From Nitrospirota bacterium (lineage in GTDB: Bacteria; Nitrospirota; UBA9217): a stretch of DNA of 39,830 nucleotides. The position numbers and the translations under genes are program-made. The stretch spans positions 1-39,830 of the forward strand of contig JAGVOT010000068.1 in the NCBI GenBank assembly GCA_020052615.1. The letters run 5' to 3'. Under the pieces are notes generated by a model, which searched no databases, had not been told where the DNA came from, and saw only the letters and a list, made by a program, of their open reading frames with translations. Of the stretch, positions 1-39,830 are shown one piece after another. Numbering within the stretch: the first letter of the stretch is position 1; the number at the start of each line of letters is the position of its first letter.

Positions 1-89
1 GACGCGCCGGCCAGCACGAGCGACAGGACGAGCAGGCCGCACGTCCCCAGTGTCTGCAGCACTGGTTGTTGTTTTCCCGGCAGTCTCAT
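1..89 (-). CDS. N-terminus of an exported protein (runs off the window)
   Basis: Only the first 29 codons are inside the window. An ATG at 89 is preceded by a clear ribosome binding site (GGGAGGG, about 91-100). The peptide starts MRLPGKQQ and continues with a hydrophobic stretch rich in Leu, Val and Ala ending LAGA. This is a typical Sec signal peptide, so the product is probably exported or a lipoprotein. It starts 65 nt after the stop of the small Cys-rich gene at 155-391 and is probably co-transcribed with it from the sigma-54 promoter at 507-522. The mature protein is out of view, so no function can be assigned. Confidence 0.6.
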   Translation of the reverse strand, partial: MRLPGKQQPVLQTLGTCGLLVLSLVLAGA

Positions 90-154
90 GAACCCTCCCT
101 GATGGTTAGTTTCTGATGTAGATCTTCGGCCCGCGACTGTGAACGGAGCCGGGA

Positions 155-391
155 TCAACAGACGCCGAGCAGTTCTTCGCCTTCTACGGGCTGGCGCTTC
201 TCCAATTGTGCGACCTTGACGATCCCTTTCCGAACGATGCACGAGCGGCACTGGTGCACCGCAGTGCATTCGAGCGCCTTATAGGTGCAGCAATTGCACA
301 GGCTCAACAGCATCTCCAGCTTGTTCATGGCGATCCACAGCTGGATCTCCTTATACATACTATCCCTGCTCGGAAAGAAACTTACGCTCAT
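155..391 (-). CDS. small cysteine-rich protein, unknown function
   Basis: A 78-residue protein with an ideal ribosome binding site: AGGAGG at 398-403, six bases before the ATG at 391. It has no signal peptide. After an amphipathic N-terminal half, seven cysteines lie at residues 32, 34, 35, 42, 48, 51 and 78. They form CxCC, then single Cys, then CxxC, and a terminal Cys, as expected for a metal-binding or redox-active small protein. I do not recognise the family. The gene lies alone between the sigma-54 control region (507-604) and an exported protein starting at 89. Its function may therefore belong to the response governed by the neighbouring sigma-54 activator at 838-2241; that link is inference. 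Confidence 0.6.
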   Translation of the reverse strand: MSVSFFPSRDSMYKEIQLWIAMNKLEMLLSLCNCCTYKALECTAVHQCRSCIVRKGIVKVAQLEKRQPVEGEELLGVC

Positions 392-506
392 GGCATGCCT
401 CCTCTGACCCTGATGATCCTGTGGTAGCGCCCCGCGGACGGCAGGAAAATTCTCACATCCTCGCCGATGCGCTGCAGCATTGGGGCGTCAATATACCTGT
501 CACTAG

Positions 507-522
507 AGCAAGTGCCGTGCCA
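507..522 (-). promoter_or_regulatory. sigma-54 (RpoN) promoter, -24/-12
   Basis: Read on the minus strand, the site is TGGCACG, four bases, TTGCT. This matches the sigma-54 consensus TGGCACG-N4-TTGCW at every defined position. The GG of the -24 element is at 520-521 and the GC of the -12 element at 508-509, which puts transcription start near 497. That leaves about 105 nt of leader before the Cys-rich gene at 391. An IHF-like site and a dyad lie upstream in the usual order. Confidence 0.8.
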
Positions 523-540
523 GCGCAAGACCGGACGTCG

Positions 541-553
541 CAAGTGTTTGATT
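541..553 (-). promoter_or_regulatory. IHF-consensus site between activator dyad and sigma-54 promoter
   Basis: The minus strand reads AATCAAACACTTG, which fits the IHF consensus WATCAANNNNTTR exactly. It lies in an AT-rich stretch between the dyad at 574-604 and the -24 element at 522. IHF normally bends DNA here so that a bound sigma-54 activator can reach the polymerase. The match is seen; the function is inferred from position. Confidence 0.6.
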
Positions 554-573
554 ATAGATAGTAACTATTTTAC

Positions 574-604
574 GACATCCTTTGAGGGGACCGCAAAGGA
601 TGTC
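574..604. promoter_or_regulatory. perfect dyad, probable enhancer site for the sigma-54 activator
   Basis: GACATCCTTTG (574-584) and CAAAGGATGTC (594-604) form an 11-bp perfect inverted repeat with a 9-nt centre. The centre lies about 90 bp upstream of the predicted transcription start of the sigma-54 promoter at 507-522, a usual distance for an enhancer-binding-protein site. The adjacent gene (838-2241) encodes such a protein with a C-terminal helix-turn-helix. There is no T-tract on either side, so a terminator is less likely. Confidence 0.6.
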
Positions 605-837
605 CCAGACCGACTGGTTTCGCCTACAGAAGGATCGCTTCGAAGGGAGATAGAGGGGAGATTGAACGATAATTCAAGAGGTTAATGACTGTATGATAAT
701 GCCTGCGGTTGATCTCGTGCAGGGGGAGAATTACTGCACATACGAGGGAACGGTGTTCTTCGTTGAAGCTCCCGCAGGCAAGGGAAAACGGCCCCCCCCC
801 ACAGCAACCTGGCTGCAAGCGAGAGGGAACTACCCAT

Positions 838-2241
838 TCAATTTTCCTTGTCGACTTTTTGCTGAGAAGGTTCCTTCTTGAAATCAGCGGGGTTGATCTC
901 ATATTTCTTCAGAAGATTGTAGAAGTCGGCACGATACTTGCCGGCCAGCTCCGAGGCGCTGCTCACGTTCCCCCGGGTGACCTTCAGGATATTGATAAGG
1001 TATTCCTTTTCGAAGGCCTCCTTCGCTTCCTTGAGCGATTTGAGCGGCCCGTCCGCCATGCCGCCTTTCGCCGGAAGCACGCCGTCCTCGCCGATGACGT
1101 CGTCGCGCGTCATGGCCATAGCGTACTCGATGGTGTTCTCCAGCTCCCGGACGTTGCCCGGCCAGTCATGGAGCATGAGCTTCTGCAGCGCCTTCGGGGT
1201 CAGGCCTCTGACGTCCTTGTTCATCTGCCTGCCGTACTTTTTCAGAAAATGCTCGACAAGCAGGGGGATGTCCTCTTTCCGCTCCCTCAGGGGCGGCAGT
1301 TCGAGGGGGATCACATGGATGCGGTAGTACAGGTCCTCGCGGAACAGACCCTGGCTGACCAGCTTGTCCAGGTCCTTGTTCGTTGCCACGATGACCCGCA
1401 CGTCCACCGCCACGGGCCGGTCGCCGCCCACGGGGGTGAACTGACGCTCCTGCAGGACCCGCAGGAACTTCGACTGGATCGAAAGCGGCATATCGCCTAT
1501 CTCGTCCAGGAAGATGGTGCCGCCCTGGGCCTGGACGAACAGGCCCTTTGAGGTCCGGACCGCGCCGGTGAACGAACCCTTCTCATGTCCGAACAATTCG
1601 CTTTCCAGAAGGGTCTCGGGAAGAGCGGCGCAGTTGATCGCCACGAAGGGATTGCCCTTTCTTCCGCTCGAGAGGTGGAGGGCCCGCGCGATCAGTTCCT
1701 TGCCCGTGCCGCTCTCGCCATGGATATACACGGTGGAGTCGGTGGACGCGATCCGGGAGACGACCTCGAGCACGCGTTCCATTGATTCGCTCCGCGCGAC
1801 GATGTTCTCGAAGCCGTATCGCTCGGCGAGAAGCTCCTTGAGCCGGGAGATCTCCGAAGTGAGCCTCCGGTTCTCAAGGGCCCGCTCGATGTGCAGCACC
1901 AGTTCCCGGGCATCGAAGGGTTTCGTGAGATAGGTTGCAGCGCCGCGCTTCATCGCCTCCACCGCGCTCTCGATGCTGCCGTGCGCCGTCAGGATGATGA
2001 CGGGCATCCCGGGGCTTATCTTGTGCACTTCCTCCATGAGCGAGATGCCGTCCTGCTCGCCGAGCTGGAGATCTACAATGGCGAGATCGAAGGCACCCCC
2101 CGTTACCGCCGTCCTCGCCTCCTGATCGGTGAGCGCTGTCGTCACGGCATAACCGGATGATTCGAGCCGCATCTTCATCAGCCCGAGGAGGTTCCGGTCA
2201 TCATCGACGATCAGGATATTTCCCGGCGGCATGGTTGCCAT
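838..2241 (-). CDS. sigma-54-dependent response regulator (NtrC family)
   Basis: A cytoplasmic transcription activator of 467 residues. The receiver domain (about 8-125) shows the acidic cluster IVDDD, a phospho-acceptor Asp near 57 in AIVDL and a Lys near 107 (LTKPF). The AAA+ domain has Walker A GESGTGKE near 175-182, the sigma-54 contact loop near 222-227 and a Walker B with FLDEIGDM. The loop reads GSFTGA, a Ser variant of GAFTGA. The C-terminus is a Fis-type helix-turn-helix (SSASELAGKYRADFYNLL). The start is uncertain: in-frame ATGs lie at 2271, 2253, 2241 and 2232, and 2241 has AAGGA about 12 nt upstream. It follows its histidine kinase and faces a sigma-54 promoter, so it probably controls the genes at 1-391. 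Confidence 0.93.
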   Translation of the reverse strand: MATMPPGNILIVDDDRNLLGLMKMRLESSGYAVTTALTDQEARTAVTGGAFDLAIVDLQLGEQDGISLMEEVHKISPGMPVIILTAHGSIESAVEAMKRGAATYLTKPFDARELVLHIERALENRRLTSEISRLKELLAERYGFENIVARSESMERVLEVVSRIASTDSTVYIHGESGTGKELIARALHLSSGRKGNPFVAINCAALPETLLESELFGHEKGSFTGAVRTSKGLFVQAQGGTIFLDEIGDMPLSIQSKFLRVLQERQFTPVGGDRPVAVDVRVIVATNKDLDKLVSQGLFREDLYYRIHVIPLELPPLRERKEDIPLLVEHFLKKYGRQMNKDVRGLTPKALQKLMLHDWPGNVRELENTIEYAMAMTRDDVIGEDGVLPAKGGMADGPLKSLKEAKEAFEKEYLINILKVTRGNVSSASELAGKYRADFYNLLKKYEINPADFKKEPSQQKVDKEN

Positions 2242-2359
2242 ATTCGTGACCATTCCTTTCGTTGTTCCCATCGCGACCGCCGCCGGCGTCGCCTTCAACG
2301 CCGCAGCAGGAGATCGTACTCTCTCAAAGCCTCATCGCCATGATCAGGCCGGGACGCCG

Positions 2360-3802
2360 TCAGTAGGGCAGGACAAAGGTGAATGTGCATCCCTGTCCAA
2401 CTTCGCTCTCGACCCATACGACGCCGCCGTGGTCCTGGACGATGTGCTTGACGATGGCAAGGCCCAGGCCGGTCCCGGGGATCTTCTTCTTTCCCGCGAG
2501 CGTCGCCTGCCGGAACTTGTCGAAGATCGCGGACTGGTGCTCCTTCGGGATGCCCGGCCCCGTGTCGGTCACCGACACGCCCACACCGGCCTCCCGGCGG
2601 CGGACGGATATGTTCACGGCGCCCCCGGCAGGCGTGAACTTCAGCGCGTTGCCGATAAGGTTCCTGAGCACCTGCAGGATCCGCTCCTGGTCCACGGTGA
2701 CCGGCGGCACATCATCGACATCCGTCCCGATCCTGATCTTCTTTGCCTCGGCCAGCGGCAGGATCTCGCCCGCGGCCGTCGTGACCAGGGGCAACAGCTC
2801 GGTCTTCGTAAAATTGTACGCCAGCATCCCCGCTTCCAGCTTGGACAGGTCCATCAGCGAGTTCACAAGCGCAATAAGCCGGTTGCTCTCTTCGGCGACG
2901 ATCGTGAGCAGCCATTTCTGCTTCTCCGTGATCGGTCCTCCATGCCCCTCCAGGAACAGGTTCGTCCCCTCCTTGATCGACGTGAGAGGCGTGCGCAGTT
3001 CATGGGACATGAGCGAATAGAAGTCCGATTTCATCTTGTCCACGTTCCGAAGCTTGGCGCTCATGAAGTTGAACGCCTGTGCCAGGGCGCCGATCTCGGG
3101 AGGCGACCGGAGGTCCAGTTCCGGACCGTAGACGCCGCTGCCGATCTCCGCGGTCTTCTTTGCCATGCGATCCAGCGGCACGGTGATGCTCCTCGTGATC
3201 AGGATCGAGATGATGATGCCCAGCACGAGAGAGGTGGCCGTGACCGCCATCGTGACATTGCCTGCCTGTACGACCGCCTCGTTCAGCCGGGTCACCTTGC
3301 CGATGATGGACGTCTGAACCATCGCATGCATGGTCTGCAGGGCGTCGGTCATGGCGTTCTCCGCTTCGGTCTTCATCATCCGGTACCGGGAAGCGACGTA
3401 GGGCGTGCCCGTTCTGCGCAGTGCCGCCTCATCGTCGAACAGGGTCTGATAGCCCACATGAAGCGATCCGATGCGATCGATCACGGCCGGGAGCTCCGGA
3501 GAGCGGGCGAGCGCCCTCGCCTTCGCGAGATTCTTGTCGAAATCCCGCCATGCCAGAAGAAAGCCGTCGTAGAATGTCTGGTCATGGAGGGTGATGAAAT
3601 TCTTTTCATGCTCCCGTTCAGCCTTGAGCGCAGCGGCGAGGCTTTTGTGCAGGTCCAGCAGCACATTGTCCTCGAGAATGACGGAGTGGGTCACGTCGCG
3701 CACGCGGCCGAGCTTGGAGATGGAATAGAGGCTCACGCCCATGGTCAGCGTAAGCAGGAGGAGATACCCCATCATAAGCCGGAAAAAGATGCTCGTCCGC
3801 AT
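2360..3802 (-). CDS. membrane sensor histidine kinase
   Basis: A 480-residue kinase in the inner membrane. TM1 lies at about 9-28, a helical periplasmic sensor region at about 30-180, TM2 at about 183-203, then HAMP. The dimerisation domain has the phosphorylated His at 267 in SHELRTPLTS. The ATPase domain carries the N box LRNLIGNALKF, DTGPGIP and GTGLGLAI. The start at 3802 is chosen because AAGGA lies six bases upstream and TM1 follows directly; a longer frame upstream has no signal character. The response regulator lies about 120 nt downstream on the same strand, so the two form a cognate pair. The ligand is unknown; the periplasmic part resembles the four-helix-bundle type in being helical and lacking Cys. 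Confidence 0.93.
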   Translation of the reverse strand: MRTSIFFRLMMGYLLLLTLTMGVSLYSISKLGRVRDVTHSVILEDNVLLDLHKSLAAALKAEREHEKNFITLHDQTFYDGFLLAWRDFDKNLAKARALARSPELPAVIDRIGSLHVGYQTLFDDEAALRRTGTPYVASRYRMMKTEAENAMTDALQTMHAMVQTSIIGKVTRLNEAVVQAGNVTMAVTATSLVLGIIISILITRSITVPLDRMAKKTAEIGSGVYGPELDLRSPPEIGALAQAFNFMSAKLRNVDKMKSDFYSLMSHELRTPLTSIKEGTNLFLEGHGGPITEKQKWLLTIVAEESNRLIALVNSLMDLSKLEAGMLAYNFTKTELLPLVTTAAGEILPLAEAKKIRIGTDVDDVPPVTVDQERILQVLRNLIGNALKFTPAGGAVNISVRRREAGVGVSVTDTGPGIPKEHQSAIFDKFRQATLAGKKKIPGTGLGLAIVKHIVQDHGGVVWVESEVGQGCTFTFVLPY

Positions 3803-3882
3803 GAACCGTCCTTCGCAAAGCCCCAGGGATCTGATGAGGGCAGAAAAGCAGCGCCCCCTGCCTGGCAGAACAATAATTTTGG

Positions 3883-3903
3883 GTACAATTTTGGCTATTG
3901 TAC
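3883..3903. promoter_or_regulatory. inverted repeat overlapping the kinase promoter
   Basis: GTACAAT (3883-3889) and ATTGTAC (3897-3903) are perfect 7-bp arms around a 7-nt centre. They cover the predicted -10 and start site of the two-component operon, where a bound protein would block transcription. It differs from the dyad at 574-604, so a different regulator would be expected. Confidence 0.4.
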
Positions 3904-3926
3904 ACCTTTTGTCCGGCCATTTTCCA
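3897..3926 (-). promoter_or_regulatory. candidate promoter of the kinase-regulator operon
   Basis: On the minus strand TGGAAA (3921-3926) and TACAAT (3897-3902) are 18 bp apart, giving a start near 3890 and a leader of about 88 nt. The -10 element lies inside the inverted repeat listed at 3883-3903. Confidence 0.45.
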
Positions 3927-4075
3927 CACCTACTTCGCATGCACCGGGGGAGGTTCCGCCGGACCCTTTCGCAAGGATCTGGCGGCTCCCGCATTGCGGG
4001 CCGCGTGCGGATCGTTCCCCACCATCTTGCCGCATGATCGGAAGTCCGCGGGCAGGGTGTGACACGACAAAAAAC

Positions 4076-4105
4076 TTTACTCTTTCGGGCATGCGGTAGT
4101 ATAAT
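4076..4105 (+). promoter_or_regulatory. uvrA promoter with very short leader
   Basis: TTTACT (4076-4081) and TATAAT (4100-4105) are separated by 18 bp. Transcription would start near 4112, only about 10 nt before the uvrA ATG at 4123. No Shine-Dalgarno sequence is visible before that ATG. Confidence 0.55.
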
Positions 4106-4122
4106 GCTCGTTCACGATTTCT

Positions 4123-6927
4123 ATGAACAAGATCGTCCTCAAAGGCTGCCGCCAGCACAATCTCAAGAACATCGACCTCGAGATCCCGCGGGACAAGCTC
4201 GTCGTCATCACGGGCCTGTCGGGGTCAGGCAAGTCGTCGCTCGCCTTCGACACCCTCTACGCCGAAGGCCAGCGGCGGTACGTCGAAAGCCTGTCGGCCT
4301 ACGCCCGCCAGTTCCTGGGCCAGATGGACAAACCCGACGTGGATTCCATCGACGGCCTGTCGCCGGCCATCGCCATCGAGCAGAAGACCACCAGCAAGAA
4401 CCCCCGCTCCACCGTCGGCACGGTGACGGAGATCTATGACTACCTCCGGCTGCTTTTCGCCCGCATCGGGAAGCCCTATTGCTATATCTGCGGCCGGGAG
4501 ATCTCCGCCCAGACGGTCCAGCAGATCACCGACGCGGTCATGGCGCTGCCCGCGGACACGCGCATCCAGGTCCTGGCCCCCATCGTGCGCGGCCGCAAGG
4601 GAGAGTACCGGAAGGAACTGATGGCCGCGGCGGCATCGGGCTATGTCCGGGCGCGGGTGGACGGGGAGCTCAAGGAGCTTGCCGAGCCCGTTCCCATGGA
4701 CAAGAAGAAGAAGCACAGCATCGAGATCGTCATCGACCGTCTCGTGGTCAAACCGGGCATCGAACGCCGGCTCGCGGAAAGCGTCGAGGCGGCGCTGAAG
4801 CAGGCCGACGGCCTCGTGCTCATCAACCTGGTCGACAAGAAGCAGGACCTTCTGTACAGCGAGAAGCTCTCGTGCATCGTCGACGGCATCAGCTACCCCG
4901 AGATCGCGCCCAATACCTTCTCCTTCAACAGCCCCCAGGGCGCCTGCCCCACCTGCGACGGTCTGGGCGGCCTGCTCGAGTTCGACCCCGAGCTCATCAT
5001 CCCGAACAAGAACATGTCCGTGCGGGAGGGGGCGATCAAGCCCTGGGCAAAACGCACATCGGTCCACCACTACGAACAGCTCCAGTCCATCGCCGGAAGC
5101 TGCGGCTTCGACGTGAACTCGCCGGTCAAGGAGCTGAAGCAGTCGCAGCTCAAGGCCCTGCTCTTCGGCACCGGCGGGGAGGGCGGCCGGCAGATCTTCC
5201 CGAAGCATTCCTCCCGCACGAGCTGCAGGTCATTCGAAGGCATCATCCCCAATCTCAAGCGGCGGTACGACGAGACCGACTCCTTCGTCACCCAGTGGGA
5301 GATGGAGCAGTATATGAACTATCAGGCCTGCCCGGACTGCGGCGGCAGCCGCCTCCGGAAGGAATCGCTCGCGATCAGGGTGGCGGGGCTGAACATCGCC
5401 GACATCACGAAGATGAGCGTGAAACGGTCCCTGGAATTCTTCACGGACCTGACTCTCACCGAGAAGGAATCGGTCATCGCGAAGCGCATCCTGAAGGAGA
5501 TCCGGGAGCGCCTCGGGTTCATGGTGCACGTGGGGCTCGACTACCTGACGCTGGACCGCGGCGCAGCCACCCTCTCGGGCGGCGAAGGCCAGCGCATCCG
5601 GCTGGCCACGCAGATCGGCTCGTCCCTCGTGGGCGTGCTGTACATCCTCGACGAGCCCTCCATCGGCCTGCACCAGCGCGACAACCGCAGGCTCCTGGAC
5701 ACCCTGGTGCGGCTGCGGGACCTCGGGAACACCGTGCTCGTCGTGGAGCATGACGAAGAGACGATCCGCATGGCGGACCGCGTCATCGACATGGGGCCGG
5801 GCGCCGGCGTCCACGGCGGCGAGGTCATCGCCGAGGGAACGCCCGCCGAGATCGAGAAGAACGCCCGGTCGCTCACCGGCCAGTACCTTTCGGGAGCGCT
5901 CACCATAGCCGTTCCAAACGCCCGGCGGCGAGCGGAGAAGTTCATCACCGTCGTGAACGCCGGCGAGAACAACCTGAAGGACCTTACGGTCAAGTTCCCC
6001 CTCGGCGTGCTCACCTGCGTCACCGGCGTCTCGGGCTCGGGAAAAAGCACGCTCGTCGTGGACATCCTGTACCGCTCGCTCGCCCAGCGGCTCTACCGCT
6101 CCACCGAACGGGCGGGCAAACACGGAGACATCAAGGGGCTGGAGCACATCGACAAGGTCATCGACATCGACCAGTCGCCCATCGGCAGGACGCCGCGTTC
6201 GAACCCGGCCACCTACACCGGCGCCTTCGGCCCCATCCGCGACCTCTTCACCCAGCTTCCGGAGTCGCGGGTCCGCGGATACAAGGCGGGCAGGTACAGC
6301 TTCAACGTCAAGGGCGGCCGGTGCGAGGCGTGCGAAGGCGACGGCCTCATCAAGATCGAGATGCACTTCCTGCCCGATGTGTACGTGACCTGCGACGTCT
6401 GCCACGGCTCCCGGTACAACCGGGAGACGCTCGACATCAAGTACAAGGGGAAGAGCATCGCCGAGGTCCTGGCCATGACCGTTGAACAGGCCTTCGATTT
6501 CTTCCAGAACATCCCGCCGGTGCGCTCCAAGCTCCAGACCCTCCTCGATGTCGGCCTCGGCTACATCACCCTCGGCCAGTCCGCCACCACGCTCTCGGGC
6601 GGCGAATCCCAGCGGGTGAAGCTCTCGAAAGAGCTCTCCCGCCGGGCGACCGGCCGGACCCTGTACATCCTCGATGAGCCCACAACGGGCCTCCACTTTG
6701 CCGACACGCAGAAGCTCCTCGACATGCTGGCACGGCTCGTGGACTCCGGCAACACCGTGGTGGTGATCGAACACAACCTCGACGTCATCAAGACCTCCGA
6801 CTGGATCATCGACCTGGGGCCCGAAGGGGGAGACCGGGGCGGCGAGATCGTGGCGGAAGGATCGCCCGATGATGTGGCGCGGGTGCGGGGGTCCTATACG
6901 GGGCAGTTCCTGAAGAAGGTCCTGTGA
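4123..6927 (+). CDS. uvrA: excinuclease ABC subunit A
   Basis: UvrA is the damage-recognition ATPase of nucleotide excision repair; it loads UvrB on distorted DNA. The 934 residues match the usual length. Seen in order: Walker [10 protein letters not shown] at 31-39; CPTCDG and CPDCGG of the first zinc module; the first ABC signature [12 protein letters not shown] with [13 protein letters not shown]; the second Walker [10 protein letters not shown]; the second zinc finger, CEACEGDG pairing with CDVCHG; and the second signature [11 protein letters not shown] with [10 protein letters not shown]. The signatures have Gly and Ser where many homologues have Ala. The start is fixed by the conserved opening [14 protein letters not shown]. 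It has its own promoter with almost no leader, and the divergent two-component operon is upstream. Confidence 0.98.
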
Positions 6928-6965
6928 GGATTGGATAAGGTACCGTGATCCTGCAACAGCCTGGA

Positions 6966-7064
6966 ACCGCGAAGGCGCGAAGGTCGCGAAGGAAATCTTG
7001 TAGTTCTTTCATTAAAGAAAAAATAACTTTTTGACGTCCCTCGCGTTCTTCGCGCCTTCGCGGT
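6966..7064. repeat. long inverted repeat of GCGAAG motifs
   Basis: A 17-bp arm at 6966-6982 (ACCGCGAAGGCGCGAAG) has its perfect reverse complement at 7048-7064. The arms are flanked inward by further imperfect matches (CGCGAAGG and CCTCGCG). The centre, near 7004-7020, is AT-rich with a small TTCTTT/AAAGAA hairpin. It resembles a REP-like or miniature element inserted between uvrA and the next lipoprotein gene. It lacks a T-tract. Confidence 0.6.
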
Positions 7065-7140
7065 AAAATTCTTTTCGTATTTTAAGATTTACCGAATTGA
7101 AATTTAGTTGAAATTGAGATTTTATAATCAAGGAGCTCCC

Positions 7141-7611
7141 ATGAACCGCTCATTCGCCGCTGTTTTTGCCCTGGTACTCGCACTCATAATCCCCTCCTGC
7201 GGCAAGTCCCCCCTCGGGAAGGCAGGCCTCCAGGGCGAGGGCACCCTGGCCGCGATACGGGACCTGACCGGCGCCTACGAACGGCGCGACCTCGATGCCT
7301 TCCTGGAGAAGGTCGCACCGGCCTACCCTGAGCGCGATGCCTTCCTAACCTCTGTGGAGAAGATCTTCGCCACCTACCAGACGATCCAGTTCAAATTGCA
7401 CTTCACCAAGATCCTGGTCATGGTCCAGGACAAGGGGAACATCAAGGCGACCTTCACCTGGGAGGGGGAATGGCGGACAACAGGAGGCAGGATCGTGAAG
7501 GACGGGGCCCGGGTCACCCTGGTCCTCGATCCCGGTACGTATAAATTGGTCGGCATCGACGGAAAGAACATGTTCCTTCCATCCGATGCCCCGGCACCGG
7601 CAAGACAATAA
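7141..7611 (+). CDS. small predicted lipoprotein, unknown function
   Basis: A 156-residue protein. The ATG at 7141 has AAGGAG seven bases upstream; a longer in-frame start at 7108 has no ribosome site. A signal peptide with a lipobox-like IPSC at 17-20 predicts cleavage and lipidation at Cys20. The mature part (about 35-150) is a compact alpha+beta domain reminiscent of the NTF2-like/SnoaL class: an N-terminal helix with a run of acidic and Arg residues (AYERRDLDAFLEKV), then strands ending with WRTTGGRIVKDGARVTLVLD. That fold call is a guess from pattern. It stands alone between uvrA and nadB. Confidence 0.75.
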   Translation: MNRSFAAVFALVLALIIPSCGKSPLGKAGLQGEGTLAAIRDLTGAYERRDLDAFLEKVAPAYPERDAFLTSVEKIFATYQTIQFKLHFTKILVMVQDKGNIKATFTWEGEWRTTGGRIVKDGARVTLVLDPGTYKLVGIDGKNMFLPSDAPAPARQ

Positions 7612-7620
7612 ACAAACACG

Positions 7621-7678
7621 GTAGGGGCAACCCTGTGTGGTTGCCCTGATCCGGGCGGCCACGCAGGGCCGCCCCTAC
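7621..7678. repeat. dispersed double-hairpin repeat (GTAGGGGC type)
   Basis: The ends are exact inverted copies (GTAGGGGC at 7621-7628, GCCCCTAC at 7671-7678). Each half is itself a hairpin: GGGCAACC..GGTTGCCC in the left half and GGGCGGCC..GGCCGCCC in the right. The halves differ at five positions, four of them compensated within their own stems. A half copy is at 13906-13934. The element ends 23 nt before the nadB start. Confidence 0.75.
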
Positions 7679-7701
7679 AAGATCATCACGCCGCAATCGT
7701 T

Positions 7702-9279
7702 ATGGACTTCTCTACCGAACATATCTCGACCGACTTTCTCATCATCGGCGGCGGCGTCGCCGGCCTCCGTGCCGCGGTGGAGCTCGCGCGAAACGGCGAT
7801 GTCCTCGTTGTCACCAAGGACGCGCCCTCGGAGAGCAGCACCGAGTACGCCCAGGGCGGCGTTGCCGTGGCCCTGTCCGACGAGGACGAGATCTCCATCC
7901 ACTTCGATGACACCATCAAGGCGGGCGACGGCCTCTGCAACCGGAAGGCGGTCGGCACGCTGGTCGAAGAAGGGCCCATGCGCATCCGCGAGCTCATCGT
8001 CTGGGGGGCCGAGTTCGACCAGGAAGGCAGCAAGCTCGCATTCACCCAGGAGGCGGCGCACAGCAAGCGGCGGATCCTTCACGCCCAGGGAGATTCCACG
8101 GGCCATGAGATCCTGCGGGTGCTCACCGACAAGGTGCGCTCGACCGGGAAGGCGACCAAGATCGACTTCGCCTTCACGACCGACCTCATCATCGAGAAGG
8201 GAAGATGCACCGGCGCGATCGTCATCCAGCAGAAGGCCCGGAAGGTGCTCCTGGTCTCCGCGCGGGCCGTCATTCTCGCCACCGGCGGTTCGGGCCGCCT
8301 CTTCGAGCGGACGACCAATCCTCCGGTGTCGACCGGTGACGGCGTGGCCATGGCCTGGCGCGCCGGCGGGACGCTCGTCGATATGGAGCTCATCCAGTTC
8401 CATCCCACGGCGCTCTACCGGGCCGGTTCTCCGCAGTTCCTGCTCTCCGAAGCAATGCGGGGCGAAGGCGGCATGCTCCGGAACATCCACGGTCTTCGCT
8501 TCATGGATGCCTACCACCCCGCCCGTGAACTTGCGCCGCGGGACGTGGTCACCCGCGCCATCCGCGCAGAGATGATCGCGACCGGGTCCGACCATGTGTA
8601 CCTGGACATGACCCACCTCAACTCGGAATACCTGCGCAAACGCTTCCCGCGCATTTACGGCACCTGCAAGAGCTTCGGTATAGACATCACCGATGCGCCC
8701 ATCCCCGTCTCCCCCGCCGCCCATTACATCATGGGCGGCGTCAGGACCGACCTCTGGGGCGCCACCACCATTCCCGGACTTTTTGCCGCCGGAGAAACGG
8801 CCTGCACCGGCGTCCACGGCGCGAACCGCCTTGCGAGCAATTCCCTGCTGGAAGGCCTGGTCTTCGGCGAACGTGCGGGCCTCGGCGCGGCACGATACGC
8901 CGCAAAGCACGGAAAGGAAGCGTCGCGCCCCGCGCCTGCGAGGGTGCGTGCGAAGCTGAAGAACGCGGGGGTCTTTACGGCATCGGACAGTGATTATATC
9001 AGGACATCGCTGCGGAAACTGATGTGGGAGAACGTGGGCATCGTGCGGAACGGGAAGGACCTGGCTGCGGCGATGAAAAAGCTCCGCGAGTGGGACCGGA
9101 TGGTCAGGAACCCGCCGGCCGACCGGTCCGTTCTCGAGCTCAAGAACATGGTCCTCGTGGCCATGCTCATCACCCGGTCGGCGCTGCTGCGCGAGGGAAG
9201 CGTCGGCGCCCACTACCGGAGCGATCTGCCCGCAAAGGGGAAGAACTGGCGAAAAAGGATCGTGATGGCGAAGGGATGA
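7702..9279 (+). CDS. nadB: L-aspartate oxidase
   Basis: NadB oxidises L-aspartate to iminoaspartate for quinolinate and NAD synthesis, with FAD; fumarate or oxygen re-oxidises it. The 525 residues are full length. The FAD motif GGGVAGL is at 16-22, and SSTEYAQGG follows. Active-site elements of the family are visible: QFHPTAL (substrate His), PRDVVTRAI (Arg), AAHYIMGGVRTD (His and Arg), and GANRLASNSLLEG. The spacing and these residues favour NadB over succinate dehydrogenase or fumarate reductase flavoproteins. No good ribosome site precedes 7702, and the dispersed repeat at 7621-7678 occupies most of the upstream gap. nadA and nadC are not in the window. Confidence 0.95.
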   Translation: MDFSTEHISTDFLIIGGGVAGLRAAVELARNGDVLVVTKDAPSESSTEYAQGGVAVALSDEDEISIHFDDTIKAGDGLCNRKAVGTLVEEGPMRIRELIVWGAEFDQEGSKLAFTQEAAHSKRRILHAQGDSTGHEILRVLTDKVRSTGKATKIDFAFTTDLIIEKGRCTGAIVIQQKARKVLLVSARAVILATGGSGRLFERTTNPPVSTGDGVAMAWRAGGTLVDMELIQFHPTALYRAGSPQFLLSEAMRGEGGMLRNIHGLRFMDAYHPARELAPRDVVTRAIRAEMIATGSDHVYLDMTHLNSEYLRKRFPRIYGTCKSFGIDITDAPIPVSPAAHYIMGGVRTDLWGATTIPGLFAAGETACTGVHGANRLASNSLLEGLVFGERAGLGAARYAAKHGKEASRPAPARVRAKLKNAGVFTASDSDYIRTSLRKLMWENVGIVRNGKDLAAAMKKLREWDRMVRNPPADRSVLELKNMVLVAMLITRSALLREGSVGAHYRSDLPAKGKNWRKRIVMAKG

Positions 9280-9394
9280 TGCTCGTCGTGGATCAAAACA
9301 AACCATGCGCGCCGGCAAGGCGCACATGATGACTTTTTTCATGCATCTTCCAGGACCATAACCGGCACCGTCAGACCGGCACCCTGTTTTTCCG

Positions 9395-10159
9395 CTAATT
9401 CGTCCTCTTAAGCTTCCTGAAATACGCCAGTATCCTCTTGGCATTCGTGCCTACGTCGCTCCTGCCCTCCCGCGAGACCGAACGGACATCGATCCGGCTC
9501 CCCTCCGTCGTCTCCGGCGTGATGCGGATCACCACGTCATCCTTGAATCCGAACCAGAAGGTGGTGTCGGTCGCCTCGATGCGGCCCTCGTTCGGATGTG
9601 CATCAACGATCTGCCATCCCATTTCCCGGGCTGCGGCCAGGGCCTGCTCGAAGGCCCGGTCAGGCGGCAGAGGCAGCCGCAGCGGTACGATATGGGGATA
9701 CCCCTTTCGCTGCTGCGCCGCAACGTCGGGGCCGCCGTATTGGGCGGGATTTGGCGCGTCCTTCCTGAGCGGCAGGACGGCAATGAACTGCGGCGGGTTC
9801 CCGGTGTCCGTTGTTATGTCGTGGATAACGGGCATCTGCTTCGCCGTCCGCGTCCATGACCAGGGCACCCCGGCGGTGACAAGCCCGATGAGCATGCCGG
9901 CGAGGGAAAGGACCACCCCCTGCCGAAGAAGAAGCGGCCGCGCAATGATGAGGCCCGCGAGCGACAGGGCAGCCGCGGCGATGCCGGAATACGCTGCCGC
10001 CTTCAGGACCGTGAATCCCGTCCGGTAGTGCCACCACCCCCACCGGTGCCCGAACCCTGCCAGCGCCGCTGCAAGCCCTGCAAGAATGGCGAGCAGTGCC
10101 CCGGCCATCGGCAAGAGAGCCGGAAGGAACGGCTGGTTGCTGTTCTGCTGCCCGTCCAT
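9395..10159 (-). CDS. DUF1499 family membrane protein
   Basis: A 254-residue protein with three predicted membrane helices (about 12-35, 48-73, 79-98) followed by a soluble DUF1499 domain (about 105-250). The domain is recognised from WQIVDAHPNEGRIEATDTT, FGFKDDVVIRI and the closing VSREGRSDVGTNAKRI. The biochemical role of this family is not known. The start at 10159 has GGGGGGA five bases upstream. It is the last gene of the minus-strand group that begins with the PhnD-like protein; it starts 57 nt after the Slp-like gene and runs convergently with nadB, with no clear terminator in the 115 nt between them. Confidence 0.85.
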   Translation of the reverse strand: MDGQQNSNQPFLPALLPMAGALLAILAGLAAALAGFGHRWGWWHYRTGFTVLKAAAYSGIAAAALSLAGLIIARPLLLRQGVVLSLAGMLIGLVTAGVPWSWTRTAKQMPVIHDITTDTGNPPQFIAVLPLRKDAPNPAQYGGPDVAAQQRKGYPHIVPLRLPLPPDRAFEQALAAAREMGWQIVDAHPNEGRIEATDTTFWFGFKDDVVIRITPETTEGSRIDVRSVSREGRSDVGTNAKRILAYFRKLKRTN

Positions 10160-10216
10160 GGCGATCCCCCCATTGTGAATGTACGGTACCGGATCGAGGC
10201 CGGCGATCGCGACCGG

Positions 10217-10798
10217 TCAATACCACGGTGGCGGCGGCCAGTAGGGTCCCGGATAGTGCCGCATCCACGGATCGTAGAGATAGGGAGATCCGTAGTAATA
10301 GGGGCTGTAGTAAGGATACGGATAGGGCCAGGCGTAATAAGGGTAGTCCCGATACTCTTCCCAGAGATGGATCTGCCGGATCTCGAAGACCGGGTAGGAG
10401 TATTCCATCTCGTCGATCTTCCCTTTTCGCACCCCAATGAAGTCGCCTGCCAGCGTGATCTCCCGCCCCTTTTTATAGATCAATGGGTCCAGGATGCCCT
10501 TTGACCGCGATGAGACGGCCAGGAACCTCCCCTGATGGCGCTGATAATCCCTGAGGTAACCGGAAGCGTTCACCGGGATGAACAGCGCCTCGACCTGGGA
10601 GCCCTTCTCCGTGAGCTTCGTCTCCACGATCACCCCGCCCAGGATAAAGAGGCGGTCCTTGAACACCTCGGGCGTCTCCACGAGATGGAACAACTGGAAC
10701 TCCCGTGCGCCGGTGTTCATCAGATCGCGGTTCAAAACGGGTGAACAGCCCGCCAGGGCCAAACCGGCAATGGCGGCAAACAGCAGTGCTCGCTTCAT
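10217..10798 (-). CDS. Slp-family outer-membrane lipoprotein
   Basis: A 193-residue lipoprotein: signal peptide with lipobox LAGC, Cys at 18, and AAGGAGGAG upstream of the ATG at 10798. Residues 20-145 match the Slp (starvation-inducible outer-membrane lipoprotein) pattern: FKDRLFILGGVIVETK near 47-61, SSRSKGILDPLIYKKGREITLAG near 96-118 and YPVFEIRQIHLW near 135-145. The tail (151-193) is extremely rich in Tyr, Pro and Trp, with many YPYY-type repeats. That is characteristic of some members of the family and probably surface-exposed. The exact function is unknown. It lies 28 nt downstream of the sensor gene and is probably co-transcribed with it. Confidence 0.85.
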   Translation of the reverse strand: MKRALLFAAIAGLALAGCSPVLNRDLMNTGAREFQLFHLVETPEVFKDRLFILGGVIVETKLTEKGSQVEALFIPVNASGYLRDYQRHQGRFLAVSSRSKGILDPLIYKKGREITLAGDFIGVRKGKIDEMEYSYPVFEIRQIHLWEEYRDYPYYAWPYPYPYYSPYYYGSPYLYDPWMRHYPGPYWPPPPWY

Positions 10799-10826
10799 GG
10801 TCTCCTCCTTCCCCGGGCGGCCGCGC

Positions 10827-12164
10827 TCAATCCCGGTCATCCTTGAAGTAGTCGGGATACAGTTTTACCGCGCAGTCCGGGCAAAGCGCATGGCTGAACT
10901 CGGCGTCCGTATGGTCCCGCACATACGCCTCGATCTGGTTCCAGTACCCCGTGTCATCCCGGATCCGCTTGCAGGAGGCGCAGATCGGCAGCAGCCCCTT
11001 GAGGGTCTTGACGTTCTCCAAAGCTTCCTTCAGCTCCTCGATGAGCCGCTCGCGCTCTTCCTCGACCAGCTGCCGCAGGGTGATGTCCTGGAAGGCGATG
11101 ACGGCCGCGACGATGCGGTCGCCCTCCCGGATCGGCGCGGTGACATAGGAAACGGGCAGGAAGGAGCCGTCCCTGCACAGGAACATGTCCCGTTCGACGT
11201 CCTGCCGCGCACCGCTCCGCAGGACCTGGTTGCTCGGGCATTCCCCGGCAGGGTAGGGAGCGCCATCGGGATGATGATGTGTCAACGCGTGCAGCTCCCT
11301 GCCGACGATATCCTCGCTCTTCCATCCGAGCAGCCGCTCGGCCTCGGGATTCAGGAAGGTCACCATCCCGTCCCCGTTGATGACGATCACCCCCTCGCCC
11401 AGGCTTGCCGTAATGTCGCTCAGCTTCTTCTCGCTCGCCTGGAGCGCCGCAAGCACCTCCTTCCGCTTGCTCAGCATATCGCGGAACGATCCTGCCAGGA
11501 CGCCGATCTCGTCGGCGCTGCGGACATCGATCGCCACTTCGTAGTTCCCGCCGGCGACCTCCCGGGTCGCCCGGACCAGTTCCTGGACCGGCCTCGTGAT
11601 CGCCCGCGCAAGAACAATGGCGGCGGCGCATCCCAGGACCAGGACGATCATGATGATCAGCTCGAGTTGCCGGATCATGGTCGAGACCGCCTGCCGGATC
11701 GGCCGCTCAGACATTCCGAGATGCACGGTCCCGATCCTGCCCCACATGATCGGCGCGGCAAAGTCGAGGATCTCGCCCTTTTCCGTTGCCAGGAGCTCGG
11801 TGCGGAATACCTGCACGTTCAACGCCGCACCGGACGCCTTCAGGCCCGCGGGGAATTCTCTCCCGAAGGTATGCGCAACGACGTGGCCCCGGCTGTTCAC
11901 GACGTAGCAATATTCGACGTCCTTGTCCGTCGCCATGAGATCACTGAGCAGCAGGTCCATCTCGAAGAACCGCTCGGTCAGGATCGGCATTGCGCTCTGG
12001 CTGGCGACATGCTGCGCCATGAACTCCCCCCGCTTTTCGAGGGCGGCCTGAAGCTTGGGCTGCACGGCGATCATGATGAATGCGGCGAGCGCCGCTCCCA
12101 TCAGCACGATGACCCCTATCGTTGCGGAGAGGATCTTAGCGTAGAGACTGTTCAGGCGTTTCAT
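10827..12164 (-). CDS. membrane HAMP-PAS sensor with C-terminal CxxC/CxxC domain, no kinase
   Basis: A 445-residue inner-membrane protein: TM1 at about 10-33, a periplasmic single-Cache-like region (about 35-165), TM2 at about 167-188, HAMP (188-240) and PAS (about 245-365). After a short coiled coil comes a compact C-terminal module (389-445) opening LKGLLPICASCKRIRD. Cys lies at 395, 398, 428 and 431, with His425 between the pairs. I know this module as a recurrent ending of PAS-type signalling proteins in Deltaproteobacteria and Nitrospirota; its output is undescribed. No kinase, GGDEF, EAL or phosphatase domain is present. Only 3 nt separate it from the PhnD-like gene upstream, so the binding protein may pass its signal to this sensor. 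Confidence 0.88.
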   Translation of the reverse strand: MKRLNSLYAKILSATIGVIVLMGAALAAFIMIAVQPKLQAALEKRGEFMAQHVASQSAMPILTERFFEMDLLLSDLMATDKDVEYCYVVNSRGHVVAHTFGREFPAGLKASGAALNVQVFRTELLATEKGEILDFAAPIMWGRIGTVHLGMSERPIRQAVSTMIRQLELIIMIVLVLGCAAAIVLARAITRPVQELVRATREVAGGNYEVAIDVRSADEIGVLAGSFRDMLSKRKEVLAALQASEKKLSDITASLGEGVIVINGDGMVTFLNPEAERLLGWKSEDIVGRELHALTHHHPDGAPYPAGECPSNQVLRSGARQDVERDMFLCRDGSFLPVSYVTAPIREGDRIVAAVIAFQDITLRQLVEEERERLIEELKEALENVKTLKGLLPICASCKRIRDDTGYWNQIEAYVRDHTDAEFSHALCPDCAVKLYPDYFKDDRD

Positions 12165-12167
12165 GAT

Positions 12168-13103
12168 CTACAGGGTCCCCTTCTTTTTCTGCTGTTTCAC
12201 CCATGCCTTCATTTCCCGGATCGAATCGTAGGCCTTGTCGTCGATCTCAATGAACTTGTCGATCATCATGTTCTGGAGGTTCACCTTCCCCTCGGGATCG
12301 GCATGGGCGGACAGGAAGATCTGCTTCAATGCCTTTTTCAGCTGTTCGTCCAGGCCCGGCCTGACCACGACCGGCGGGATCGCGTAGGGCGCGGATTTTC
12401 TGACGATCTTCGTCTTCGACGTGAACTGGGGATTCCGCCTGTCCGCATAGTCCCAGATCAGGCTGTCCACGGACGCGCCGTCAATGATGCCTCGAGCGAC
12501 CGCCTTGATCGACTTGTCGTGGGCATGGGTGAAGACATGCTTGCTGAAGAACGACTCGGGGGTCTCACCCATTTTGGCAAGCATGAATTCGGGGACCAGC
12601 CTGCCGGTGTTCGAATCGGGATCGGCAAAGGCGAACGTCCCGCCCCTCAGCTCTTCGAACCTCGTGATCGGGCTGTCCCGCGCAACGATGATATAGGCAT
12701 GGTAGACCGTCTGACCGTACGCCTGCGGCGCTACAAGCAGTTCCAGGCCGAATTCCGCGTGACCGTCCACATAGGGTCCTGAACAGACGAACGCGGCATC
12801 GACATTGCCCGACCGCAGAAGCTGATTGATCTCCCGGTAGCTTTCCCGATCGATGAAGTCCACCTGCCTGTTCAGCTTTTTGCCGATATAATCGAGGAAT
12901 CCCCGGTAGTAGACAAAGCCCTCTCGCGGCGTGATCATGCCGCCGACGGCGATACGTATCGGTCGGTCACCCTGGTGATCAGCGGACGGTCCCACGGCCT
13001 CCCGCTTTTCGAGACTGACCTTCTTCGGTTCATTGCTGTCGCTGCAGGAAGCCGGTCCCAGGAGCAGGAAGCACAGGAAACCGATCTGCATGACCTTGCG
13101 CAC
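12168..13103 (-). CDS. PhnD-like periplasmic binding lipoprotein
   Basis: A PhnD/phosphate-phosphite-phosphonate-type solute-binding protein of 311 residues from a GTG at 13103, with AAAGGGA upstream. ATGs at 13163, 13157 and 13091 are alternatives. The signal peptide ends GPASC, a lipobox-like site with an unusual Pro at -3. The mature part has family features: VGGMITPREGFVYYRGFLDYIGKKL, DAAFVCSGPYVDG, FADPDSNTGRLVPEFML and the DGASVDSLIWD segment. No ABC permease or ATPase lies nearby; the next gene is a membrane sensor. A role in ligand sensing rather than uptake is therefore the more likely inference. The ligand is unknown. Confidence 0.85.
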   Translation of the reverse strand: MRKVMQIGFLCFLLLGPASCSDSNEPKKVSLEKREAVGPSADHQGDRPIRIAVGGMITPREGFVYYRGFLDYIGKKLNRQVDFIDRESYREINQLLRSGNVDAAFVCSGPYVDGHAEFGLELLVAPQAYGQTVYHAYIIVARDSPITRFEELRGGTFAFADPDSNTGRLVPEFMLAKMGETPESFFSKHVFTHAHDKSIKAVARGIIDGASVDSLIWDYADRRNPQFTSKTKIVRKSAPYAIPPVVVRPGLDEQLKKALKQIFLSAHADPEGKVNLQNMMIDKFIEIDDKAYDSIREMKAWVKQQKKKGTL

Positions 13104-13118
13104 CCGAGGGGTCCCTTT

Positions 13119-13141
13119 CCCCCCTGCTCCGAACAGGGGGG
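13119..13141 (-). promoter_or_regulatory. leader hairpin before the PhnD-like gene
   Basis: CCCCCCTG (13119-13126) and CAGGGGGG (13134-13141) form an 8-bp perfect stem with a 7-nt loop. It is placed between the predicted transcription start and the GTG start codon, just upstream of the AAAGGGA ribosome site. It could affect translation; this is inference. Confidence 0.4.
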
Positions 13142-13169
13142 TACACCGAATGATCATGAGCATAGAGAT

Positions 13170-13175
13170 ATTATA
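13170..13175 (-). promoter_or_regulatory. candidate -10 element for the PhnD-sensor operon
   Basis: The minus strand reads TATAAT here. The -35 region is poor (TTCCTT at 17 bp). Transcription would start near 13163, about 60 nt upstream of the GTG at 13103. The divergent glutaredoxin promoter lies at 13258-13286. Confidence 0.35.
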
Positions 13176-13257
13176 ACGTATATATGGCCCATAAGGAACC
13201 GTTGGAAGGGTCAAGCCCGACCAGTGGCGCCGTCGTGCACGCGGCCGGCAAAATGAT

Positions 13258-13286
13258 TTGCATGGCCCGTATCGCCATGTTATACT
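13258..13286 (+). promoter_or_regulatory. promoter of the glutaredoxin-FTR genes
   Basis: TTGCAT (13258-13263) and TATACT (13281-13286) are spaced exactly 17 bp apart. The predicted start is near 13293, leaving about 20 nt that includes the GGAGGG ribosome site before the ATG at 13313. Confidence 0.7.
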
Positions 13287-13312
13287 GTTTTCACGTCGTC
13301 GGAGGGACCCGG

Positions 13313-13573
13313 ATGGCAAAGAAAAAAACGAAGATCAGGCTCTACACCCTGAGCACCTGCTCCCATTGCCTGCGGACCAAGAAGTTCTTCAAGGAAATCG
13401 GCATTGACGCGGAAGTGACCGACGTCGATCTGCTTACGGGCGACGAGCGGGAAAAGATCATGAACGAGGTGCGCAAGCTGAACCCGGACTGCACCTTCCC
13501 CACCATCTGCATCGACGACAAGGTCGTGGTCGGATTCAATGAGGAGCGCATCCGCAAAGCGCTTGGAGAATAG
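13313..13573 (+). CDS. glutaredoxin-family thiol protein
   Basis: An 86-residue thioredoxin-fold protein with redox motif C16-S-H-C19 following the first strand (KIRLYTLSTC). The conserved cis-Pro region is seen in CTFPTICIDDK, and the last helix in GFNEERIRKAL. It probably reduces disulfides or carries electrons in the cytoplasm. The start at 13313 is fixed by GGAGGG six bases upstream and the promoter at 13258-13286; the longer upstream frame has neither. It ends 3 nt before the FTR-like gene, so the two are co-transcribed and probably exchange electrons. Confidence 0.9.
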   Translation: MAKKKTKIRLYTLSTCSHCLRTKKFFKEIGIDAEVTDVDLLTGDEREKIMNEVRKLNPDCTFPTICIDDKVVVGFNEERIRKALGE

Positions 13574-13576
13574 CCA

Positions 13577-13909
13577 ATGACCGCGGAGCAACTCCATCCC
13601 CTCCTGTCAGGATACGCCGAGTCTCAGGGCATCCGGCTGAACAAGGACCGGGAATTTGTCATGGATATCCTGCGGGGCCTGCTCACGAACGAGCAGCGGT
13701 ATGGTTACCGCTCCTGTCCCTGCCGCCTGGCGTGGGGAACAAAGGAGCGGGACGCCGACATCATCTGCCCCTGTGTATACCGCGATCCGGACATCAAGGA
13801 ATACGGAAGCTGTTACTGTGAGTTGTATGTATCCGTAGAATGGAATGAAGGAAAACGCGAGCATCGGCAGGTTCCGGAGAGACGACCGAAAGAGAAACGC
13901 AAAATGTAG
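13577..13909 (+). CDS. ferredoxin-thioredoxin reductase catalytic chain-like protein
   Basis: A 110-residue iron-sulfur protein of the FTR catalytic beta-chain family. It shows the three paired Cys motifs: C47-P-C49-R, C64-P-C66 and C79-Y-C81. Known FTR uses four of these for a [4Fe-4S] cluster and two for the redox disulfide. It would pass electrons from ferredoxin to a thioredoxin-like partner, most simply the glutaredoxin encoded directly upstream. The spacing between the second and third motifs is longer than in plant or cyanobacterial FTR, as in other non-photosynthetic members. No variable alpha chain is nearby. GGAG lies 8 nt before the ATG. The TAG stop falls inside a half copy of the dispersed repeat (13906-13934), so the charged tail after residue 90 may have been shaped by that insertion. 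Confidence 0.88.
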   Translation: MTAEQLHPLLSGYAESQGIRLNKDREFVMDILRGLLTNEQRYGYRSCPCRLAWGTKERDADIICPCVYRDPDIKEYGSCYCELYVSVEWNEGKREHRQVPERRPKEKRKM

Positions 13910-13934
13910 GGGCGGCCCTGGGTGGCCGCCCTGA
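13906..13934. repeat. half copy of the GTAGGGGC dispersed repeat
   Basis: GTAGGGGCGGCCC followed by TGGG and TGGCCGCCCTGAT matches the left half of the element at 7621-7678 apart from a few substitutions. It still folds as GGGCGGCC/GGCCGCCC. It provides the stop codon of the FTR-like gene. Confidence 0.7.
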
Positions 13935-13952
13935 TAAATCAAGGGACCGATC

Positions 13953-14351
13953 ATGAAAAAGAAAAAGACCCCGAAAAAAGCAGCCATGCCGGACTTCGAC
14001 TTCAAGGAATTCACGCCTGAAGAGGACAGGATCTACACCGAGGCAGTGACGAAGTACCGGGAAGCGATTGCGGCGGGAAAGACCCTCAGGGACGCATACG
14101 AAAGCACCTCGATCGCCGACAAAGCGCTCGAGAAAATGATCCAGGCGGACTTCCTGAAGATCATGATCGCCGAGCGGCACTTCAGCCGGAAACAGCCCCT
14201 GGAAACCGTCGCGAAAGACCTCGACGTATCGATAGAGCTCGTGAAACACACGTATGGTCGGATGCTCCAGGAGGTCGGCGTCTCCGCTGCCAACCAGTTC
14301 GGGAAGGAATTCGGTGACCTGAACCCTGATGCGCCAAAAATGAACGACTAG
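13953..14351 (+). CDS. hypothetical protein with possible HTH-like C-terminus
   Basis: A 132-residue cytoplasmic protein with a basic start (MKKKKTPKKAA) and AAGGGA six bases before the ATG. It is mostly helical and has no Cys. The C-terminal part (about 80-110: PLETVAKDLDVSIELVKHTYGRMLQEV) reads like a helix-turn-helix, in which a DNA-binding role is possible but not shown. I do not recognise the family. It is 43 nt downstream of the FTR-like gene and could be in the same transcript if the repeat between them does not stop it. Confidence 0.75.
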   Translation: MKKKKTPKKAAMPDFDFKEFTPEEDRIYTEAVTKYREAIAAGKTLRDAYESTSIADKALEKMIQADFLKIMIAERHFSRKQPLETVAKDLDVSIELVKHTYGRMLQEVGVSAANQFGKEFGDLNPDAPKMND

Positions 14352-14390
14352 TATCGGCGACAGGACGATGAGGCGACTTAACGATGCAAA

Positions 14391-14484
14391 ATGACTTGTC
14401 CCCGCGTCACCCCGTCAACCTGTCCCCCTGTCGATCTTATTCTCCGCGTCCCCCCTTCCCCGTGTCTCCGTGTCCGGGACCTCT
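14391..14484 (+). repeat. pyrimidine-rich degenerate GTCYCC repeats
   Basis: The stretch before the TauE/SafE gene is built of variants of a short unit: GTCCCC, GTCACC, GTCAACC, GTCCCC, then later GTCCCC, GTGTCTCC and GTGTCC. It is strongly C/T-rich on the plus strand. It looks like a decayed tandem repeat; the units are not exact, so boundaries are approximate. Confidence 0.4.
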
Positions 14485-15234
14485 ATGAAATTCCTCATTG
14501 GTTTGCTTGCAGGCATCACCGGCGGTATTACCGGCGGAGGCGGCGGGATCGTCATGATCCCCCTCCTGGTCGGCATCCTGCAATTGGACCAGCATACCGC
14601 GCACGGCATGAGCCTCGTGGCCCTCGTCTTCACCGGGCTTGCCGGCGCCATCACCTATGCCGTGAACGGTTCCGTCGATGTGACCGCATCGTTGCTCATG
14701 GCATCGATCGCAGTCGCCGCAGCGCATTCAGGCGCACGCTTCGCCCATGCCCTCCCGGGGTGGAAGCTCAAGCGGTCCTTCGGCGGCTATCTGATCGTCG
14801 TAGCGGTCCTCCTGCTGCTCAAACCCTACCTGACAGCCCTTCCTTCGCCGGGAGGGGGCATGATGAAGATCACGGTGCTCCTGCTTACCGGCGGCCTTGC
14901 GGGATTCACGTCGGGGATGATGGGGGTCGGCGGAGGGGCCATCATGATCCCCGCCATGGTTCTGCTCGCCGGATTTGACCAGCATGTGGCTCAGGGCACT
15001 TCCCTGCTCGTCATGGTGCCCACCGGAAGCGCTGGAGCGTATACCCACTGGAGACTGGGAAACGTCAGGACAACCCAGCTCCGGGGCCTTGTTCCAGGCG
15101 TCCTCGTCGGCTCCTTTCTCGGCAGCACCGCTGCTCACTCCCTTTCGGACAGCTCCTTGCGGATGATCTTCGCCGCAGTGCTGATCTGGACGGGTATGCG
15201 GTTTCTCAGAACAAAAAGGCCTGCCTTTTCCTGA
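14485..15234 (+). CDS. TauE/SafE family membrane exporter
   Basis: A 249-residue inner-membrane protein with about eight hydrophobic segments arranged as two related halves. The first half has GGITGGGGGIVMIPLL with QHTAHGMSL; the second has GMMGVGGGAIMIPAM with QHVAQGTSL. That internal duplication is the signature of the TauE/SafE (DUF81) family. Members export sulfite, sulfonates or sulfur organoanions. The ATG at 14485 is chosen over a GTG at 14470; neither has a strong ribosome site. A terminator overlaps its stop codon. The sulfite-oxidase-like gene that follows makes sulfite a reasonable substrate, but this is inference. Confidence 0.88.
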   Translation: MKFLIGLLAGITGGITGGGGGIVMIPLLVGILQLDQHTAHGMSLVALVFTGLAGAITYAVNGSVDVTASLLMASIAVAAAHSGARFAHALPGWKLKRSFGGYLIVVAVLLLLKPYLTALPSPGGGMMKITVLLLTGGLAGFTSGMMGVGGGAIMIPAMVLLAGFDQHVAQGTSLLVMVPTGSAGAYTHWRLGNVRTTQLRGLVPGVLVGSFLGSTAAHSLSDSSLRMIFAAVLIWTGMRFLRTKRPAFS

Positions 15235-15247
15235 GCCGGCCTTTTGT
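15211..15247 (+). terminator. terminator after the TauE/SafE gene
   Basis: ACAAAAAGGCC (15211-15221) pairs with GGCCTTTTGT (15238-15247) with one bulge, giving a stem that overlaps the stop codon and ends in a T-rich run. The A-tract on the 5' arm means it could work in both directions. Confidence 0.5.
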
Positions 15248-15415
15248 CATGTTGTCTTATGTAATCCTTGATTCTGCATCTTCCCCGGCTTTTTCCCTGT
15301 TTATCTGGTCATCTGTACCCTAGTCAGCTTCCTTCCATGAATTCCTCGGTTCTTCTCTCCAGACTTACCTGCCTTCGCGGTCCTGGCTTTAGGTTCATCC
15401 TGATCACACCGACAA

Positions 15416-15437
15416 GGCTGAGTCTCAAGGCTCAGCC
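15416..15437. promoter_or_regulatory. dyad upstream of the sulfite-oxidase-like promoter
   Basis: GGCTGAG and CTCAGCC form perfect 7-bp arms around TCTCAAGG, ending 8 nt before the -35 box at 15446. The position suits an activator site. No T-tract follows, so it is not a terminator. Confidence 0.4.
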
Positions 15438-15445
15438 GCCCGGCC

Positions 15446-15473
15446 TTGACAATCACCTCCCGTGAACTATAAT
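15446..15473 (+). promoter_or_regulatory. consensus sigma-70 promoter of the sulfite-oxidase-like genes
   Basis: TTGACA (15446-15451) and TATAAT (15468-15473) are both perfect hexamers, separated by 16 bp. Transcription would start near 15480, leaving a leader of about 75 nt before the ATG at 15556. Confidence 0.8.
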
Positions 15474-15555
15474 TTACTCTATAACGACTCCGAGGACTGA
15501 ATGCACCTTTTTGGTGATAAAAGCATCATAGCCACTTTGAAGGAGGAATCGAGCC

Positions 15556-16863
15556 ATGAACAGCTCCGATGCATCGAACGCTAAACCGGATCAGGGGGAA
15601 AAAGGCATTGTAACAAGAAGGGTGTTCCTGAAATCGGCCGGCCGCCTGGGAGCGCTCCTGGCCGTGGGCTCCGCTACGATAGCATTGGATGCTGCGGCGC
15701 AATCCTCGCAGGCACCGGCAACCTCACCCGCCGCAAGCCCGGCGCCCCCGCCGCCGATTCCCGGTCCGATTGTCCCCAATGCAGCGGTGATCGCCGAGAA
15801 GGACCCGGTCATGAAGGTCCTGACCGAGCGGCCGCTCACGGCCAACGCCACCGCAGAGAACCTGAACGATGCCGTTACCCCGGCCAACCGCTTGTTCATC
15901 CGCAACAATCTTCTCACACCGGACCTGCAGGCAGCGGGTCATACGCTGACCATAAAAGGCCTTGTGGACAAGCAGATGACCTTCACCTTCGATGACCTGC
16001 AGAAGACCTTCCCTGCCGTGACCGCGCAGGGCATGCTGGAGTGCGCAGGTTCAGGCCGCACGGCGTTCTCGCCTCTGCCGAAAGGGACCCCCTGGAACCC
16101 CTCGGGCGGATATGGATGCCCGAAGTGGACCGGCGCCCGTTTGCGCGACATCCTGAAGGCAGCCGGCGTAAAGCCCGGCGCGGTGCATGTCGCCTTCTTC
16201 GGCGCCGATTTCGGCGAGTTGCCGACAGCCAAGCCGGTCGTGCGCAGCATCCCGATGAGCAAGGCGCTGGAACCGAACACGCTGGTTGCCTGGGCCATCA
16301 ACGGCGAGCCCCTGCCGAAGGTCCACGGCTTCCCGCTCCGGATGATCGTTCCGGGCTGGGTGGGCTCCGCATCCATCAAGTGGCTTGTGGGGATCGAGGT
16401 GCTCGACGCGCCCTTCAAGGGCACGTACATGGATGACAGCTACCGGGTGCCGGCGCATCCCATTGCCCCCGGCGAAAAGATGCCCAAGGATGCCGTCTCG
16501 ACCGAAGCCTGGCCGGTAAAGTCGGTGATCACGCAGCCGGCTCCGGGCGCGAAGTTCAAGATCGGCGGCAAGATCGCCATTGCCGGCAAGGCCTGGGCGG
16601 GCGAGAATTCGGTCACCAGGGTCGAGGTCTCGCTCGACGAGGGCGTGACCTGGAAGCAGGCAACGCTTGCCAAGCCCGGCAACAAGTACGCCTGGAGGGT
16701 CTTCTCCTTCAGCGCTCAGCCGAAACGTCAGGGATATGTTACGATCCTCGCGCGGGCAACGGACAGCAAAGGCAATGTTCAGCCGATCGTCGCCGCCTGG
16801 AATCCGCTGGGCTACTTCTGGAACGGCATCCATCGCGTGGGGGTCACCGTTGAGAACGCATAG
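15556..16863 (+). CDS. Tat-exported sulfite-oxidase-family molybdoenzyme (SorA-like)
   Basis: A 435-residue periplasmic oxidoreductase. The N-terminus carries a twin-arginine motif, T-R21-R22-VFLK, and a hydrophobic stretch ending near Ala48. After a Pro/Ala linker comes the molybdopterin-binding domain (about 90-290), with the Mo-ligand Cys at 163 in LECAGSGR, then GGYGCPKWTGARLRDIL and PLPKVHGFPLRMIVPGW. The C-terminal part (about 315-430) is the Mo-co dimerisation domain (RVEVSLDEGVTWKQA). No haem domain is fused. The motif usually reads CAGNR; here one residue is inserted and Asn is absent. AGGAGG precedes the ATG. A c-type cytochrome gene overlaps its end, as in the SorAB sulfite dehydrogenase pair. 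Other oxidised substrates remain possible. Confidence 0.88.
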   Translation: MNSSDASNAKPDQGEKGIVTRRVFLKSAGRLGALLAVGSATIALDAAAQSSQAPATSPAASPAPPPPIPGPIVPNAAVIAEKDPVMKVLTERPLTANATAENLNDAVTPANRLFIRNNLLTPDLQAAGHTLTIKGLVDKQMTFTFDDLQKTFPAVTAQGMLECAGSGRTAFSPLPKGTPWNPSGGYGCPKWTGARLRDILKAAGVKPGAVHVAFFGADFGELPTAKPVVRSIPMSKALEPNTLVAWAINGEPLPKVHGFPLRMIVPGWVGSASIKWLVGIEVLDAPFKGTYMDDSYRVPAHPIAPGEKMPKDAVSTEAWPVKSVITQPAPGAKFKIGGKIAIAGKAWAGENSVTRVEVSLDEGVTWKQATLAKPGNKYAWRVFSFSAQPKRQGYVTILARATDSKGNVQPIVAAWNPLGYFWNGIHRVGVTVENA

Positions 16864-17149
16864 GTTCCTTCGCCTGCCGGTTCTGCTGGCCCTCATGGGT
16901 ACGGGGGGCCTGCTGGTCCTTGCTTCGGCTATCGGGCAGAGTGCGGCCGTGCTCATCGATGGTCCCGGCGTGGAGCTCGTACGGCAAAAGTGCTCGCTCT
17001 GTCATGATCTCGAGCACATCACGGCGATCCGGCAGACGCGGGAGGAATGGGCGGACACGGTCAAGGTCATGATCAGCCGCGGGGCGCCGATCACTCCCGA
17101 AGACGAGGCTATTATCGTCGAGTACTGCACGAAGTATTACGGGAAATAG
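16850..17149 (+). CDS. exported monohaem c-type cytochrome (SorB-like)
   Basis: A 99-residue protein beginning at a TTG (16850) with a GGGGG ribosome site; it overlaps the molybdoenzyme gene by 14 nt in another frame, so translation is coupled. A signal peptide (MRTHRFLRLPVLLALM..) is followed by the haem-binding motif C48-S-L-C51-H52 and the helical segment TREEWADTVKVMISRGA. This resembles small cytochrome subunits or PQQ-enzyme-associated haem domains. It is probably the electron acceptor of the molybdoenzyme. The start codon is not certain: no ATG lies upstream in a useful position, and the first in-frame Met is inside the signal peptide. Confidence 0.8.
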   Translation: MRTHRFLRLPVLLALMGTGGLLVLASAIGQSAAVLIDGPGVELVRQKCSLCHDLEHITAIRQTREEWADTVKVMISRGAPITPEDEAIIVEYCTKYYGK

Positions 17150-17184
17150 TTCCGTCTGCCCGCAACCGGCGCGAACCGTTAAAA

Positions 17185-17219
17185 CAGAAAGGCCTGCTCG
17201 TTCCGAGCAGGCCTTTCTG
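17185..17219. terminator. strong bidirectional terminator
   Basis: A 16-bp perfect stem, CAGAAAGGCCTGCTCG (17185-17200) and its complement (17204-17219), with loop TTC. The 5' arm has AAA and the 3' arm TTT, so it serves both convergent genes that meet here. Confidence 0.85.
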
Positions 17220-17252
17220 CATCCCCTTGTAGAGCGATCCCTGCGACAGGAG

Positions 17253-18002
17253 CTACTTCGCCGGCGGCATCTCCGACGCAAGCCGCATGACCTCTTTTGC
17301 AGCGGCCTCGGGCGTAAACTCGGTCAGGCTTCCCCTGGCATGCCATGCGATCTTCCCGGTCGAGCTGTCGAGCAGCATGATCGACACCTCTGACCACGCA
17401 TCCGATCCCGCGCTGCTGCCGGGCGTGAATCTCGTGAGGTTCGTCCCCTCTTCCCCTCCGGCAGGCAACCCCTGTTTATTGCTGCCCGAACAGGACACCA
17501 AAACCACGCTTCTCGACGGCACCATGTCCAGCGATGACTTCGGCGCGGTCCCGTCCGCCTTGCGCGCCCAGAGAAAGAGTTCGCTCATCCCCGCCCTCAC
17601 CGCCGGATCGCCCTGATCCGGTCGGACAATGAAGGGCTTGCCTACTGTTTCCGGGGATCCCAGCACGCCGGCAACGGTCCTTACATTCATTTTATCGGAC
17701 GCTTCGAAGGGCGCTCCCACCGACAGCAGGTTCGTTCCGCTCAGAGCATACCCTTTGCGCGCAAGCAAGTCCTCGGACGCCTTGAGCATTTCGACCGCGA
17801 TCGATGCGTTTTCAGGCACACTGATCGAATTCCGGCCGCCTGCTACCGAGAGGTACACGGAGGAATCCACCATCAGCGAAACACCAGCGCTCTTCTTCCC
17901 ACGCGCCTCGCCGGCCCGAAATTGAGCACAGCTCGCAGCGTTCAGTACCAGGAACGCTGCAACGACAATGATCACATAATGATATCGCGTCCGGCTTCTC
18001 AT
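17253..18002 (-). CDS. predicted lipoprotein, unknown function
   Basis: A 249-residue protein with a signal peptide and likely lipidation at Cys25 (NAASC). GAGGAGG lies before the ATG at 18002. The mature region alternates strands and helices: MVDSSVYLSVAGGRNSISVPENAS, a helix MLKASEDLLARKGY, and near the end MLLDSSTGKIAWHARGSLTEFTPE. This resembles periplasmic DUF4136- or GNA1162-like lipoproteins that act with envelope complexes; the similarity is weak and not assigned. It lies 48 nt after guaA on the same strand and ends at the terminator at 17185-17219. Confidence 0.75.
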   Translation of the reverse strand: MRSRTRYHYVIIVVAAFLVLNAASCAQFRAGEARGKKSAGVSLMVDSSVYLSVAGGRNSISVPENASIAVEMLKASEDLLARKGYALSGTNLLSVGAPFEASDKMNVRTVAGVLGSPETVGKPFIVRPDQGDPAVRAGMSELFLWARKADGTAPKSSLDMVPSRSVVLVSCSGSNKQGLPAGGEEGTNLTRFTPGSSAGSDAWSEVSIMLLDSSTGKIAWHARGSLTEFTPEAAAKEVMRLASEMPPAK

Positions 18003-18050
18003 TGCTATACCTCCTCGTAACGCATTTGATTGATTAACGTTCCCTGTATC

Positions 18051-19601
18051 CTACTCCCACTCGATCGTGCTCGGCGGCTTGGATGAGATGTCGAAGACCA
18101 CGCGGTTCACGCCCTTCACTTCATTGATGATGCGGTTGGACATGACGCCCAGGAGCTCATAGGGGATCCTTGCCCAGTCCGCCGTCATGCCGTCCTGGCT
18201 CGTGACGGCGCGGATGGCCACGACGTTCTCATAGGTCCGCTCGTCGCCCATGACGCCCACCGTCTTGATCGGGAGCAGGACGGCAAAGGACTGCCAGATG
18301 TCCCGGTACAGTCCCGCCTTCTTGATCTCCTCGATCACGATGGCGTCGGCCTCGCGCAATATCCTGAGACGCGGCCCCGTCACCTCGCCCAGGATGCGGA
18401 TGGCGAGCCCCGGGCCGGGGAAGGGCTGGCGGTCGATGATGTCGCCGTGCATCTTCATCTCCCGGCCGATTGCCCGCACCTCGTCCTTGAACAGTTCGCG
18501 CAGCGGTTCGACCAGTTTCAGTTTCATCTTTTCGGGAAGACCGCCGACATTATGATGGGACTTGATGATCGCCGAGGGGCCCTTGAACGAAACGCTCTCG
18601 ATCACGTCCGGATAAAGCGTTCCCTGAACGAGGAACTCGGCGCCGCCCACATGGTGAGCCTCCTGCTCGAATACCTCGATGAAGGTATTGCCGATGATCT
18701 TCCGTTTCTTTTCCGGGTCCTCGACGCCCTTGAGCCGGTCCAGGAACTTCGCCGAGGCGTCGACATACTTGAGGTTCAGACCCATGTCCTTGAAGGTCTC
18801 CTGGACCTTCTCGGCCTCGTCCTTCCGGAGCACGCCGTTGTTCACGAAGATGCACGTGAGCTGCTTGCCGATGGCCTTGTGCACCAGCACCGCGGCAACC
18901 GAGGAGTCGACGCCGCCCGACAGGCCGCAGACCGCCTGCCTGCTGCCGACGGCCTTCCTGATCTCGCCGACCGAGAACTCGACAAACGAGGCCATGTTCC
19001 AGGTCGGCTTGCATCCGCAGATGCCGTACACGAAGTTCCGGAGGATCTGCACGCCCTGCGGCGTATGCGCCACCTCGGGATGGAACTGGACGCCGAAGAA
19101 CTTCCGCTTCTCGTCCGCCATGGCTGCGGTCGGGGAGTTGTCCGTATGGGCGATCGCTGAGAACCCGTCAGGCATCTTCTCAATCCGGTCGCCATGGCTC
19201 ATCCAGACGACGGCCTTGCCGCCCTCGCCGACGCCGGCGAACAAACCCTCGTTCTCATGGATGCTGAGCTCGGCCCTGCCGTATTCCCGCTTTGTCGACT
19301 TGGCGACCATTCCGCCCTCGATATGCGTAAGGAGCTGCATGCCGTAGCAGATGCCGAGCACCGGTATGCCGAGTTCAATATGCGCCTTGTCGATAAGCGG
19401 CGCGCCGCTGTCATAGACGCTCGACGGTCCGCCCGAAAGGATCAAACCCTTGGGCCGGAAAGCCTTGACCTTGTCGAGCCCCGCGTTGAAAGGGAAGATC
19501 TCGCAATAGACCTTGGCCTCGCGCACGCGGCGGGCGATGAGTTGGGTGTACTGGGACCCGAAATCGAGGATGAGGATCCGTTCACTATGGATGTCTGACA
19601 C
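18051..19601 (-). CDS. guaA: GMP synthase (glutamine-hydrolysing)
   Basis: GuaA converts XMP to GMP using glutamine and ATP. The 516 residues begin at a GTG (19601) with AAAAAGGAG five bases upstream; the longer upstream frame lacks such a site. The class I amidotransferase domain (about 1-195) has the nucleophile Cys85 in GICYGMQ and the His/Glu pair in QFHPEVAH. The ATP-pyrophosphatase P-loop is SGGVDSS. The dimerisation domain ends with the conserved C-terminus KPPSTIEWE. The gene is complete and standard. The lipoprotein gene downstream may be in the same transcript. Confidence 0.98.
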
Positions 19602-19750
19602 GGGAAGCTCCTTTTTAGAGTTTAACAGCACTGCCAGAGAATAAACCACGGGCGGTTTCGCCGCACACGGTGAGAAACAAGGCCAGATAACGCGATTATG
19701 GATCGGTCTTTAACCGCGTGTCACGACGAGAACAACCCCCCAGTCTTTTG

Positions 19751-19784
19751 CCCTCACCCTCAGGGGGATGGGCAGGGGTGAGAG
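19751..19784. repeat. palindromic dispersed repeat (CCCTCACCCT type)
   Basis: CTCACCC (19753-19759) and GGGTGAG (19776-19782) are inverted arms around CAGGGGGATGGGCAGG-like sequence. The same kind of element, more complete, is at 29891-29939. Both have the AGGG..GGGCAGGG core. Confidence 0.55.
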
Positions 19785-19889
19785 TGCTGTTGTCCCTCGG
19801 GACCTGTGGTTACAGGACCCTTCTTGACGTTACCGAATGTGGAGCATCTTACCAATGATGCCCCTCCATGTCAATCCGTGTTTCTGGGC

Positions 19890-19919
19890 TTGACAAGGCT
19901 CTTCTCCACCGACTATTAT
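19890..19919 (+). promoter_or_regulatory. promoter giving a leaderless HD transcript
   Basis: TTGACA (19890-19895), 18-bp spacer, TATTAT (19914-19919). The next ATG (19925) starts only 5 nt after the -10 box, where transcription would begin. Confidence 0.6.
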
Positions 19920-19924
19920 GCCTC

Positions 19925-20689
19925 ATGAGCAGGACAGCCTATAAGCGGCTGCAGGAAGTAGCACAGCAGGTCGCGAAGACCCTCCCCGTTCCCGCATTCT
20001 ATGACCGGCACGCATCGGCGGTCCGCTTCGCCGATGACCACCTGGTGACCAGTGAACTGCTCCATCAATGCCGGACCTACCTCGATGAGTCCCAATTGGA
20101 GTGCGCCCATGGCCTCTGCCACTGCGAATCGGTGGCCCGGGACGCGGGTGCGCTCATCCTGATCGAAGCGCCGATGCGGGGGATCGCAGCAGCCGATGCG
20201 GCAGGGCTCTTTCTCGCGGCCGAGCTTGCCGGCCTCCTGCATGACATCAAGCGGAAAGAGAAGGACCATGCTCTCCTCGGGAGCATCGAGGCGGAACGGA
20301 TCCTGACGGACCTGGGCATGGAAAAGCATTACCGGAAATACATCGCCGAGGCCATCAGAAATCATGAGGCGTTCAAGGAAACGCAGGAGGCAGAGGACAA
20401 GGAAGGCCGGCTGGTGAGCGACGCCCTGTACGACGCCGACAAGTTCCGGTGGGGGCCGGAGAATTTTACGACGACGCTCTGGACCATCGTAACCGCCAAC
20501 GACACCCCGCCCGAGAGCCTGCACCGGGTCTTCAAGGAAAAGATGAAGGGTATCGAAAAGATCAAGGAGACCTTCAGGACCAGGACCGGCCTGCAGTTCG
20601 GGCCGGAGATCATCGACCAGGGCATCACCATCGGGAACGCAATATATGAGGAAATGAGCCTGATGCTGGAAAACCCTGACGCCCGATGA
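19925..20689 (+). CDS. HD-domain phosphohydrolase-like protein
   Basis: A 254-residue cytoplasmic protein. The HD signature is seen as His66 (HGLCHCESV), His106-Asp107 (LLHDIK), His147 (RNHEAF) and Asp170 or Asp172 (YDADKF). This gives the metal-binding set of the HD superfamily of phosphohydrolases. The substrate cannot be told; nucleotides and cyclic nucleotides are known substrates in the superfamily. The start is placed at 19925 because the promoter at 19890-19919 ends just before it; an earlier ATG at 19868 lies upstream of that promoter. No Shine-Dalgarno precedes 19925, consistent with a leaderless message. Confidence 0.82.
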   Translation: MSRTAYKRLQEVAQQVAKTLPVPAFYDRHASAVRFADDHLVTSELLHQCRTYLDESQLECAHGLCHCESVARDAGALILIEAPMRGIAAADAAGLFLAAELAGLLHDIKRKEKDHALLGSIEAERILTDLGMEKHYRKYIAEAIRNHEAFKETQEAEDKEGRLVSDALYDADKFRWGPENFTTTLWTIVTANDTPPESLHRVFKEKMKGIEKIKETFRTRTGLQFGPEIIDQGITIGNAIYEEMSLMLENPDAR

Positions 20690-20863
20690 ACCCCAACCGA
20701 TAGCACGTTAATCTATCGTTCGTTTCAGTCACACCTATGTTGTCGCTCCCATGTTGGCTTGCTGTTGTTCGTTTCTTGTGCCGCGGTGGTTTTCCTCTCG
20801 GCATCTTCAGCCCGTTCTCTTCACGCTACCCCTTCTAGATAATGACTCGCGGACACCTGAGGA

Positions 20864-23704
20864 TCAGATCGGCGCCACAGGGGGGCTGACGCCGTCTTCA
20901 CCGATGCATGCGCCCGAACCATCATGGATCGGCTCCCCAGGGTCATTCGCCCGCAGATCCAAACTGGGCGGGTAATCGGCGCAGAGATTACCGGACCAGT
21001 CGACCATGGACTGGATCTCCAGTTCAGGATCCAGGCTTTGGCCGGCGGGATCGGTGATCAGCGTCGGGGCGAATGGGTTGTCGATCAGATGCCCCGGCTC
21101 GATGGTGTTGCCCACCACCGTCGCATAGGCAGAATAGCCTATGGCCGTGAGGATCACGCTCCCGGTCACGGTGTTCGAATGGAAGTCCAGCACCGTAGAG
21201 CTCATCAACACGAGCGCGCCCTCTGACTCGCCCGGCATGGTGATGCTGTTGCCCGTCGCCGTGGCCCGCCGCAGCCCGCTCGACGAGGTGCCGGTGAGAT
21301 AGATCCCCATCATGTCGGCGGTAATGGCATTGTTGGTTGCCGTCACCTGCTGCACATCATTGCCGGCGACGATGCCGAAGGACGCCGTTATCGTGTTGTT
21401 GTCAATGGTCACCGGCGTCGAGACCTTCTCAAGCGCGATGCCGTAGTTGGCCTCTTCGATCGTATTGCCCTGGATCAGCACCGTCCCCTTCGCGTTCTGG
21501 ACCACGATCGCATTGGCCTGACCCACGCGGTAGATGTTGTTCTTCACCTCGATGGGGTCGGTACGATCGTCAGCGTCGATATGCACGCCGTTCTCGAGCG
21601 GACCGGTCACGCCGGCGGGCATAATGGTAAAACCCTCTATGTTCAGGCCGGCGGGCACGGCCGGCGCTGTCATCGGAGCGCGAGCAGCGCTTGTCGGCCG
21701 GGATTTGAAGGAACCGCCTATGCCGAGCACAGCGACAGTCCCGCGCACGTCCGAACTGGATCCGCCGGCAAAGCTCAGGTCAAAGGGAACACTCAGCGGC
21801 AATTTCGTGCCGTCGATATGCACACCTGCCTGGTAGGATACATCGCTGTTCGCGACCACCCCGTCCACCAGGCCGGCTTCCACACCGTAGGTGGCGCTCC
21901 CCTGAACCGCGACACCGCCGGAAAGATTCCAGCGCGCCTTTCCGCCGACCTCCGCTTTCAGCTTGCCCACGCTTGCCGCGCTCACGTCGCCGTAGACCTC
22001 TCCCTGGAATGCATCATCGAGGAGCGAAAAGCCGTATCCCTCCCGGACACTGAGCCCCTTGTGGCTCAATGTAAGTATACCGCCGCCGTCCAGACCGACA
22101 TCGACGGACGTGCTCGAATTCACATTCAGGCTATCCAGTCTCGGTCCGCTGATGCCGGCAGGGATGTTAAGGTTGGCGGCTATTTTCCCCGTATCAACGG
22201 AACCGAGGAACACCCGGGCGTTGCCCTCCACGTTCGCCGTGACCGTTACGTCCTGGACCCCGAGCCGGTTCAATTCCAGCCGGGCCTCGCCCGTCAGGTT
22301 TGCGTTGCCCGATGCAGTAGCCACAAAGGTCGGCAGGATGGCATCGCTGACCGTGGTTTTCCCGCAATACGAAGTGCCTGCCGCAACCGCAACGCTGAGC
22401 GGCCCTGCAGCGGCGTTCTCACGGTACTGGACATTCCCCTGGTGGGAGCATCCCGCTGCGGGCGCGGCCATGATCGCGGCTGATGCTTTGCCGCTCAAGA
22501 CCAGAGGCGCCGCGTCGAGCAGCACACTGACCGTGCTGGCGAACTGGTTCCCTCGCAGCAGCAGGTCATCGCCGGCGATGAAGCTCACGGCTCCGGAGAA
22601 AGCGAATCCCGTGAAGGTCATCGGGCTCGCAGAGGAGATCGTGGTAGCGCCGGCCACGGTCACCGGCGTCCCCGCTTCCGGCTCAAGGGTCACATCGCAT
22701 CCCGGCGTGAAGCTGCCGATCGTTACCGAACTGCGCTTGATCACTACACGCCCTGGTCCGGACAGGCAAACGTACGTGACGGCCTCCGGCACTGTGAGGA
22801 ACTCGTTCGGCAATACCGGCGTGTTGACGACATAGGCAATATTCGTCCGCTTGTTGCGGCCGTCCATCACCACGTACGTGCCCGTGCCCTCGATGCTCAC
22901 CGAGACCGTTTTCGCCGTCGTGTCCGTCCAACTGCCGGAAATAGACTGCAATGCAACGCCGGTCCACTGCCCAATGACGAGATCGCCTTCCACGCCGCCG
23001 AGAGCGGTGATATCGGCAGGATCGTAGGTGATGCTCAGTTCGACATGACCGGTGAATATCGTAGCTGCAGGACTGCTGATAAGATAGGCGCTGCCTACGA
23101 ACAGCGGATCAGCATCAGCGGTCGCAGCAGCGGTGAGCGCCGTATCCGAGGCAAGCGCGCCGGCGAGTGCGTGCAATTGTATCATTCCACCTGCAAGCCG
23201 GAGGATGCCGCCGTCAGCACCGACAACAGTGCGGTCGTCGTCCTCGATGGAAACAAAGGCTGTGGCAGTTCCGAGGGGAGCATTTTGAGCGTTACTTAAT
23301 GCGACCTTAAAGGCCTCCATCGCGGTAGGCTCGGCAATGAGATCGCCGGTCACCGTAACCGTAATGACCTTGTCGGTCTCACCGGGGGAGTAGGTCAGAC
23401 TTCCCGAAGAAACGAGGTAGTCCAGACCGCCGATGGCACTGCTGTCCACCGTTTCCCAATCCACGGTGACCGCGGCCGCATAGGTCTTCGTCAGCCGGAC
23501 ATGAAGCTGGACTTCCTGCGTCGCACTGTCTCCCTCGACCACATACGCTCCGTCGATGACGATACCGGTCGGCAGAAAGCCTGAGTTGGCCGGCGGCGTT
23601 CCCGGGCCCGGGGTACCATTACCTCCCGTTCCTCCACCTCCTCCGCTGCTGCAACTGACCATAAACGCTGCGACCAGGATCAGAACTTGTGTTAGCTTAC
23701 TCAT
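20864..23704 (-). CDS. large Calx-beta surface lipoprotein with beta-helix region
   Basis: A 946-residue protein. The ATG at 23704 has GGGGGG eight bases upstream. The signal peptide (MSKLTQVLILVAAFMVSC) is followed by a Gly/Pro-rich linker. Residues about 45-165 form a Calx-beta domain (VEGDSATQEVQLHVRLTKT, DYLVSSGSLTYSPGETDKVITV, EAFKVALSNAQNA, SIEDDDR). A middle beta-rich part of about 500 residues follows. The C-terminal third has repeated right-handed beta-helix rungs of the NosD/pectate-lyase type (IQGNTIEEANYGI, IDNNTITASFGI, ATNNAITADMMGI). Calx-beta domains often bind Ca2+. No catalytic motif is evident, so adhesion or polysaccharide binding is likely but unproven. It stands alone, with unmarked gaps on both sides. 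Confidence 0.85.
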   Translation of the reverse strand: MSKLTQVLILVAAFMVSCSSGGGGGTGGNGTPGPGTPPANSGFLPTGIVIDGAYVVEGDSATQEVQLHVRLTKTYAAAVTVDWETVDSSAIGGLDYLVSSGSLTYSPGETDKVITVTVTGDLIAEPTAMEAFKVALSNAQNAPLGTATAFVSIEDDDRTVVGADGGILRLAGGMIQLHALAGALASDTALTAAATADADPLFVGSAYLISSPAATIFTGHVELSITYDPADITALGGVEGDLVIGQWTGVALQSISGSWTDTTAKTVSVSIEGTGTYVVMDGRNKRTNIAYVVNTPVLPNEFLTVPEAVTYVCLSGPGRVVIKRSSVTIGSFTPGCDVTLEPEAGTPVTVAGATTISSASPMTFTGFAFSGAVSFIAGDDLLLRGNQFASTVSVLLDAAPLVLSGKASAAIMAAPAAGCSHQGNVQYRENAAAGPLSVAVAAGTSYCGKTTVSDAILPTFVATASGNANLTGEARLELNRLGVQDVTVTANVEGNARVFLGSVDTGKIAANLNIPAGISGPRLDSLNVNSSTSVDVGLDGGGILTLSHKGLSVREGYGFSLLDDAFQGEVYGDVSAASVGKLKAEVGGKARWNLSGGVAVQGSATYGVEAGLVDGVVANSDVSYQAGVHIDGTKLPLSVPFDLSFAGGSSSDVRGTVAVLGIGGSFKSRPTSAARAPMTAPAVPAGLNIEGFTIMPAGVTGPLENGVHIDADDRTDPIEVKNNIYRVGQANAIVVQNAKGTVLIQGNTIEEANYGIALEKVSTPVTIDNNTITASFGIVAGNDVQQVTATNNAITADMMGIYLTGTSSSGLRRATATGNSITMPGESEGALVLMSSTVLDFHSNTVTGSVILTAIGYSAYATVVGNTIEPGHLIDNPFAPTLITDPAGQSLDPELEIQSMVDWSGNLCADYPPSLDLRANDPGEPIHDGSGACIGEDGVSPPVAPI

Positions 23705-24091
23705 TTTCATGGCCCCCCGCGACATCATCATGTCTCTGGCTATAGAACATATATAATCAGGACTTCAATTGCCCTTTTTTCCTGAGTACACTTAGCACGG
23801 GACGGCTCTTTTGTAAAGGTAATAATTATCGGAGCACTGCGAGTACGTACCGCACATTCCAGCTCAGGGCAGGCAAATACCTTCGGAGAAGCGGCAGGAG
23901 GCGTTCATGCATGGTATTTCAAATCGAAGCATTCGAGATATTTCGCTGAGGAAGAAACATCATATTTCCAGGGGGGGGGTATGCAGACTACATGCTGACC
24001 GTATGATCACCGGCATGGATGCGGGGAGAAGAATGTTCCCCTGCCCCCGATCCAAACCAGTATCAAGCAAAATACTGCTGCAGTACAATTC
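23705..24091. other. intergenic region with no supported gene
   Basis: Between two minus-strand genes. It holds an AT-rich patch near 23740-23760 that could contain the promoter of the Calx-beta gene, and a run of nine G at about 23971-23979. A 62-codon plus-strand frame near 23907 has no ribosome site. No convincing terminator for the YkgJ-type gene. Confidence 0.4.
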
Positions 24092-25003
24092 CTAGTCAAT
24101 CTCGCCGATCTGCGTCTTCGGCTTGTTCCCGTACACCTTCCGCATCGTCCTGTCAGAACGCTCTTTCCTCTGTTCGAGAACGCCCTCCTTGAACTTGAGC
24201 GTTTGCTCGGCGAACATTACCTGGCGGAGCCACTCGAAGGACAGTTTCATCAGTTCCATATCGTCGCTCTTGATCCGCTCAAATCGCTCCGCCGGGAGAT
24301 CGTAGATCTCGAGGAAGGTGCTGTTGAACACGAACGCCCGGAAGTAGTCCAGGTCGAAGCTCATCTTGAAGAACATCTCGTTCTTGATCTCCGGGAACTC
24401 CTTCCCCTGGCCATGGGACTTCTTCTTGATGAGGATCTCCATCCAGCCGCGGTTCATTTCGTCGTAGAGGTCGGCGCCCTGATCGGCCCGCCACTCGCCG
24501 ATGGTCCACTGCTGATCCTCCTCGAAACCCTTGCAGTGGTCCTCCCTGGTCATGAAGTAGAACTCGTCCTTGCCGCCCTCGGCGTCCAGTTTCCGGAGCG
24601 TGGCCATGCCCACGGGGTAGTAGCGGCAGATGTTCGGACGGTCCTCGTAGACCGTACAGCCTTCGGGGGTGACAAAGGGACAGCTCTTCTTCTCGTCGTC
24701 GCGCATCCTGAGCGTGACCACCGGCAGGAGCGTTTTGTCGAGGACCTGGATATCGCCGTACTGCCTGATGAACTCGTCGGCAGTGAGGCCGAGCCGGCGG
24801 CGGAGGCGCAGCAGGTCGAAAGGCGGGAGGGCGATGTTGACGTTGCTGCAGCAGGCGGTGAAGCATCGCACCTTCGGATGGCAGCGGAACTTGAACCGGC
24901 TGTCCTTCGTCAGCTTGACCGGAACGACCTTGTCGCTCTTGCCCTTGCTGACCGCAAAATCGAAGTCTTCCGTTTCTATATCATTACTTTTCTTCTTGCT
25001 CAT
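24092..25003 (-). CDS. YkgJ-family cysteine-cluster protein
   Basis: A 303-residue cytoplasmic protein. It has the family Cys pattern: C41, C47, C51 and C52 (CHPKVRCFTACC), C108 (SCPF), C116 (GCTVYEDRP) and C126 (ICRYYP). The family is annotated as zinc- or iron-chelating, with no established reaction. Residues after about 150 form a helical, charged extension not typical of the short members, with a basic C-terminus. The ATG at 25003 has GAGAGGG upstream; an earlier frame start lacks one. It lies 78 nt after the HDIG gene and may be co-transcribed with it. Confidence 0.85.
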   Translation of the reverse strand: MSKKKSNDIETEDFDFAVSKGKSDKVVPVKLTKDSRFKFRCHPKVRCFTACCSNVNIALPPFDLLRLRRRLGLTADEFIRQYGDIQVLDKTLLPVVTLRMRDDEKKSCPFVTPEGCTVYEDRPNICRYYPVGMATLRKLDAEGGKDEFYFMTREDHCKGFEEDQQWTIGEWRADQGADLYDEMNRGWMEILIKKKSHGQGKEFPEIKNEMFFKMSFDLDYFRAFVFNSTFLEIYDLPAERFERIKSDDMELMKLSFEWLRQVMFAEQTLKFKEGVLEQRKERSDRTMRKVYGNKPKTQIGEID

Positions 25004-25081
25004 CGTCCCTCTCCCTTTCACGCCCCGCTCATGCGGGACGGCTGCTATTTAACCGCAATCCGAAATTCGCAATCCGCAATG

Positions 25082-25579
25082 CTATTTCATCCACCCCTGG
25101 ATCTCTTCATGCTGCCGGATCAGCAGATCTATGCCCTCATGTACCGGCCCCAGGATCTGCCGGAACCGCTCAAGGGCCCCCTCAAAAGACATCGCCGATG
25201 CGCCCTTGGTCAGGTTGTCCGCGTAGGACACGATCTTTTCCTCGGGAGTGATAGGCAGGTAGTCCTTCTTCGGAAGCCCGAGCCGTTCGGCCTCGGCAGC
25301 CGTGATCCCTGCGCCGATGTGTCGCTCGATGATGGCGAGGAGCGGTTCGGAAAATCCCAGTTCCCGGCCGATCTTCACGCCAACAAGTGCGTGGTGGATG
25401 TCATGGGACCGCGCCCTGCCGATATCGTGAAAAAATCCTCCCAGACGGACCAGTTCCCCGTCAACATTGACCCGCTTCATCCGTTCGGCAAGCGAAACAG
25501 CGGTGCGGGAAACCGCCTTGCAGTGCGCGATCACCCCCGGGGAACACCCGGCCTCTATCAAGATCGTTTCATCCAGCAT
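25082..25579 (-). CDS. HDIG-domain protein
   Basis: A 165-residue HD protein of the TIGR00295 type: a helical start (MLDETILIEAGC), then His19 (VIAHCKAV), the HDIG motif His51-Asp52-Ile-Gly, His62-His63 (IHHAL), His93 in ERHIGAG and Asp127 in SYADNL. These are the metal ligands of the HD fold. The substrate is not known. The ATG at 25579 matches the family start; an ATG at 25600 is also possible and neither has a ribosome site, so the message may be leaderless or weakly translated. Confidence 0.82.
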   Translation of the reverse strand: MLDETILIEAGCSPGVIAHCKAVSRTAVSLAERMKRVNVDGELVRLGGFFHDIGRARSHDIHHALVGVKIGRELGFSEPLLAIIERHIGAGITAAEAERLGLPKKDYLPITPEEKIVSYADNLTKGASAMSFEGALERFRQILGPVHEGIDLLIRQHEEIQGWMK

Positions 25580-25688
25580 CGGACAGGCATAATACCACAT
25601 CGTATGACAAAATAAAATTCAAAATACGCCTGCCACAAAGGTCACGGAGGTCTCCGAGAACCACTCTCTCCATCATTGACCGATCAGT

Positions 25689-25719
25689 GGAGCCCCCACC
25701 GGCAGGAGCCGGTGGCTCC
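25689..25719. repeat. hairpin repeat, CCGGCAGGAGCCGG core
   Basis: GGAGCC (25689-25694) and ACCGGC (25698-25703) pair with GCCGGT (25708-25713) and GGCTCC (25714-25719), with a three-C bulge. The core recurs at 25740-25788. Confidence 0.5.
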
Positions 25720-25739
25720 CTTCAAGAACGCGACCTCCC

Positions 25740-25788
25740 GCGAATTCCGCATTCCTCCCCCGGCGGGAGCCGGGGGGGGCCAATTCGC
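25740..25788. repeat. nested hairpin repeat, CCGGCGGGAGCCGG core
   Basis: GCGAATT (25740-25746) and AATTCGC (25782-25788) enclose CCCCCGGC (25757-25764) / GCCGGGGG (25769-25776) with loop GGGA. The core is a variant of the one at 25689-25719. Confidence 0.55.
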
Positions 25789-25862
25789 AGGGACTGGGTT
25801 TTTTTCTCGGCGCCTCTGTGTTCTCTGTGGCGAGTGATTTGTCTTTTTTTGTCTTTTTAATG

Positions 25863-25892
25863 AAAAAAGGGGCTGGCCTCTAGGCCAGCCCC
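25863..25892 (-). terminator. rho-independent terminator of hppA
   Basis: On the minus strand GGGGCTGGCC and GGCCAGCCCC (25869-25892) form a 10-bp stem with a 4-nt loop, followed by a run of T (plus-strand A-run at 25863-25868). It lies 26 nt after the hppA stop. Confidence 0.9.
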
Positions 25893-25918
25893 TCGTGGAT
25901 ACAGCGGAGAGTCGCTGC

Positions 25919-27997
25919 TTACTTGATCAACGGTACGATCAGAAGCGCAACGATGTTGATGACCTTGATCATCGGGTTGATGGCCGGTCCCGCGGTGTCC
26001 TTGTAAGGATCGCCGACCGTGTCGCCCGTTACCGAAGCCTTGTGCCCGTCGCTGCCCTTCTTGTGCACGACGCCCTTGCTGTCGGTCACGCCGTCTTCAA
26101 AGGACTTCTTGGCGTTGTCCCATGCGCCGCCGCCGGAGGTCATGGCAATTGCCTGGAACAGGCCCGTCACAATGGCGCCGATGAGCACGCCGCCGAGGGC
26201 TTCTTTACCCAGGAAGAGACCCACCAGAACCGGAACGACGACAGGGAGAAGCGCCGGAAGCATCATTTCATGGATGGCGCTCTTGGTCACAATGTCAACG
26301 CACTTGCCGTACTCCGGCTTGCCGGTGCCTTCCATGATACCCTTGATATCGCGGAACTGCCTGCGTACTTCTTCCACCACGCCGCCTGCAGCCTTAGCCA
26401 CGGACTCCATAAGGAGCGCGCCGAAGTAGTAGGGAAGCAGGCCGCCGATGAACAGGCCGCAAAGGACCATAGGATTCGAAAGGTCGAACAAGATCGTTGA
26501 GCCGAAGGAGCGTGAATATTCCGAGAAGAGCACCAAAGCGGCAAGTGCCGCGGAGCCGATGGCATAGCCCTTGGTCACTGCCTTGGTGGTGTTGCCGACC
26601 GCATCGAGGGGGTCCGTGATATCGCGGATCTCTTTCGGAAGCCCTGCCATTTCGGCGACGCCGCCCGCATTGTCCGTGATCGGGCCGTAGGAGTCGATGG
26701 CCACAACGATACCGGTCATGGAGAGCATGGACACTGCTGCCAGTGCGATTGCAAAGATGCCGCCCGAGGCTGCGTTCTCAGCACCGGAGAATCCGCCGCC
26801 AAGCCAATATGCGCCGAGGATCGAGGCAACGATCACGAGAACGGGCGCTGAAGTGGACTTCATGCTGACCGCAAGACCGGCGATCACGTTCGTGCCGTGG
26901 CCGGTAAGGCTCGCCTGTGCGATGTGCTGCACCGGAGGATACTCTTTCGCGGTGAAGTACTCGGTGATCCAGACGATCAGGCCGGTCAAGGCAAGACCGA
27001 TCAGGGAGATGAAGAACACGGTGTTCGCCGTGAACACGCCGGCATTTGCACCGAGGCCGGCGATAAAGCTCTTGGACACAAAATAGAAGGCGATTGCTGC
27101 GATAACGCCTGCAACGGCAAGGCCCTTATACAGGGCGCCCATGATGTAGTTGTTCTTGCCGAGCTTTACGGCATAGGTGCCGATGATGGAAGCGATGATC
27201 GAAACGCCGCCCAGCATGAGCGGGAACTCGATCCACGGGCTGGCGTCGCCGAACACGGTCTTGGCGAGGAGCATGGCGGCCACGAGGGTCACCGTGTAGG
27301 TCTCATAGAGGTCGGCTGCCATACCGGCGCAGTCACCCACGTTGTCGCCCACGTTGTCGGCGATCACGGCGGGGTTGCGCGGATCGTCCTCGGGGATGTT
27401 CTTCTCGACCTTGCCCACGAGGTCGGCGCCCACGTCAGCGGCCTTGGTGTAGATGCCGCCCGCGATACGGGCGAAGACGCTCATGAGCGAGCAGCCGAAG
27501 CCAAGCCCGATGAGAGCGGTGGATACCTGCTCGGCCGGAGCCATGGCCTTTGCGATGAAGTAGAAGCCGGCGAGGCCGATGATGCCGAGGCCCACGACCA
27601 TGATGCCGGTCACCGAGCCGCCCTTGAACGCGAGGCTGAGCGCGGCCTGGAGGCCTTTGCTCGCTGCCGCTGCGGTGCGCACGTTAGCACGGAGCGACAC
27701 CCACATGCCGATGAAGCCGGCAAGGGCGGAACCCACGGTGCCGATGATGAATCCGGCGGCTGCCCACATCCCGAGCGCGGGAACGAAGGCCAGGATCAGC
27801 ACCAGTACTGCTGCGACCACTGCAACGGTCTTGTACTCGCGCGCCAGAAACGCATTAGCGCCTTCCTTCACTGCGTTGGAAATGTCGATCATCTTCTGAT
27901 TGCCTGCATCCTGCTTGTTCACCCAGATCGCGGTCATGATGCCGTAGATAACACCGGCAATGCCGCAGACGAGGGCAAAAAGAATCGTGTTACTCAT
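25919..27997 (-). CDS. hppA: membrane-bound proton-pumping pyrophosphatase, K+-independent type
   Basis: A 692-residue integral membrane PPase with about 16 hydrophobic segments. It hydrolyses PPi and moves ions across the inner membrane. Substrate-site motifs are seen: [19 protein letters not shown], the acidic run [21 protein letters not shown], and near the C-terminus the third acidic motif [21 protein letters not shown]. The segment [10 protein letters not shown] has Lys and Thr where K+-dependent enzymes have Ala and Gly; this marks the K+-independent H+-pumping class. AAGGAGGAG precedes the ATG. It lies downstream of sat, aprBA and qmoABC: PPi made by Sat is its likely substrate, which pulls sulfate activation forward and saves energy. 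Confidence 0.97.
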
Positions 27998-28184
27998 TGA
28001 TAATCTCCTCCTTTTGCATCAGTTTTTTAAAGCTAAAAAAGCATAGAACACATGTATGGAGACAACAGATATAAAAGAGACCACTGGTGAATCGGCAACG
28101 CCTGAAATCTTCTTTCCTTTTCCTGGCATCCCTCCCCGCTCATGGCATCGTCCGGACAGCACCCGGTGTACGTGTGTGGGTCCC

Positions 28185-28616
28185 CTATGCGTCGAAACCG
28201 CCGATGAAGTCCTTCAGGTACTGGTTCTCGGCCTTGAGGTTCTTCACCAGCACCCGCACGACATCCCGCATGGAGAGCATGCCGACGAGGCCGCTTTCCT
28301 CCACGACCGGCAGGTGACGGATGTTGTTCTGGATCATGACCGCCATGACGTAATCGAGATCGTCGCCGGACTGGGAAACGATGAGATTTGTCGTCATGAC
28401 CTCTTTGATGGCCACGTCCTTGCAGCTCCGGCCGTTCGCAACGGCCCGCACGATATCACGCTCGGTGATGATCCCGGCAAGCTTTCCCTTTTCCATCACG
28501 AGGAGCGCGCCGATGCGGCACTCGGCCATCTGCTTCGATGCGTCGAGAAGCGTCTGATCGCTCATGATGCTGAAGCACTCGATACCCTTGATCCCTAATA
28601 GTTCCTTGACCTTCAT
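28185..28616 (-). CDS. tandem CBS-domain protein
   Basis: A 143-residue soluble protein consisting of two CBS domains (about 10-65 and 72-128): CFSIMSDQTLLDASKQMAECRIGALLVME...IITERDIV and MTTNLIVSQSGDDLDYVMAVMIQNNIRHLPVVE...MLSMRDVV. Such pairs bind adenine nucleotides and act as energy sensors or regulators. It starts 34 nt after qmoC and is probably co-transcribed, so it may sense AMP, ADP or ATP for the sulfate-activation machinery; that is inference. Longer upstream frames overlap qmoC and have no ribosome site; GGGG lies before the ATG at 28616. Confidence 0.9.
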   Translation of the reverse strand: MKVKELLGIKGIECFSIMSDQTLLDASKQMAECRIGALLVMEKGKLAGIITERDIVRAVANGRSCKDVAIKEVMTTNLIVSQSGDDLDYVMAVMIQNNIRHLPVVEESGLVGMLSMRDVVRVLVKNLKAENQYLKDFIGGFDA

Positions 28617-28650
28617 GGCAAACCCCGCTCCGTCAGGATGACGGTACCTT

Positions 28651-29820
28651 TTATTTCTTGATGTCCCGGCCGCTATGCCTGGCAAACACCATGGCCGTCG
28701 TGCGGTAGAAAAGGTGGGCGAACTTGGAGTACGGCGCGTACGCGAAGAGCGACCACACGAACACCAGATGGAAATAGTACACATAATAGCCGACGGTCAT
28801 ATCCAGGAGACGCAGACCCCAGGACAGCATCCCGGTCGCGCCGACGCCGATCACGATCGCAAGGAAGATCCAGTCGAAGTAGGAGCCCATGCCGGCCTTC
28901 CCCGCCTTGGCGAGCCGGTTCAGCAGGATGATCGTTATCCCTAAGGCAAATGCGACCGAGCTTGCCAGGGCGAGCATCTTCATGGGATCGGTGATCGGAT
29001 AGGGAGCCTCGCCGAAGTTGAACACGCCGAAGGCCTGGATGTGAAGCAGTTCATGGCCGTAGAGGTACACGATCGCCCAGGTGGTCACCACGGCAAGCCC
29101 CGCGAAACTGTAGAACAGCAGGAGATGACCCCACTGCCGAAGACGGTTCACGTTGCAGTCGGCGAACTTCGTGTGGGCCATGATCTGGGTCACGGACGAG
29201 ATGACATCGGCGACGATATTCCCGCCGGACCGCATCTCGCCGGCCTGCGCCTTCATGCCGCTCCAGAGGCGCTTGATCCCGACGAACGCTGATGCCGCCG
29301 CGAACAGGGCGGTCAGGATGAAGATGATGTCGATGGCCGGCACCGGCATGAAATTGTGGTATGCCATGACCGCGCTTTTTGCCCGAACCGCTGCGATGTC
29401 CGCATTCCCGAGGACCGTCGCGACGATGGCGAACAGCGCCATGGGGATGGCGAAGAGGAGCCAGATGAGCTTGGGGTCCTGGGCGATCTTTGCGAACAGC
29501 GGCACCAGGGCCACATGCTTGATGCTCTGCTTGCGGATGGCGTTCAGCACCTCGCCGGGCTTGGCTCCGCGCGGGCAGTAGGCCGTGCAGTCGCTGCACT
29601 GATGGCAGAGCCACACATCGGCGCTCGCGATAAGCTTGTCCTTCTGGCCCCACTGGGCGAGGACCATCTCTTTCCGCGGGAAGGGATTTCCCTCGGGGGT
29701 CACATTGCACACCACCGAGCAGGTGGCGCACTGGTAGCATTTCTTGAGGGACTCGCCGCCGCCCTTGATGATCTCGTTCACGAACGCCAGATCCGGTTTG
29801 ATTATGGTTGCTTCTGACAT
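28651..29820 (-). CDS. qmoC: quinone-interacting membrane-bound oxidoreductase subunit C
   Basis: A 389-residue fusion of an HdrC-like iron-sulfur part and a HdrE-like cytochrome b part. Cluster 1 ligands are C28, C31, C34 and C38; cluster 2 is CHQCSDCTAYCPRG near 72-85. From residue about 115 there are six hydrophobic segments, with His residues inside some (haem b). It takes electrons from menaquinol and delivers them to QmoAB, which serve AprAB. CGGAGG precedes the ATG. It is separated from qmoB by 135 nt that carry a palindromic repeat (29891-29939), unlike the tight spacing of qmoA and qmoB. Confidence 0.95.
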   Translation of the reverse strand: MSEATIIKPDLAFVNEIIKGGGESLKKCYQCATCSVVCNVTPEGNPFPRKEMVLAQWGQKDKLIASADVWLCHQCSDCTAYCPRGAKPGEVLNAIRKQSIKHVALVPLFAKIAQDPKLIWLLFAIPMALFAIVATVLGNADIAAVRAKSAVMAYHNFMPVPAIDIIFILTALFAAASAFVGIKRLWSGMKAQAGEMRSGGNIVADVISSVTQIMAHTKFADCNVNRLRQWGHLLLFYSFAGLAVVTTWAIVYLYGHELLHIQAFGVFNFGEAPYPITDPMKMLALASSVAFALGITIILLNRLAKAGKAGMGSYFDWIFLAIVIGVGATGMLSWGLRLLDMTVGYYVYYFHLVFVWSLFAYAPYSKFAHLFYRTTAMVFARHSGRDIKK

Positions 29821-29890
29821 ATGCTAAATCCTCCGCTTGCTTTGGTAGGAGTGCCTTTGCTTTTCATTCCGCACTCCGCGATCAATACGG

Positions 29891-29939
29891 CCCCTCATCT
29901 TTTATCCTCTCCCCTCAGGGGAGAGGGCAGGGTGAGGGG
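29891..29939. repeat. palindromic dispersed repeat inside the qmo operon
   Basis: Outer arms CCCCTCA (29891-29897) and TGAGGGG (29933-29939) enclose a hairpin, CCTCTCCCC (29906-29914) / GGGGAGAGG (29918-29926). It is of the same family as 19751-19784. It sits between qmoC and qmoB and would form a stable RNA structure. Confidence 0.65.
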
Positions 29940-29955
29940 TGGCTCCGCAATCGGT

Positions 29956-32190
29956 TTACATGCTCTTGAACGGGTTCGGTCCGAACTCCTTCACCTTCTC
30001 AACGAATTCGTTGATCATCTCCGGCAGTTTTTCATACTCGTTGATGGCGACCTGCATCAGCTCGACACGGCCCGATTCGAGCTGCAGCCGGTTCAGGGTC
30101 TCGCTGACCTTGCTGAAGCGCGTATTCGCCAGCTCGCTGCCCTTTACGAAATGGCACTGGTAGTTCTCGCCGTACTTGCAGCCCAGGAGCAGCATGCCGT
30201 CGATGCCCTTGGACAGCGCGTCAGCGACCCAGACGAGGTTCATGCCGCCCAGGCAGCGCATGGATACGAACCGCACGCTCGGGTCGATCTTCTTGCCGAC
30301 GATGGCCGCCGTGTCGAGGGCCGGATAGGCGTCGTTCTCGCAGGCAAGAACGGCGATCCGGAAGATATCCTCGTCATCGGGGACATCGATGGACTTGAGC
30401 ATGGAACCGACGATGTCGACGCTGTAGTCCTTGAACGAAACGATGCGCTCGGGGCAGGCGCCCATGCAGGTGCCGCAGCGCCGGCAGCGGTTGATATTGT
30501 AGTTGGGGATGCCCTTCTCGTCCTCGTCGATCGCGCCGAAGGGACATTCTTCCGTGCACCGTTTGCAGGCCGTGCACTTGATCAAAAGCGGATCGGGATA
30601 GGTCACGTCCCAGGCGCGGGGATGGACCGCCACGCCGCGCTGCGCGTGGTCGATGGCCTGGATCGCCTTGAAGGCAGCTCCGGCGCCGTCCTCCATGGCC
30701 TCGGCCATGTTCATGGGTTGGTGCACGCCTCCCGCCGCGTAGATGCCGGTTCTGCGCGTCTCGTACTGGAAACAGATGAAGTTCGAATCGGCGAAGCCTG
30801 ACGCCCCTTCCAGGGTCGGGATCTCAGGCCCCTGGCGGTAGCCGAGGTTCAGGATGTAATCGGGCTTGGGGGTCTGTTCGAGATAGTTCTTCTTCGCCTC
30901 GTCGCCGCCGCCCGCCGCCTTGGTGAGTCCGTCGGCGTACTCCTGCGGTGCACGGGAGGTCGGCACCATGCCGGTGGCAAGGACCACCAGATCGGCCTCC
31001 ACCTTCACCTTTTCGCCGGTCTTGGTCCCGAACAGGGTGTTCTCCATCTCGACGAACATGTTGCCGTTCCCGGCATCGGAGACGCCGGTCACATCGGCCT
31101 TGGTAAGCATCACGCCCGGGTTGTTCTGCGCCTCTTTATAGTAGAGCTCGGTCCTGCCCGGCGTCCGGATGTCCTTGTAGAAGATCATGGCAAGGGCGTC
31201 TTCGTTCTGACGCACATACTGGGCCTGCTTGAGCGACGTGGCGCAGCACATGGAGGAGCAGTACGGAAGATGGTTCGGATCGCGCTGCCCGGCGCACTGG
31301 ACGAAGGCGACCTTCAGGGCCGGCTTGCCGTCGGAAGGACGGAGCAGCTTGCCGCCATTCTTTTTTGCGATCTCCTCGAGCTCGAAATTCGTGACCACGT
31401 TCTTCATCTTGCCGTAGCCGAGATAATCGAGCTTGTTCGCATCGTAGGGCTTCCAGCCCGACGCCATGACAATGGCCCCGATCATCATGGTTTCGCCGTT
31501 CGACAGCGTCACGCTGTACAGGCCGGGCTGTCCGTCGGTCTTGGACACGGTCGTGGACTTGTAGACCTTGATGTTCGGATTGCTCTCGACCTCGGCGACG
31601 GTCTTGCTGATGTCGGTGTCGACGATCAGCGGCTTGTTGATATAGGACCCCGTCGGGATCTTCTTGTAGAGCTTGTTCACGAAGCCGCCGAGCTGGGCGT
31701 CCTTCTCGACCAGCACCACGTTCTGGCCCGCCCCCGCGGCGGAGAGCGCCGCGGTCATGCCGGCGATGCCGCCGCCGATGACCAGGATCGTGCTGTTCAG
31801 GTCCGGAAGGATGTTCGGCGCCGGAAGCTCGGACTTCTGGACCTTGACGATGCCCATGGCGAGATAGTCGTAGGCCGCATCGTTCGTTCCATCGGTGTTC
31901 GGCTCCATGGTCCAGGCGACGAACTCGCGGATATTGACCCGCTCGACAAGAACGCCCGGGAACGTGAACTCGGCCGCTTTGGCGCGGGGCGAGCAGGCCG
32001 CGATGACGATCGTGTTCACACCGTCATTGGCAAGGTCGTTCTTGATGAGCTGAACGCCTTCGGGGCTGCAGAGCGCGTCATGGAACTTGTAGTTCTGAAG
32101 TTTCTTAGCGGCACCGGCGACCTTCTCGACGTCCATCGCCTCCTTGATGCCGCATCCCTTGCAGATATATACGCCGTATTTCTTCTCCAT
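29956..32190 (-). CDS. qmoB: quinone-interacting membrane-bound oxidoreductase subunit B
   Basis: A 744-residue cytoplasmic flavo-iron-sulfur protein related to HdrA. The N-terminus has ICKGCGI, then an FAD motif GGGIAGMTAALSAAGAG. Two [4Fe-4S] sets follow: CTACKRCTEECPFG and CRRCGTCMGACPE. The final 130 residues match the MvhD-type [2Fe-2S] domain (LACENDAYPALD, RCLGGMNLVWVADAL, GIDGMLLLGCKYG). This order is the known QmoB layout. AGGAGG lies upstream of the ATG and the gene begins 2 nt after the qmoA stop, so the two are translationally linked. Confidence 0.96.
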   Translation of the reverse strand: MEKKYGVYICKGCGIKEAMDVEKVAGAAKKLQNYKFHDALCSPEGVQLIKNDLANDGVNTIVIAACSPRAKAAEFTFPGVLVERVNIREFVAWTMEPNTDGTNDAAYDYLAMGIVKVQKSELPAPNILPDLNSTILVIGGGIAGMTAALSAAGAGQNVVLVEKDAQLGGFVNKLYKKIPTGSYINKPLIVDTDISKTVAEVESNPNIKVYKSTTVSKTDGQPGLYSVTLSNGETMMIGAIVMASGWKPYDANKLDYLGYGKMKNVVTNFELEEIAKKNGGKLLRPSDGKPALKVAFVQCAGQRDPNHLPYCSSMCCATSLKQAQYVRQNEDALAMIFYKDIRTPGRTELYYKEAQNNPGVMLTKADVTGVSDAGNGNMFVEMENTLFGTKTGEKVKVEADLVVLATGMVPTSRAPQEYADGLTKAAGGGDEAKKNYLEQTPKPDYILNLGYRQGPEIPTLEGASGFADSNFICFQYETRRTGIYAAGGVHQPMNMAEAMEDGAGAAFKAIQAIDHAQRGVAVHPRAWDVTYPDPLLIKCTACKRCTEECPFGAIDEDEKGIPNYNINRCRRCGTCMGACPERIVSFKDYSVDIVGSMLKSIDVPDDEDIFRIAVLACENDAYPALDTAAIVGKKIDPSVRFVSMRCLGGMNLVWVADALSKGIDGMLLLGCKYGENYQCHFVKGSELANTRFSKVSETLNRLQLESGRVELMQVAINEYEKLPEMINEFVEKVKEFGPNPFKSM

Positions 32191-32192
32191 CC

Positions 32193-33443
32193 TTATTTCC
32201 TCCTCAAGCTCTGGATGCTCTTCATGACAACACCGGTAGCATCCTGCGCCGACCTCGCCACATCAACGGGCGTCTTGAGCGTCCCGGTCGCGTAGATGCC
32301 CTTCGGGAGCGCCGCCTGGTCCACGAACCCGTCGTCGGTCACCGCAACACCGGCGTTCTTCAGCGAGGCCGCCGTGGGCTGCATGCCGGTGGCAAGCACG
32401 ACCATATCGAAGGTCTCGGAGATCTTGCCGCCGCCGTGAATGTCCTCGGCGGTGACCTTCACATCGCCGTTCGGCGCCTGCTCGACCCTGGCGACCTTGC
32501 CCTTGAGGAAGGACACGTTCTGGTCTTCCTTGATCTTGGTGTAGAACCGGTTCTCATAGAGTCCGGGGGTCCGGATGTCGATATAGAAGATCTTTACCTT
32601 GGAATCAGGATAGAGCTCCCGGACATACGATGCCTGCTTCAGCGACGCCAGGCAGCAGATGTAGGAGCAATGGGCGAGATGGTTCTCGTCGCGGGAGCCG
32701 GCGCACTGCACGAAGGCAATATTCTTAACCTCCTTGCCGTCGGAAGGCCGGACGATCTTGCCTCCCGTGGGGCCGTTCGGCGCCGCAAGCCGCTCCATCA
32801 TCATGTTCGTGATCACGTTCTGGACCGCACCGAACCCGAGATTGTCCATCTTCGTCGCATCATAGGGATTCCAGCCGGTCGCCATGACCACGGCCCCGAC
32901 CTTCACGTTGATGGTTTCAGCCTTCATGTCGAGATGGATCGCATCGTATTTGCATGCCTCGGCGCACTTGTTGCAAGCCGTTCCTTTACAGACCTTTCCG
33001 TCGATGACGTACTGCAGCGGGAATGCCTGGTTGTGGGGAAGGTAGGCCGCCTTGGTCTTGCTCATGCCGAAGTCGAAGTCGTTCGACCGCTCGACCTCGC
33101 ACGCCTCGGTGCACTTGTTGCAGCCCGTGCATTTTTCGTTCACGAACCGGGGCTGGGTCTTGATGGTGACGTCGAAGTTCCCTTCGCTGCCGGAGATCTT
33201 CTCCACCTCGGCCATCGTATAGATCTTGACCTGGCCGTTGTTCTTGATGCGCTTGTACTGGATCTCGAGGCCGCAGTTCGGGGGGCACATCTTCCAGAAA
33301 TATTTATTGAGCTGCGTCACCCGGCCGCCGAGATAGGGATTCTTCTCGACCATGATGACATCAGAGCCCGCTTCTGCGGCTTCCACCGCCGCGGTAAGGC
33401 CGCTGAAGCCTCCGCCGACAACCAACACCTTGTTTTCCGCCAT
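32193..33443 (-). CDS. qmoA: quinone-interacting membrane-bound oxidoreductase subunit A
   Basis: A 416-residue HdrA-like flavoprotein. The FAD-binding motif GGGFSGLTAAVEAAEAG is at the N-terminus. Two Cys groups follow: CTGCNKCTEAC and CKGTACNKCAEACKYD. The C-terminal part contains the second FAD segment (MVVLATGMQPTA). Together with QmoB and QmoC it links the quinone pool to AprAB. AAGGAGG precedes the ATG. Upstream are two hairpins, one T-tailed, and a possible separate promoter (33485-33512). Confidence 0.96.
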   Translation of the reverse strand: MAENKVLVVGGGFSGLTAAVEAAEAGSDVIMVEKNPYLGGRVTQLNKYFWKMCPPNCGLEIQYKRIKNNGQVKIYTMAEVEKISGSEGNFDVTIKTQPRFVNEKCTGCNKCTEACEVERSNDFDFGMSKTKAAYLPHNQAFPLQYVIDGKVCKGTACNKCAEACKYDAIHLDMKAETINVKVGAVVMATGWNPYDATKMDNLGFGAVQNVITNMMMERLAAPNGPTGGKIVRPSDGKEVKNIAFVQCAGSRDENHLAHCSYICCLASLKQASYVRELYPDSKVKIFYIDIRTPGLYENRFYTKIKEDQNVSFLKGKVARVEQAPNGDVKVTAEDIHGGGKISETFDMVVLATGMQPTAASLKNAGVAVTDDGFVDQAALPKGIYATGTLKTPVDVARSAQDATGVVMKSIQSLRRK

Positions 33444-33484
33444 GGTACGTATTCCTCCTTCAAAGCTCTACGACCGATAAAAAA

Positions 33485-33512
33485 ATTGTAAATTGAAAAT
33501 TGGAAATTGCAG
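33485..33512 (-). promoter_or_regulatory. possible internal promoter before qmoA
   Basis: On the minus strand CTGCAA (33507-33512) and TACAAT (33485-33490) are 16 bp apart. The -35 fit is weak. It lies just downstream of the terminator at 33524-33552, where a new start would be useful. Confidence 0.3.
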
Positions 33513-33523
33513 GTTTGCAGTTT

Positions 33524-33552
33524 AAAAAAGAAGCGAGCAGCGACGCTCGCTT
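33524..33552 (-). terminator. rho-independent terminator between aprA and qmoA
   Basis: On the minus strand AAGCGAGC, a 6-nt loop and GCTCGCTT (33531-33552) form an 8-bp stem, followed by CTTTTTT (plus-strand AAAAAAG at 33524-33530). Confidence 0.8.
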
Positions 33553-33598
33553 TTCAGTATGTACCCTGTGCACTTTGCAATCTTCAATTCACAATAAG

Positions 33599-33628
33599 AC
33601 TCCGGGGAGGGACGCCCCTCCCCGGAGT
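33599..33628 (-). terminator. stable hairpin right after aprA
   Basis: ACTCCGGGGAGGG (33599-33611) and its complement (33616-33628) form a 13-bp stem with a 4-nt loop, 12 nt after the aprA stop. The following CTTATTGT is only partly T-rich, so it may act as a weak terminator or protect the 3' end of the aprBA message. Confidence 0.6.
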
Positions 33629-33640
33629 TGCTGCAGGTTC

Positions 33641-35680
33641 TTAATGCTTAACCGGAGCTGCGTCCTCAACAAGCTGCGCGTAGGCAACCTTCTTGACTTC
33701 CCACTTGTCCGTCGCGAGGTCGTACTTCGAGTTGACGAAGCACTTCCAGTTGGCATCGTCCACCAGGTCGAAATCGCCGCGGTAGTAGTAGCCGGGATAC
33801 CGCGACTCTTCCCGGAAGAGGATGTGGCGGGCATGGGCCTCCACGGACAGGATGCGGTGATAGTTCTCCCAGCAGCGCATCAGTTCGTGCAGGTTGCTCG
33901 CGGCCATCTTGGAGGTGTCTTCCTTCAGCATCTGGAGGAGACGGAGGCCTTCCTCAAGCATGGTCTTGGAGGTCATGTACCAGGTCGAGATGCCGCCAAA
34001 ATACTCGTCGGCGATCTTCTGCAGACGGGTCTGGAGCATCTTCGGCTTGATGTAGTGCGGGTTGGTCGACGTGTCCGTGGTGTAGGTCTTGTACTTCTCA
34101 TACACCTCGAAGGGCAGGTAGAGCTCGGCCGCCAGGTGGTCCGCCGTCTCCTTGATGGTCGGGGTGTAGTTCGGGTTGTCGAGCAGGAACGCGATCGCGT
34201 TCTTCGCTGCGATGCGGCCTTCGGCATGGGAGCCCGAAGAGAACTTGTGGCCCGATGCGCCGCAGATGTCGCCGCACATAAAGAGGCCCTTCACGGTCGA
34301 CTGGCGGTTGTAGTTGCCCGCCGGCCATTTCTTGTTCCACTCTTCCGGCGCGCCGAGGTCATCGGGGCCGCAGCACCAGAAGCCGGCACAGCCCGCGTGC
34401 GAACCGAGGAGATAAGGCTCGGTCGGCATGATCTCGGAAGGAACCTTGTCCGGCTCGACGTTCTTCGAGGCCCAGAGTCCGGCCTGGCCGATGGCCATAT
34501 CGAGGAAGTCTTCCCATGCCTCTGCCTCGAGGTGCTTCACCTTCTTGGCGCCCTCTTTGTCGCCGAGCTTTTCCTTGAAGGTCTTGTTGATCGCCGCCAT
34601 TGCCTCATCGGTCCTCATGAGGATCGGGCCTTTGCCCAATTTCATGTCACGCATCATGAGGTGGTTGCGGATGGCCGTGCCGAGGTTGTCCACATACTTG
34701 CCGTACTTCGCCTTGGCTTCCGCCAGGGCTTCCGGCTTGGCGCAATAGTCTTCGCCGAGGCTGTTGGTCGCCTTGGCCTTGAAGAACAGGAACCAGGCGC
34801 CTACCGGTCCGTAGCCGTCCTTGAAGCGGGCGGGCACGAAGCGGTTCTCCATCATGGTCAGCTCTGCGCCGGCCTGCAGGCCGAGGGCGTAGCCGGAACC
34901 GGAGTTCCACACCGGGTACCAGGCGCGGCCCTGGCCTTCCTGGGTGGACCGGGGACGGAACACGTTCACCGCTCCGCCGGCTGCCAGCACCATGGCCTTT
35001 GCCTTGAAGATGTAGATCTTGTTCTCACGGACGCTGAAACCCGCCGCTGCTGCAACACGGTTCGGCTCCTTGGCGTCGTTGTAGAGCTTCACGATGAATA
35101 CGCGCTCGTAGTGGTTCGTCTTGACACCCGTCGCGGCGCGGTTCGTCTCCAGGGCCTTCTTCGCGGCCTCGGCCACGATGACCTTGTAGGACTCACCGTT
35201 GATCATGATCTGCCACTTGCCCGAACGGACCGGCTTGCCGCCGTCCTTGAGGGAGACCTTGCCGGCGTCCTTTGCCTGGAAGCCGTCGAGAGAGAAGCCG
35301 TCGTCGCCCATCTTCCAGATCGGGAGGCCCCACTCTTCGAAGAGCTGCACGGAATCATCGACGTGACGGCCGAGGTCATAGACCAGGTCCTCGCGGATGA
35401 TGCCCATGAGGTCGTTCCGTACCATCTTTACATAGTCCGCCGGATCATTCTCACCCATGTAGGTGTTGATGGCCGACAGGCCCATGGCGACGGCGCCGGA
35501 CCGGTCGGTCGCGGCCTTGTCCACCATGGTGATCTTGATCTTCTTGGGATTTGCCCAGCGCGCGCCTTCGAATGCCGCGCCGCAGCACGCCATGCCGCCG
35601 CCGATGAGGAGGAGATCGGTCTCAACCTCTTCGACTGCCGGCTTCGCGCAGAACGAGAACGTACAGGTTTCTTTTTCCAT
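33641..35680 (-). CDS. aprA: adenylylsulfate (APS) reductase subunit alpha
   Basis: A 679-residue cytoplasmic FAD enzyme that reduces APS to sulfite and AMP, or runs in reverse. The FAD motif GGGMACCGAA is at 27-36. Further family elements include WANPKKIKITMVDKAATDRSGAVAMGLSAINTY, FRPRSTQEGQGRAWYPVWNSGSGYAL and GAWFLFFKAKATN. Length is close to known AprA (about 660). AAGGAGG precedes the ATG; the gene starts 14 nt after aprB. The sequence alone does not tell oxidative from reductive use. Linkage to qmoABC is the arrangement seen in sulfate reducers and in a few sulfur oxidisers. Confidence 0.98.
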   Translation of the reverse strand: MEKETCTFSFCAKPAVEEVETDLLLIGGGMACCGAAFEGARWANPKKIKITMVDKAATDRSGAVAMGLSAINTYMGENDPADYVKMVRNDLMGIIREDLVYDLGRHVDDSVQLFEEWGLPIWKMGDDGFSLDGFQAKDAGKVSLKDGGKPVRSGKWQIMINGESYKVIVAEAAKKALETNRAATGVKTNHYERVFIVKLYNDAKEPNRVAAAAGFSVRENKIYIFKAKAMVLAAGGAVNVFRPRSTQEGQGRAWYPVWNSGSGYALGLQAGAELTMMENRFVPARFKDGYGPVGAWFLFFKAKATNSLGEDYCAKPEALAEAKAKYGKYVDNLGTAIRNHLMMRDMKLGKGPILMRTDEAMAAINKTFKEKLGDKEGAKKVKHLEAEAWEDFLDMAIGQAGLWASKNVEPDKVPSEIMPTEPYLLGSHAGCAGFWCCGPDDLGAPEEWNKKWPAGNYNRQSTVKGLFMCGDICGASGHKFSSGSHAEGRIAAKNAIAFLLDNPNYTPTIKETADHLAAELYLPFEVYEKYKTYTTDTSTNPHYIKPKMLQTRLQKIADEYFGGISTWYMTSKTMLEEGLRLLQMLKEDTSKMAASNLHELMRCWENYHRILSVEAHARHILFREESRYPGYYYRGDFDLVDDANWKCFVNSKYDLATDKWEVKKVAYAQLVEDAAPVKH

Positions 35681-35694
35681 TTGTCATATCCTCC

Positions 35695-36126
35695 TTATTT
35701 CTTGATGACCGGCATCGGCTTCGACGTGGTGAAGTAGCCCGGCTTTTTGAGATTGGCGAAATCCGCTTCAGGCTTGCCCTTGTAGGGATCGACCGAGCCT
35801 TCGGCAGTGGTCCGGATGGGGAACTTGAAGCGCTTCAGGATCCCGTTCCGGAACTTGATGGTCCACATGATGGAGTCCGTGCCCCGCATCGGGATCACGT
35901 TCGCTCCCAGGGGGGAGAAATCCTGGTAGCCCCTGACTTCGATCGCCTGCTGCGGGCAGATCTTCACGCAGTTGTAGCACTCCCAGCACTGCTCCGTCTC
36001 CTGGTTGAAGGCCTTCATGAGGTCCCTGTTCAGGGTCATGAGGTCGTTCGGGCAGATATACTGGCAAGCAGTCTTATCCTGCGCCTTGCAGCCGTCACAC
36101 TTCTCTGTAATAACATAGCTCGGCAT
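35695..36126 (-). CDS. aprB: adenylylsulfate (APS) reductase subunit beta
   Basis: A 143-residue ferredoxin-like subunit that carries two [4Fe-4S] clusters and passes electrons to the AprA flavin. The ligands are seen as C10, C13, C21, C25 and C47, C50, C53, C57, with the conserved insert between C13 and C21. The C-terminal tail (IKFRNGILKRFKFPIRTTAEGS) is the part that wraps around AprA in known structures. AAGGAGG lies before the ATG. It follows sat by 57 nt. Confidence 0.97.
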   Translation of the reverse strand: MPSYVITEKCDGCKAQDKTACQYICPNDLMTLNRDLMKAFNQETEQCWECYNCVKICPQQAIEVRGYQDFSPLGANVIPMRGTDSIMWTIKFRNGILKRFKFPIRTTAEGSVDPYKGKPEADFANLKKPGYFTTSKPMPVIKK

Positions 36127-36183
36127 GGTGCGAAACCTCCTTCTTTGGATTAAATGAACTGCGTATGCAGTTTTTGTTCTCGC

Positions 36184-37422
36184 TTATTTATGCGTATGCG
36201 TGCCTTCCGCGTGGCTGTGCAGTTTGATCTCCACCTTCTCGGTGAGGCCGGCATAGTACTTCTTGAGGATCTCGAGCACTTCGGGACGGCTGAAGTGATC
36301 AGGAACGTTCTCGCCCTCGGAGAGCATCTTCCGCAGCTTGGTGCCCGAAAGCATGAGCCGGTCTTCCTTGCCGTGGGGGCAGGTCCTCATGGAGGCCATG
36401 CCGTCGCACTTGAAGCAATAGAAGGTGTGGTCGATCTTGAGCGGCTGCGTCTCGAGCGCGCCCGCCGGGATCTCGTCGAAGATCTTCTGGGCGTCGAAGG
36501 GGCCGTAGTAGTCGCCCACGCCCGCGTGGTCGCGGCCGACGATCAGGTGGCTGCAGCCGAAGTTCTGCCGGAAGAGCGCGTGGAGGAGGGCCTCCCGGGG
36601 GCCGGCATAGCGCATCTCCATGGGATAGCCGCACTGCACGGCGGAGTCCTTCACGAAGTACTTTTCCATAAGGGTGTTGATGGCGTCGGCGCGCACGTCG
36701 GCCGGGATATCGCCCTCTTTGAGCTTGCCCAGGATCTGGTGGATCAGCACGCCGTCCATGGTCTCGATGGCGATCTTGGCAAGGTACTCGTGGGAGCGGT
36801 GCATGGGGTTCCGGGTCTGGAACGCCGCGATCTTGCTCCAGCCCTTGGCCTCGAAGATCTTGCGGGTCTCGACCGGCTTCATATAGATGCCCTTGAAGGT
36901 CACGGGGAAGTGGGCCTCGGAGAGGACCTTCACCGGCCCGGCAAGGTTCACTTCCGGCTGGTTCATGACCTTCTGCACGCCCGGGTGACCGGCGACGTCA
37001 TTGGTGCGGAAGATCTTCGTGCACTCGTGCTCCTTGTCGGCCTTGGTCATGTTGTACTTCTCGGACACCTTCATGGTGGCCATGATCTCGCCCGACTCTT
37101 CGTCGACCAGCGTGATCTCTTCGTTCTTCTTGAGGGTTCCTGCGAACTCCGGCGTTGCCGAGAGCGTGACCGGCACCGGCCAGAACGTGCCGTCGGCCAT
37201 CTTGTACTTGTCGCAGACGCCCTTCCAGTCCTTCTTGGTCATAAAACCCGTGAGCGGCGTGAAAGCGCCGATCCCCATCATCACGAGATCTGCGGTCTCG
37301 CGCGAGGAAATCTTCAACTGCTTCAGGGTCTTGGCCTTCTTGAGCTCTTTCTGAAGGGCCGATCCTTCCAGAAGAAGCGGCATGAGCTTCTTCTTTTTGC
37401 CATGAGGCTTTACCAGTGCCAT
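36184..37422 (-). CDS. sat: sulfate adenylyltransferase (ATP sulfurylase), dissimilatory type
   Basis: A 412-residue enzyme that makes APS and PPi from sulfate and ATP. The ATP motif [10 protein letters not shown] is at 202-211 and [12 protein letters not shown] follows. The zinc-type Cys/His cluster [16 protein letters not shown] typical of dissimilatory Sat lies near 315-330. AAGGAGG precedes the ATG. The C-terminus is His-rich ([11 protein letters not shown]), which is unusual and could bind metal. It is 71 nt downstream of adk and 57 nt upstream of aprB, and feeds APS to AprAB and PPi to HppA. Confidence 0.98.
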
Positions 37423-37493
37423 AACAGTTCCTCCTTATAAGGTGAAAAATATATTCTCGCGTGGTCAGCTGCCACGGTTCTTTCCCAGGCCGT

Positions 37494-38147
37494 TTATTTA
37501 CCCTCGAGCGCCGCGACGGCCTTCTTGAAGATGTCGTCGATGCTGCCGACGCCCGCAACCGTCTTCATGATCTTCTTTTTGGAATAGTAGTCGATGAGCG
37601 GCGCGGTCTGCTGCTGGTACACGTCGAGCCGCTTCTTGATGGTCGCTTCCTTGTCGTCGTCGCGCTGGAACAGCTCGCCGCCGCACTTGTCGCAGACCCC
37701 TTCTTTCTTGGGGGCGGAGAAATAGATATTGTACATCTGCTGACAGGACTTGCAGGTCCGCCGGCCGGTGAGGCGCTTCAGGAGGTCGTTCAGGTCCACA
37801 TCGATGTTGAGCGCCACGGTAAGGGGCATGCTGGAGCCGGTGAGGATCTTGTCGAGGGCCTCGGCCTGGGCCGTGTTGCGCGGGAAGCCGTCGAGGATGA
37901 AGCCGTCCTTGCAGTCAGGCTGTTTGAGCCGCTCTTCCACGAGGCCGAGCACGATCTTGTCGGAAACGAGGCCGCCCGAATCCATGATCACCTTCGCTTC
38001 CTTGCCGAGCGGCGTGCCGTCGGCGACTGCCTTCCGGAGGATGTCGCCCGTGGAGATCTGCGGGATCTTGAACCGGTCGATCAGCATTTTCGCCTGGGTG
38101 CCTTTACCGGCACCGGGTGCACCGAGAAGGACGACGCGTGTTGCCAT
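37494..38147 (-). CDS. adk: adenylate kinase with zinc-type LID
   Basis: A 217-residue enzyme converting AMP and ATP to two ADP. The P-loop GAPGAGKGT is at 9-17; the AMP-binding segments ISTGDILR and LDGFPRN are present. The long LID has four cysteines (C132, C135, C152, C155), the structural zinc site seen in many thermophile and Gram-positive enzymes. As the first gene of the sulfate cluster it would recycle the AMP set free by APS reductase. GGAGG lies 10 nt before the ATG. Confidence 0.97.
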   Translation of the reverse strand: MATRVVLLGAPGAGKGTQAKMLIDRFKIPQISTGDILRKAVADGTPLGKEAKVIMDSGGLVSDKIVLGLVEERLKQPDCKDGFILDGFPRNTAQAEALDKILTGSSMPLTVALNIDVDLNDLLKRLTGRRTCKSCQQMYNIYFSAPKKEGVCDKCGGELFQRDDDKEATIKKRLDVYQQQTAPLIDYYSKKKIMKTVAGVGSIDDIFKKAVAALEGK

Positions 38148-38223
38148 GGGGGAAGAACCTCCGCTAGAGGATTATCGTGCGCGCGAATGTGCTAAGGAGC
38201 GTTGGAGCGAACGAGGAGGGCAC

Positions 38224-38265
38224 ACTGCCCGCACCTCGCGCAAACATACTTTTGGCGCAGGCAGT
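38224..38265. promoter_or_regulatory. nested inverted repeat in the adk leader
   Basis: ACTGCC (38224-38229) and GGCAGT (38260-38265) enclose GCGC (38238-38241) / GCGC (38255-38258). It lies between the AT-rich promoter region and the adk start at 38147, so it would be in the 5' leader of the sulfate operon. The arms are short, so this is a weak candidate. Confidence 0.3.
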
Positions 38266-38301
38266 AATATCGTTGAATCGGCCTTGTTTTGCAAGTTAAA
38301 A

Positions 38302-38330
38302 ATTATAATTTGAATATTAGTTTTCCTAAT
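38302..38330 (-). promoter_or_regulatory. AT-rich promoter region of the sulfate operon
   Basis: A minus-strand TATAAT (38302-38307) lies within an AT-rich block. Just upstream is the dyad ATTAG (38316-38320) / CTAAT (38326-38330), where the -35 box would be; no good -35 hexamer is seen. This suggests an activated promoter about 150 nt ahead of adk. Confidence 0.35.
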
Positions 38331-38579
38331 GTAGAGAAAAAGAGAGCGAAAAATAGCAATAAATATCAATTAGATAGCGCTATATTTTTCGGCTGCCTTT
38401 CACCAAGGGGCCCATTTCCCTGATGAAGAGACCCCACTTGACGGGAGGGTGAATCCGGCGGGAGGAAGGGACATATATTGGCTGGCTGCGGCGGTCTAAG
38501 GACGGAAAAAGTGAGGGATTTTCGATTGGAGGTTATGACGAAAGGCGGGTTGTATGAAGCCGAAACCATCCATGATGAA

Positions 38580-38599
38580 AGTCGAAAGTGAAACAATAT
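38580..38599. repeat. 20-nt direct repeat, copy 1
   Basis: AGTCGAAAGTGAAACAATAT occurs here and again at 39667-39686 in the same orientation. The two copies flank vapBC, and the second lies just upstream of the IS110-type transposase start. Confidence 0.7.
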
Positions 38600-38763
38600 C
38601 CCTGCGCTTTATCAATTATCATCAGGAACAAGACTTCTTGAGATGGCTTTTCGGGTACACTCCCTGCCAGCGGGCCATTTCCACACGTGACATACGTGAT
38701 ATAGGCGTGACAGACCCAATGGCAGCGTTTGTTGAAGTGCTGGAGGAGTCGGCGACTTTGGCA

Positions 38764-39150
38764 TCAGAACAGCTTCAGGCCGGAATGTTTTGCAATTGCC
38801 TTGAAATGTTCGTCGCGGGTGTAAAGCGGGATGCCTCTTTGAACAGCAAGCCCCGCAAGCGTCACATCCACCGGGGGGACGGTTATCCCTTTGACCCGCA
38901 AAATGCGATACAGCGAAGAAGCGTACAGATAAGTCTCTTTGTCGATCTCAAGGTAGGGCAGCCTTGAAAGCCGGTCTTTCGTCAACGTGTAGCTTGTATT
39001 GTCCCGGATCCCCTGAAGGACCTCCTGCAGAATGATGCCGCAGATCATGGCGCGATTGTTGTCCCGGATGAGCGACTCAAGCGCCGCTGCATGGCTTGAC
39101 TCAGAGGCCTGAAAAAAATCTATCCACACGGAAGTGTCAATGAGTACCAC
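38764..39150 (-). CDS. vapC: VapC-type PIN-domain toxin
   Basis: A 128-residue PIN-domain ribonuclease. Acidic active-site residues are seen in LIDTSVW (Asp5), LQEVLQG (Glu), PPVDVTLA (Asp) and YTRDEHF (Asp). It starts at a GTG (39150) with GGGGG upstream and overlaps vapB by 14 nt, as in type II toxin-antitoxin operons. All four catalytic positions are intact, so it is probably active unless bound by VapB. It presumably cleaves RNA. Confidence 0.92.
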   Translation of the reverse strand: MVLIDTSVWIDFFQASESSHAAALESLIRDNNRAMICGIILQEVLQGIRDNTSYTLTKDRLSRLPYLEIDKETYLYASSLYRILRVKGITVPPVDVTLAGLAVQRGIPLYTRDEHFKAIAKHSGLKLF

Positions 39151-39346
39151 TTCGCCCCCTTCTCATTTCCGCGAGATCGCCCTCCCAGCGAACCTTGCCT
39201 TTCAGTTCAAGGACCTGTTCGATGGCCTTTTGCTCGACCAGCCGCCTCAAGGCATAATTCACGACATCGACTTTCTTGGACATTCCGGTGATCTTTTGGG
39301 CCTTTTTGAGGACATCGTCCTCGATATCAATGACCGTGCGAGACAT
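39137..39346 (-). CDS. vapB: VapB-type antitoxin
   Basis: A 69-residue protein. The N-terminus (MSRTVIDIEDDVLKKAQKI) is a ribbon-helix-helix-like DNA-binding part, and the charged C-terminus (VRWEGDLAEMRRGR) is the expected toxin-binding tail. GGAGGG lies upstream of the ATG at 39346; a longer frame upstream has no start signal. It precedes and overlaps vapC. It probably represses its own promoter through the TGATAT repeats at 39367-39417. Confidence 0.9.
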   Translation of the reverse strand: MSRTVIDIEDDVLKKAQKITGMSKKVDVVNYALRRLVEQKAIEQVLELKGKVRWEGDLAEMRRGRSGTH

Positions 39347-39366
39347 TTGATCCCTCCCTCCGTCGA

Positions 39367-39417
39367 ATATCAACTCGATATCATTTTCCATTATTTTTAT
39401 ATCACATTTCAATATCA
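39367..39417 (-). promoter_or_regulatory. four TGATAT repeats upstream of vapB
   Basis: ATATCA on the plus strand occurs at 39367, 39378, 39399 and 39412 (TGATAT on the minus strand), at spacings of 11, 21 and 13 bp. This is near whole helical turns, as for an operator bound by several antitoxin dimers. Confidence 0.45.
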
Positions 39418-39666
39418 GCCGCAACCGGAATCTCGCGCGAGCCGCCGTCAGTCCTGCGGAGGGGAGCGCTGAGACGTTCGTTACAGCTTGTAAGGGGTAT
39501 TTGGCCGGAGTGCGAGAAAAGTAGGGTGACCCTGGTATCAATGTCCCTAAAGTCGTCTTGGATCAGCCAGACTGACGCAATGAGGTCTATGAAAGGCCGC
39601 TTGCGGATCACCCAGACCCTGCGGCGGTATGCTTTCGCTAAAAGACTCAATTAAATCCACTTAGAG

Positions 39667-39686
39667 AGTCGAAAGTGAAACAATAT
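39667..39686. repeat. 20-nt direct repeat, copy 2
   Basis: Identical to 38580-38599. It lies about 100 nt before the transposase start, so it may belong to the left end of the insertion sequence, with the other copy a remnant. Confidence 0.7.
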
Positions 39687-39714
39687 AGACCTGATAATCA
39701 TATGAAGGCACCTC

Positions 39715-39749
39715 AGCATACCAGAGAGGGGTAAGCTCTCTGGTATGCT
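39715..39749 (+). ncRNA. 14-bp hairpin upstream of the IS110-type transposase, possible bridge-RNA part
   Basis: AGCATACCAGAGAG (39715-39728) and its perfect complement (39736-39749) with loop GGGTAAG. In IS110-group elements the non-coding left end upstream of the transposase encodes the bridge RNA, which has such stem-loops. The boundaries of an RNA cannot be set from this; a leader hairpin limiting transposase expression is the alternative. Confidence 0.35.
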
Positions 39750-39786
39750 TCTAGGAAAGAGTCCAATCCAACCTAGGAGGTGCTGT

Positions 39787-39830
39787 ATGAAATTGTACAC
39801 GGGATTAGATTTGCATTCAAGTAACAGTTA
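39787..39830 (+). mobile_element. start of an IS110-family transposase (cut by window edge)
   Basis: The ATG at 39787 has AGGAGG six bases upstream. The 14 visible codons read MKLYTGLDLHSSNS. This is the usual opening of IS110-family (DEDD) transposases, with the first catalytic Asp in GLDLH. The rest is outside the window. The insertion sequence would extend leftwards into the non-coding DNA with the hairpin and possibly the repeat at 39667-39686. Confidence 0.7.

Follow-up and report, generated by a model that had tools for sequence, protein, structure and literature searches.

Six plus-strand genes at positions 13,258–17,149 of the window (the whole stretch of DNA analyzed here, 39,830 nucleotides) raise the question of whether thiol-redox and sulfite-handling functions form a single block in this Nitrospirota bacterium. 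The initial annotation proposed that they do, with sulfite produced by APS reduction being exported by TauE and oxidized by the molybdoenzyme in the periplasm. The six genes are real, and all lie on one strand. We consider it fairly probable that they comprise three units adjacent by chance, i.e., a thiol-redox module, a transporter, and the pair sorAB, encoding a molybdoenzyme and a cytochrome. The stretch is mostly ordinary, save for the broad family branch of the enzyme (below, the R-x-N class), in which we found no tested member. The features are as follows.

13257–13286, plus strand: promoter-like site before the glutaredoxin gene, 9/12 matches, extended −10; weak, near chance (shuffle mean 1.1 sites)
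13313–13573, plus strand: glutaredoxin-like protein (Grx), 86 aa, CSHC active site (Pfam PF00462, 42 bits)
13577–13909, plus strand: FTR catalytic-subunit-like protein, 110 aa, CPC/CPC/CYC cysteines (Pfam PF02943, 77 bits)
13953–14351, plus strand: 132-aa protein (UNK), all-helical, with a Grx-FTR linkage seen in several Nitrospirota families
14470–15234, plus strand: TauE/SafE (TSUP)-type membrane transporter (Pfam PF01925, 159 bits)
15211–15247, plus strand: terminator-like hairpin at the tauE end (folded stretch at −15.5 kcal/mol, z −2.0)
15446–15473, plus strand: sigma-70-type promoter-like site TTGACA-N16-TATAAT before sorAB (12/12 matches)
15540–15546, plus strand: ribosome-binding-type AAGGAGG before the enzyme gene (direct reading)
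15556–16863, plus strand: SorA-like sulfite-oxidase-family molybdoenzyme, 435 aa, twin-arginine signal (Pfam, 174 + 71 bits; NCBIfam; tree; pocket residues)
16850–17149, plus strand: mono-haem cytochrome c resembling SorB, with CSLCH, a TTG start, and an overlap with the enzyme gene (39 bits against NCBIfam SorB, cut-off 93)
17185–17219, plus strand: terminator-type hairpin of 16 pairs, separating sorB from the converging gene (−30.7 kcal/mol, z −8.3)
18051–19649, minus strand: guaA, in several relatives the right-hand neighbor of tauE or sorAB (NCBIfam, 823 bits; synteny)
28651–37422, minus strand: sat-aprBA-qmoABC (Pfam; sat, aprA, aprB, and qmoC over NCBIfam cut-offs, qmoA and qmoB by position)

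Layout and conservation of the six-gene run

The supposed single block is divided by the 12/12 promoter match and by the moderate hairpin at the tauE end. The promoters and hairpins reported here are sequence matches, and sorAB is probably transcribed from its own promoter. The tauE-end hairpin is absent from the list of the scan that gave the promoter matches. To the right of sorB, beyond the stronger hairpin, a lipoprotein-like gene converges on it. An Rfam search yielded no match, and a PADLOC search with small proteins no helpful one; among PHROGs, the glutaredoxin corresponds to a thioredoxin-domain phrog and TauE to a phrog without known function.

Synteny in relatives, suggested earlier as a check on the block, splits the run between tauE and sorAB, at the same place as the promoter and the hairpin. 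In genome G004 of the same family, tauE is located about 0.1 kb from guaA with no sorAB between them; sorAB is likewise missing from between these genes in G001, where it is found on another contig, and adjoins guaA in G002, where tauE is 6.9 kb away. The enzyme and cytochrome matches overlap in G002 (locus L002) too.

The thiol-redox genes, originally counted as part of the sulfite block, belong to a separate conserved module. Of the 30 UNK loci retrieved, 20 have Grx, FTR, and UNK side by side: 12/13 in the own family, 7/7 in family f16, which has a different gene order (UNK-Grx-FTR), and 1/10 elsewhere. UNK is present in 99 of the 295 phylum genomes searched. The trio is an old thiol-redox group, conserved in the own family and, reordered, in other Nitrospirota. 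The FTR protein scores far above the PF02943 cut-off of 22 bits, its three cysteine pairs align with 7bzk, and it matches 7pwe (134 bits) and 4tpu (125 bits). Solved relatives of the glutaredoxin are 3nzn, 5cax, 3ic4, and the N-terminal half of 7pwe. In 7PWE, a Grx-FTR protein, residues 4–83 match the window glutaredoxin and residues 89–192 the window FTR protein; in contrast to 7PWE and to 4TPU (rubredoxin-FTR), the window contains two separate genes and a third partner, UNK. The latter matches nothing in Pfam or NCBIfam at E 0.01; its single-sequence structure model has a mean pLDDT of 77, and the fold search returned nothing significant (best E 1.2, many helix-turn-helix domains). Given the genes, their cysteines, and the conserved linkage, we read the trio as a cytoplasmic thiol-disulfide module, in which electrons probably pass from ferredoxin through the Fe-S center of FTR to glutaredoxin. 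It also offers a starting point for a Nitrospirota protein that has no name so far.

The tauE gene adjoins the UNK gene in 6/14 family genomes, and its product, a member of PF01925, is a putative transporter that often follows Grx-FTR-UNK and whose substrate is unproven. The own genome contains seven stretches matching the TauE/SafE type, on six contigs, and hence the substrate is not readable from the family name. As the exporter linking a sulfite source to a sink, the transporter fares poorly: among the eight family genomes with a full-length enzyme of the family, tauE and the enzyme gene are adjacent in one, the own genome. A TauE orthologue with at least 61% identity occurs in 7/14 family genomes, the own one included; two genomes (G004, G011) have TauE without the enzyme, three (G003, G005, G007) have the enzyme without an orthologue of the window TauE, and across the 14 family genomes, some of them incomplete, no association was found (Fisher p 0.59).

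The sulfate segment and the direction of the APS pathway

The sulfate-metabolism segment said to be adjacent is indeed present in the window, but on the opposite strand and about 11.5 kb away, separated from the six genes by guaA, an HD-domain protein gene, hppA, and others. The own genome also carries dsrA, and its dsr locus contains a DsrD-like gene together with dsrEFH. The result "no DsrD" of a family search (14 + 9 genomes, no control hit) was discarded, as the DsrD-like gene was seen upon reading the locus; its score, 18.6 bits here and 18.5 bits in G004, is below the cut-off of 24.2. A mixed dsrD/dsrEFH pattern is reported in some Nitrospirota (PMC11406059), and a case for sulfur oxidation is argued for sulfate reducers with dsrEFH (PMC13293266).

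Since both the DsrD-like gene and dsrEFH are present, either direction of the APS pathway is possible, and the gene content is ambiguous as to whether the cytoplasmic path is a producer of sulfite. The originally proposed chain, from APS reduction through TauE to the periplasmic enzyme, agrees with the presence of all six genes on one strand, of sat, apr, and qmo in the window, and of dsrA in the genome. Against it stand the synteny, the promoter match specific to sorAB, the lack of TauE-enzyme co-occurrence, and a sulfur pathway that might operate in either direction, so that we regard it as quite improbable.

Family assignment and active site of the molybdoenzyme

The window enzyme belongs to the sulfite-oxidase (SUOX) fold family (Oxidored_molyb, 174 bits; Mo-co_dimer, 71 bits; molybdenum ligand Cys163), and, as in SorAB, a CXXCH cytochrome subunit is encoded next to it. 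The NCBIfam equivalog cut-offs are missed by both proteins, SorA scoring 244 vs. 600 and SorB 39 vs. 93, and so are those for SoxC (TIGR04555; 214 vs. 420) and SorT (NF052247; 199 vs. 570, exceeded in none of the five genomes holding relatives). A SorA-type enzyme scanned in part (L018; 497) is likewise below the SorA cut-off of 600.

The tree has 67 rows (64 of the 106 locus proteins, hand-picked for spread; the fragment L067, near-duplicates, SorT (4PW3), and 6Y0K are omitted). Sequences of the own genus group with five Proteobacterial ones (support 100/99) within a 51-row clade (96/95). A single clade with true SorA (the 2BLF clade) is rejected (p-AU 3e-6), as is one joining it to the family's two other representatives in the clade (p-AU 2e-4). 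The enzyme is not SorA, SorT, or SoxC by the curated cut-offs and not SorA by the tree. Its grouping with Proteobacterial enzymes, the promoter match and strong hairpin of the pair, and its adjacency to tauE in the own genome only make it probable that sorAB was gained by horizontal transfer, from the stock that also gave rise to the Proteobacterial enzymes.

Among solved structures, vertebrate sulfite oxidase chains score highest (180 bits vs. 176 for SorA). The positions of Arg138, Cys185, Arg190, Trp204, and Tyr322 of vertebrate 1SOX are kept in the window enzyme, whereas Arg450 corresponds to Leu and His140 to Asn, and the cytochrome c is a separate subunit. With SorAB of Starkeya novella (2BLF), the pair shares the combination of a molybdoenzyme and a cytochrome c and the positions of Arg55, Cys104, Arg109, and Tyr236; in contrast, His57 is replaced by Asn118, and Trp180 is present as in the vertebrate enzyme. 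Hence Arg and Tyr, but not His, are retained of the SorA active-site triad Arg55/His57/Tyr236; studies cited in PMC4760952 reportedly deal with Tyr236, with Tyr343, and with the active-site trio. SorA-type enzymes of relatives are 37–38% identical to the window enzyme, and the enzymes L062–L066 are 54–62% identical to it. A loss of Tyr at Trp246 (LVAWAING), considered at one point, was assigned to a wrong column: counting along the 1SOX and 2BLF alignments places this Tyr in MDDSYRVP, where it is kept. In the 2c9x chain the stretch reads KTAFRIP.

The sulfite-pocket Arg, Cys, Arg, Trp, and Tyr are conserved in 84/84 aligned clade members, and the clade, with Asn in place of a conserved active-site His, is here termed the R-x-N class. 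As the pocket residues are kept, sulfite is the likeliest substrate of the window enzyme.

Gene neighborhoods and the role of sorAB

Genes for sulfide, persulfide, or thiosulfate oxidation were found near the relative in 9 of the 80 named loci, a raw count; six of the nine belong to Flavobacteriaceae, and for one (L070) the match is weak (29%). The remaining 71 loci contain none of the sulfur-oxidation genes looked for. Culturable carriers of the R-x-N class include Muriicola and Algoriphagus. Among the plasmid matches listed, 26/40 are annotated as "sulfite oxidase."

The one near relative that lies in a sulfur cluster is part of a sox cluster, which makes another sulfur substrate possible, e.g., for a sulfane dehydrogenase like SoxCD. 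In L067, a Burkholderiales MAG with an enzyme 62% identical over residues 171–427, the pair directly precedes soxY, soxZ, a SoxX/SoxA-type cytochrome gene, and soxB, which fits a SoxCD-like role equally well; soxCD is often located before soxYZ-type genes, where this pair sits. The L067 contig begins inside the enzyme gene, and hence a soxCD pair might lie elsewhere in that genome. The His-to-Asn change agrees with such a role, and grouping with SoxC is only mildly disfavored (AU p 0.018). Nevertheless, we deem it unlikely: the SoxC rows branch apart (100/100); the clade, including the window enzyme, keeps an Arg replaced by Gly in 2XTS, a SoxC of the same enzyme family, and in three of the five SoxC-like rows from Nitrospirota; and no SoxY was found in the own genome (G000) or two congeners by the search that detects it in 2/14 family genomes.

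The pair could also serve stress responses or metabolism in general, unconnected with inorganic sulfur in this cell, given that three of the five annotated plasmid regions examined for the clade have neighbors unrelated to sulfur and that no sulfur gene lies within the pair's own unit. This seems improbable in view of the sulfite-oxidizing pocket, kept in all residues but one, of the PDO-like protein (metallo-beta-lactamase and rhodanese domains) that accompanies the relative in Pontibacter and in flavobacteria, and of the sulfate permease near it in Leisingera.

The periplasmic sulfite sink of the initial annotation survives as a plausible dehydrogenase with a cytochrome partner, consistent with the pocket residues and with the sulfide- or persulfide-oxidation genes near some relatives. 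The Tat-exported molybdoenzyme and its mono-haem cytochrome c would most likely oxidize periplasmic sulfite to sulfate, with electrons passing via SorB to haem-copper oxidases, a proposal based on the pocket residues, the cytochrome gene, and the oxidase-family genes of the genome. COX1-family genes exceed the cut-off in 14/14 family genomes; this family includes nitric oxide reductases, and thus gene presence does not prove oxygen use.

Our search of the literature, mostly open papers, found no description of the R-x-N clade or of this synteny. As a speculative but conceivable scenario, R-x-N would be a large, horizontally mobile molybdenum-cytochrome class of periplasmic sulfite or sulfane oxidases, once occupying the position of soxCD; in this genus, with its mixed dsrD/dsrEFH content and haem-copper oxidases, it might have been added as an oxidative-mode sulfite sink in the periplasm beside a reversible Apr-Qmo-Sat path in the cytoplasm. 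If the class oxidizes sulfite, the common "sulfite oxidase" annotation would gain a testable biochemical basis, and surveys relying on the curated SorA, SorT, and SoxC cut-offs would overlook the class. A genus carrying sulfate-reducer genes would then possess a periplasmic sulfite sink.

Gene content and subdivision of the run

The window constitutes the complete contig C5 of a 3.99-Mb genome. Gene calls, Pfam, and NCBIfam confirmed six forward-strand genes at the places assigned to them in the initial annotation:

13313–13573, +, glutaredoxin
13577–13909, +, FTR protein
13953–14351, +, 132-aa protein (UNK)
14470–15234, +, TauE-type transporter
15556–16863, +, SorA-like molybdoenzyme of the sulfite-oxidase family
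16850–17149, +, SorB-like cytochrome c
between tauE and the enzyme gene, +, TTGACA-N16-TATAAT (promoter scan, 12/12 match)
17185–17219, after sorB between converging genes, 16-pair perfect hairpin (z −8.3)

Their interpretation as one block was not confirmed; a promoter match, hairpins, and synteny split the run. The second promoter hexamer ends 82 bases 5' of the enzyme start codon; a loose scan found 2 sites versus a mean of 1.1 in shuffled regions. The hairpin at the tauE end is moderate (z −2.0, folding versus shuffles). On pattern evidence only, the predicted promoter and hairpins would divide the run at the same point as synteny. The enzyme gene is preceded by AAGGAGG, and its product carries an N-terminal twin-arginine motif, RRVFLK. 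The cytochrome gene has a TTG start, overlaps the end of the enzyme gene by 14 bases, and encodes a single haem site, CSLCH.

Conservation of the redox module and TauE

The order Slp / PhnD / Grx-FTR-UNK-TauE / GuaA / HD / HppA / Qmo (Grx, glutaredoxin) recurs, in parts, among the 12 family genomes viewed (of 14; our own included). Glutaredoxin and FTR, each of which matches one half of the solved structure 7PWE, adjoin UNK in 20 of the 30 loci fetched with UNK: 12/13 in our own family, 7/7 in another Nitrospirota family (f16), and 1/10 in the rest. In the own-family exception, G011, they lie ~4.4 kb from UNK. The gene order is Grx-FTR-UNK within the family and UNK-Grx-FTR elsewhere. UNK itself is present in 99 of 295 genomes of the phylum draw, 13 of them own-family. 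At 8 of 11 loci lacking FTR (L044, L045, L046, L047, L049, L055, L183, L186), its neighbor is a protein of 119–123 aa, alike by eye and containing ..KGYVFYIDTMDKKPILFLMRHTAADY... Modelled from one sequence, UNK folds into six helices, with pLDDT close to 90 in the core and 77 on average. A fold search with this model gave no significant match; a helix-turn-helix role would be a guess.

On the reverse strand, window 10827–13319 encodes a phosphonate-type binding protein, then a Cache-HAMP-PAS protein with a CxxC..CxxC tail end and no Pfam kinase domain; this gene pair also adjoins the redox module in the family genomes G001 and G004. The product of 20864–23731 (−), 955 aa long, contains Calx-beta and beta-helix domains.

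tauE was seen directly beside sorAB in our own genome only, one of the eight in the family that encode a full-length sulfite-oxidase-family enzyme (G000–G003, G005, G007, G008, G010; flank viewed mostly 1.5 kb). In G004, tauE and guaA are ~0.1 kb apart and sorAB is absent from the gap; G001 has 2.4 kb between these two genes, likewise free of sorAB, which sits on another contig; in G002, sorAB adjoins guaA and tauE is 6.9 kb off on the same contig. TauE orthologues (61–100% identity) were found in 7 of 14 family genomes, adjoining UNK in 6. Across these 14 genomes, with completeness down to 74%, co-occurrence of TauE and the enzyme (5/3/2/4) yields a Fisher p of 0.59. Comparison of relatives supports neither the suggestion that TauE exports sulfite from APS reduction to a periplasmic enzyme nor such a source-sink model.

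Affiliation and active site of the molybdoenzyme

The enzyme and eight scanned relatives of its clade score below every NCBIfam cut-off. Its closest named relative among the matches listed is L061 (88% identity), taken as one gene with L002 from the congeneric genome G002. In an unrooted 67-row tree built from 64 of the 106 locus proteins and three PDB chains (2BLF, SorA; 1SOX, vertebrate sulfite oxidase; 2XTS, SoxC), the enzyme falls in a 51-row clade (support 96/95), apart from SorA, SoxC, and the enzymes of Nitrospirota family f9; the three PDB chains form long branches and drew a long-branch warning. With constraint groups chosen after the tree was seen, placing the enzyme within SorA is worse by 70 log units (p-AU 3e-6), and joining it to the two other clade enzymes of its family by 221 (p-AU 2e-4). 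Placement with SoxC is mildly rejected (19 log units, p-AU 0.018). Within the clade, the three sequences of its genus group (support 100/99) with five whose MAGs bear the titles Burkholderiales, Chromatiales, Betaproteobacteria, and Bordetella (two). L062 and L064 are MAGs of numbered isolates recorded as Bordetella parapertussis, an organism name that looks doubtful.

The pocket residues (1SOX numbers in brackets) are Arg116 (138), Asn118 (His140), Cys163 (185), Arg168 (190), Trp180 (204), Tyr296 (322), and Leu418 (Arg450); compared with 1SOX, His140 and Arg450 are replaced, whereas the other five positions are kept. In an alignment of all 106 locus proteins to 2BLF, 1SOX, and 2XTS, with the L002/L061 gene counted twice, the His position holds Asn in 84 and His in 21, and one protein (L067) is a fragment. 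On the tree, Asn at this position marks exactly the 51-row clade. The 84 Asn-bearing proteins all keep Arg, Cys, Arg, Trp, and Tyr, a measure of constancy within the clade and not of commonness, since its members were gathered with an alignment of that clade. Oxidation of sulfite by the molybdoenzyme, the remaining part of the initial proposal, is plausible.

At least three unlike enzymes of the sulfite-oxidase family occur in patches within the family (SorA-type and two Asn-bearing types). SorA-type enzymes of other family and phylum genomes are L017–L021 (G005, G017, G010, G008, G089); L021 is not on the tree.

Sulfur genes around relatives and direction of the pathway

Among 80 named loci, out of at least 578 confirmed relatives, SQR-like matches were found at 7, PDO-like at 7, sox at 1, and any of these at 9, six of them from Flavobacteriaceae; a TauE match lies near the relative at 2, one from a congener. 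The SQR query scores 228 of 525 bits against the type III sulfide quinone reductase model, below cut-off. The PDO query, which we take to be such by its domain order (metallo-beta-lactamase, rhodanese), passes no NCBIfam cut-off.

The plasmid collection yielded 321 matching records, with "sulfite oxidase" annotated on 26 of 40 among the matches listed. Of six plasmid regions inspected, three contain no sulfur genes. In Pontibacter, a PDO-like protein (50% identical) adjoins the relative's gene. In Leisingera, a sulfate permease is near the relative, and a nearby metallo-hydrolase is unlike the PDO-like protein. The Deinococcus match, which has YVRSH and lies in an aromatic-degradation cluster, seems not to belong to the clade.

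A Burkholderiales MAG (L067:9-7279) carries a sorA closely related to that of the window, followed by sorB, soxY, soxZ, a SoxX/SoxA-type cytochrome, soxB, and a sulfur transporter. SoxY (135 of 125 bits), SoxB (810 of 550), and SoxX (67 of 61) exceed their cut-offs; SoxZ (75.7 of 76) and SoxA (97 of 110) are just under. The slot before soxYZ, here held by sorAB, is a frequent place of soxCD.

Within the family, dsrA passes its cut-off in 11 of 14 genomes, our own included, and COX1-family genes in 14/14. Our own dsr locus (L191:3666-10751, contig C33) contains dsrA, dsrB, a DsrD-like gene (L191:8128-8403, under the Pfam DsrD cut-off), cobB/dsrN, dsrC, ferredoxin, dsrH, dsrE, and dsrF, then an RsbRD-type protein, dsrM, dsrK, and dsrJ. 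NCBIfam cut-offs are passed by dsrB, dsrC, dsrM, dsrK, and dsrJ; dsrE, dsrF, and dsrH pass those of Pfam only. This cluster combines reductive-direction (DsrD-like) and oxidative-direction (dsrEFH) markers.

In the literature, Nitrospirota with both DsrD and DsrEFH form a mixed group with DsrL in all mixed genomes (PMC11406059), and dsrEFH type II subtype 1 is found mostly in Nitrospirota, with sulfur oxidation argued for such cells (PMC13293266). Nitrospirota of Bohai sediments have oxidative-type Apr-Sat, and SorA or SUOX genes are few there (PMC12345210). In PMC10591310, Dsr gene sets vary within the phylum, most of the Nitrospirota MAGs have DsrD without DsrL, and Ca. Sulfobium is read as sulfate-reducing; these data speak for the reductive direction. 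The APS pathway may therefore be either a maker or a consumer of sulfite.
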